Shown: one piece after another, positions 1 through 64,000 of the stretch
How positions within the stretch are numbered: position 1 is the first letter of the stretch
How the letters are laid out: each line of letters starts with the position of its first letter
Assembly (NCBI RefSeq): GCF_032854445.1
Contig: NC_088295.1
Span: 15,735,385 to 15,799,384, forward strand
Length of the DNA stretch: 64,000 bases
Direction of reading: 5' to 3'
From: Liolophura sinensis
Lineage: Eukaryota; Mollusca; Polyplacophora; Chitonida; Chitonidae
Notes under the pieces: generated by a model
What the model was told of the DNA's origin: nothing
Database searches by the model: none
What the model saw: only the letters and a program-made list of their open reading frames with translations
Made by a program: the position numbers and the translations under genes

Positions 1-3000
1 ATCATCTCTTTGGAATTGGTTGTATCTTAAAGGAATGACTATGCCCACACTGCCGGCAGTCAGGGGTCATGCATGAAACTCAGATCAGATCCAAAGCTTG
101 CAGTAACCGATCTATGATCACCTTGTGGTGGGGCGTCCTAGTACAAGGGGAATACCTGAGGTTCACTCGCGAGTCTCGTCTGTCCTAAGATGAGTGCCAA
201 TCCGTCCTCGTTTTGCTTGGAACTTATGAGAAGTCCTCTTACGGTTTCCATTCTGGGCGGTCCTTCCTTGGATTAGATTAGGTTAGTTTTCATGAGCTCA
301 TTTACATAGCCAAGTGTGGGACAGATGTTATTTAAACGTAATCGTAGTCACAACATGTCATTTACCTGCAGAGTTTGTTTCAAAGAGTATTTCGTTGTTA
401 CGCTTGTTGAAATATACATCAATTCAAGGGAAGTAACTTTAGAGACACTATAGACAAGATTACATGCCTGTATAGATCTTCCTACACCTCGATTTTCACA
501 GACCTAAGAGGCTAGCTGTATGTACCCTTCCGCTGTTCACACGTTCGCGTGCTATTATGGAAAGCCTAGACAACAGTGTTATTCTTAATTTTCTCTTATA
601 TAATACACAGACGTGTGTATTGCAAAGTTTGTTCCACATAATGAAAACACTGACGATTGTGATTCTGTGGTTGAAGAAATTGTATTCTCAAAAAGTAATA
701 TGTTAATTTTAACAGATGTATTCTGCCACAGCACTGTGTTAACTATATAGCACAAAGATTGTATTAAATCAACACAAAGATTGTATTAGGCCAAAAAAAT
801 ATGACAGCATTATATCATACCACAACACATTTTAGCATCATTCAGACAACAGACTTCCTGTTAAAACAGATTATTTTTTGTAGGCTGTAAAGTTTTAATT
901 ATTATCCTGGAGGGTAACCACGTATAGACTGACTGAGTATTGTGTATACAAAAGGGCAAAGGAGCGAATTCCTACGCTGGGTGTTGCTAACTGTGTTGTT
1001 AAGCTCTGCGTGTCTATTAACACCCGGTCAATGTGGTTATGCTAAACAATGTGTCCCTCACCTTGACCACTGGTCAATTCCCATTATTTGATCAGGAACA
1101 AGCTGGGATTAGACCAACCCTTGTGTATTTTGCCGTATGGTGAAGTGGTCTGTTGTTTGTCCCCCGAGGCTTTCGTTGTCTTGTTTTACCTTATCTTCAC
1201 CGCTAGTGTTGACTTAAACACGTATTTACATATTGAGACTGGACAGTTCTAGACTTCCGTCGCTTTTATAAATCACGATGTTTTCATTTCATTATCTGCT
1301 CGACAAATTATAGAAGTAAAAGAAACTTGTGACAGATGTGAAATGCTGGCCAGGTGTGCTAAGCTCAAATCAAAACCGTTAGTCTGGATGGGTCACCATA
1401 CAAAGAGATAGGGCATTTTCACCGTTATCGTATACACAGTCATTCCACGCCTAACTATGGAACGGAACAATTCTTTCGTTGGCTGAAGGAATTCCTTAGC
1501 AAAAAAGACGCTATAATAAGATGATTTGCTTTAATGGTGAACTATCATATCATCATGAAAACACAAGCTACATGTAATGTGAAAATCTTCAGGTGCAAAT
1601 GTCACAGTCTACGATAGTTACAAATGTATAGCTAATCCAGGTACAGACGAGTTCCAACGAGCCAGAAGTTGCAGAATGGAGATTCAAAATGTCGGTACAG
1701 CAGGTGGAAGTAATATCAAATATATATGATTAATTAAGAGACTTCGGAAAGAGAAGCGTTCCAACTCCGCCCAGAAATTTATTTCTTCACTATAATAACA
1801 AATACCGACAGGATTCTGTCGACGAGTGTTTATTAGTTCACAGTAAGTTTTCATGAACTCGTTCTCTTCGGGGTTTAGATCCCAATCGCTGGCGGTCGTT
1901 GCGATTCCCAGCCGAACAATGAGGCAACGTACGAGCTGTCATTGGAGGTAGTTATGTGTGATTTGTGTAAGTAAGTACGAAAACCTCCATTCATCTTACC
2001 ACCTAATGAAATCGCGGTCATAGAGCACATCATTGCGCTAAGGACATCTGTTCATTCGACACACTCTGGGTTCTGTTTACTGTTTAAAGTTTAAGGCAAA
2101 CCACTGATACAGAGGGTTTGTTTACCCTGTTGACATAGCAAAGCGGCACGGCTGGGAGTTCACATCAGTTTACCGGCAGCCTTGTCCTCGCAAACGTGTA
2201 TCACATGGTACCCCACCAGATTAAGCTCGCGTGCCCTACTTTAACAAAAAAATTACTTCTCCAAGTGAGAAAGTGTAGCAGAGATTGTGTGTATCATGAA
2301 GTAATTTAACCAGACAGGTAGGTTTGATGAGCGTGAAACCAATGTGGTCCGTTCACGGAGTTGACACTAAATTCCATAAACTCGAAACACAGGTAGTTAT
2401 ATTACACCTTCCGTTAACTTTTGTGTCGTAAAAAAAAAAATTCCTCTTCCCTCCCAATTGATTGGACTGTGGATAGCCCCTACTGTGGATTGCACTTTAG
2501 TCATCATTATTAGGACTGGACGCCGGAACATTGAGAAACTGCGAACCTGTTTGAAAACACGTCAATCCAGCACAGCGAATGTCATAACAAAGAAACCACT
2601 GCAGTTAATGACAGCGTGCGGACCTCACAGAAGACAGCTGTGCCAAATCAACTGAGAAGAAACTTGCACAGCGAAAACAATGCGTTGAAGATAAAACGGA
2701 ATAGCAATGTTTCAATATCGGACTTCCACATCATGTTACTATGTGTTGCAAGATAGAAGCATTGTCATAAGTATCGTCGTAAGGAAGCGTTCCGAAAAAA
2801 CAGAGAAACACACATTCAAATGCTACACTGACATTGCCTGGCGATGCAGTTGAGAGGCCGGCTTACAGACATGAGGTAAGAACCGCGGTTACTTATAATA
2901 CATATCAGGCTATGCTCAACGGTGTAAAACCAGCAGGCATAAATAGTGGGTTCACGAAGAGTATACATGAAACCGATAGTAAAGGTACTTATCTTTGTGG

Positions 3001-3169
3001 TTTATGGCGATATACAGACAGTATCACCAGCTTAATACTTGACTGTCAGCGTCTTATGGTTGCCCTTTGGAACCTCGAGGCATAATATTGCTGCAATGAC
3101 TTATCGTCGTGTGGATTGATCTTGCAATTTTCCCGCCTAATGTAATTCGGGTCAAAGCTGCGTGGTCCT
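1..3169. other. Intergenic sequence, no gene seen
   Basis: I see no convincing coding exon, RNA gene or tandem array here. The open frames are short, start at arbitrary points and show no recognisable domain. The sequence has the mixed AT-rich composition of intergenic animal DNA. An exon of a gene lying mostly to the left cannot be excluded. Confidence 0.5.
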
Positions 3170-3480
3170 CAGTTCGTGCCTGTGTCTCATTACGCTTGAA
3201 CAGGCTACGGCCCGTGTATTCTTTGTGTTGAATTAGATCGCCATGTTGGTTATATGAACAGTTGCAATCAAGGTGCAACTGATGTAAATAGTATATTATC
3301 GACAACTTTTTTTTCTTCCCACCAAAACATCAATCAAATCGATAAATAAATAAACAACATGTATACCAGCATGGTACACGAAATGAATACTTACTTTACT
3401 CATTATCCTTGATCATAGGCCTGCCTTGCGTCTTCCAAACATCACTGAAAACTGTTGACTGCTTCTCATTGCATGTCTTC
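3170..3480 (-). repeat. Dispersed repeat, family R1, copy A (inverted)
   Basis: Read on the minus strand this stretch aligns with 4396-4650 and 24180-24350. Shared blocks include CAACAGTTTTCAGTG near one end, a TTGATTGCAACTG block, and GGCGATCTAATTCA in the middle. This copy carries an extra AT-rich segment (about 3295-3360) absent from the other two. It has no coding capacity. It is probably a non-autonomous mobile element, but I see no clear terminal structure. Confidence 0.6.
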
Positions 3481-4395
3481 TTCTTATTACTTTATATACC
3501 TGTACTTTCTTAGCTCTGTGGTGGTTTGTGTTGTACGTTATTTTGTGAATCTATCTTGCGATTAATGAGGTGGAACATCCATATTGCTTACGGCTGGTAT
3601 ACGAATGTCTGTTTCGACGCATAGATTAGTAATGATAATTCGTTGGTAAATTGGTAACGTATTTAATCATGTGTTATATGAGAACAAGGGTTAACTTAAT
3701 GGTTGGATCGGAGTGGCCATATGCCCGGGAAGTGGTTCTCCATTCTGAAAAGATACCTAACGGTACATGCATTTCTCTACAACCCCCTTGACCTTATTTC
3801 ATATGGCCTCGTTTCAATGAAATTAAACATCGTAATGACTTTACCAACTCAAGAACACTTAAATAAAACAAAATGACAGACATGAGCCATGTCTGTATAT
3901 AGATTTTAATTCAGCCCAAGCTTAACTGAAAGTATCACTTTTTTATCTGTCTGTTTGCCCCAAGCTTATTGTCGTATTACGTACCTGTCATCCGGGTAAT
4001 TTGTAATCTAGTTAAGTGCTCTAATTTTCGTTAATTAATTGACAAAGGATTGCCTTTAATCTCCAAATTATTTTCGGTGTGGTAGGTAACTGTCAATCTG
4101 TATAACGGTATTAACTCCATACCATGGTAGGCCAGTAGACAAACATCCAGATCTCTACCTCTACCTACCTGTTCTCTATTTACCAGGGACCAGGAAAGTT
4201 TGCTGGTGTATATAAGTAGTTACTTATATAGCAGAGATTTGTTTGGTTACCTGTCGACGATTCGTGTTCACTTAACATCAAAGAAAATCAACCCGGTAAT
4301 ATTTTACCAACCCTGCACAGGTAAACAAAGCCAGATATATATACGTAAAGTAATTTTATACTGTTTAGCAAAGAACTAAGAAAGTATATGTAAAG

Positions 4396-4650
4396 TACGA
4401 ATCATTCAGAGAGAACAGTAAGCAGTTTTCAGTGATGTTGGAAAGGCTCAAGTAATGTTCTGGGTGAATGAGTGATGTCTGTATTCAAATCGTGTAAATG
4501 TTAGTGTGTAAGTTGTTGATGATAAATCACATATCTCAGTTGCCCTTTGTTTACAACTGTTCACATATCCAACGTGGCGATCTAATTCAGCACGATGAAT
4601 ATACTGCCCCTAGCCCCAGTTTACGCGGAATTAGACACAATCATGAAGTA
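4396..4650 (+). repeat. Dispersed repeat, family R1, copy B
   Basis: Plus-strand copy of the same family as 3170-3480, lying about 0.9 kb from it in the opposite orientation. It keeps the blocks AGCAGTTTTCAGTGATGTT, ACAACTGTTCACATATCCAA and GGCGATCTAATTCAGCAC. The open frame across it is incidental. Confidence 0.6.
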
Positions 4651-7600
4651 GAGCGCCAGAGGTTCTGGACTTTTTGTTCATATTTATTTACAAGAGAATT
4701 ACGCCCATTGTAAAACTTAGGAAACTTAGAGTGAAGGCTGTTGATGGAATAACCTTGACACATTATTTTTTAAAGTAATAACGTTGGTTGAAATCACATA
4801 ACACACAGAATCTAACAAAGGCCACAATGGGAAAGAAGTACACGACATATGCAGGACCCTTCGATATATTGCTGCCTAAGTAAGAGTAATTTACAATGTT
4901 AAAATCTTGTCGTAAAATCTGCTATGATGTAAAACAATGTACAATAGACCTTGGTCATTGACCTTGGGATTAGGTAATACTTATAAATGCCTATAAATGA
5001 TCTGTAAAAACTGCTCTCTATCATGGAGCGCGATTGGTTCAGTAGTTTTCAATTTACTGATAGTTGTTGCCATTGGAGTCCATAATCCAGTTTTTGATAA
5101 TCCACACATCTGGGCAAGTGACGACCAGAAGACCACCTAAACTCTAGGTTTTATCTGGCTTTCCAGTGCTTGTCTTCTTTAGCTAACTTTTAAGGTGTAG
5201 AACGTCTATGGTTTCATAAATCGCCGTGATTAGACTGTTTGAGAAGAAAAGTTTTGAAGCGAGACCAAAATTCGCCTCAATCACTGAAGAGCATCCTGTG
5301 GGTCGTAACTGCGCATGTTTCAAATAGTTTTTGTTCGTGAGTGTTCCTTTTCAGGGATGACAGGGCGATGACCATGACTAACGCATAATAAACCTAGATC
5401 AAAGCTATGGCGCCTTCTGCTCTGTTTAAGTGAAAATAGAGATAAATAGTAAAGCTTTAAACGTGGTGATCATTAGTTCAGATTCCCTAAATTACTTAGT
5501 TTTGTTAATTATTGTGACACAGTTCACAAAATTGCCATAGTCTTTGTCTTATCGGAATGTCGGGACTTAGGTGTTGTAGTGCAGAGCGATGTGAAAAGTC
5601 CAAGACAATGTACTCGGCCTTAATCATTTTATGCAATTTAATTGGGATAAAATTAGTCTCGCTTCAGCATCACTGAGTGACAGGAACGTAAAACAGCTGA
5701 TCTTTGAAGGTTTCTAGTGCTATCCCAAGCTTGTGGGCTTCTGTTTTGAGTATGGCTGTGATACTTTCAGTGGACATTTTTGACCTAGCAGTATACTTAT
5801 ATACGAAAGCCTTTAAATCACTTTTTCATCCGTGTCTTCCACACTTCACTTGTCAATTTCACATGGCAAGAGCTATAAAGGTATTCATTTTAAGCTCATG
5901 CCGGTGTTTATCCAACTCACCACAAGGGGTATCTGTATATGATGACTTCATATACTCCATTTATCTGTCGGCTTTGATTGTGGGGAGCAGAACCAGTAAA
6001 TAGCTCAGTGACAGGTATCAACTATGTATCTGCAAATCGCCCATGGCCTCACACAACCGCGGTGGTCTCATGTCCGTTGATCCAGATGATATGGTTTTAA
6101 CATGACCAGTCATGCAAACGGTGTCGTACCCTACATAGAACTAAAAATAGCCATCAAAGGTGTCAAATATGTATAACATTCTTAACCTTTGGAAAATTGC
6201 AAAATCCAGATGAAATTAGGCTAGCATATGAAACTGTTAGAGTTATCGTCGATTCTGTGCTTCATATAGACATCTGTCATGAGACAAAAAGTCTTTACCA
6301 AATGTTGGTAAAAGTTAGACACATTACACAAAAAAACATAAACCAAATTACCCTGAAAAATACCACGAACACACAGATAACGCCTCGAGATATTTCGGCG
6401 GCATTTGCATGGTGCCTCTCCAAAACGATATTTTACAAAATCTTTAATTTACATCCAAAGAACCCGCACCATAAGGTAGCGTCATGTACAAATAATATAA
6501 AAAAATATGGCAAAGTAAGTAAAACGACATGGAGTGTGACAGTTGGCAAATGTTCTCACACGTACCCGGAGAAATCATTATGTCAATTTATCGGCACAAA
6601 CGGCAGTGGTGTTAATAACAATTATTAGACGTCACTGATATAGAATTAGCCTAAAAACTGCTGTGTTGTCAAAGCATTTAACAAACATCGAGACTTTTAC
6701 AAATATGATATCTCTACTCTCCTGATTTGAAGGATTTCTTCTCAACATAATTTGTTATTGCAATTCATCCTGTGCCGTAAGACGTATTATGAAAGGGTCA
6801 ACAAGTATTTGTACATGTATACATGTCTGTGCGGATGCTGACTTCCGGACGTCCGATGATAAAGCTGTCCTGACTTATATGATCCAGCGTTTCCCAACAC
6901 CTACCTTAAGATTAAGGTCAATGGTATAGACTGCGCCACGTATTCCCACTGATAAGATATGGCCTGATAGAAGGTATTTGTATTATTTCAGCTCTTGAGA
7001 AACGTTAGTTAATTTGGCTGTAAACAATCCCACCAGCGAGCAAGTGAATTATAAAATATTAATTATCTTAGTTTAACCCACAACTTAAATTTCAGAATGC
7101 ACTGTTAATTTAATTATTTCCAGACAAAACTGATCATTTCGTCAACGTTGTCATATGCATACGACCATGAAGAAGACAGATAACTACATCGTATATGACC
7201 TTCATATTATAACAGGTCCTCATGAAAACGCTCATTTGGGGCCCTAGCCTATTTCGAAGGAGACTTGAACAACGCATATACTTTCAGCCCGCCACAGAAA
7301 GTGTTTACTGGCTGTCGCTTCCCACTATCAATGTGTGGGTTACGCTCTGTGCCAGTATTATTCCGCTAACAGTTTGGATAGGAGCCTCGTTTGACTGCCG
7401 TCGGTTCTGGTTTCCTCGCTGCCCAGGGAACGGTATCTGGTGACTGGGAAAAGAAAAAGAGAAGTACAAACACGATGGAGCGAAGAGTGTATCACAGCGG
7501 TTAATGAGTCATCGTTTACGATATGTGCCTTTCAAACAGCTAATTGATGTCTACTCAAAACGTGTGCAGGGAGGGAGAGCTAGCAGCTACATCTGGAAAG

Positions 7601-10600
7601 GCGCGCAAGTACATCTTACCGGCTTTTTCCTCGCCGGCTTCCTAGCATGTGTTAATGAGCTAGAGGCTAAAAACGAACCCTGGCGCAGCGGGTCAAGTGT
7701 TCAAAACGGTGAAAAATTGATTGCAAGAACCACTCCAGTGTTCTTCCTTGTGCAAGATGCTTGCCGTCGTTTTGCCAGCCGAGATAAAGCGTTATTGTGG
7801 TAGATTTATGAGCATTCTGAGGTTTACCATAGTTTGTGGGGTACAGACAGGAAGTCTTGTGTGAGCTTAACCCCACAGTGAAGGCCACCGGCAGACTTAA
7901 AGATGTAATTGGAGAGTAGCCAGAAGGATTCTCCTCCAACACTACTGTTTCATTTCCCATCTCAGGTATGTCAATGCATTCAATTTAATCTGTTGCTTCA
8001 AATGTTCAGGGTGGTTGCCAACTAGGCCATTTGAGTAATATATAACCTTGAACTTTTGTGTATGCGTATGAGTAGCTTTGATGTTCACGCTCTACACTCT
8101 ATAGTTTAGTTGGTGTTCACGGTTTATACACTGTAGCTTAGTTGGTGTTCCTCATTCCAGGGCTTAAGGAGTAAACTTTCTCAAAGAAATATGGGTTTGT
8201 TGCATTTTCAGAAGTCTTTTCTGTTTGTGTCGATAGCAACTATTCTTTCACCCTTGCAGTCTTCCTACAAATAATTTTAATAGTGCTCTTAAGGCGCCTT
8301 TTCATGGGTGAATGGCATTGTGAGGTACAATGGTAGGTGAGGCTGTTAAGTACTTCTGTGTCATTGTCTTGACATTTATCGTCCCCCATTGCACTCTATC
8401 CACCACAAGTGTCACACGCGCCACAACCACTTTCTAAGAAATTCGGTAAATTTTTTGCACCATCCACATCGTCCAAAATCGGGTTTAGTCAAAAGCTCCA
8501 CCACGGTATCGTAGTAAATTTCAAGCACGGAGAACGGTATTACATCCAGACCGGTTGTTTTGGTACAGCACACGTGTCCAAGTGACTTTAGGTTCGACAT
8601 CAAACATTGTTTGGGATGTCTGCTATGTCTGTCTCGCCTCGGTATGTAAACCATAAATAATGTATGTGACATGTGGAAAAGTAGCCAAATGTGGACATTA
8701 CTGAAATGTCCTGTCCGTTGCACTCTTCGTTTAGCACCAACGTTTGCTCGGTGGTCAGTCCTTGGTAAACAAAGCTTCTTTTATATTTGAGATTTCAAGT
8801 GCTTCTTGACTGACAGATCGTAACACAAAATAAACGGAATTTCCTCCAAAATGTTCCGTCTGTAAGGCACCATTTGACAATTTAAAACTATAACGTAGTA
8901 TATTTGTGATTTGAAATATAGTTAGAACTATATCCTATTGTTAAGAATTCTATTTCGGATGTGATAAGATCATAGATTGGTATAGCTACTTTTGACCAGT
9001 GTAGAAAGTGCGATGTTGTGCCAGGTGAATAATTACTGATCTTACTCACTGGGGAATTTTCCCATACGTGTTGGCCACTTTTTCGGGTTCGGCCGTTCCT
9101 GAGGTCTCCTGAAGATGGCCGAACATTCTTCAGAAAAGGTACCTCTTCACAAAGCAAAACTTAATTCCGGGGAACCTTACCCTCATCATGCCAACGCAAC
9201 CATCGTAACATTCAAACAGGCTCATGGATATATGGGATGAATGGATAATATCCTCTGTTTTTTCATGTCACGAGTAGCCTGCAATAAATAACTCTCCCTC
9301 AGCAAATTACAGGTAGCTCATAATCACAATACAGCAGTAGTACACTGCACATAGTACCACAGTAATCCTTTATATCCAATGTTTTCCAACAGTAGGTTCT
9401 CAGCAGTATATTCCTTAAGATTTGCGGATGTCACAGCATTTTCGCTGTAAGCCATTTTCACTTTCTGGGTATACCACAGATTTAGTGCTGAAAACTGCAA
9501 GGCTGAGACTACTCCAAGTTCGAACCTGCGAGCGCAGACTCAGGCGTTGATCCCCAGCATGTGTCAATATAATGTAAAATGGTGTAAATGCTGCAGCATA
9601 GATTACAATATAATAAAACCAGAGGATCGACAAGAAAATATCAAACTGCAGATAATACCATTACTTATACCACCATCTAATTGAAATCTACTGTGTGGTA
9701 TGTTCAGCAATGGAAGCTATGTCCTGTCCAATCGTCAGAGAAGGAATGCATGCTCGCCGTGAAGTCTGCCGATCAAGTACACCTCATATATTGCGTTAGG
9801 CGTGTCGAGACAGTTGACATAAATTGCTGGCGATTCCTTGCTTGACTTTGATATTACTGGTTCTAACCCCCAGAGATTTCAGCCAGTGTTCCGCGTTATA
9901 ACAGATAAAGCACTAATACTGTGAACTTATACCTTGTTCCATTCGAATAGTTATTTGGCCCACGGGCCACTATTTATCATGGAGCATCCAACTTTCTTTG
10001 ACTTGTAATTTAAACTATAAGTGACCTATATCCCAGAATCCAAGTATGTGGCTTTTCTTGCTCATCTGTGGAAGTTAAACGCCGACAAGGTTGCCACCTG
10101 TGGATATTGGAGCCAAATACAAGCTCGCACTGTGCCAGACTGTTACATAAGCCGAGCAGAAGCACGTCAATAAATGGGTGATGTGTGATGATGTCAGGCT
10201 GGGGTAAATGGAACACGGCCAACAGTTAATGACTGGGAAGATAGGAGAAGGTCGGTACAGCGTGCCGATGGTTACGATAGGTGTGAACCTGTTCCCAGAA
10301 GAGGTGTAAACTCGCCCGAGGCTGTCAAACAATAGACTTGTGCTTACAAATAGCTGTCTCTTGGAAAATCCATGTGGGTGCCTCTGACGCCTTACTCGAC
10401 AAGGAATAAAGCCTGGATGTTGTATTTCTGTATAAATGTTACACGTATTCTTGGTTGTAACATTCATTACGGCCCCACGTGTTGGCATTACTGTCCTCCA
10501 TTATCGTTGTCCACAGTGGAACATCTTTGGGTGTTGTTAGTTGTAACGTCTTCATGCAATAAAGTGTATTGTGGATCAAACGAATGCGCTTCTTATAGGA

Positions 10601-12468
10601 TCTTGGCCATGCTTCAATTCAGACCAGTGTCGTGGTGTTGGATATTTCGGCCATGGGATTTCAGTAAGTTTTAAGCTGGGTAAGAGCAGTTTATATGAAC
10701 ACATGCGTGGTTTTCATTCAGTCCACCAAGCGTGCAAGAGGCTATGCTTGTAACTTTCTCTTCCCCAGGTAATACCTTAGTCATTTACATGTCTGTTGTG
10801 GGTGTCTGAGGCTTATGGCCATTACTGCCAGGTGTTTCTATCTGTGAAATTCTCAGCAAACTTTGGGTGCTAATCAGATGAAATTACTAAGGCAAAGTCG
10901 CCTTTGTAGCTGAAACAGAACTGAGAAGAACTCTAGGAATGAACAGGTTACCGCTTAGTCCTTCAGTACATTTACCTACTTCTGGAATGTTTGGCGATTT
11001 TTCTGACATTTAACGCGAAAATGAATTGCTCTGTGAAAACAAGGTGCCAGTTTCTAACTGCATCCATGTGTGTTAGTCATGCGGTTACGCAATGAGCACC
11101 ATCGACGGCATGGCTGTCCAGCAGGTGCCCGCGGAGGTGCAATGCCGCTACAGAGGTGGGCTTTAAGAGAATGTTCAGGGTTAGACGTTAGCAAGGAAGC
11201 AAGTGTTTAGCTTCCCGTTCAAAGCTACGCCTGTTAACCGTTAAAGGCAGCTAAATCAATTTTCTTTCGTTGAAAGAAAAAAAATATATTGCAATGTGTT
11301 CTTTCAAATATCTGGGAAAAATTGTTTGTGTAACCTTGATTCAGAACATTTAATATTCTTACTATGTCTTATTCTTCGAAATGAGGCCTTTGTGGTACAG
11401 GTGTTGAAAGATCAGTCGGGCCGTAATAAAGATAACTCTCGTGCTTGGTCTTATATTTCCCAGACGCCTGCATTCTCATCTCAAACTGTGTCCGTGGCAT
11501 AACTAGACAGCACTTAAATCAAGGGTGATGTTATCCAGAACTATCCCTTCTGGTTTGTTTAACGCCCAATGCCACCCAGTGTAGGTAATTGCTTTCATTT
11601 TTGAACAGAAAGATGCGTAATTTTAATATTTTATTGATGTCATCACAGCACACGAATGAAGGGCCACGTGAGAAATCTCTAAGCAAGAAGCATTCGTTAT
11701 AATGTGAAAGCGAAGGACTTTTCGGATTAATGAAATTCACCGTTTTGCCCTTGGAGTGGACTAAAGTACTGGTGCATGTGAGAATTTGTGTGCAATATAC
11801 GCTAGTTATTTATCTTGTCACGTATGATAATTAGTATCAGGTCAGCTAAAGTAACCCTTCTAGCAGAGATAGATGAGTTTTCGGTGAAAACATTAGATAC
11901 CTTAGGACGTTACTTGTAGTTCAAATCCATACACTGTGTACATTCTTTGGTTAGGAATTGGACATATAGGTTTTGTTTAAAATCTTGCGGTACGTATTGT
12001 CAACAAAACTCAGAAAGTGCAATCTCTGCAAATTTTAACAATCTTACTAAACAAACTTTCTAAAACTTTCTAAAATCATATACATGTAGAGTTGTATCAA
12101 AGAAGTTAAAATCGGCAATTAAAGTACAGTAACTGCTATACCTTTTCATTCAACAACCAATGTCAGTATATATTGTAACTGGATACACAGGGCCTCATAT
12201 GAGGCGTTTTTCGGATTGCATTATAGTGGTTTATAGCAATACGAATACGTCGTCGATGACAATGGCCGGTTACAAGGAGATACTTTCGTGGCACCAAAGC
12301 AAGTAACCAATCAGACCTGCTACATGATGTGAATGTTAATGCAAAATGTGCATGTTTTGTGTCTTTTCAGTGGCATCGTTGGGATCGGGCTGTGGTCCAG
12401 AGGTTGAATTTGCCTGTTTTTCATGGGTTTGGAGCCTACGGTCTCAAATCCAACTTTAGACTGGGATT
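4651..12468. other. Intergenic sequence, no gene seen
   Basis: No supported gene. The longest open frame (6197-6628, 143 codons) has no recognisable domain, no bracketing splice sites and low-complexity Asn/Lys-rich content, so I treat it as chance. A small degenerate tandem duplication lies at 8093-8150. Confidence 0.5.
8093..8150 (+). repeat. Short imperfect tandem duplication
   Basis: Two units about 34 bp apart share a TACACT(C/G)TA start and TTAGTTGGTGTTC end. It lies in noncoding sequence and I see no function. Confidence 0.6.
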
Positions 12469-12605
12469 TTTTTTATTTATTTGATTGGCGTTTTCGCTGT
12501 ACTCAAGAATATTTCACTTATGTGACGACGACCAGCATTATGCTGAAAGGCTCCTCGGTCATTGCTCCGCGCTGGCGTGCTAGCCACCTCGGTAACGAAG
12601 GCCCC
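12469..12605 (-). mobile_element. tRNA-derived SINE (family S), internally deleted
   Basis: Read on the minus strand it begins with a tRNA-like head (GGGGCCTTCGTTACCGAGG) and ends in the family tail: a block around GAATATTTCACTTA on the plus strand followed by an AAATAAAT-type tail. The central part found in the 24863-25109 copy is missing, so this is a truncated insertion. Confidence 0.75.
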
Positions 12606-15600
12606 AGACACGGAATTGATTGATTCCTCACTCTAATTAAAATTGCTTAACTGAGCGCGTTTCTATAAGTGAAAATTTTTGAATGTTCAGTGATGCCGTT
12701 TGCATTTTGATTAAAACCTTGAGTAAAACCTTAACTTTTATCTCCTCGTCACAGTCCATTGATCTTTTGCCAATGAAATCTTTTACTGGAAGCCAAATTT
12801 ACTTGGTTTGATCGATTGCAGCCATAAATGAGGAAGTTTGTCAGATGCTTACATGTAGGTGTTGAAGGGAGGTTGTTTTCCCAGGTCTATGACCGCTTTT
12901 CTCTACACATAAACCTGTCGTTGTATGAATTATATTCCTAAGTACTGCGTTAAAAATCTGTCAAATAAATAAATATAATGTAATTGTTTTTTATTTTAAT
13001 ACATTTACTGTAACAATATCGTAGTACCTTTTAGATATTCAAACGTCCTATCGTATTGAGTCAACCTATAAAGTTATTTTAAAGCTTGTTTATTTAAAGT
13101 TATTGTATAAAGCCGTCCACTGACAGAATCGACTATAACAGGACGAAGTCATAGGAATAATCAAATAAAATATATGAGAGTTTCGCTTTTTATGATTCTT
13201 ATTCACTCATGTGAAAATAGATTCTTGTGTACGTCCCATACACCACACCAGTCGTCCATTGAGCAATGTATAGTTTGTTGGTTTCGTCAGATGTAGCTAG
13301 CTTACATGAGTTAGGACAAAAGTGTCTGTGTTTCTTTGGGTGTTGTTCCAAGACGAGGACAGCCTCTGTCATGGCATCCAGCTGATGTGTTATACAACAC
13401 CAGCCTAACTTCCGTCAAGTTCTAATTACTTACACCGGCAACGAACACATTTGGAGGTGCTCTGAAGCCTTACTACATTCAGATCCGTAAGTTGTGCGTC
13501 AAAGTTTGAAAGTGTTCCAACTTGAAAAACTGCTACCCAAATGAATGAAGAACGATTGAATGTTTGTTTTCCTACGTTGTATCAACAACAGTGTTTGGAA
13601 CAAACAATATGTGGGGCGGAACGTGTACAGTAGTATAATGCACATCATGGCAAGACTCATCAGTAAGTGTATTGTTTATCAGTACTGACAGCTTTGTGGA
13701 GTGCACTTTACTGATGGAAACTGTGTCACACACAAGGCTTTTTCATGTTGGAATGCACACCATAGATACCAGTACTACACACAGGCATTTTTGTGGGAAG
13801 AGCCACAAGCAAGAGCTGCCACTTTATGGAGACCTTGCTAATGCTTTACCACAAGTAACTGCTATACCAAGATGTAGTGTAACGCCAAGCGCTTTCATCT
13901 TACAGTTCACGTCATGCACATATACGACACCATGAAAAAATAATGTGGTGTTTCACTACCCTAGTACCCGGTTTTCAGAAGTCCTAACATTATGAAATAC
14001 ATTTATAGCCGTTTTATCACACACGAACAATCCTACGAACTCTGCTGTCGCGAGCTTCACCACAAGGTGTGGTAAATTGTATTTCTACCACACTTATCTC
14101 AATCGTACCAACGGATACCAATACCCGAATACTTCCGATTTTGTCCTTTGTGATTTTGGAAGTTGTCAAATATGCATCTGAGAAGTCAAGGACAGTACAA
14201 CAGATTTTGTTTCATTTTTAAACAAATGGTGTATTGAATCGATATAGGCATAATGCTTTCTTCTGTGTGAAGGCTTTGCTGTTAAATGCAGCCAAGATAT
14301 AAGTATTGATTTATACATCTCTACTGAGTACCATTCTTGTTTCATGTCTCGCATAAAGACTACCTGGAAATTGATATATAAGTCAGTCACTTGAGTATTA
14401 AAAAGATCAAAGTGTCTAACTTGTCTGGTTCGTTTGTGAACGGTAGGATGTGATAAACATAGTTTACCTGGAAAATAGGTAGAAAGTACCAAATATTTTG
14501 ACTTGGTTGTTAAGTAGATAATATAAATATAACTTTACGGAATGCAATACGAGTGCTGGTATTTCTTGTACTAAAGCCTACAGTGATTCTTTGACAAGGA
14601 CAAGTGGTTTCTTTTTAGCGTAACAGACAACTTCTCATCGTGCAGATTGTTTCGTCATGCATGCCGTATGATTATCACATTTTACTGTCGTTATCAGATA
14701 GTGAACAGTGACACTTGGAGGATTGCACACTTGCAGGAATCCGTTAGATGAACACGTCGTCTATTGTAAACTTACAGGAGTGCGTATGTGGCTTAGTATT
14801 TACCTAACCCCCGTCCCTGCACTCACAGGCGTTAAGCCCCTGTATTACACACATAGTGAGCGTGCTTTGTGGCTGTAATGATGTGGTTTGGAGAGACAGG
14901 CATACCAGACAAGCTATCAGTTACAGTTGTCCGCTCTTCACATATTGCCTTATTTCTACTATACAAGACTGCACACCGCTAACATGCTGCATCTACGTGG
15001 GACCGTTAACATAATTTTAAATTCATGTTTTGAGTGTGTGGAAGCTTCTTCTGTAAAAACAAAACTCTCCATTGATATCAGTTTTATGCTCTTATGCTTT
15101 ATTTCACGCCTGTCTCTTCTGGCTACTAATCCGTAGTGAAAAACGCCTTCCTTTTCGATATCAAGCTTATCCCGTCCTTCCCAAGCTACATATGCATAGT
15201 GCAAGTTATTTATTTGTACTGAAGGAGACAAATGCATCTGGTTGTGATATTTTGTTAAGCATGATGAAGTTAGAGCTTGTAGGGGACTTAGGCAAATCTT
15301 ATCAGGCAGTTCTGTGCACAACACATCAAAGAGGACACAACAGTTAAAATGCCCTTTAGCAAATTTAGGGGATGAAATGTCGTCATTGAAAGTTTCGCTC
15401 CACAGGGTTTAAACACGTTTGCACCTAATAATGGTCTGCATACATCTAGACCCAGACCTCAAGTCCACAAAGAATTGGACATCTCCCTATACAATCCAGG
15501 CTTCCATTCAGATATAATGGCAGGGATATATCTATAGTATTTTCGGAGCGACTATCGCAAAGGCTTGAAAAGTCATGTATGGGTATCCCAGCAAGACTGG

Positions 15601-17226
15601 TATCGTTCATTAATTTGGAGAGTAATCTTTTATGGCATGTGGATTTCACTTTCCCTAATATTTCTTTCTTTTTTTTTCTTTTTTCATTAAAAGCTGTTTT
15701 TGTGAGTAAAAAAAGAAAGCTTGTTGCAGACTGAAAGAGCTGGGTGTAATCAAGATATGCAAGCTTCTTCTCGTAAAATAAGTGTGTTCTCTGCTGGATG
15801 GCCTGACTTGTCACCAGCTGTTAATAACTAGGAAAAATTCGAACTTTGGATGGTTAGCGTCCGCTAAGATACTCAAACGGCTTTGAAACCGTGGATAATC
15901 AGAACGTATCCTGTTTCGCTGGTCATCCTCAAACATTTCAGTCACAATTCGCATTTTACTGCTTTTACTTACTATTTTTTTGTGTGTACTTATTGCTGCT
16001 TAACACCTTACTCAGAGTTTTTTTTTTCACTTATTAGAAGGCGAGCAATTTAATTGGAGGAGAAAACAACCAACCTTAGGCATTCATTACTCATTTATAG
16101 CAATTCATCTGCCGTCAAGGATGAACTCAATACCTTAACATCCGCTTTTCATTCTTGTATTTTACAATTCAATCGACCTTTTCCACTTTGTCATTGAATT
16201 AGTCACGTGACCTGCTGAAATGCTGTAACATGTGACATGAATCTGTCTTGCGCAGTTTGGTTTTCTTGTCACTGTAGATTTTAAGCCAAATGATACACAT
16301 TTATGTATGAGTGAAGTTGTGAAGTCACAGAAGAAAATGTCATTGACTGTTTATTGTCATCCATTCTCATTGCAGACTGTTGGTGGACGTCTGTTTCCGA
16401 CTTAAGACCCTTGTAATTGTATATAAATATTATTGCTATCATTTGACAGCCCTTTATGTTAGAATTAACAGCTTTTGGGACTGACCAGCATTCCTTTAAT
16501 GGCTTTCTGGGAACTGTGTGAGTGCAGTGTACATTGCCGAATTGTTTTTTCTGTGTCCATTACTGGAATTACAAGCACTCATACCATTATGTATAGATAA
16601 TGTACAGTGTTGTATATGTATCTTACATCTTCAAGTTCCATGTTTGAAGATATTCAGAAGGGTCTACGGCGTTTAAAAATTACATTTACTTTTGTACTGT
16701 GGCCTACTCGTCAAGTGCACTAAGTGAAAATTACGGATATTCTCATTATACGCTGCCATTTCACAAATTCCTGTATGCCCTAAGGGGGAGTCATTGCATA
16801 CATAGTGTCACTGAATGTGCCGGTCTGAATAACGATTTACCAGACCGTGACTACCACTCTATCATGCAGGCCGTTTTATTTTCTTACCCATGGTTTAAGT
16901 CATTGGTTTTTGTTGGCACGAAGGACACCCCCCGGGGGGACCGGACGTTACGCGGTGGCGTTTTAGAATCCGACACTAAAGTGCAGAGTGAAGGTATAGG
17001 CCAAGGCGAGATAGGAAGGTGTGTGAGCCATGCTGTTCCTTAGCCAAGGGATTTACAATAGCTCACGCGGGAAGAGCATTATTTCGGTTTGCAGGTAATT
17101 ACATGCTATTATACAGCTTAAATAACATCGATTGTCCCTGCACCGCTATGGCAGACGTAAGCTTAACGCGGTGGTGGTCTGTTACATTTTGTGTATACTA
17201 AGTATTATTTCTTACTATGTTTGCAG
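12606..17226. other. Intergenic sequence upstream of the CAP gene
   Basis: No supported exon. The promoter and any noncoding first exon of the CAP-ShKT gene should lie near the right end, because its first coding exon is preceded by a good splice acceptor (TTTGCAG) rather than an obvious promoter. I cannot place the transcription start. Confidence 0.45.
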
Positions 17227-17388
17227 TTTCACACCAGCGTCATGCTAGGCCTCCAGCCATGTGTCTTTCTCGTCATGCTCACCCTCCACGCTGCACAGAA
17301 AGTCGACGTGGAACCTCACAAACAGCTGATCGTTGATCTCCACAACGAGTACCGACGGCGCGAAAAGGCGGCCGATATGATGTATCTG
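17227..17388 (+). CDS. CAP-ShKT gene, first coding exon (signal peptide and CAP start)
   Basis: The acceptor TTTGCAG ends at 17226, then 15 bases of 5' UTR, then ATG at 17242. The peptide opens MLGLQPCVFLVMLTLHAAQ, a typical signal peptide, followed by the CAP helix with LHNEYRRREKAADMM. The donor is CTG|GTGAGA, phase 0. The acceptor implies a noncoding exon further upstream. Confidence 0.88.
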
Positions 17389-20300
17389 GTGAGAGAAAAA
17401 TCTCAGAGCAACACTTTAATAATATTGTTTACTCAACGGTCTGCAGTTCTCTTTTGGTTTTAATGAAAACTATTACAATTATTAAGAATGAAAAATACCA
17501 CCAGTACATATGATTGTGTAAACCTGGCGCGTTTATAACATCACAAAAATTGCATTAACATTTCAGAAAAGATCGAGGCTTGGGAGGAACACTTCTACCC
17601 TTTCCCTGAACCAAACCCTGTTTGGATGCGGGCACAGGGTTCCAGGTCAACGTCAGAATAATTCCTCTAGGCACCATCTTGACCGCCTGTCTGGAATGTT
17701 CATGCGTCTTATTTGCGCCCCCATGTCGTATGAATATGTTGTGCCTCTTCGGTGTATGGAATATCTTAAACATGTGTAACTGATTATTAACTGACTGTGT
17801 ATATTATTACCCAAATACAATTAATGTGACATGACAACTCAGACTGAGAGATAAAAGAGATTGGCCGAGTTGAAGATTAATTTAGCCCGATGTCACAGAG
17901 TGCATGCTCTCATTAAATTTTACCTCTGAAAAACTGTTTTAGCAGAAATATGGTGATATTAAATCTGACCCGGATCATAACATATACACAGGCAATTAAT
18001 ATTTTTCATCAGTTGTTTCGCATAATTTTTGTATTGGCCTTCTGGTCACCGTATTGAACTCTAGCCATCGGCCTCGGGCAATGCGGCATCCTCAAGCAAG
18101 GCAATACGAAAACACTCGATGAATTATATATACTACGCCTTGGTGACAAGCCGTGTTTATCCTAGGATATATATTTACTACTGAGATTTCTTCACACTTG
18201 AAACCAACATATTTCACCAGGAATTCACGAATGGCCTTTAAACGAAATACAAATGTTCTCATTCCTGGTATAAAACTTCTCAAACTTTCTGGAAGCGATA
18301 AATTATGTTTTACTTTCTACTGCTTTCGCTACATTTTGTATAACATTTACGGTACACATTTGTTCAGCTCCTCGTTGATTTCATTTTATGTTTGTACCAC
18401 ATTTCACGCGATTTGAGTACTTTAATAGTTAAATTAGGTTTTGTTAAAAGTGTCACACTTTGAATGTATTGTCCACAAATATAGACTGTCTTCTGAACAA
18501 AATTGATGACATTCAAATTCCTTTCGAGCATATTACCATTTAACAGTAATTCTCACACACATTATCAAATCAGAACGCCTGTTTTGTGTTTGCAAGTTTG
18601 CAAATGTTTCAATGGTGATATTTGACTTTAATTTTACTCCAAACATATGAATACCTGTAAAACGATGCACGGAACGTCTAAATTCATGTTAACATGATCC
18701 ACTTCATGTATTGCTTAGAAATTCGCTAATTATAGCTAAATCAGTAAGTTGTGTCCCGATGTTTCAAGCATGATTTGAAAAAATATTTTGATGTAAAGCT
18801 AAACTTTCTTCTGGTTGGTTACGTATTGTATATATTGTATAAAGGGTACACCTTGACTCGACCTAACGTACACCTCCCTCGTTTATTGGAAACAGTCGTA
18901 CAGCCTAGACGTGACAGTGTTTGTTTAACATTTGTCTTCTCTCAGCATCAGTCATATCGGATTACGCCTGTCTACATTGAATTACGTCTCAGATTTATGG
19001 TGGACTATAAAACATCAGTGTGTAATGAGGTTGGAATAGGAACTATTAACTATTTGATTGACAATAACCGCCTCAGCCAAGGAAGCAATCGTACCAATTT
19101 GTCTAAACACACAAACTATCCTTTAAGCTTACCCTCACCCCTCTGTTTTATTTAAAGGAGTGGGATGATGAATTATCCCACGAGGCCGCGGTCTGGGCGA
19201 AACGCTGTAAATTCTTACACCAGGAAAACGAATATGGAGAAAACATAGCGTATGATATTAACGAGGCTAAGCCGGACATGTTCGTGAAGCGAATCCTCCG
19301 GCAGTGGTACGATGAGAGGATGCGGTACTACCGGAGTCCTTACGGCTGCCGAAACAGTTGCCATTATACCCAGGTAATGTGGTCAGAGCATGAAGGTAGA
19401 ATGTTCTACCCCCATGGTCACAGCAAGAAGAAACAGTTTAACTATTATGTTGTGCAACGTTCATAACTTTGCCTTATAAACAACTGACACAATCACAGCA
19501 CACCTATCCAAGAAAGTTATCAAACAATGTTTTGACCTTGTTAAATCAGAAATAACAATTTTATAGTGCTATAAAATTTTGACTAAGATCGCTTAGTGAT
19601 CCCGGTATCAGATGTACTGTACATAGCGTCCGAATTTCTGAATCTTTTAAGCACACAAATAATTCTAGAATAATACCCGGTGCTTATGTTGTTCAAAGAA
19701 AAACACGTAAATGTCAGTTAATTTTTATTGAATTAAACTTTCATCCGATTCCCCAGTCCTTGATAAGCATCGATTTCTATCTGCCACAAAGCATTACATG
19801 TTCGGAATTCACATATTGATTTACCCATTTATTTATTTTTTGCCTTTTCCCAGATGATCTGGTCTGACACTTCCCATGTGGGTTGTGCCATGGCCCAGTG
19901 CAAAACCTTGTTAGTTTGGGGCCAGTATATGCACAACGCCTTCTACCTCGTTTGTTATTATTCACCTCGGTAAGTTATCAACAGATAATACTGGTTAGTG
20001 TACGTTGATTTGTGGAGTCCACGTCCTTTACCTTTGCTAGGCTACTGAATACTGTGCGCAGACCATCAGCAACTCAGTAATTTATGTATTATACCGGAAG
20101 CATAGACAAGGTATTAGTTGTTTTAAAGTGGAGTGGTCTTGAGGGTGGGAAGGTGGAAGATCCGGCCGTCAGCATGGTCACTATGAGTATGTTGACCAGG
20201 AATTAGTTCCTTCTTTCAAAGGTTCTGCTGACACTGGTTTCCAGGTAACTTGTAATGGTCACTTGGAAATCCTTGTGCGTAACATAATAATGTCTCATAA

Positions 20301-23300
20301 TGACCCAAAAGTTCTCAAATATTAAGTCAGTTTCTAACGAGTACTTCCTCAACATCATACTATAGAAGGTGGCAACACCAACATTGCCACCGTGGCCTTC
20401 TTTATCAGGATGAACCAAAAGTTGTGTTCTCACAGCGTACGTTATTTATATTGTATTTCCTTAACACCACACTATGGAAGATGGCGACACCAGCATTTCC
20501 ACAGTGATCTACAAACATCAAGCGGGTCGTCTAAATACATCTGCCTTTTCTCAGTAACAGGCTACGTCAGCACTTTTTCATGTATTTTCCCTATAAGCAT
20601 TCCCGTTTAAAAAGATTCATGAAGCTGTTTCCAGAGAAAGTAGCCGAGATTCAGGCAATATTTTTGTTGCCCTTCTGATAATCTTGTTAATAGTACGCAA
20701 TAGCAGAATAATAAAATAATTATTTTCTTCTGCTAAATGTTTGCGTGACTATTCGCGAAACCTATTTTTCTGCTGCTCTTTTCTTTTTGCCAACAATAAA
20801 TACGCCTGTGGTTTATTTATGTTTTTTCTTTGCCTTTCATAGACATTTTTCGTGACAGTGCTTTGTGTTTGCGGTTTCAGCGGTAATTGGATTGGCCAGT
20901 ATCCCTATCTCTCCGGAACCTCTTGCTCAAGATGCCCCCGTGGACATTGGTGTAACAAGGGACTGTGCAAAAGTAAGTATAGGCCAGTTGTTAGAATACC
21001 TATTCTTGCAGGTCAAGGGCAGTATATATGTGATCAATAAGGACAGCAATTTACCTTGACGTTCAAGTATATATACATATTTTCTCGGCACTTCCAAGTC
21101 TGCAATCCATCACCTGAAAGCAAGTGATAATTTACTTTACGTGAGGTTATCTGGCACTCTTCTTCAGTTCGAAGTCCGCTGGTATCTCCTTGATTTTTTG
21201 GTAATAGTGTATTGAATCCATCTCAAGCAGTGATATCAAAAAGTAACATTTGATAGTCTTTCCAGTAAGGGGTTGTCAAAATGATATATGCAAGTTAATA
21301 TGAATTGTGCTTTTAAGATTTTTATTTCAAACATCATATTTTTGTACTATTTTCTGCAGATAGCTTAATGTGTTCAGACCGGTTTCGACTGTTTCTATGC
21401 ATCTATTTTCATTTCACCTTTTGATATAAAGTTAAATGTTATACAGAACACTGACGGCTATGTCAATTAGTAGGCAGAAGCGAGCTTTCTTTATAGCCCT
21501 GTGATAAGTTAGCAAGCTTCAGACCAAAATTCCAAGCAGGTACATGTCATATTTATCTAAATATCTTCTTGTCTGTAATTCCAAGCAGTTTATTTCTATT
21601 ATTGTAATTGTGCTTTGGTTACAGGTCGCGAGTCCACAAACTATAGCAAAATACACACAAAAACCTCATTCACTTCGGTCTACTCCTCAGGTAGGTGTAC
21701 TTATCTAACATTTACGTGGCGTCCACTGTACTCTCTGAACAGGAGCGGTGAAATGCCGACTGAATAGATTACACAGTGACTTTTCTGTAATACCTTTCAG
21801 GCTTCCTTTACACAGATGCATTTAAGTTTCTGCAGTCACTGATGATAGAGTGTCTGTATTTGAACATCACACATCCATGTGAAAGTTAGCACTTCATTCA
21901 CTTCAAACCCGACAGTATTTAATCTGACATTCGCAGTTGAAGTATCCAGTTTCTCTTAATCGAAAATTAAGTTACCTTTCCACACGTGTCCTACGATCGT
22001 GAATGTTATGTGTGTGTAGGGAATTTCCCTTTTGGCCAAAACAGTTGTTATACCCATATTTATAATACAATCGCATGAGATAAAAAGATGTCTTATGGTA
22101 CCCTAATGAAACATAAAGAGGAACATGTTCCGCAATTTTCTCTTCCCCACAGGTGCTACAGCAGATGAGGCTGTAGCAGACATTTCCCAGACTCTAACCG
22201 TAATCAGCGCAAAGCCAGATGTCAAGTTAAAACCAGGACCCATGTCAGGCAGGGAAAGCTTAGATGACAAATTCGGGAACCGCAAGACGGACGGCTGTGA
22301 AGATCTCCAGAAAGTGTTTTGCGAGGCTTGGGCCAGACAAGGGGAGTGTGAGCGGAACAGTGACGCCATGGATCACTATTGTAAAAGGTCTTGTGGACGT
22401 TGTCCCAGAGGTAATGATTGGAAAGACGTGTATTGTTTTTCTTCGCAGATTATAGGAAAGTTATACCCAACACGATACCAGCAGGGCCCAGCTCCTAGTA
22501 CAAAAACAATGTGCTATTTCCATTGCATTCCATTTATCGGATGTATGAACAAAAGTAAATGACAATCAGGATCGAGATCATCCGTAAGCCGTTTTGATGT
22601 GATATTACTGAATTCAGTCTCTAATTATTAGAGATTCATAATCAGTCACAGTCTTTAGATTTCCAAGCACACCATGCAGAAATGTCAGAATGTCTACTCC
22701 CACAACACATCTGTTACAAATTTGCACATCACCAATGATATATGTATCAGTGGTACATAAATCGTGTAGCGATAATGCACGCTATTCTGGATGTTTTACA
22801 AAATCTCCCAATTTTATCTACACCATTCCGTTACCCAAATACTACAAACGTCCACTTCACAACGTATGACTACTCAACTTGAACCCAAATTGCTTTAGGC
22901 GAGATTGGTTTCCAAAACATGAGCCAGGGTACCGTGATTATTCCAATGTACCTCCAGCGGCCGGGACAGTGTAGCACCGGGAACCTCGCCTCAGCAGGCG
23001 TATCTTGATGCTTGATTGGCCACTCGTATTTACCCTCTGCGCGTGCTTTCATACTCTTACTGGAGAGCTAACCCGCCTGATTATTACCGTATGTAGGTCT
23101 ACCTGTGTATTACATTTCTCTGGATATGACGCTAATACCCTTTCATATCAAATGTGATAGCACATCTCACGTCTGTTTCAGATAACGGGGACGTGATCGG
23201 CGATGGGAATACCCACGTGATTCGCCAAAGCGACGAGCAGTGTGAGGATATGTACGAGTCTAGACAGTGTCAGATCTGGGCGACTGTCGGCGAATGCGAA

Positions 23301-25447
23301 CTGAACCCAGTCAGCATGGAGCACTACTGTAAACGATCATGCGGTCTCTGCGATCCAAGTAAGTGCTTATCATCAACTGTACGTGAGTCTTCAAATCTCA
23401 ACCTATGGTCTAGCTCAACTTCTAGAAAGGCTCTCTTTTTTTTACCTGCACCCCCATCACCCTCCTAACTCTGTCCACTCTAAATTTGCCAGCGTAAAAA
23501 TAATTGGTGCTCTGGCATCGGTGCAGCAGGAGATTTTAGGAACATCAGCGGATAGTGATGGCGCAAGTTTCACAACGCCTTTACGCCTGGTATTTCTTAA
23601 AGTAAGATGGCACATGGTTATGTACACAAGGTATTAGAATATAAAGTGATAAACAATGGGAAAGATGACAAATATGTCAAAACATGGCTCACGTGACTAA
23701 ATAGTCAGATATGAAAGGAGTATTGTGGGCAAACCCTAAGGAACAGTGGGAGCGGTGTGCAGTTGTCGGGCTGACGGAGAAGTGAACTACACATACTGTG
23801 TCTGTACAATGCTGCCTTCAGGCTGTTAATTTGATTTTAATTGACGATTATTTATTTGAAAGTTTCGTTCCATGCAAGACACTCCAGCTGTGTTATGGGT
23901 TAGCTATAGGCTGGATCATAACAAAGGCTTTAACCGTGGCGCCTTGGAGCTCATCTGTTAGTATAGAACATTTAAGGAAACGGGGATCTCATAAGCCCAA
24001 CGTAGGTCTACTGATGCCCGGTGTAGTGTTCACATGTTGGAATCTATGCGTCAAAACACACATGCGTATACCAGCCGTCCACCAACTTTTAAGTGCCGAT
24101 TCAAAAATCGCCCGGCCAGTTCCAAAAACGACATTGTACACAAACCACCAAAAAGCTAAGAAATTATATTAAACAAATTCGTGCAAAGAGAAGCAGTCAA
24201 CAGTTTTCAGTGCAAGGAATGTTCTAGGCAAATGAATGACATCAGTATCCAGATCGTGCATCATGTCTGCAAGTTGTCGATAGTCAAAATATGTACCTCA
24301 GTTGCGCCTTGATTGCAACTGCTCATATATCCAAACTGGCAACACTCTCCAGACACGAGGAGAGACAGTCATATTGTTGTCAAGGTCAAAATATAAGAGC
24401 AATGTCATATCTGAAATAGCAATAAAAGGAAGACATACTTCAGGGCCGCCTTTGTCTTCCATGGTTATGTAATGCGCTGTATAGTGATCCTGACCATTCT
24501 TATCATTTTAAGTGGCCAGAGGCTTTAGTGATGAACGGAACTATACACCAGTGAAGGACGATACGGGAACAGCGACAGTCAGCGAAACGAGGACAACACA
24601 GAACACGGGTAGTAGCGCGAAGAAAAAGAAGAAGAAGAAGTGCAAAGACACCTTTACGAAGAGGAAATGCAAATATATGTACAAAATGGGAATGTGTAAA
24701 GTTCATCATCTGGAGAACTGGATGAGGAGCAACTGTGGGAAAACATGTGGATTTTGTTTAAAACGTACGTTTTAAATTTCTGTTCTGTGTCATTACACCA
24801 TGTTTTTAAAACATGTTACATGTTAATGCAGTATTTTACAGGTAACGCATTAAATATGTACTGGGGGCCTCCGTAGCTCAGTTGATTAGCACGCTAGCGC
24901 AGCGTAATGACACAGGAGCTTCTCACCAATACGGTCGCTGTCCAGCTCATGCTGGCTTTCTTTCCAGCCATAAGTGGGAAACCCTGCAGCAACCTGCGGA
25001 TGGTCGTGGTTTTTCCCCGAGCTCTGTCCGGTTTCCTGGCCGCCGTCGTATAAGTGAAATATTCTTGCGTACGGCGTAAAACACCAATCAAATAAATAAT
25101 AAATAAATTAAACATGTATTAAACATTTTCAGTCGGCATATTGTCCGTAGGCTTATCTACATTATGACGATTATGTCATCCGATTGCTTGACCTTTCTGC
25201 TATCGGGATGCTGAAGTAGATGCCAAGTTCTCAAAATATTAATGCAATTGTATTGATTCAATTTCTTAATGCTTTTGTAGGCAAATACAGAACCGGTCTG
25301 CCCCAAAAAACAGGGGAATGTCAGGATAATCGAAGTGAATCAAAATGCCAGCGTCTGAAAGGAAAAGGGTATTGTACCACAAAGAAGAAAAAGATGAGAC
25401 GGAAGTGTGCAGCGACGTGTGGACTATGTGAAGACGAACCCACGTGA
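17242..25447 (+). CDS. Secreted CAP domain protein with four ShKT domains (gene span, 9 coding exons)
   Basis: Joining the nine exons listed below gives 1,491 bases with every splice phase matching: 496 residues and a TGA stop. Order: signal peptide (about 1-19); CAP/SCP domain (about 25-165) with LHNEYR, GENIAY, HYTQMIW and FYLVCYYSPRGN, which carry the conserved His-Glu-His core of the family; a short Cys-rich tail (about 165-190) like those after CAP domains; a Ser/Thr-rich linker; then four six-cysteine ShKT domains. CAP proteins are secreted and have roles in defence, reproduction and matrix; ShKT domains are small disulphide modules found in many animal secreted proteins. The exact role here is unknown. 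The start was chosen as the Met opening the hydrophobic leader. The gene is intact. Confidence 0.9.
19158..19373 (+). CDS. CAP-ShKT gene, exon 2 (CAP core)
   Basis: 72 codons between TTTAAAG acceptor and CAG|GTAATG donor, phase 0 at both ends. It encodes EWDDELSHEAAVWAKRCKF, GENIAYD and the RNSCHYTQ block, so it carries the family's central Glu and second His. Confidence 0.92.
19854..19969 (+). CDS. CAP-ShKT gene, exon 3 (CAP signature end)
   Basis: The acceptor TTTTCCCAG precedes MIWSDTSHVGCAMAQC, which completes the HYTQMIW signature started in the previous exon, then FYLVCYYSPR, the second CAP signature. The donor is CG|GTAAGT, phase 2. Confidence 0.93.
20341..20506 (+). repeat. Diverged duplicate inside CAP intron 3
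   Basis: Two units of about 54 bp (20341-20393 and 20453-20506) share CACTATGGAAGATGG-like and GGC(A/G)ACACCA(A/G)CATT blocks, separated by about 60 bp. Noncoding. Confidence 0.55.
20881..20972 (+). CDS. CAP-ShKT gene, exon 4 (post-CAP Cys-rich tail)
   Basis: After the acceptor GGTTTCAG it completes SPRGNW, then GQYPYLSGTSCSRCPRG and CNKGLCK. This is the usual sequence after a CAP domain, with five cysteines. It starts in phase 2 and its donor (AAAA|GTAAGT) is phase 1. Confidence 0.92.
21625..21690 (+). CDS. CAP-ShKT gene, exon 5 (linker)
   Basis: A 66-base exon, phase 1 at both ends, between TTGGTTACAG and CAG|GTAGGT. It encodes a Ser/Thr-rich linker (SRESTNYSKIHTKTS) with no cysteine. It is supported by splice signals and phase only, so it is less certain than its neighbours; because it is symmetric it could also be skipped. 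Confidence 0.7.
22153..22410 (+). CDS. CAP-ShKT gene, exon 6 (ShKT domain 1)
   Basis: Symmetric phase 1-1 exon after CCCCACAG. A 45-residue linker is followed by a canonical ShKT domain with cysteine spacing C-x7-C-x8-C-x10-C-x3-C-x2-C, ending CKRSCGRC. The donor is AGAG|GTAATG. Confidence 0.9.
23182..23358 (+). CDS. CAP-ShKT gene, exon 7 (ShKT domain 2)
   Basis: Symmetric phase 1-1 exon after TGTTTCAG. An acidic linker is followed by a ShKT domain very close to the first, with all six cysteines (CEDMYESRQC ... CKRSCGLC). The donor CCAA|GTAAGT is strong. Confidence 0.9.
24180..24350 (+). repeat. Dispersed repeat, family R1, copy C
   Basis: Third copy of the family at 3170-3480 and 4396-4650, inside CAP intron 7. 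It shares GAAGCAGTCAACAGTTTTCA and CCTTGATTGCAACTG with copy A. Confidence 0.6.
24513..24764 (+). CDS. CAP-ShKT gene, exon 8 (Lys-rich ShKT domain 3)
   Basis: The acceptor ATTTTAAG is followed by a hydrophilic linker, a run of seven lysines, and a ShKT domain with six cysteines (CKDTFTKRKC ... CGKTCGFC). It diverges from domains 1 and 2 by being strongly basic and by a longer third gap. Phase 1-1. The donor AAAC|GTACGT is weaker than the others. Confidence 0.82.
24863..25109 (+). mobile_element. tRNA-derived SINE (family S), near full length
   Basis: The head GGGGGCCTCCGTAGCTCAG has a tRNA A-box; the body follows, then the conserved tail GTGAAATATTCTTGCGTACG, then CAAATAAATAATAAATAAAT. It sits in CAP intron 8 on the sense strand. 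It is not a tRNA gene: there is no anticodon arm or acceptor stem pairing. Confidence 0.85.
25281..25447 (+). CDS. CAP-ShKT gene, last exon (Lys-rich ShKT domain 4)
   Basis: The acceptor CTTTTGTAG is followed by a ShKT domain with six cysteines (CQDNRSESKC ... CAATCGLC), whose middle is a basic block KKKKMRRK. It ends EDEPT and TGA at 25445-25447. The phase fits exon 8. Confidence 0.88.
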
Positions 25448-25691
25448 TCAAGTCGCGTGGCGCACGCGCCGATGGAGGGTGTTTTTTCGACCATGTATAT
25501 AAAGAAGGCAGCATTGGATTTGTACGATAACGGTTTGCGATGATGATGGACTGCGTCAAGTCTCCACAGAAAAGCTAACTGTTTTGTGGAGTCCGCTGTA
25601 ACCAGTGCCGTAACCATGTGATATTAGCAAAGTTTACATCTGAGGTTTTTCTTGATATACTAAATCATTTTTCACATAATGTCATGTTTGG

Positions 25692-25697
25692 ATTAAA
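25692..25697 (+). promoter_or_regulatory. Possible poly(A) signal of the CAP-ShKT gene
   Basis: ATTAAA, the common variant hexamer, lies 245 bases past the stop. No canonical AATAAA was noticed between the stop and here. A motif this short is weak evidence. Confidence 0.3.
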
Positions 25698-25977
25698 TTC
25701 CTACTTGTTTTGTCCTCTATTTACACTTATTAACAATTTTGTTTTTGTTTTACGCATTTTGACTCTGCTTTACCTCAGCTAAACTATTGGCCTCAGTGGA
25801 TAGACCGTGAGAAAGAACGCGGAAAATGAAGGACATTGGGCCTGGTACAGTATGTGGCTCTTCAAATGGTGAGCGAAAAATGGACAAATAACCCCTGAAC
25901 TGTGCAGCCACTAGAGAATTTTGAAGAGCAAAACCAGACCGTTGGTATCAATGGACACACCCCGAAGAGCGCCGGAA

Positions 25978-26226
25978 ATGAATATCGGGAGTCTCGGACT
26001 GTTACTACTGCTGTCCTGTTTTCCCTCACACATTTTTGGTATCAAAGAACAGACGGTGTATATTGAAACATGTAGGAGGTGGAGGCCTGTAGTGCGCCTC
26101 GTGGATTGTTACCACTGCAGGTATCTCATCTGCCCTGTATACCAGGGAATATCCTCAGCCATCATTTCAATAATTCAGCTGAATACAACATCACAAAGAG
26201 TAGAGATTGTTGGCTTGCAGATTTGA
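25978..26226 (+). CDS. Weak candidate: ORF with a signal peptide
   Basis: The frame opens MNIGSLGLLLLLSCFPSHIFG, a good signal-peptide profile, followed by about 60 residues with cysteines (TCRRW, DCYHC, CPVY). A donor-like CTGCAG|GTATCT lies inside it, so it may be only a first exon. I do not recognise the protein. It lies 530 bases past the CAP-ShKT stop on the same strand. It could be chance or a gene remnant. Confidence 0.25.
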   Translation: MNIGSLGLLLLLSCFPSHIFGIKEQTVYIETCRRWRPVVRLVDCYHCRYLICPVYQGISSAIISIIQLNTTSQRVEIVGLQI

Positions 26227-28179
26227 GTACCAAATTCATCTTTTGCCAAAGCAGAAAAACTTAACATATGTTATGGCTGTTCAACAACACCGCCTCCCTC
26301 CAAAGATCCAATGGAATTTCCAGGAAAGTACCATTCGCATTTTTGTGCCTCTCATATTGTTTACATTGTTTCTCTTTTTGCCATGATCGAAAGTTTATAT
26401 TTTATGACAGATATTTTCTTGTTGACGAATCATGCTGAAGGGCCGTGCCCACCTCTCAATTATATCAGGGATGCATGTCCTTCTAAATATTGGTCTCTTC
26501 GCTGTCATTTTGTTTTTTTCATGTTAAAATTGTACATTGTTCATTAATTATCGTAAGATAATAATCTCATGACTATGAATTTGTCGGTATGTTGTAAAAA
26601 TGTATAATTTAAACACACTATTAATAGTTTGCACTTTTATAGTCACGTACTCAAATTGTCCATGTGTATATGCTTAATCCCTGATTGCTGCACGTGAACG
26701 TAAATAGCGCATAGTTATTAAACTGCTAAGTACATATGCAGCGGTTACGTATGCTGTGGAATTATAATAGTTACTAACATCATTTGTATGTGTCAGAACA
26801 ACAAGACCTGTGATTGACCACTCGTTGGTGATACAGAGAAACACCTACGTACATGTAAGCAATCGTGCTGACATTTGTTTTTTTTTCGTGAACATATTTT
26901 GATTATTATTGCCTATGTTATTAGCTGTCAAGAATTAATACCAGTCCGATATGAACAAACCTCAAACACCTCAAACTGACAAAACTCAATCCACTCCGGC
27001 TGGAATACGAGTTTGTTTTTACTGGAATCATTGGTGTATCCAGATGCATCACTGGCATAGAGATTGTATCCCTGTTGATGGTTTATTACGGGTATTACAA
27101 TGAAATTTAACAAATTCAACAGGTTAGATGGCGGGAACAGTTACTGGTGTAACGAATTCAGTTCATGGCAAAATGGTATACAACTGAAGAGTCCTGGGTT
27201 TGTTGTCCAGCTGTCGAACCCACACATATCTGACAGAGAAAAGCACGCCCCAAGCTGAAATGTAATTTAGGCGTCTTTTCCAGTCTGTAGTGTCTGTCCA
27301 TTGCTCTGCAAAATCACAGACAAAGAGTAGCAGAGTAGCAGCTTGGGACCAGTGTGAAAAAGACAAGTTTTAAGTCTCCCATCCAGCCTGGGATGCAACA
27401 AACACGATCTTTATCTTGATAAAGATTCTCAGTTCATTCCTATGATCCTATCGAGGACGATATGAATCCAAGGACCCACCCATTCAACAAATGGCGCCAT
27501 GCAAACTGTACACCAATGAGGTGCACCTATCTGAGACATCTCACCAAGAAGATGGTATGTTGTGTCCAGCGTGAAATGGTTGATTCAGTACAACATACAT
27601 GTAGACTCAGATAGAGAACAGTCATGATCGTGGCATTAGAAAGTTCAGTGAGTCTCAAGGGAGTTCATGTCCTTATATCATCGATAAATTAATAAACGTA
27701 ATAGTCTCAAGCTCCTTGTAAAAGAAAAAAAATTAATTAAAATAAAAAAAAATAATAGCTTTTGTAAGCTATTTATCATCCTGAGTTATGCAGTTTACGC
27801 TTGTTGTTTTCCTTTTGTACAAAGTATTTGTATTTGTTGATGTGGTATTTGATTATGTAAATGACTTTTTATTACTACACAATTTTTAATAAATGTTCTC
27901 AACTGTTGGGTGGATTTGTGTAACATGCATACAGGTGTATTCTCACATTCATATTGCTCCATTAATAGTACAACCTGTTTACAACACTTGCTGCCTTTAG
28001 TATCAACTTTTATCCAGAAAAGCGTTATGATATTGCAGAGAAAGGCAACCAAACCAGCCACTTTTCACTTGTATAAATTAATTATAAGAGCCTATGGTAA
28101 GGTAGGTAAAAGGTAGGTAGGCCTTGTTAGGTAAATGGTAGTGATGCTGAGGGGCTAGAGAAATTTTTGCAGATTTGTT
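26227..28179. other. Intergenic sequence, weak exon-like fragments
   Basis: No firm gene. Two plus-strand fragments look slightly protein-like: 27122-27258 after an ATTCAACAG acceptor (contains GGNSYWCNEFSSW) and about 27429-27554 (contains YDPIEDDMNPRTHPF) before an AAGATG|GTATGT donor. They match nothing I know. An A-rich low-complexity patch lies near 27720-27765. Confidence 0.35.
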
Positions 28180-28335
28180 TTATTGATTGGTCGTTAACAA
28201 AATACTCACAAGTTTTCATTCATACGACGGCAGTCTGTTTTATGGTTCGAGGAAACCACATGGTACTGGAGTAGGCTCCATAAACCACCAGCCCTTGGCA
28301 AGTACCCTGGGACTTTTCCCCATTTGTGACGGATT
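28180..28335 (-). mobile_element. SINE-like repeat (family V)
   Basis: This has a layout shared with copies near 33935, 40925, 43650, 50521 and 62188: a TTTATTGATTGGT-like start, a TTCATACGACGG block, a GAGGAAACCACA block, then CCACC and CTTGGCAAGTACC. The left end corresponds to the A-rich tail, so the element is on the minus strand. Confidence 0.5.
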
Positions 28336-28635
28336 GTTCATCCGAAAAGTGAGGTAAAGGTTTGTACTATATTGGTGGGAGGTATGTGATCTCCAACAAA
28401 CCTCACAAAAGATCACCAATAAATGTCTGGATTGTCAGCTTCATATTGTCAACCCGATCAAAGACCAGTGACATCTTGGGATTCCCTGTTTGAGGCTGTG
28501 ATTTAGCTTGCACCCTGTGTGTCATAGCGATTGAAACACAAGCATCTTAGCTACATGTACATATACTAACTGTCCCTTCTAGTTATATGGTCATGTAAAA
28601 TGTAGAATCACATATGACAACGCACCTCTGTAAGC

Positions 28636-28975
28636 GAGTGAGTGCTTTGGGTTTAAGGTCGTACTTAACCTTTTTTTCAGTCATACGACGACGAAGGAAT
28701 CCTTAGAGTGCATGTAATGTGCCTCCTTGTTGCAGGACAGATTTTCACCACTCCTTTATCTAGTGCTGCTTCACTGAGACAACTTTCTGAAGGCAAGTAA
28801 GCTGGCTCACCCCAGCCATTATACTGATACCAGTCAACCAGACATTGCACTATCCCCTTAATGCTGAACGCAAAGAGAGGAAATTGCAACTTCCTCTTTT
28901 TAGAGTCTTAGGTATAACCCGACCCAGGATTGACCCTGGATCACTCACCATCGAAGCGGGCACATCTGTGGGTAC
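28636..28975 (-). mobile_element. Dispersed repeat (family D), copy 1
   Basis: Alignable over about 320 bp with 35316-35640: GAGTGAGTGC, GACGACGAAGGAATCCTTAG, TGTAATGTGCCTCCTTG, GCACTATCCCCTT and AACTTCCTCTTTT. The right end (AGGATTGACCCTGGATC) resembles a reversed tRNA B-box region, suggesting a tRNA-derived SINE on the minus strand. Confidence 0.75.
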
Positions 28976-30040
28976 AAGGCCACATGAAACTCTGAGCAGG
29001 AAGTTGCAACTTTTGTGAATTTGCTTTTGTTTTTAATGTTAGGGTCAAACACAATTCAGTACAATCGAAAGATAGAAGCAACACAACCTGGAGCCAGTAG
29101 GCATACATGTTCCCTAAGTTTTTGCATTTTTGGGACAAATAATAGTAGTGCTGAAAGCAGAATATTACATTTCTTTCCCAGCTTTTTGAAGATATGAGTA
29201 TTTTGTTCATTAAACGGACTAACCATGTGAGAAAAAGGAAACTACATATTCCTGCTACGATTACATATATACTGGCTAAAAAAAGCACACCAGATGTCCC
29301 AAAAATTACACGAAATAGGGTACACTGCAAGATGCATATATACCTTTAGACCTACATCTACCATGACACAGATGTAGAAGTTGTCACATAACAGAAAAAC
29401 ATTCAACACCTTGATATAGGAAGAGGAGTGATACATATTTACTTCTTACAATGAGAATGAGACAATGTTGGTATTATGATTGATGACAAAGTGATTATAT
29501 CCTATAAGGTCATCACAATTTACACAAGAAATAAATAGAACAGAAAAGTACAAAAATATATAGACAGCACACATTTTGCGTAAAGATTTCGCGGGAACAC
29601 AAACTTAATATGATTACACAACAAGTCTAGTTTCACCAAGAAAGTATGAGGGATGCTACAAGTGAATGCTTCATGATAAAACGTATGACACACCTATCAC
29701 TATACAAAGTACAAGTGAAAATTATGAATGATTTATCCTCCAGAAATCAGGTGTAAAGCCAAGCCTCATCAATCACTTCCTAACACTAGTCCTATACATA
29801 CTTGGTAAATACAAAACATCGGCTACATCACAGCTTATTATTTTTGTGTGAATACAAAAGTCACAGAACCCACTCTGACATACATGCACATGTAAGCTCA
29901 TGCCACTTTCCGCTTTATCACACAAAATGCAGATATAAATGCAAAAGCAGTCACTGAGATAAACACATTTTACATTAAGGTATATACAGCTTCCTATACA
30001 ATGTTGTTTACCAGTGTACCTGGTACACATAGCTTTAGGT

Positions 30041-30221
30041 AAATTATTTATTTATTTATTTAGTTGACTGGTGTTTTATTCTGTATTCAAGAATATTTCA
30101 CTTATTCGGCGGCCAGCATTATGGTGGGAGGAAAACTGGGCAGGGCTCGGAGGAAACCCACGACCATCCGCAGGTTGCTGCCAGACCTTTCCACTTACGG
30201 CTGGAGAGGAATCCAGCATGA
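30041..30221 (-). mobile_element. tRNA-derived SINE (family S), 5'-truncated
   Basis: Minus-strand copy of the family at 24863-25109: an ATTTATTTATTTATT tail complement, CAAGAATATTTCACTTAT, and ACCATCCGCAGGTTGCTGCC. The tRNA-like head is missing. Confidence 0.8.
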
Positions 30222-30610
30222 TAAATTATTTACAAACTACATGTACTTGTATACAATGACATGGTGTCCAGCACCATCCATGTATAAAGCAATAGCTGAG
30301 AATTTCATGTCCCATCAACATGACCAGTGTAGTAAAGTTTGGCTCTTGATTCTGATCAAATTTTAATATACTGATCTAAAACCCTGGCAGAAATTGCTGG
30401 AAGCATGTTGACACTTGTTTAATAAATTTGTTCATTTTAGCAGAAATGCTCAAAAAGACATTAAGCTTATGAAACCTTTTCTGAACTCATCAGGAAGGCC
30501 AATAAACAATGTTTATACATTCTTGTGCCTGTGACAAATACAGTTTTCTTATTATTACTCGTCACAACTGAAACTTTCTCAATTCATATTACCGACATAT
30601 TAGTCAGACA

Positions 30611-30616
30611 TTTATT
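30611..30616 (-). promoter_or_regulatory. Possible poly(A) signal of FLII
   Basis: AATAAA on the minus strand, about 480 bases past the FLII stop codon. The 3' UTR end is otherwise unmarked, and other AATAAA motifs occur in nearby SINE tails. Confidence 0.25.
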
Positions 30617-31091
30617 ATTTCAAAAGACTTTTGATATACATAGCATTTCTATAAAGAAAATTTGTCAACAGGTTATGAATACGTACATATGTACCTTATA
30701 CCTTAAACAATATGATTGCAATGCTAAAACAGGTAGCAGAGCATGCACAACATGTGCCAAACTCATTATTACCCAGATGATAGCACTTAATGTAAGACTC
30801 TGGACATTGGAACAGAATTGCCTGGGGGTAAACCAACATTCTTTTGCAAGCTATTGACACTTTTCCACTCCAAGGGTCAAAATAATGCAGACAATTATAT
30901 GTGTATAATCATAGCCTGTATACAAATCCATCCACGTAACACGTCACACAGAATAAGTATATGATGTCTCTATGTGAGGGATCTGTATAAATTCAAGAGG
31001 AAGGAATCATGAATACATGTAACAGTAACAGATGTATTGGCATACACAAACCCAGTGTACTGGAAAACTCTACCAATGACCTATGGTAGAT

Positions 31092-31226
31092 TCAGACTGG
31101 TGCCTCTCTGTGCTTCCCCCAGCCATGGAAACACTTGATGAACTTCGGATGTTCCTTGTGTTTCATGGCCAGGAGAAGTTTCCTGGGCTTGTTTGGCTGT
31201 TTACTTCTCACGTTCTGGATGTATAC
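31092..31226 (-). CDS. FLII: FLII terminal exon
   Basis: The acceptor TATTACAG is followed by [16 protein letters not shown] and the end [13 protein letters not shown], then TGA at 31094-31092. It matches the C-terminal tail of FLII (VYIQHMRSK in vertebrates). Starts in phase 0. Confidence 0.95.
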   Translation of the reverse strand, partial: VYIQNVRSKQPNKPRKLLLAMKHKEHPKFIKCFHGWGKHREAPV

Positions 31227-34200
31227 CTGTAATACAAATGAGGAGAAAGGTAAGCCGAGTTAACATTTCACCCTCACAATTCACAAGCACATCTGAAGGT
31301 AGCAATTCTTTACTGTGGCATAGCTATGGGACATTTCCAAAATGTTTTTGCACAGATAACCTTTCATTACAAATATGGTTACACATGTGGCATGTCAGCT
31401 GGGTTTTGGTTCTTTGGAGTTATTCCCCCTTGACTCACCTGCGCACTTTTAAAGGCCAGTTTAATCTCCACATCGCTAGTTTTCTTCCCGACCCAGAGGA
31501 ACACCTGCTCCCCGTTATCTAGGATCATGACATCATCATCTGCCAAATCGTCCTGACAGAAATCAGCACACTTCTCCGAAACAGCAAAATAACCTTTCTC
31601 ATTAGAGCAGCGGAAGAGACGGGCATTTTCCATGAAGTCTGCGTCCTGATGCCAAACAACAACAACACAGGATTAAACTACATGTATTGATTGACACACA
31701 CCATCTGTACATTTAGAAAGCAATCAAAATCTGTATCTCCATATCACATTACAAAGTGTTCAACTTTCTTCCATCCTGAACTGTTACAGTACAGCTCAAA
31801 CGTCATTTGTTTACCATTCGTATTGCACTCGGAGTTACTGAATAACGCTCCACTGGCGCGGGCCAAACTCTCTACTGGGCTGTTTTAGAGACCTGCTGAG
31901 GCGCGTAGGATCATTGTCGGAAGGCATAGGAGTACGAGATCAAAATCTCCCACTGGTGTCGACGATCGGCACACTAATTTTGATCTATCTTTATACTATG
32001 TCATGTAGAACCATGCGACAGATATTTTATAGTAAAATGGCCAAATCTTCATATACATTTCACAAACCAACACAACTTTCTTGTGAATAAAGCACGCGCA
32101 GTAGTGCGCGCTTGTCGTGAACGGAAATGTAGGCCAAGCTCAACAAGTAACCTGAAGTGGCTGGTTAATCTGACTGGTGTGTTCACGAAGTTTTCAAGAT
32201 CAGCCTACATATACAGACTTGCTCAGTTCCTAATTAAACTGCCATCCAGGCAATTGTACAGAAGAGAGATTTACAAAGAAACGGTCAATTTAGCTCCAGC
32301 AGCCAGTTTTGAGAGATTAATTTATTCCTACTATTTGCAATTTTTAAAACCATACAGTGTATGTCAGTTATTAAAGTTTGACAGTTGTGAGTATTATTTA
32401 CCTACTCCAATACACACATGCCTATTGTTGTTCAATTTTGACAAAGTGTCACCGTTTGACAGTAAGCCCATGTGGGCTTTTCTTCCTGGTCTCTGCATGA
32501 CACTTCCTAATATTTTATCTAAGTCTGGGATTAAGACAGACATCTATCTAAATCCTACATTAATCCTACAATAATCTACTTTGCTGTTGCTGCCTATTAA
32601 ACCCATGATATTTTTTCACACAAGTATAGTGAACACCAAAACATTACTGTCGAAACTGAAAAAAAAAACCCATAAACAAAACATAAACAACTTGAAATCA
32701 TATGTTTATTGATACACAAATGATCCTGAGAACTTTATTTATTTATTTATGAAACCTATGACCATCCGCCATTGCTGCCACACCTTCCCACGTGACCGGA
32801 GAAGAAGCCAACAGGAGTTGGGCTTGAACTCACAGTGACTGCATTGGTGAGAGGCTCCTAGGTCAACGCATTGCGCTGCCATGCTAACCACCTCAGCCAT
32901 GGAGGCCCCCAACTGATAACAGTGTACATGTACCTACTTTCATGCTGAATATGGATATGTAGCTTAGAAATAGACATGAATTTACATGTACATGTATTGA
33001 TGTCAACAGACATCATTACCTAGCTCCATACTTACCTTGTCATACTTCTTGCGACCACCAATACCAACCCAGAAGAAGTTCTCGGGCTCCTCCCCCTCAT
33101 TGATCATCTGTATTGTGTGGTTTTGCTGTAATACAATCATACAATGAATATGAAACACAGCAGAAATTAAACCTGTTTGTTAACAAACGATGCCACATGG
33201 GAAAATATTTAAACATCAGAAGCATAGATAGTTTAACGGTAAGGTCTATTATGATCGGAGGAAACCCACAACTATCTGCAGGTTGCTGCAGCCTTTACAT
33301 ACGTCGAGAGAAAGTCAGCCTGAGGCCACTGGATTATTCCTGACGTTATTGCTGGCCACGCTGACGTGCCAACCCCTGTAACCCACTGCTTTATTGCCCA
33401 TGCATTTCTGACTGACAACTCTTACCCCATATATGTCATAGGCTATTTCCTCTGCTATTGTAGCCTCGCTGTGCTCAGCCTTCCGGCCTATCCACACATA
33501 CACTATGCCTTGTAGGTCAGCTGTATCAAAAGGAACATGGAGGATGTAGCTGGAATGAAAAAAACAAAATTTATATGCATTAAATTTCTTTGCACCAGTG
33601 TACATTTCCTGTAATATTATAAAATGATTTTAACTGTTCTGGGCACTAAAATCCAGTTATTTTTGCTGAAGATTGTAGGATTCTATGTGATGATCTACAT
33701 TGTACATAAAAAGCCTCCTAAATTCTACCATGTTAAAATTTACTTAAATTAAAGCAACTTACCAGAAACAGGAGTTCAGCTTGCTGGCACTAACCTGAAT
33801 CTGGAACACAATATGACACCACATTTCACATTTACCATGTTAACTACAAAATGTTTTGCCTTCTACCACGGAAAGAGAAATTTAGAAAGCGCACACTTTC
33901 CTCTCATGACAGTACATAAGTGTATTTATTTAATCATTTGCTAACATAATTGGTTGTTTTATGACATATTCAAGAGTATACACTTATACATTTGTAACAA
34001 TGGTCATGTTTATGGGAAACAACTGAGGGAAACCACAGTGCCTGGCCAAGTACCACACAAACCACCTGACTTAAAGCTGAAGCTGGGATCCTATGATCTC
34101 AAGATTCTTAATATAAATGTACTGCAAATTTGTTTTTCCTCAGGTTAGTTAACAGTCTTAGCCTGTAGATTTTAAAATCAAAGAAGCACATGTGGGCGCC

Positions 34201-37200
34201 AGCTTGGGTTTTTGTGCAATGGGATCAAGGAAGATTGGTCCTATGCTAACTGAATTTCCTCATATTTATTAAGATAATACATATGTATGCTGGGGTTTTA
34301 ATGTCATACTTAACAATTCTCATAAGACAAAATGTTATATTATTAACAACAAAATAACATTACCTGTACGCATCTTGTGGCTATAGGACTGCCATTAGCA
34401 CGCAGCTGGAAGAGTGACACCTGCGGCTTCTCAGCTGGCTCCCCTGGCTTCACACGTTTACCATCAAACACCACAAACTTTCGCTTGAAGTGAGACAAAA
34501 ACTTCAGGTTTTCCTGCTGCTGGTGCATGCGAACAACTTCCAATTTATCTCCAAACAAAGATTCAAACTTCTTTTGTAAACTGCAAAACATAATCATTAT
34601 TTATCTGAATTAAATCAAACTTTAAGTCAGCTTTTCTCCCTTTTGTCTGCTAAAAACTTCACTGACTTACATGAATGTTTGAAGATTCATTAATCAGTTG
34701 GAACACTAAAAAGCTAAACATCAACTGCAACAACAACAAAAATTCTGAATTCATCTATTCACAACAACAGCAACACTCCAGCAGTCTATTTTATACAGAA
34801 CGTATTTCACGATGTTTGAAACTGCAGGCATTTGAATGCTGCCATTAGCTAACTGTTAAGCCATGTCTATACACTTACCTGAATGTAAAAGTGAGCCATC
34901 CCATGTTGCTGGCGTTGCGCCCCTGCCAGAAGTACACTGTACACTTGATTTCGTCCTCTGGGGGGTCATCTTCATCCTCCTCCTCACCTTCAGGTAACTC
35001 TGGGACCACCCAGTACCGACACAGAAACACATAGCAGTCCTCACTGTGGAACTGACCTGTGTACAACAACAACAACCCCTATGATAACAGGTAGTGGTAC
35101 AACAGACAAGTGCCAATATAGGCAAAGCTGAGTAAAATACTTGTAATTTACAGGAATGCTATAAAAGAAAATACCTAATTCTTCGTCTGGAAGACGGACA
35201 AACTTTCTGCCCTCCAGAACAAAAGCTTCCATCCCATCCAGGTCTTCATTCCATTCCTCCACCAGTTGATCCTGTAGCCAGAAAATAATGACGCACATGG
35301 CTAAGACTTGTCAAAGAGTGAGTGAGCGAGTGCTTGGGGTTTAACGTCGTACTCAACAATTTTTCAGTCACGATGACGACGAAGGAATCCTTAGGGTGAA
35401 TGTAATGTGCCTCCTTGTCGCAGGACGGATTTCCACCGCTCTTTTATCTAGTGACGACTTACCGAACGCAAGTAAGCAGCCCCGCCCGAGCTATTATACT
35501 GATACGGGTCAACCAGTTGTTGCACTATCCCCTTCATGCTGAACGCCAAGCGAGGAAGTTACAACTTCCTCTTTTAAAGTCTTAAGTGTGACTCGATCAA
35601 GGATTGATCCTGGATCTACCGGTCCCGAAGTGGACACTTGTCAAAGAAATAAACTTTCACAGGACAAAGATTTGAAAAAAACAAAATACTAAAGAAATGG
35701 CCAACAACATAAAACAAACAAGACGTGGTGAATAAGGAGGAATATTTTAATGAAAACTTCGTCAAGAAGGTAAAGCAGAGGACAGAAAGAAGGGTATTAA
35801 AAACTGTGAGAAGAGCAAAGTGTCTTCATCACATTGTTATACTGTATGAAAGAGCATGCATATACATGTACTGTATTCTCACATCCACCTGTATTAAAGA
35901 TTTCATGGTGAAGAGAGTCACTTCTCATTACTACCTACCTAAAATGACTGCCACAATATATTCACAGGCTTCTCAGCTAACCTATCTGTACTACGTAAGT
36001 GAATCCCCAAATTATTTCTTAACTAAATTAGCTCAAATTTTTTTAAAGGTGGCTTTAGCTAAAAACCATGAACTGTGTGTACTTACAGCTTCTTCGGCTG
36101 ACATGGCAGGCTGTCTAGGCATGAAAAGTGCAGATAAGTCAGTCTTCATCTTGTCACGTTCCATGATCACCTGTGGAGTATAATTCCGGTACATGTGTTT
36201 AGCGATTTTACAGATATTTCCCATCAACATGAACCATTGAAGTTTACAATGCACACAATGAAAATCAGGATTAAAATAGCAATGACTGTGAGATTTGCAA
36301 AACACGCTCCCAAGTGGTGAGGGAGGGAGCTTTTATTAACACTGAGTTGACAAATGTGTTTAAGTAGTTCTCACATATTCTCACCAGTCATTTCATAGGT
36401 TTTATTGTTAACCTGTAATTTGGGTACAAATGTTTTATTTTGTATACGTGTTAGCCTTACCTTCATATCAGCGCCTCTTCTGGACACAGACTCCGCTGTC
36501 CTGGTAAAGTCCACAGCAATCACATCGTCCCAGCCGAAGAACTTTGTCTTGAACACCTGACACTCTGTCCTGTACACACCAGTAAAGAAGTAACAATGTT
36601 TCATGTCATCAAATGATTTACAATCAACAAAATAGACTCTTCTCAGCAAGGGTTAAGGAAATCAAACGATTTTTTGACTCTTAAGAAAAATATGACCAAA
36701 ATGTTAAAATGTCTACTCAATTTGTGACCACTACACCAAGTTTCCTGTACCAGACTGAGGTTAGCAGTTTTGACATACATCTTGATTGGTAGCTCTCAAC
36801 CCATACAAGATGGTTTCCTTTGATTCACATGTCAAAAAAGTCACAAAACCTGCTGTGGAATGACGATAATCCTCCATAAAAGTAAAATACAAAGTACAGC
36901 GTCTGTTCTCTTGGCAAGCAAGTTTGAAGCTAACAGTATAAACATGCAATGCAATTGAAAACAGAAGATTTCTAGCACAATAGATTTGACTCCTCAAATG
37001 GTGAAACTACATGTAATTGGTTATGTTAAACACTGAGTTGACATCACCTACAGAAGGTGATAGAGATACCCCTATTTTAGGATGCTACTGTATCCTCACC
37101 CTTCCAGGCATCGTGTGACAGAGGTAAAGCTGGGCCTGTCAATCATTCCTAACAGCTCCTGTGACAGCTTGAGTGCTGCTGCCCTTACCAGACGCATCGA

Positions 37201-40200
37201 CTTCTTCCCAATCCTGTTAACAACCAAGTGGAGTAGTACATGACCGCCTGGGTAAAACTTACTGTACATCTTACAATAACCAGGATAACTGTAGGAGGCA
37301 TATAGATGTAAACGTCAGCTCAATACAGAATAAATTAAACCATTTACCTTAACATGGATTCTAACAAATGAAAGAGATGTGACAGCCATAAATTTAGCTA
37401 TTTACGATAATGAACACATTTGCAGGGCATCAACAGTGGATCATTCCCCTATTGTGTCACTGAGCTTTACTAACCCTAAGCTCAATAAATCCAGTACATT
37501 TTCTGATCAAACCACTGACATTTATCTTTACATTCTTTCCAATACAAAAGACAATAAGTCGTGAATTTTGTAATTCACTGTAATTAATATACACACAGTG
37601 CATCAACAACAGAACATGTCCCTTGTGTCAGATGTGCTTTACACGTACAATGTACATGTATGCAAACCTTGAGGTCAATACAAGTAGTACTTGAGAAATC
37701 ACCTGCAACATTTACTTGTGTCCTAAAATTGATTCTATTACATACAGAAAGTTGTATATGTTGCAATCTGCTGTAATTAATATGCACGCATAGCATCAAC
37801 AATGGAAAACCTCTCTCATGCCATTGTGCTTTACACAAAAATATACTCATAATGTATCGTTGATAAAGACTGCACTTACCAGACAAATATATCAGAAAAG
37901 CAATCAAGAATGTAAACACTTTTGGTATCCAACAGTGACTGAGTTAACTTTCCCTTTGGAACTTCAACTGAAAAAAAAAAACAAAAAAAAAATAAACACC
38001 AAATAAACCACTATATATTGGTATATTGGAAGAATGGGATCCCTATTGTAATCGTTCTGTTTTTTCTTCTTATTATTATAATTATTATTTTTTTTTCACC
38101 GACTTTGTCAGCAGGGAAACTCCTACACCGTTCAACATATAAGTCTCAAATTTTGCTCATATATTCTGGCGGTGAATATCTCAGGACAAATTCTCCATTT
38201 TTTTTTCTATGTCACGTGGTTCGGCCACCATATTGAATTTTGTGTAAAACCTTTAAAAATGTGATTCTCAAGAACCACAGAACGGATTGTTTTCAAATTT
38301 GACATGCAGCTAGAAGGTCACGAGTTACAAAAAGTTTGCAGAAATGCTTGACTTTCGGTCAAAACTCTGGAAGCTTGCCATTGGTCGAAATTGTGACGTC
38401 ACAAAAAGTTCTGAAATGTCAATTGTTCTCAACGTATTCTGATGTATCTTGAGCTGCTGATTTCCGAATTTATTTTTTGCATATCTATGTAACTTTTTGA
38501 GATATAAGCAAAAAACTAAAAAAAAGTTACATAATTTCAATGACCTGTAACTCGAGAACTATGGGAGCTAGAAATATGCAACCTGCACCAAATTGTAGCC
38601 CAAGACATGCTCTTTTGAGCATTCGCCAACGGATTTGAGCTACGATCAATAGTTTTCTCGCCAGAAGCGTTTAAATGACAACACCATTTTTTGTTTAGAA
38701 AAAGATGGGAATCCTATTGCTTTAACATGGAGTTAGATGGGGACTGGACTGGGTTTATAGTATTTGACCTGATGCTTTCTGCTACACTGTCCGTGATCTC
38801 CCAAAACGGTTGTAGGATGACATTCAGCTATACAGTACTCTATTAGATGGTGTAGAATTCTAAGTACAACAGCAAACGACGTGGACCTGTAAAAGTTAGC
38901 TTTGTTTTGCGCAGGCCTTGTCTTCTTTACCATACGCTAACCAGGCCAGGGTGATTAACAGACATCGCCATGTGCCGTGGTTCAGGTGTTGACTTTCTGA
39001 CAACGGCCTAGATATTAGTAGAGCAGTGAGTCTGTTCGTGGCAGGTCATGGATTGAGACATGAAAGTACAAACTTTGATTTTTCTTCTTTCTTTCTTTTC
39101 TCTTACCGCTGACGCCTGTCAGTCATGTCAGAGTTCGATCCCAGCTTAGCCAATTTGTCAGGCGATGAAAATGTTGTCAATTTCAAGGTTTTAAGTAGGC
39201 TGCTAGGCGTAGTTGGATGTTCTGATGATGAATCTGGTGGTTTTTTCCTTTCTCCGACGCACAGTTTTGTCGCCAATTGCTATGAAAGTGCGAAAAAGTG
39301 CAATTTTCGCCCATATTTGGAAGTCACGTGACACAAAACTGCTGCAGCTGTGGAGCTGAAAATGACTGAGTACAAAGGGCTATATGGGTACTGTAGGCGT
39401 TCAGAAAACCATGGAAATATGTCAATAAATGTGGGAGTTCCAGTGCTTCAAATATTGTCCAAAGGCCGACTTGCTGTATTTGGCACATTGATGTCCCCAT
39501 GTTATATGATGCATTTTAAATGCATTTGCAACTAGGATGAAGGCACGAACATTGTAAGCATGCTACCCAACGGAGTTTGACGTCCTGATCATGAATCGGG
39601 ACTTATTTCTTTCCGGCGATGTATAGTTTTGCCGCAAATTGCGATCAAAACGCGAAAAAGCGCTAATCCCACCATATCTGGAGGTCTGGTGAGAGAAAAC
39701 CGTTACAGCTGTAAAGCTGAACATCACTGAGTGCAAAGCACTACACACGTACTCTATGTGTGCTGAAAATCTTCAATCTGTGTCAACATCCACAGGACAT
39801 GAAGGGGAAAATGTCATTGATCCGATCCGGGATCCCGGCCTAGGATCTGTTGTTCGCAGATCCATTCTAGTTTTCTTATTGAATGGATTGTGCTTTGAGC
39901 TGTGTTGAAGAATATTTGATGCAACATGCAGGTAAATGAAAAAGTTGAAAACAACCTGTATACAATATACAGTGTGTACATATCAAAAAGACAGTTTGTA
40001 CCTTGTGGTAGTTCCAAGTATCCCATACCAAGGCCAACTTTGTACAACTTTGGCTCTCTTGTCACAAAGTTGTCAGGCACAGTTTCCTGAAACAAAAGAC
40101 AAAACCTCTTCTTTATGCATAGATTTAATAAATTAGTATTTAATGCTCTAAATCAATCATCTGTCGTGGGAAGGTCTGCCAGCAATCTCCCACCATAATG

Positions 40201-43200
40201 CTGGTCGCCGTCACATCAGTGAAATATTCTTGAATACAACGTAAAACACCAATCAAATAAATAAATAAATCATGTACACAGCACTGCATGGTCAGGTTTA
40301 TGGCTGTGGGACACTTGCTAATGCTTTAGATAACTCACACATATTTGTTTATTTGATTTACATTTACACCATGCTAAAGAATATTTCATTTATGCAACAG
40401 CGACCAGCTTTATGATGGCGGAAAGCAGGCAGAGCAAGGCGAAAACCCAAACTATCCGCAGGTTGCTGTCAGACCTTCCCATATATAAGCCAAGAGGAAG
40501 CCAGTATAAGAATCATTCAGAAATCCACACAAAAGGCTTGTTAATCTGCAACCACTGGAATAGTGATACTTTCTGTACTAGCACAGAATCACTGCCCATG
40601 ACCAACTACTCTCTTTCTGACCTCTCACCTTTATGTCAAGGTCATCTGGAGGTCCTCCTAGCTCCTTCCAGAAGTCTGTCGTCTCCTGGTACTGTAACAT
40701 GGTGGTGATCTCTGCACAAGCTTTCCTCTCATGTTTGTCCACCTTCTCAGCCAGTAACCTAAAAACACCCACAATCGAAGTTGATTTCTATTTTGTCATA
40801 TCATATTTTTTGTCAATCATTTCCCAGGAAAGAAAATAGACACCACTAGTTTGGCCTAAATGTAACTTATGGCTCTACTTAATTTCATCAGTAAACATGC
40901 TAGCCACAAAAACAGAATACCTGTGACTGAATTTACTTATTTATTTTCTTGTTCAAAATAAGTCAAAAATGTTTTACATGTTCTTATATGATGGAGGTCA
41001 GTTTTAAGCGTGGGGAATACATAGGTACCAGAACGCCAAGGTAAACCACCAACCTTTGCTGGTTTACCCAGATATCACAATCCACATAGCACCCACAGCC
41101 ATGACTTACCTGGTCTTTGTTTTGGTGACACCTTTGATCCACACAACACCCACAGCCATGACTTACCTGGTCTTTGTTTTGGTGACACCTTTGATCCACA
41201 CAACACCCACAGCCATGATTTACCTGGTCTTTGTTTTAATGACACTCCTTTTTCCACATAACGTCCACAGCTGTGACTTACCTGGTCTTTGTTTTGGTGA
41301 CACCTTTGGACATCTTTCCCACCCAGACAAACAGCTTCATGCCCACGTCCAAGAAGAACACATAGCGTCTATCCAGAGAAGACGGGGATACTGCCACCTG
41401 TACACACAGACCGACAGAAAAGATGACACATCAAACATCTGTCCAGTGCGGCTGAGGATACTGTCATCTGTACACATGAACTGACAGGCAGACAGAAAAC
41501 ATGATACACATACAGTCTGCCCAGTGAGGCCGAGGATACTGTCAACTGTACACATGAACTGACAGGCAGACAGAAAACATGATACACATACAGTCTGCCC
41601 TTTGAGGCCGAGGATACTGTCATCTGTACACATGAACTGACAGGCAGACAGAAAACATGATACACATACAGTCTGCCCAGTGAGGCCGAGGATACTGTCA
41701 ACTGTACACATGGACTGACCGACGGACAAAAAACATGATACACATACAGTCTGCCCTTTGAGGCCGAGGATACTGTCATCTGTACACATGAACTGACAGG
41801 CAGACAGAAAACATGATACACATACAGTCTGCCCAGTGAGGCCGAGGATACTGTCAACTGTACACATGGACTGACCGACGGACAGAAAACATGATACACA
41901 TACAGTCTGCCCTTTGAGGCCAAGGATACTGTCAACTGTACACATGAACTGACAGGCAGACAGAAAACATGATACACATACAGTCTGCCCTTTGAGGCCG
42001 AGGATACTGTCATCTGTACACATGAACTGACAGGCAGACAGAAAACATCATATGTAGAGTGTCTGTGGTATAGTTACTTCATACTTAAGTGTAACAAAAC
42101 AAATCCAGATGCACTAAAATACCTTACTGCAACATGATTTTTGTCCTAAAATTTTTTACATGATTAAACAGATTTCAAATTGATTTGTAAAGTGTGAAGT
42201 AAACTGTACTGAAATAATTTATAAATTTAAAACTGAAAGCGCAGTGTGATTAGCTGAGCTGAGTTTCCAGCAACAACTTACCCGTTCCAGGTGAATACGT
42301 TGAGAGCCACTTGCCCTGTATAACTTTGCATCATAAACCTGTTCAGAAAGGAAATCACACAAGGTAATTATTTTGCACATTAGCAGTGGTGATTACATGT
42401 TCAAATGGATAATGGAATTAGTATGCATGTTAACAACATCTGATAAAACCACCCAGACACAAGCAGTTTTACCAGCTTCAATACCAAAATACATTGATCA
42501 AAAAAGACCAGTAACATACACATATTACATTTAGCTTTGTGTTTGTGTCAATCTTAATAAGTCTATCATTTAATGCAAAAATACACATGAATGAACTTGT
42601 ATTAATTAACAATTATTACAGCTGAACATCAGGTACTGCTAACTTACTGTATCTTCTACTGTGTAAAACCCACTTGATGTTCTACCTCCCTCGATGTATG
42701 AAACTTCGTTATCGAAAAGGTCGAGGAATTCATCGTCTTCATCGTTCATTTCCTGTCTAGAGGTACGAGATTCTGCACCCAGTAGGTTCCTCAGATTGAC
42801 AGCATGTATGGCTGCACACGCCTTCTTATCCAGCTGAAGTCAGCATTTAATTAATTCAACTTTAGCAAAAGCTTATCCCACCAAGTCTGCTATTTCTGTT
42901 ATTATATTCTGCAAATGTATACACCAAAGCTTGTCCGTGTGTTTCAAAGATGGTTTCATCAGTGAACAGGTACATGGCATCTATCAATCATTAGTATACA
43001 CTACATGTTACGGTCATCTGGAAATGTGCTCAGATGAACAAACGCATGTTAGACTCACAGTGTAAACTAAAGAATAGTATCCATTCTACAGGCTTTTGAA
43101 ATACAGTACTGTCCAAAAAACCACCCCAATGCCAATAACAAAACAGACTATCATTGACGGTACTTCATTAAAATATACATGTGAAATTCAAATACATCAA

Positions 43201-46200
43201 AGAAGAAATCTCAACTATTCCACATAACGAATATAACCTGTATGTCAAAGTTATTACATACAATGTAATGGCACAACACTATAGCAGCACCCTCTGTACT
43301 GTTACATTACATGTCAAACAGGGTACTGATCCACTGACCTAAACACACTATCCACCACTTACCGTAGCCTTTGCACCTATCCAGTAATAAATCTGCCAAT
43401 TCAGACTGTTCGACTCATCAATATATGTGTTCAGTATGATGTAACAATCAGCTTCATAGAATTTCCCCAGAAAACCTACAAAACAGAAAACTCCAATATA
43501 GCAATGGTTTATGTTCAAGTTCCAAGTACCTGGCATCAATGCCTGTGCAATCTGAATTCTATGCACAACTCACAATTATAACATACATCACATCAGGTAT
43601 TTCAAATATCTCAGTACACCACATATTATTTCACTGAAGTTTACTATTGTGCTCAAGAGGTTTTCACTTATACCATGGCGATACCAGTTTATGGATGGAG
43701 AAAACTGTAAACCCTAGTGTACACCAGCGACCATTACAGGTACCTGATAAACCTCCTGACAGAAAGCTGCAGCCAAACACAGCCTGCAATTACAGATACT
43801 TGGGAGTACAAACACACAGATGTCCAGACGTGTCAAACAACTTACTGTCATCCACAATAATGGGTAAAAAGTTTTCAATTTCCCAGGTAGTAATGCCTGT
43901 TTAAAAAAATAAGCACATATTATTAGCAGGAAAACAGCAACACAGCCACCAAACATTGGAGCTTTAATCTTACAGAGTACAAGGATGATTCAATTTAGAT
44001 GTTTTAGTCACTCGACTTTACAGAATAGAATATATTCATATGTTGGTTGTGATGACTGACAAAAAGAACTGCTTCATCTACATGTACGTACATGGAGAAC
44101 AGGTCACTCAACAAATGTCAATCTATACACAACACAGGAAACACAAGTAAAGGTTGAGGACAAAGCATTCACATGTATATCTAAAGAAGTTTCACAGGGC
44201 TATTTGGATTAACAAGAAGATACAAGTATGGATAGGTTTCACAATGCTAGTGATGAATTAAACGACAAAGTACACTTTGTACATGATGACTTATTCACAA
44301 GCCTTCGGAAGAGATGACTGAAGAAGTCACTTCTGAAAGCTTGTGAATAAATACATCATGTACTTAGTGTGTGAACAATAAAGCCATAAATGATCATGTA
44401 CATTAAGCCAAGAATGAAATGTAAATCCTTGATAGTAGATGAGCGCTCATATCTGAGTTATCTCTCCTGAGTCTACTTTACCTGGAATCTGTCCAACAGC
44501 TGCATCAAATATGTCACTGTAATCTAGCTCTGGCTTGTTCAGATTCTCATCCCATCTCTTTGGTCTGTGAGGTAGATTATATGAACATATTATAAAGTGT
44601 TACTATCTCACCTGCTTAATACATGTACAGACATTACATGTGTTCACTGTTGTAGTGTCAGATATGCTAAAGCTACATATATATATATAAATCAAATACA
44701 AAGAGCCCCCACACCACCGAAGATTATATTTATTTGTTTGTTTGTTTGCTGACAACCTTACATTCTTTCATCACTATTTTAGTCATATGATCTATTTAGA
44801 CCTATGATCTATATTAATATGTTTAATTTGTTCTTAACAGAATCTCACATCAAAGACATCAGGCAACATCCCACCCAGTAAATGCACACTTATAACACGC
44901 TGAGATAAGCACAGAGGCAGTCCTCAAATGAAAATTTGAAATCCAATTTAACACTTATTCTTTGTTTTTAGGAGTTAAAATTTGGAACATCTAATTCATT
45001 TTCTGTTAAGACAAATCTATCACAACTACAACATCTTATATTTAGGGCAGTGATTTATGCTTAATACTAGAATCAAAACTGGCTTTATACTAAGAACCTT
45101 ATACTACGAAAAGTACCAAAACTGCATACATGTACTGAATGAACAAGGATCTTGGTCTACCTGGAATTTGTCCTTAGTTTTAAATGTAGGTTTAACAAAA
45201 AATCATATACAAAATAAATGAAGCATAAATTTTCAAACAAACTTAAGTTACATCTCTATGTGCCTTAAAAATGTGAAATTTCAAATCACAGGTGGCATGG
45301 ATACGTAGACATGTTACCTTAGTGGTTCTCTCTGTTCTTCTTCTATGGCTGTGGCAATACCAGCAGCTTTGTCTTTGGCCACATCTCTCATACCCTGAAA
45401 ACAGAAAAGAAATCATTTTAATAATCTGAAAAATAATGTAATTCTTATGCATATAATTTACAATAAAAATTTCAATTAACCCTTTAATTGATGTTTTAAC
45501 TTCCATTTCACTGCAAAATTTCAAGAGGCCATCTTTTTTCTACAGTATGTATGTTGTAAGTTCAACACAAACCTTTAAGACTTTTTCACTTTCTTGCCCA
45601 TCTCTTCGGCGACGCAGTCTCAGTTTTCTAGCTATGGGGTCTTTATGAACTAAAACAAAAACAACACATAGCTGTGATTAATACTGTCCATGCAAACATA
45701 TGAACATCTACAAAATGTACAAAGAAAGAGAAAATTCTTAGCACAGCAAATATTCTAGCTCCAATGCAAGTGTAAATATTACATACATGTACACTGAATA
45801 CACCAAACTTCGTAAAGCATGATAGTTGTTGTCACTGACGCTTTCAATTATTCTCTTGTATGTTAATAGAGAAAATCTCAAATAAGTTTCTATAACATAT
45901 AAAATATCTTAACAAGGCAGAAGTGCTTGTTTATAGCAAGTGTAAAAATGTGGATAGAAATACATCACCAAGGAAATAAAAAAAAAGCAAACCAGCCAAA
46001 CAGTGAAGAAAAGACAGAAAATATGGAAACATGTTGATGACATAATTGTGCACACCCACACAGACGAAAAGAAAACCCCCTAACAGTGCATCACACAGAA
46101 AAGTCTTCACACACACTTTATGTGACGTTGCAGAGTGTGAAGGACAAACACACTAAAGTGCTGTAAAAGTGTGTTTTCCATACATATTACACAATCGTGG

Positions 46201-49200
46201 TTCAACAGATTACCCTGCAGTCTTCAGACACAAAGCCCTTAGTCTAGTAGAGAAAGGAATGATCTGCAAACTACTTGTACACTTACTGTAAAAAACAGTT
46301 AGGTAAGCAAGTTCACAGCATTTATATTCATCACTAAATACATGTATGTAAAACTATATCAACTGCAAGGAGGTTTTTAAGCCAAAACACAATAGTGTAT
46401 AAAATCAGACCATATCTGGAGCAGTTATTTTGCATGGAAACCAAAGCTTGACACACCAACAGACAGACAGACCCAAATTAATATCCTTCACCTTTTCACA
46501 GAAGAATGGAATAATTACGGCATACAATTACATGTACATGTTATACAATTTTTCAGATTTTAGATCTTTGGAGGATGATTCATTTCCTGATAATTTACAT
46601 TCTTTTAACCAGAAATCACAAGAAAATATTCATGTCAACTTGAGAATATGTTTCAAAACCAACATTTCTTAAAAGTGCAACAAATGCTGCTTGGATCCCC
46701 AAGTTTATCTTCCCACAGAGCTTACTGCATTGTGCAAATAAAAGGAAATAAGTAAGCGTGGAATAGAATCACATTCCCATTATAAAGATTAACACTGTCG
46801 GTTGTGGTTACTGATTTTGTTACTAAAGACAAAAAGCAACATTACAGAAAGACTGACGGTTTTGGCTGGATAATTACTGTTCAAGAAAACAGCAGATAAA
46901 ATTTTAAGAAAAAATGTTTAAAAAGCATAAAAAATATGTTTTGCTGTATTATAGCCTACAATCACACTGGATTGATCACATCCAACTGTACATTCTCAGT
47001 CCTATGATTCAAAAGCTCTCAGAATTTGCTATGGTCCTGTCAATCCTTGGAATCATCTAGTTTCACTACAAATTTACTTGCAATATTGTACATACATACA
47101 TGTAGATACCAATGGTTTATTCTGGCACAGTCAGTCTGCGCTAAAAGCATGTCAACATACAGACAAGTACATGCACATATAGTAACTGTATAAATCAATA
47201 AGTTTTAATCAATATATCGGCAATTAAGTGAAATGAGGGAAACTCTTCACCTAAACATAATATTACACAAGGGAAGAGTGTGTGAGCTAGTTACAGTGTA
47301 TGCCTCCCCTACAGTGTACATGTGTGTGTATATATCATCATGATGGAAACCTGGGACAATAGTGTTGACTGTCAAATGCTTCTCATATTCATCATATTGA
47401 ACTTATCATATTATGTAGGTGTTTCCCTAATACAAGCTTCTAGTACTGAAATTCTGCATTGTTGGTACACTGGCTGTCGGCTTGGCAGAAGCTAAAATAC
47501 TAACAGTAAAAACAAAGGTTAAATTCTGTAAATATATACGTTTATTTACATGATTACAAATGACAAATTTGAAATCCAAAACATTACTATCACATAACAC
47601 TAACAAAATAATTTAACAGCAATCAGAAACATTTATCAGTAAAAGACTTTTTAACACATTCCTTGAGTCACTGTCAATCATCAAGTGTACCTTGGGTAAA
47701 AACCATTATCAGTATATGCATTTTAAAATATTAAAAAATATGTCACACAGTCCCAGAATTTTACCGAAAATGGCTAAACAAATATATTTGAAGTGATACA
47801 ATAATGTTCAATTTTATTTATCACATAAGCATATTTAAATCATATAGGCTAATATATAATATACTAATAGATGGTTACTATATTTGTACATACATGTACA
47901 TGGACAGGTATGTTCATGTCAAATATTATTCAGTACAGGTTGTTCTCATAGCATAAATTATAGTCACGTGCAACGAGACATACTTCAGATGGACGTATAT
48001 CATGTTTTGTGTATAATGATGATAAGTATACAATCTTCCAGTATACTGTTATATTGATTTCACTTTTAAAGTTTAGCGTTTTACAAATGACACATCTTGT
48101 TTGATTTTGACAGATTCAGCCACCTTATAGAGCCACTTAAGAGTTTGTTTTGTTTATGAAGATTGATTAATTCCTATCAGAGACACTGGATGCTGGCATG
48201 AAAAGTATCATCATAAAAAAGCGCATATGTACCGACCAAACTCGAGGTTAAATACAGCACACCTCTACATGTAAGTAATGTTTCATATTTATTACTGACT
48301 ATGACTTCACCCTTGAGAACATGCAGGTCAGTAAGACTGAGCATACATAATGCCATAGACCTCAAATAATAGGCTCCACTTTAAAGGTCTGATACAACAA
48401 GCCAGGGCTTAGAGAAAAGAATGGGAGCAATCCTCAGCTGGAGGTCTGATAAATCATAGTGAACAGGTGGAATCAATTTCTACATTCTGGCATGTCTCAG
48501 CCAACATAAATATATTAGTAAATATGTATGCATAAGAAGAACTGTTCAGTTACACCTTCTCTACATCGAGCTGTGAAGTTCATTTCAAATAACATGTTCC
48601 TTCAATTCAAATTCACTGAAAAGAACTCAACAGTTGGACATTGAAGATAAATTGCAATATACATGTACATACAATTTCCAAAACACATAGAAGTTCTGCT
48701 TTCCCTTATCTTGCTTCTCCACATCAGAAGAAAACATTTTATACCGCTATATATACACAGCACTACAAACTACAGATATACAGTGTGCCCATCCTCAGAG
48801 ACCTAATCACATGAAACATATTTTTTCTACAATAATCTTCATCATATAGTAAGATAAGAAAAGTAATATAATGGGTTTAACTGAATAAAGAATAATACAT
48901 GTGTATCCAAAACTTTATCAACCAGATGTTACACATACTATGAAGATATAAGAAATAAAACACTTTTTATAAGACAGTGTAAATACAAATTAGATGTAGC
49001 ATTTAAAACTTTTAACATCATAACTTTTTCATGCTGAAGCTAAACATTCTTCATATCTACTTGTGTCATTTGCTTGAATCACTGATAAAAACACACACGC
49101 GCACTCCATGCACACACAATAGCACATTGCCTCTGGCTCAAGTATGTACTATGCAATATCACATCATATTTATTTATACATGTATGTGGGAGCTTGTTCA

Positions 49201-52200
49201 TCATTACATGTACTTAACAAAGTATGAAGGGCACAAGTATACAGGTTACAACGGCATGGGGTCATTGGGTATTAAAGTAAACTAGATACTGTAATTCTTC
49301 AATATTTTCAAATGTTGCAAGGTGTTTATTGAAGCATATTCTGAAGGCATTATTCTGTGTAGACTGATAAAATTATACTTTTTGCAAAGCCCTGAAATTG
49401 GCCAACCAACAAATGTAGTTTTGTCTCCAAAATCTAATTATAAATGTGAATAATTTGCACTGAAAGTTGCTCTTTCATATGCAAAAAGGTTGAGGAAATA
49501 GGACAGTCTTTTACCAATGATTCAGTCATTAACACCATTTCAGTATGTATCGATATACAGCTCTCGACTCACAAACATCTACTCAACTGCTATTATTAAA
49601 GCAGCATCTTGTATGAGTATGCATCAATTCTGCTATAATATTCATTTCAAAACATATTTATACACAAGTACACAGTGATTTTCACTTCAAAGTACTTTAA
49701 CTCTTCTGAAAGAGAGCCATAACACTCTTTTCAAACTGGCCGTGGTCACATTTGATCAACATGTTTTATAGATATTTTTAATAGTAGCTGACAATTTATA
49801 AGGAGGATATCTATTCTAACCTAGACCTATTCACCAAGAGAGAATATGCAAATATAATGGTCATATCAACTACAAATAACCCTGCCCTCTCTGAGTATTT
49901 TAGTGCTCATGGGTTACAAGTCGTCCCCTTTTGTAAGGGGAGTAAGTGAGAATAAATGGGGTCACATCATAAATCTATCAGGTCTGTGAATTAGTAAAAT
50001 GACATTCCCCAACTGCAATGCCTGGCTAGGTGTTTACATGTGTAACCAGGTAGTCATTGTACAATGATATACAAGTATACAGGTGGGTAGACATGCCATT
50101 AACACTTGTAGTGACATGGAGCATGGAACAGGTCCAAGGTTACTTTGATCAAATGACCTGCAAGTACAGGTATTCCATTCCATATAATCATTAAATATTA
50201 TAAATTCATTGACCAGGTTGAAGAACGCATCGTTTATTAATGTAAACATCTAATTAACCTGTTTGTGTCAGGAACATTTCTTGATCTCTACAATGGTACC
50301 TGGCTCTTTCTGCAATCACAGCACACTTCATGGCTATCAAATTCCTCTATATCCCGGTTACAAGACCAATACAATTAGGCATGGCCACATAAATTTACCA
50401 TTACTTAAATGTCATTCCAAACATGGCTCATGTTGTGCAAGTGTGTCTATCTTACTATCAGTAGGTAACGTGACACCGTAGTGACTGGATAAGTCATATT
50501 GGAATTCCTTTAGTTTGTTCTGATTTATTTATTTGATTGTTCCTTCACGCAATACTAAAAAATTTGTCACATATATGACAGAGGTCAGTTTTATAGGTGA
50601 AGCAAATCAGATGTGCCTAGGGTAAACCAATGACGTTTGGCAAGTTACTGACAAACTTTCTCCAATGTGTGGTACAGATAAGCACAGTTATGGTGGAAGA
50701 CAAGAAACGTATACAGCTCAGTCAGCAGTAGAAAAGACAGGAAAATCTAGCAAGGCCTGGTATCTAACATTGAAACAAAACAACAAAACATGTGAAAGTA
50801 CATGTACAGGGTCATTTTGAATTCTGATACACGGTACAGATATGTACTTAAAAGCAATAGCATAAACATTTGAAATGCATAGTATACACAAGATAATCTC
50901 ATGTTTCATGTACCTGTGTCTTTCAGTTGTACCATGGAACCAGTTATTAAACATGCTTGGTTCAATACATATACAAAGATATATGCATTATATCTAAGAT
51001 ACTAAAACGCACTAACAGGTGGCAATAGTGTTAATGTTCTGAACAACACAATGCACATGTGTATATGATGACCTGTGTGTACAGTTGTAACAATAACAGG
51101 TGGCAGTGTCAAGCAACCATTACCTGGCACTACTGAAGCACTTCATTCCGACTTCAATGGCACCAATACAGATAAAAGACTGAGGTCACTCAAGGGCCAA
51201 AACTGTCTATTATATGGAAAACATGTTATTCAAAACAAGTCTAACCAGAAATATGACATGTATGTCTATTCCAACAGAGCACTCAAATAAAGCTAAAGCA
51301 GTTGTCTGGTTTGAAAGTGTCATTCTATTGACTCTCAGGCAATGTATCATACCCACCACAGCTGTCTTCAGTCACTTACGAACCATAGCTGCAAACAGTA
51401 GTTTATTCTCGATTCCATTAACACAAAAAACTCTTTACATCAATCAACCATGAAAAAAATAAACAAATCTTCTTCTACAGACGTGCTACAAAGAAAAGTC
51501 AGTATGTTGTAATAGATTTGAACCACATTGTTTCAAGAATATGCATTTCTAAAATGGTTTGTCCTTTTGCCTAGTGTTCATAAACAAACCCTTTCACATG
51601 CCTACCTTCATTCTCTGATGACTCAAATTCCAAATCAATATCACACAGTTGTTGTTGTTGCAACATCATTTCAGCACGATTAAGGTAATGTCTAGTCACA
51701 GCTTTGCATTTTCCATCTCTGTTCCCGGATGGAACTTTCCCTCTGGTTTTCCACTGCTTCTGTGCCCTTGGTACAAGAAGACTTTTGAAATCAGAATTCC
51801 CTGTCACGGGTAGAACAAGTTCTGGGTTATCGTTTGCTTGCTCCAGAGTAATTGGGATTTGGATACCCAAATTCCGTTCCCTCTGCTGGCACTTTGCTGC
51901 CCTGAGAGCCACAGCGAGTGGGTGGCAACTTCTCACCAAGGCTTTTGTTGTCTCCTCACTTTCAGATGTAGAGACGTCCTTGAATGAAGATTGAACACTG
52001 CTATTTTCTTCATGCATCCTTCTATTAAGATCTTCCATACAGGACTTGCTGACCGACACACTTGGTTCAATTCCCCCACCATCTGCGATCACACCTGGAG
52101 ATAGAGCACCTGGTCTTCCGGCACTCACAAACATTCTACCTGGACCAGAAGTATTTATGTTGGAATTTCCGTGTGCAGGTTCCACAGTGCCAGTTTCTGC

Positions 52201-55200
52201 ATGTAGAGACTGGCTTTCAGGGTCATAATGACTTGTTTGTAATGCCGATGTGCTTTTGCGAGCTGCTTGCAGCTTCTGGTCATACATTTTACGTAAAACA
52301 GCAGAACCTGGTCGTTCTTGGCTTTTCACAGCAGCTGCGTTACCGTTGTTGGCTCTAGATGACGATACCAATGGTGAATGGTGAAATCCATGATTTCTTC
52401 CTGAGGACGCATGGTATCGAGGAGATCCAACAGTTCTAGATTTTGTTGGTAAATTTTGCGATGGTTTCGGTGAGAGTTTATGTAAATTTGGTCTGTTTGG
52501 TTTCATGGACAAGTCAGAAGTACTAAATGATTTAGCTTTGAACAAAGTTTTTGCACTGTTTTGGGTATTCCCTTCAATGTTATCTTTGGAAATGGTTTCT
52601 CTGTGACTTTTACTTGCCACTGGCCAGGCAGACACTGATATTCTTGGAGAATTGCCGCTTCGATTAAAAGACTCTGGTTTTTGCCAGGACTGCCTGGGGG
52701 AAGCTTTTCTTGCAACAGGTCTAAAATCTGACCTGTTACCTGCTTGATGACCCCCTAGTTGATGAATGCCATTTTGAGAATGTGACGTTTTCAAATCCAG
52801 GGCAGAGCTATAATGCAAGGTCCCTTTGGACATGCCTTCTGTTAGTGAACTGCGAATTAAGCTTTCCTGACTTGTTGATACTGAACGCCTGGGGCTCATA
52901 GAGCTCTGTTGTGATCTGCCAGTTTTTGGCCATACTGATAATGAATTCCAACTTCTGTCATCTAGGGACATTGTTTTCTTCTTTTCTGATAAAATATGAT
53001 TAGCTGTTCTAGAAGGGCCTTTTTGGTTATAATCCAAACTCTGGTGCACATGTACTGGTGTAGGACTGATACTTCTGACAGGTCGTGGAATACGCGATTT
53101 ACTTGGACGCTTTGCCCTGATGCCAGTGGATGTTAGTTGTTCAGATTCAACTTCAGCACGAACACTTAATGACCCATTTCCTTGTTTCCCAGACTCTTCT
53201 GGACTGGCTTCATCTGGAGGTTTGTAGATCACATAAACTGGCTCCTCTAGCACCATGTATTTGCACTCCGTGCTGCTGTGGATAGGGAAAGCCTTCAGAG
53301 GTTTGTCCCTCTGTTGGACAGGCTGCTCTGGCCTGGATTGGGGTTTTCTTAGTCGGAAGTTACCCGGATTATGAGAGGAGTTCACAGTGTTTAAGAGGCT
53401 GTGAGGAGTTTCACCAAAGGAAACAGTTTTCTTAGATTTTCTCTCCTCCACACTGAAGTTAGCTCTTGGTCTGTTCTTGGAATCAGTGAAATGAGCTGAC
53501 TGTGGCCTTACTGATTTCTCACACTGCACACTTTCTAATGTCTTTGAGTTTGTGGAAGAAAACCCAGGTGTTTTGTCTGAATCTCTCGTTTTATGCTCAG
53601 ATGAAATTTCCTGAAAAGTATTTTTTCGTTCCTTTACACCATCTATAGGTTTTGACCTTTGCACATCAGAAACTTTAGAATGCACAAATACTGATGTCTG
53701 TGGCTCTGGATTGTTTATGAATTTCAACAGTTTATCATGAAGAAAGTTCAAACCCACTGATGCAGAATTTGATCTATCCCGTTTCTTGAGTGGTCGACTC
53801 TTTGGCCTTGTGTTCAGCGCTTCCAGTGACTGTGACCTGACTGGTATTATTTCATTTGCAGCTGTCCTGCTTTTTGAAATATTGTGACTGTCTGTTTTAA
53901 CCTCGTGATCTGGTTTTACCCTATTCTCTGGCACCTGGGCTTTCATACATGTGCATGTAGGACTTGTTTCCATCACCTTGGGGGTGCACTGGCCTTCTGA
54001 ATCAGCAGGATGAATTATCACTGTGGGAATAGATTTGGTTATTGGCTTCATTTGCTCAGAGCTATTGTCAATGGAGTTTGGATTACGATTTGTTGGATGC
54101 GTGTATTGTTCTACACTGTTGACCACAGGTGGCCTGACACTGTAATGCACACTGTCCTTGTATCCCTGATATCCCTGATGTGGGGGCTGTTTACCCTCCC
54201 TTACTGAGGTAGACAAGTGTCCCCGCTCACTAAATATACTGTACTGGGATGACAATTCATCCGTCATTTCAGAAGAGCACCTGCTCAAGCTTCTGACACT
54301 ACTGGCCCTGTGTCGTAGCTGTTGAATGGCATCCATTGCTTGTATATCTTCAACTGACTGAGGTTTGAAAATAGATATATCATTTTGGAGACTTTGACCA
54401 TTCGAGTTCACAAGAATTTTACCCTGTGAGAGGGAGTTCAAAGACCAAAACTTGCGGACTGGTCTAGCACTTGCGTTCACTACTGACTCCATGTCACTTT
54501 CAACAGCACTTTCAGTGTCATAGCATGATTCAGGTTTCATCTCCTGATTGGGGGCTAAAAAGGGTTTAATGTTCTCCAAGTCAGAAAAATCATTTTCTCC
54601 TTGATCTGGTAAGTGTTTCACCTGTGCATTGACATCTGGTCCATGAGACTGGAACGCATTTCCTAGACTGTGCAATGAAGTGGTGTCCGGCTGAGACCTT
54701 CCCTGGACTTGACGGCTTAATGCTCCTAACCGATTCACAGAGTTTTCTGAATTCTGGTTATCAACACATTTTAAATGTTTTTCTGATTGGGGCCTTTGGT
54801 TACAATCATATGTTCTTGTTTCTGGAGAGTTAATTACTCTGATGGTTTTCTGATTTACATGTTCAAATGTATTACCTGTAATAAGAAATCTACCAGACAT
54901 AGAAACTGGTCCTTCCTCACAATCAAGTTTACCACAAGTGGAGATTGGCATTTCGTTGCAATCATATCTGTTACAAACGGGACTTTCCTGGCTATCATAT
55001 CCAGCAGAAACTGGCCTTTTATGACTATCACATATGGCAAAAACTGGTCTTTCCTGACAGATAGAAATTGGCCTTTCCTGGCTATCATATGTGTAAGAAA
55101 CTGGACTTTTCTGGCTATCATATCTAGCAGAAACTGGCCATTCTTGATTATCACATCTAGCAGAAACTGACCTTTTTTGGCCATTATATCTAGCAGAAAC

Positions 55201-58200
55201 TGACCTTTCACGACTATCACGTCTAGAAGAAACTTGTCTTTCCTGACTAATAGAAATTGACCTTTCCTGGCTATCATATCTACCAGACACTGGCCTTTCC
55301 TGGCTATCATATCTACCAGAAACTGGCCTTTCATGGCTGTCATGTCTAGTATCTGATCTTTGCTGACTATCATATCCAGCAGAATCTGCACTTTCATGGC
55401 TATCGTATCTAGCAGAAACTGGCTTTTCTTGGCTATCATGTCTGCCAGATATTGGCCTTTTCTGGCTATCATATCTAGCAGATATTGGCCTTTTCTGGCT
55501 ATCATATCTAGCAGATACTGGCCTTTCCTTACTATCATATCTAGCAGATATTGGCCTTTTCTGGCTATCATATCTAGCAGAAACAGGCCTTTCCTGGCTA
55601 TCATATCTATCAGATATTGGCATTTCTTGACTATTGTATCTAGCAGATGCAGGCCATTCCTGGTTATCATCTCTACCAGACATTGGCCTTTCATGGCTAT
55701 CACGTCTAACAGAAACTGGTCTTTCCTGGCTATCATATCTAGCAGAAACAGGCCTTTCCTGGCTTTTATATCTATTAGATATTGGCCTTTCCTTACTATC
55801 ATATCTAACAGAGATTGGCCTTTTCTGGCTATCATATCTAGCAGAAACAGGCCTTTCATGGTTATCATATCCACCAGAAATTGGCCTTTCATGGCCATCA
55901 TGTCTAACAGAAACAGGCCTTTCCTGGCTATCATATCTAGCAGAAACAGGCCTTTCCTCGCTATCATATCTACCAGACATTGGCCTTTCATGGCCATCAT
56001 GTCTAACAAAAACAGGCCTTTCCAGGCTTCCATATCTAGCAGAATCAGGTCTTTCCTGGCTATCATATCTACCAGACATTGGTCTTTCATGTCCATCATA
56101 TCTAACAGAAACTGGCCTCTCCTGGCTATCATATCTAGCAGAAACAGGCCTTTCCTCACTATCATATCTACCAGAAATTGGCATTTCACAGCTATTATGT
56201 GCAGGAGAAACTGGCCTTTCCTGGCTATTATATTTACCAGACAATGGTCTATCCTCGTTATAATATCTAGCAGAAACAGATCCTTCCTGTCTACCATTTC
56301 TAGCAGAAATTTGCCTTTCCTGGCTATCATATCTATCAGAAACCGGTCTTTTCTTACTATTATATCCATAAGAAAGTTGGTTTGCGTGACTGTCAGAGGT
56401 AGTATTGATAAATTTTTCCTGCCTGTTATGATTACAGGGTGAGTGTCTTTCCTGACTATCATATCTAGAGTAAACTGGTCTTTCCTGGTTAATGAATCTT
56501 GAAGACACTGACTTTTCATTTTGCCCATTATCCTTAACCAGAAAGTATGATGGAACAACATTTTCAATGTCAGCGTGAACGTAAGCCTTGCTTACATGCA
56601 TGTGTGTCATTTTCTCTTTCTCAAGTGACATCTGAACTGTTTTTGCCCACTGCCTGACGTCCTTCAAAATGTATGAGCTGCACGGCATATGGTAATTGGC
56701 ACTGTCCACACTGCTGGAATCACTTGACAAATGCTCGCGTTGAGTGACTGTGGACTTCTGAAGCTGACTGGGCTCTACATTCCTAGTCCAAGAAGCTCTT
56801 TTTCTATGGGTTTTCTTTTTGGAGTCACAAAGCTGATAAGAAGCAGAAGAAGACACAGATGCAGTCAATTCCACATCAGACCATGTCCGCCGGATGTCAG
56901 ACCGCTTCCTCTCACGAATACTTAATTCCCTGACTCGATACTCTGAATTTCTCTGCACATCAGAAGCTGTGGTAACCAGTCTGCGAATCTTACTTAACAC
57001 ACTTTTATTGTCATATCTGTCTATTGGCACAATGTCCGATACAGAATCGTTTCCTGGGTTTGGTGGCAAGGAAAAATTAGTTCCGCTTGGCTCATTACTC
57101 TTGTTAGCTTTGACATGAACCATGAAGTGCTGGTTACCCATCACAGAAGGGGATGTACAAGCACTGCTAACAGGTAGCACAGATTCTGGAGAAACAGAGG
57201 GCAAGTCATCAGCAGAAACAGCTTTGCCACAGGCTTCCATGTGCAGAGATCTACTTGAATTTAAACTGACATTCGCTTTATGAGAGTTTGTCACTGTATC
57301 AATGAATTCAGCTGGGGATTTTAAGAGATTATTTTTACTTATCTTATCAGATTGATTTTGGTGGTTGTCAGTGTTTGAGGATATATGCTGTGTCTGCATG
57401 TGGTCAGGCTGTGATTGGCATTCCTGGTAAACTAAGCTGTCTTTGTCCTTTATAGTAGTAATCTTCTCATGAACATTGGCTGCATTGTCACTTTGGCCAC
57501 CAGCAGCTGCTGGAGCTTCGTAGCATGTAACCACTGCTGTAGCAAAGCTTTTCTTTGAACTCGATTCAGAATTTGAGCTCTGTTTAGGTTCACTGTCACT
57601 TTGTTTTTGCCTTGGAGACAATGCTGCTGAGGTCTGGCCATTCACCACATCAGCCGGTGATACAAATGTATCCACAGTCCCACAAATGCCTTCACTATGT
57701 CTAGGCTGACTATCAGGGTTAAGTTTCTTTGAAAGTTTAGCCTGTAAGTTTCTTGAGATTGCCTCCATGTCCACCTGACCAGGGAACACAAAGTGTCTGG
57801 GAGATGACTGGCTTTGAGTCGAGTATCCTGAAGTTTCAGAACTAGAGTGAAGGGTATGGGCAGAGTCAGAGGTAGTTGTCTGCCCAGGGAAGGCCCAGGG
57901 TACAGAGGATGGAGTTGGAGTATACAATTTCAAAGTTTTCTGCAACTCAGTAGCTAGCTGTGAAACGCTTGTCTGTGTTAATACTTTAGGTTTATGGTTA
58001 CCTCTGGCTTTTTGCTCCTTTCCTACATCAGTGGCATTTTCAAACACACCTTTGATGGCAAGCAACTTGCCACTGTTTTGTGTCTTTTCCTTGCTAAGAG
58101 AACGTCTTGGACTGACTTGTTTGGGTGTCTCACTATCATCTCCCAATGTTGTCTCAAAAATACCCTTCACATTCTCGACACTTTCTCTGCCACGCTGAAG

Positions 58201-61200
58201 TTTGATGGATCGCCGAAGATGCTCAGAATTATCAATTGCTTTTGGTTCACTAATACTGTCATTTACTTCCTTTTCAAAGATGCTTATCACATTCTGTTTA
58301 AACCTTGATCCACTTCTGATTTTCCTAACAGATGTTGCTTGGTCTTCCATGCTTTTGTTCAATTTTGAAATCATCTGTGATATTTGGTCCTGTTTGAGCC
58401 TTGGTGTGGAATTTTCAGTGTTCTCAGAAGACTTCCTAGGGGAATTTACTGATTTCTCAAACTTTTCAGATCTTTCCTTGACAGAAAAACTTCTCTGGAG
58501 AGAGGTCCGTACTGGGATGTCATTTAAGGAGTTGGCTGATTCTGCTGAGGTATTATCTATCTTCCCATGGATCAGTGAGGTGGAAGAATCACGATTAGAG
58601 CTTTTGTGCTCTTTCAAAGTGGCCTCCTTGGAAAAATTCCTGAACTCTCTTTCCAGCTCATCCCCATCCCAGGAGTCTGATTCAACTCCATCTTCATCCT
58701 GATCATCTTCTATCAACTGGCTGAACTGTAGGCTGAGGTCCTCACTGCTCATCTTCAGTATATAATGGTGTAGTCCAGCACAAGGGAACCTTCACTATGG
58801 TGAAAATGAAGCAATTCACTCATATCATGTGTAGGATTCCTGGAATTTTGTATCCACATTATTTTGTCACGGTTTTAAGCAACAAAAAGTCCCCCTTATA
58901 AGGACGGACTTTGGCACACTTTCTCAGCTTACTTTCAATCTGACACCAAATCAGTCTTGGATACAAAGTAGAATGTATCTGCCTGTAAATTCCACCATGT
59001 CCACAGCGTCAAGTATCCATTTAAGAACTAAAGATTAGTAAACAATTCAGAAGTGAAAAAAACATGAAACCGATACTGGCTGTAAAATGAAAATTCATGA
59101 AAGCCTTCTGACTGCTATGTGTCCACAGCCTATCCCTGTCATATTGTCATCATGGTAGATTCTCCTCTGAAACTGCTCAGATTATGAATTATTAAGAGTC
59201 CTGCCTGGGCTGTATTGACAACGTCTTGGTGAATCCCTGTTGTGTGGTACATTGTCATCTTAGCTAACTGACAATCCACTTTGTAGATCCTCCACATAAA
59301 TATTCACACAAGGCATGTCATCACCTCCTTGGAAAGTTAATTCTGTTTTTGTTTTTTTTTTCCATGTAGGCTTGGTACTGTACATTGTGCAAGGCTCAAA
59401 GTTAGGGTATCATTCTACTTAACCAAGGAATACCCAGCACAAATAGCATGCTTCTACTGTAGTGTCAGCTTGTCCACAGAAAGCCATATACACAGCCATG
59501 AAACTTTGCTGTAATAAAAAGCTAGCACTGGCAATGTGTCAAAAAACTATAGTCCCTGTTACCTAGCCTGCACTTATGTGACCAGGATTTAAAGGCCCCT
59601 GCAGATTGGAGACACCTGATTATCATGGGGCAAACAAGCAATCCAGTGAACTGAGCGGTTCCCCAGTGGGAGCTGTTCCACTGGCCCAGGGGGACAAGTC
59701 TGAGCATGAACAGTCACTCTATCTCCATTGGCGACTTCACCACTGTCTTGGTGGGCACTGCTTGTCTTGGGGGTTTCAATTACTGGCCACATAGGTGCCA
59801 AGACAGACTACTACTATTCTAATCCCTTCTCCCATTTGGACAGATCCCAAATTTGGCAAATATTGTATTTACAAGGAGCCATCAGTGTGTCTCTCTCACT
59901 CATGAGCTGACTACAGCTGTTATGAACACATACAGGTAATGATTCATTGACTTCACCCAACATAACCCAGCACTACACAGGATAATGTTAAGTCAAGGCA
60001 GCTAGGGTTAAACTGTAATTGATTCACAGGGACTAGAGACTACATATATAGTGGTCAACCACTTCTGTGGTTTATAGCACAAGGGTGGGAAAAAAATACA
60101 GAAATCAAGGGATATTAGCACACCATTGTTACATCACAGCCACTCATTTGTGACAAACAATATTACCATACAACATTATATTGCCTGAAATTATTAGTGT
60201 TATTGTGATAATTGTACTGTGAAGGCTGATGATGTACTATCTGATACATAGCAACAAGTTTCCATTATGAGGAAAATGACGAACCACAACTTAATGGATA
60301 TTAAAGAACATCCACGTGTAAACAAAGCTCATATATTAAAAATACATGCCAGCAAATAGGCAGCATGTTTAACGTAATATGCACTGGTTCACAAGAAGAG
60401 CCATCAATCGTTTCAGCATGGAAAATTTGAGAGAGCCCTCCATTTAATATCCCACTAGCTTTCAAATAAGCACACAGGGTCACATAATTATAAAAAGAAG
60501 TAATAGTCTGTGTACACATGTATTTAATGACAGCTAGTGGATCAACTCAACTGTCAATATGCACCATGCCTGATCTGTCAAAATACACCTAAAATCCTCT
60601 GTAATGGCTTTCAATTCGAGTGAGGACAGGTCACTTAATTCATATTTACACACCATCAAATACACCTGTACCAGCCATCAGGTATGAACTATTATGACAG
60701 ACGTGGTCTGCAGTTCAAATGACACACTCTGTGAAGACCTTGTAGACATGTCTATAAGCCAGAGATCAAAGTAAATATCTTTACCTTGTCAACAAGGGTA
60801 CTGTTTATGGTGTCCGGTGACAAGGAAGAATTTAATACCACCGGAATTGTGTATATAACTATCAAATCTTATTTTGATACACGGCAACTAAATATCCACC
60901 ATATGTACAACAACTTCACACTAATTAGTTAGTTTACGAACTACATGTACAGGGGTGTGAATGACCATTTTCAAACTTTATACATTGTACATATGATGGG
61001 TTACAACAGAAATATATTACAGACTATAAATCTTCTGTAGCTGCCTGAAAACTGAAGTTGAGTAATCTCAGCATAACCCCGTTCAGCCATACACTATCCA
61101 TTCACATACCTGAATTAATACAAAGTATTCACAAGTGTTCAGTGAAGTAGGTCCTAAAAATGTGGGGTTTTTTTTTCACCGAATATCATTCAGTATACAT

Positions 61201-64000: not shown

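What the first reader, a model, noticed from the sequence alone, without database searches (positions are those of the whole stretch)
51606..58752. Giant alternative first exon may swap the LRR domain of Flightless-1 for a 2,382-residue disordered N-terminus
Seen: a single 7.1 kb open exon on the FLII strand lies in the one oversized FLII intron, between the LRR exon and the basic-linker exon. Its donor (AATGAAG|GTAGGC) leaves one base, as the LRR exon's donor (CCAG|GTGAGT) does, and the shared acceptor exon needs exactly that. Its ATG follows an in-frame stop, so it acts as a start, not as an insertion into the LRR form. Known: gelsolin-family supervillin joins a long disordered N-terminus to gelsolin repeats, while FLII is described with LRRs. 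Inference: one locus gives two mutually exclusive N-termini on a common gelsolin body, one of about 3,198 residues. I know of no description of this arrangement for FLII.
Basis: partly seen in the sequence, partly recalled or inferred. Interest (0 to 1): 0.92.

Follow-up and report, generated by a model that had tools for sequence, protein, structure and literature searches.

The report
Giant orphan exon inside chiton Flightless-1
A chiton carries an intact 7.2-kb protein-coding stretch, for which no relatives were found, inside the largest intron of its Flightless-1 actin-regulator gene; it could splice in frame onto that gene's actin-binding half or be a separate nested gene, and sequence alone does not settle which.

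Summary
The window is from the chiton Liolophura sinensis: a held FLII protein of that species (1,236 aa) maps to it and its flank residue for residue in 34 exons. An intact 2,393-codon frame lies on the FLII strand in the 17,898-bp intron (next largest 7,290) between the last LRR-side exon and the basic-linker exon. The chance of such an open frame is about 1e-67. It is single-copy, disordered by composition and without homologs in the searches made. The inferred splice is possible: the donor at 51606 is phase 1, as the FLII acceptor needs, and would give a 3,200-aa gelsolin protein without the LRR. It is not shown. The donor is average on a general matrix but weak on one from this gene's own 33 donors, and a poly(A) signal about 164 nt after the ORF's own stop allows a nested gene. 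No held protein covering the ORF was found in the length ranges searched, although FLII 'isoform X2' from this contig is held. I lean slightly to the alternative first exon (about 0.5) over a nested gene (about 0.38). RNA reads would decide.

The parts
51607..58752 (-). giant ORF up to the proposed donor: 2,382 residues, S-rich, disordered by composition
51571..51606 (-). continuation of the ORF past the donor: 11 residues (the first from a codon split by the donor) and the stop codon TAG (51573-51571)
51601..51606 (-). proposed 5' splice site GTAGGC, phase 1
   Evidence: score 4.97 on a recalled general matrix, 0.32 on a matrix from FLII's own donors
54946..56366 (-). 33-bp x 43.7 minisatellite inside the open frame, coding RPVSARYDSQE-like units
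   Evidence: TRF
58792..58797 (-). in-frame stops TAG TGA upstream of the ATG
58753..58794 (-). 42-nt leader after a possible splice acceptor (TTTTCACCATAG|TGAAGG, exon start 58794)
   Evidence: score 3.85, within the FLII acceptor range 1.32-7.4; chance of one scoring at least 3.8 in 42 nt about 0.12, from the rate
51402..51407 (-). AATAAA about 164 nt after the ORF's stop: possible poly(A) signal of a nested gene
63548..63704 (-). FLII exon 12, last LRR-side exon, donor phase 1
63914..63998 (-). FLII exon 11 (LRR); exons 1-10 lie beyond the window end
45573..45649 (-). FLII exon 13, basic linker VHKDPIARKLRLRRRRDG, acceptor phase 1 (proposed shared acceptor)
31095..45394 (-). FLII exons 14-34 (rest of the linker and the gelsolin body)
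   Evidence: PF00626 hits
45650..63547 (-). the 17,898-bp FLII intron that holds the giant ORF

Best explanation
A real protein-coding giant exon, restricted in expression, acts as an alternative first coding exon of FLII. A promoter inside the 17.9-kb intron (or a short 5' UTR exon spliced to 58794) starts a transcript whose 7.1-kb exon splices from 51606 to 45649. That puts a 2,382-residue disordered, RxxS-rich N-terminus in place of the LRR domain on the unchanged basic linker and gelsolin body (3,200 aa in all). Likely effect: the gelsolin half keeps its actin activity but loses LRR partners, and gains a long, multiply phosphorylatable tether. Shown: the ORF, its position, its phases and its single copy. 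Inferred: promoter, splice, expression and function.
For: Donor in the one phase that works, at the LRR/linker boundary. The frame stays open 11 codons past the donor; after the 33 true FLII donors it does so for 1-62 codons, median 10. A donor scoring this well falls in the last 36 nt in phase 1 by chance with p 0.004-0.04 on the five matrices (post hoc). 45649 is the first acceptor downstream that is known to be used; 19 other acceptor-like sites scoring at least 3.8 lie before it and give runs of 1-48 codons to a stop, which does not by itself set them apart from 45649, whose own run is 36 codons and whose true donor scores only 0.9. In the rest of the intron the best coding-like segment scores 10.9, on the other strand.
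Against: No transcript evidence. On a matrix from FLII's 33 donors the site is weak: 360 non-FLII GTs on this strand of the window score as high, so one in 36 nt has p of about 0.18, or 0.06 with phase. AATAAA about 164 nt after the stop with a moderately GT-rich stretch beyond. No protein joining the ORF to the FLII body is among the 120 listed of 610 hits of 1,054-3,355 aa, and none covering the ORF was found. All listed FLII relatives but P0024 carry the LRR family PF23598.
Confidence: 0.5

Rival explanations
1. A nested separate gene on the same strand: a gene with one coding exon and its own promoter that ends at the stop 51571 and is polyadenylated after AATAAA 51407. It makes an orphan 2,393-residue disordered protein unrelated to FLII in function.
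For: Complete ATG-to-stop frame; AATAAA about 164 nt after the stop followed by a GT-rich stretch; no high-scoring further coding segment in the intron; GC3 0.35 against 0.53 in FLII; donor weak on the gene's own matrix.
Against: AATAAA within 164 nt has a chance of about 0.13 at the window rate, and a GT-rich stretch as good follows 17% of random places; the site ranks 11th of 56 AATAAA by this measure. A phase-1 donor this near the end is not expected. Genes with a single coding exon of this length are uncommon (general knowledge). No such protein was found.
Confidence: 0.38
2. A partial cassette inside the LRR form: FLII's LRR-side exon splices to an internal acceptor of the ORF and leaves through 51606, inserting a long disordered spacer between LRR and gelsolin.
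For: Twenty of the 41 acceptor-like sites scoring at least 2.8 in the exon span are in the fitting phase, the best 57185 at 5.6.
Against: The best coding score of the ORF is in about its first 44 codons, which such splicing would leave out; no acceptor in the fitting phase lies between the stop and the ATG; such sites are common by chance.
Confidence: 0.05
3. A recently born or dying ORF, open by history and not expressed to any effect.
For: No homolog found, no paralog, no held protein found; only mild signs of selection inside the repeat (dN/dS-like 0.80); codon score far below that of FLII (-0.02 vs 0.32).
Against: 2,393 codons without a stop would not persist for long without selection; the true frame scores best of the three in 16 of 24 blocks of 100 codons.
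Confidence: 0.07

Closest known systems
Flightless-1 (FLII)
   Same: The surrounding gene is FLII itself: 1,236 of 1,236 residues of the L. sinensis isoform X2 map here.
   Different: The proposed form would lack the LRR; of the 120 listed relatives 119 carry the LRR family PF23598, P0024 does not (my reading; 490 further hits were not listed).
Supervillin / archvillin
   Same: Gelsolin superfamily; isoforms that differ in the N-terminal half through splicing (PMC6192639, passages seen). That its N-terminus is long and disordered and is followed by gelsolin repeats is recalled.
   Different: Supervillin ends in a villin headpiece (recalled); none of the five headpiece hits of this genome is at this locus, and two lie near gelsolin hits elsewhere (C1:19.1 Mb, C4:19.8 Mb). 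No sequence match to the ORF.
Giant exon of ankyrin-G
   Same: One exon of 7.8 kb used by some isoforms only, with a serine/threonine-rich part and a phosphorylation-linked serine (PMC5422562, passages seen).
   Different: There the giant exon is an internal one (recalled); here it would be a first coding exon that replaces a domain. No sequence relation was tested directly.
Nested genes in introns
   Same: A complete frame inside a host intron.
   Different: A phase-matched donor near its end is not part of that kind.

Membership tests
FLII gene | LRR N-terminus plus gelsolin-repeat body | tested here: met
   1,236 of 1,236 residues of P0001 mapped in 34 exons; LRR and gelsolin families listed for P0001; the number of gelsolin repeats was not counted
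FLII isoform (giant form) | transcript joining 51606 to 45649 | not testable with these tools
   no RNA reads available; phases agree
FLII isoform (giant form) | a held protein that joins the ORF to the gelsolin body | tested here: not met
   none among 120 listed of 610 hits of 1,054-3,355 aa; none of 1,310-4,168 aa or 607-1,932 aa; ranges follow from the tool's length rule
supervillin | sequence similarity of the N-terminus | tested here: not met
   no Pfam family above cut-off, no PDB match, no protein hit; no direct comparison with a supervillin was made
supervillin | C-terminal villin headpiece | tested here: not met
   the five VHP hits of the genome (25 of 25 candidates scored) are not at this locus
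giant alternative exon | single stretch of several kb with intact frame | tested here: met
   7,146 nt up to the donor
giant alternative exon | splice-competent donor in matching phase | tested here: inconclusive
   phase matches; strength depends on the matrix
nested gene | own stop and poly(A) signal | tested here: inconclusive
   present, but at chance-compatible levels

The most novel reading that the evidence does not exclude
FLII of this chiton has two mutually exclusive N-termini on one gelsolin body: the ancient LRR domain and a lineage-specific 2,382-residue disordered domain with an array of basophilic phosphorylation sites. One gene would thus yield an LRR form and a supervillin-like form.
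Probability: 0.45. Interest if true: 0.75.

Novelty: new variant of a known kind. Interest (0 to 1): 0.45.

Why it matters
If spliced, FLII would show how a conserved actin regulator can exchange a whole signalling domain for a giant disordered one by a single alternative exon, converging on the layout of supervillin. If nested, it is still an orphan protein of 2,393 residues in a conserved gene's intron that was not found among held proteins. Either way one of the larger coding stretches of this genome seems to be missing from the protein catalogue searched.

Tried and rejected
A cassette reading with an acceptor directly upstream of the ATG was considered and rejected: the AGs between the in-frame stop and the ATG do not give the phase that the LRR-side exon needs. 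A transposon or multicopy origin was rejected: the N part (9 of 9 candidates scored) and the C part (2 of 2) match only themselves in the 609-Mb genome; the full-length search hit elsewhere only within residues 742-1234, around the repeat, with just 20 of 784 candidates scored. Homologs: none at E <= 0.001 or <= 0.1; shorter proteins that hold only the N-terminal part were not searched. Short linear motifs: SxIP and RVxF one each, NLS-like one, SH3, WH2, LxxLL, PPxY and 14-3-3 none, all at or below the shuffle mean; only RxxS is enriched (80 vs 30.3, 0 of 300 shuffles as high, 57 of them in the repeat region). An AlphaFold2 model of the last 205 residues (one sequence) was of no use (mean pLDDT 33.5), so no fold search was made. 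The donor was first scored with a general matrix recalled from memory and looked strong; the matrix from FLII's own donors weakened it, and I report both. The acceptor score is a home-made one. Literature: ten searches; the six with flightless or FLII terms listed no paper on an alternative FLII N-terminus, judged by titles and abstract starts. The library is open-access only.

Full report
What the window is. A search with the FLII body returned, as best hit, 'protein flightless-1 homolog isoform X2 [Liolophura sinensis]' (P0001, 1,236 aa, from a contig of 96,433,062 bases, the length of the window's own contig C1). A spliced alignment of P0001 to the window plus adjacent genome gave 34 exons and 1,236 of 1,236 identical residues. 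The species is a chiton; a genome and five-tissue transcriptome paper exists under the name L. japonica, with a correction whose abstract start says the species had been believed to be L. japonica (PMC11068029, passages seen; PMC12441733, listing and outline only). That the genome of that paper is this one is inferred from the species and not tested.

The observation. In coordinates counted on beyond the window end, FLII runs on the minus strand from 81769 to 31095. Its 33 introns range from 118 to 17,898 bp; the largest, 63547-45650, separates the last LRR-side exon from the basic-linker exon, and the next are 7,290 and 3,828. In it lies an ATG-to-stop frame of 2,393 codons, 58752-51571. At its own base composition the chance of that many open codons is 10^-66.8. 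A 33-bp minisatellite of 43.7 copies (54946-56366) lies within the unbroken frame. Differences among the 33 eleven-codon units that my pattern cut out give a dN/dS-like ratio of 0.80, weak evidence of selection. The codon score of the true frame beats both other frames of that strand in 16 of 24 blocks of 100 codons (not in those starting at 301, 801, 901, 1001, 1101, 1901, 2001 and 2101) and lies well below that of FLII (-0.02 vs 0.32, the model being trained on FLII); GC3 is 0.35 against 0.53. So the ORF is coding, or was so recently, with an unusual make-up.

What the protein is. Serine 15.8%; by charge and hydropathy disordered as a whole, as are 82% of its 50-residue windows. RxxS sites: 80 against 30.3 in shuffles, 57 of them in the repeat region. 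No Pfam family reaches its cut-off, no solved structure matches, no protein of 1,310-4,168 aa matches the whole at E <= 0.001, none of 607-1,932 aa matches the last 1,104 residues at E <= 0.1. Proteins shorter than 1,310 aa that hold only the N-terminal part were not searched. In its own genome it is single-copy.

Does it join FLII? For: the donor TGAAG|GTAGGC leaves one base, as the LRR-side exon's does, and 45649 needs one. The frame closes 11 codons past the donor; the median after the 33 true FLII donors is 10. With a general donor matrix only 2 of 382 GTs in the ORF score at least 4.9, this being one of them. 45649 is the next acceptor known to be used. Nineteen other acceptor-like sites scoring at least 3.8 lie between; their runs to a stop (1-48 codons) do not by themselves rule them out as ends of a separate gene, since 45649 itself runs 36 codons. 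Against: with a matrix from FLII's own 33 donors the site ranks second lowest of 34, none of those donors having C at +6; 47 GTs in the ORF and 360 non-FLII GTs in the window then score as high, and the chance of one in the last 36 nt is about 0.18, 0.06 with phase. Mixed matrices give 0.004 to 0.04 with phase; all these values are post hoc. An AATAAA lies about 164 nt past the stop; it occurs 56 times on this strand of the window, so the chance is about 0.13, and 17% of random places have a GT-rich stretch as good. Neither 3' end is proven.

The held-protein test. One search admitted proteins of 1,054-3,355 aa and scored the FLII body: 610 passed, 120 were listed, lengths 1,103-1,533. Only P0001 matches at near-identity (98%; the next-ranked is 73%); no giant form appears among the 120, where it would be expected near the top. 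As the database holds FLII X2 from this contig, the giant protein seems not to have been annotated there. [quoted passage not shown] which RNA the held models used was not seen) and bears on both readings alike. P0001 stands for two member sequences; what isoform X1 is was not seen. That the database holds the whole L. sinensis proteome was not tested.

5' side. Two in-frame stops (58797-58792) end 39 nt before the ATG, so the ATG is start-like. An acceptor-like site at 58794 scores 3.85, within the range of FLII's acceptors (1.32-7.4); at the window rate one scoring at least 3.8 in 42 nt has a chance of about 0.12 (rate). It could receive a 5' UTR exon. If FLII's LRR-side exon used it, the frame would shift and stop after 17 codons (my reading). 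An insertion into the LRR form through deeper acceptors is possible but unsupported.

Function, by inference. In Drosophila FLII the isolated LRR does not bind actin, while the gelsolin domains cap barbed ends and inhibit filament growth (PMC7509490, passages seen). A form without the LRR would be expected to keep actin activity and lose LRR partners; the disordered RxxS array would be a phosphorylation-tuned tether. Ankyrin-G is a precedent for a giant exon used by some isoforms (PMC5422562, passages seen); supervillin for splice isoforms that differ in the N-terminal half of a gelsolin-superfamily protein (PMC6192639, passages seen). No sequence relation to either was found or directly tested.

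Verdict. Observation confirmed; interpretation possible, slightly favoured, unproven. The priors and likelihood ratios behind 0.5 versus 0.38 are my judgement.

Noticed in passing
41080-41308 (-): A 57-bp tandem repeat duplicates the end of an FLII exon with its donor, giving three donors of score 8.61 (41282, 41167, 41110) in a row.
   Followed up: no
41406-42052: A 78-bp x 8.3 minisatellite in another FLII intron; overlapping open frames of 228 and 214 codons there are probably not genes.
   Followed up: no
19107-24772 (+): CAP domain (in 19107-19463) and three ShK domains (in 22110-22559, 23136-23465, 24512-24772): probably a secreted CAP/ShK protein gene beyond the 3' end of FLII on the other strand.
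   Followed up: partly
58621-58752 (-): About the first 44 codons of the giant ORF have its best coding score, at the level of FLII exons, unlike the rest.
   Followed up: partly
P0024 (protein hit, Phthorimaea operculella): A 1,533-aa gelsolin-repeat protein without the LRR family and with many internal duplications; perhaps a misassembled or misannotated FLII.
   Followed up: no
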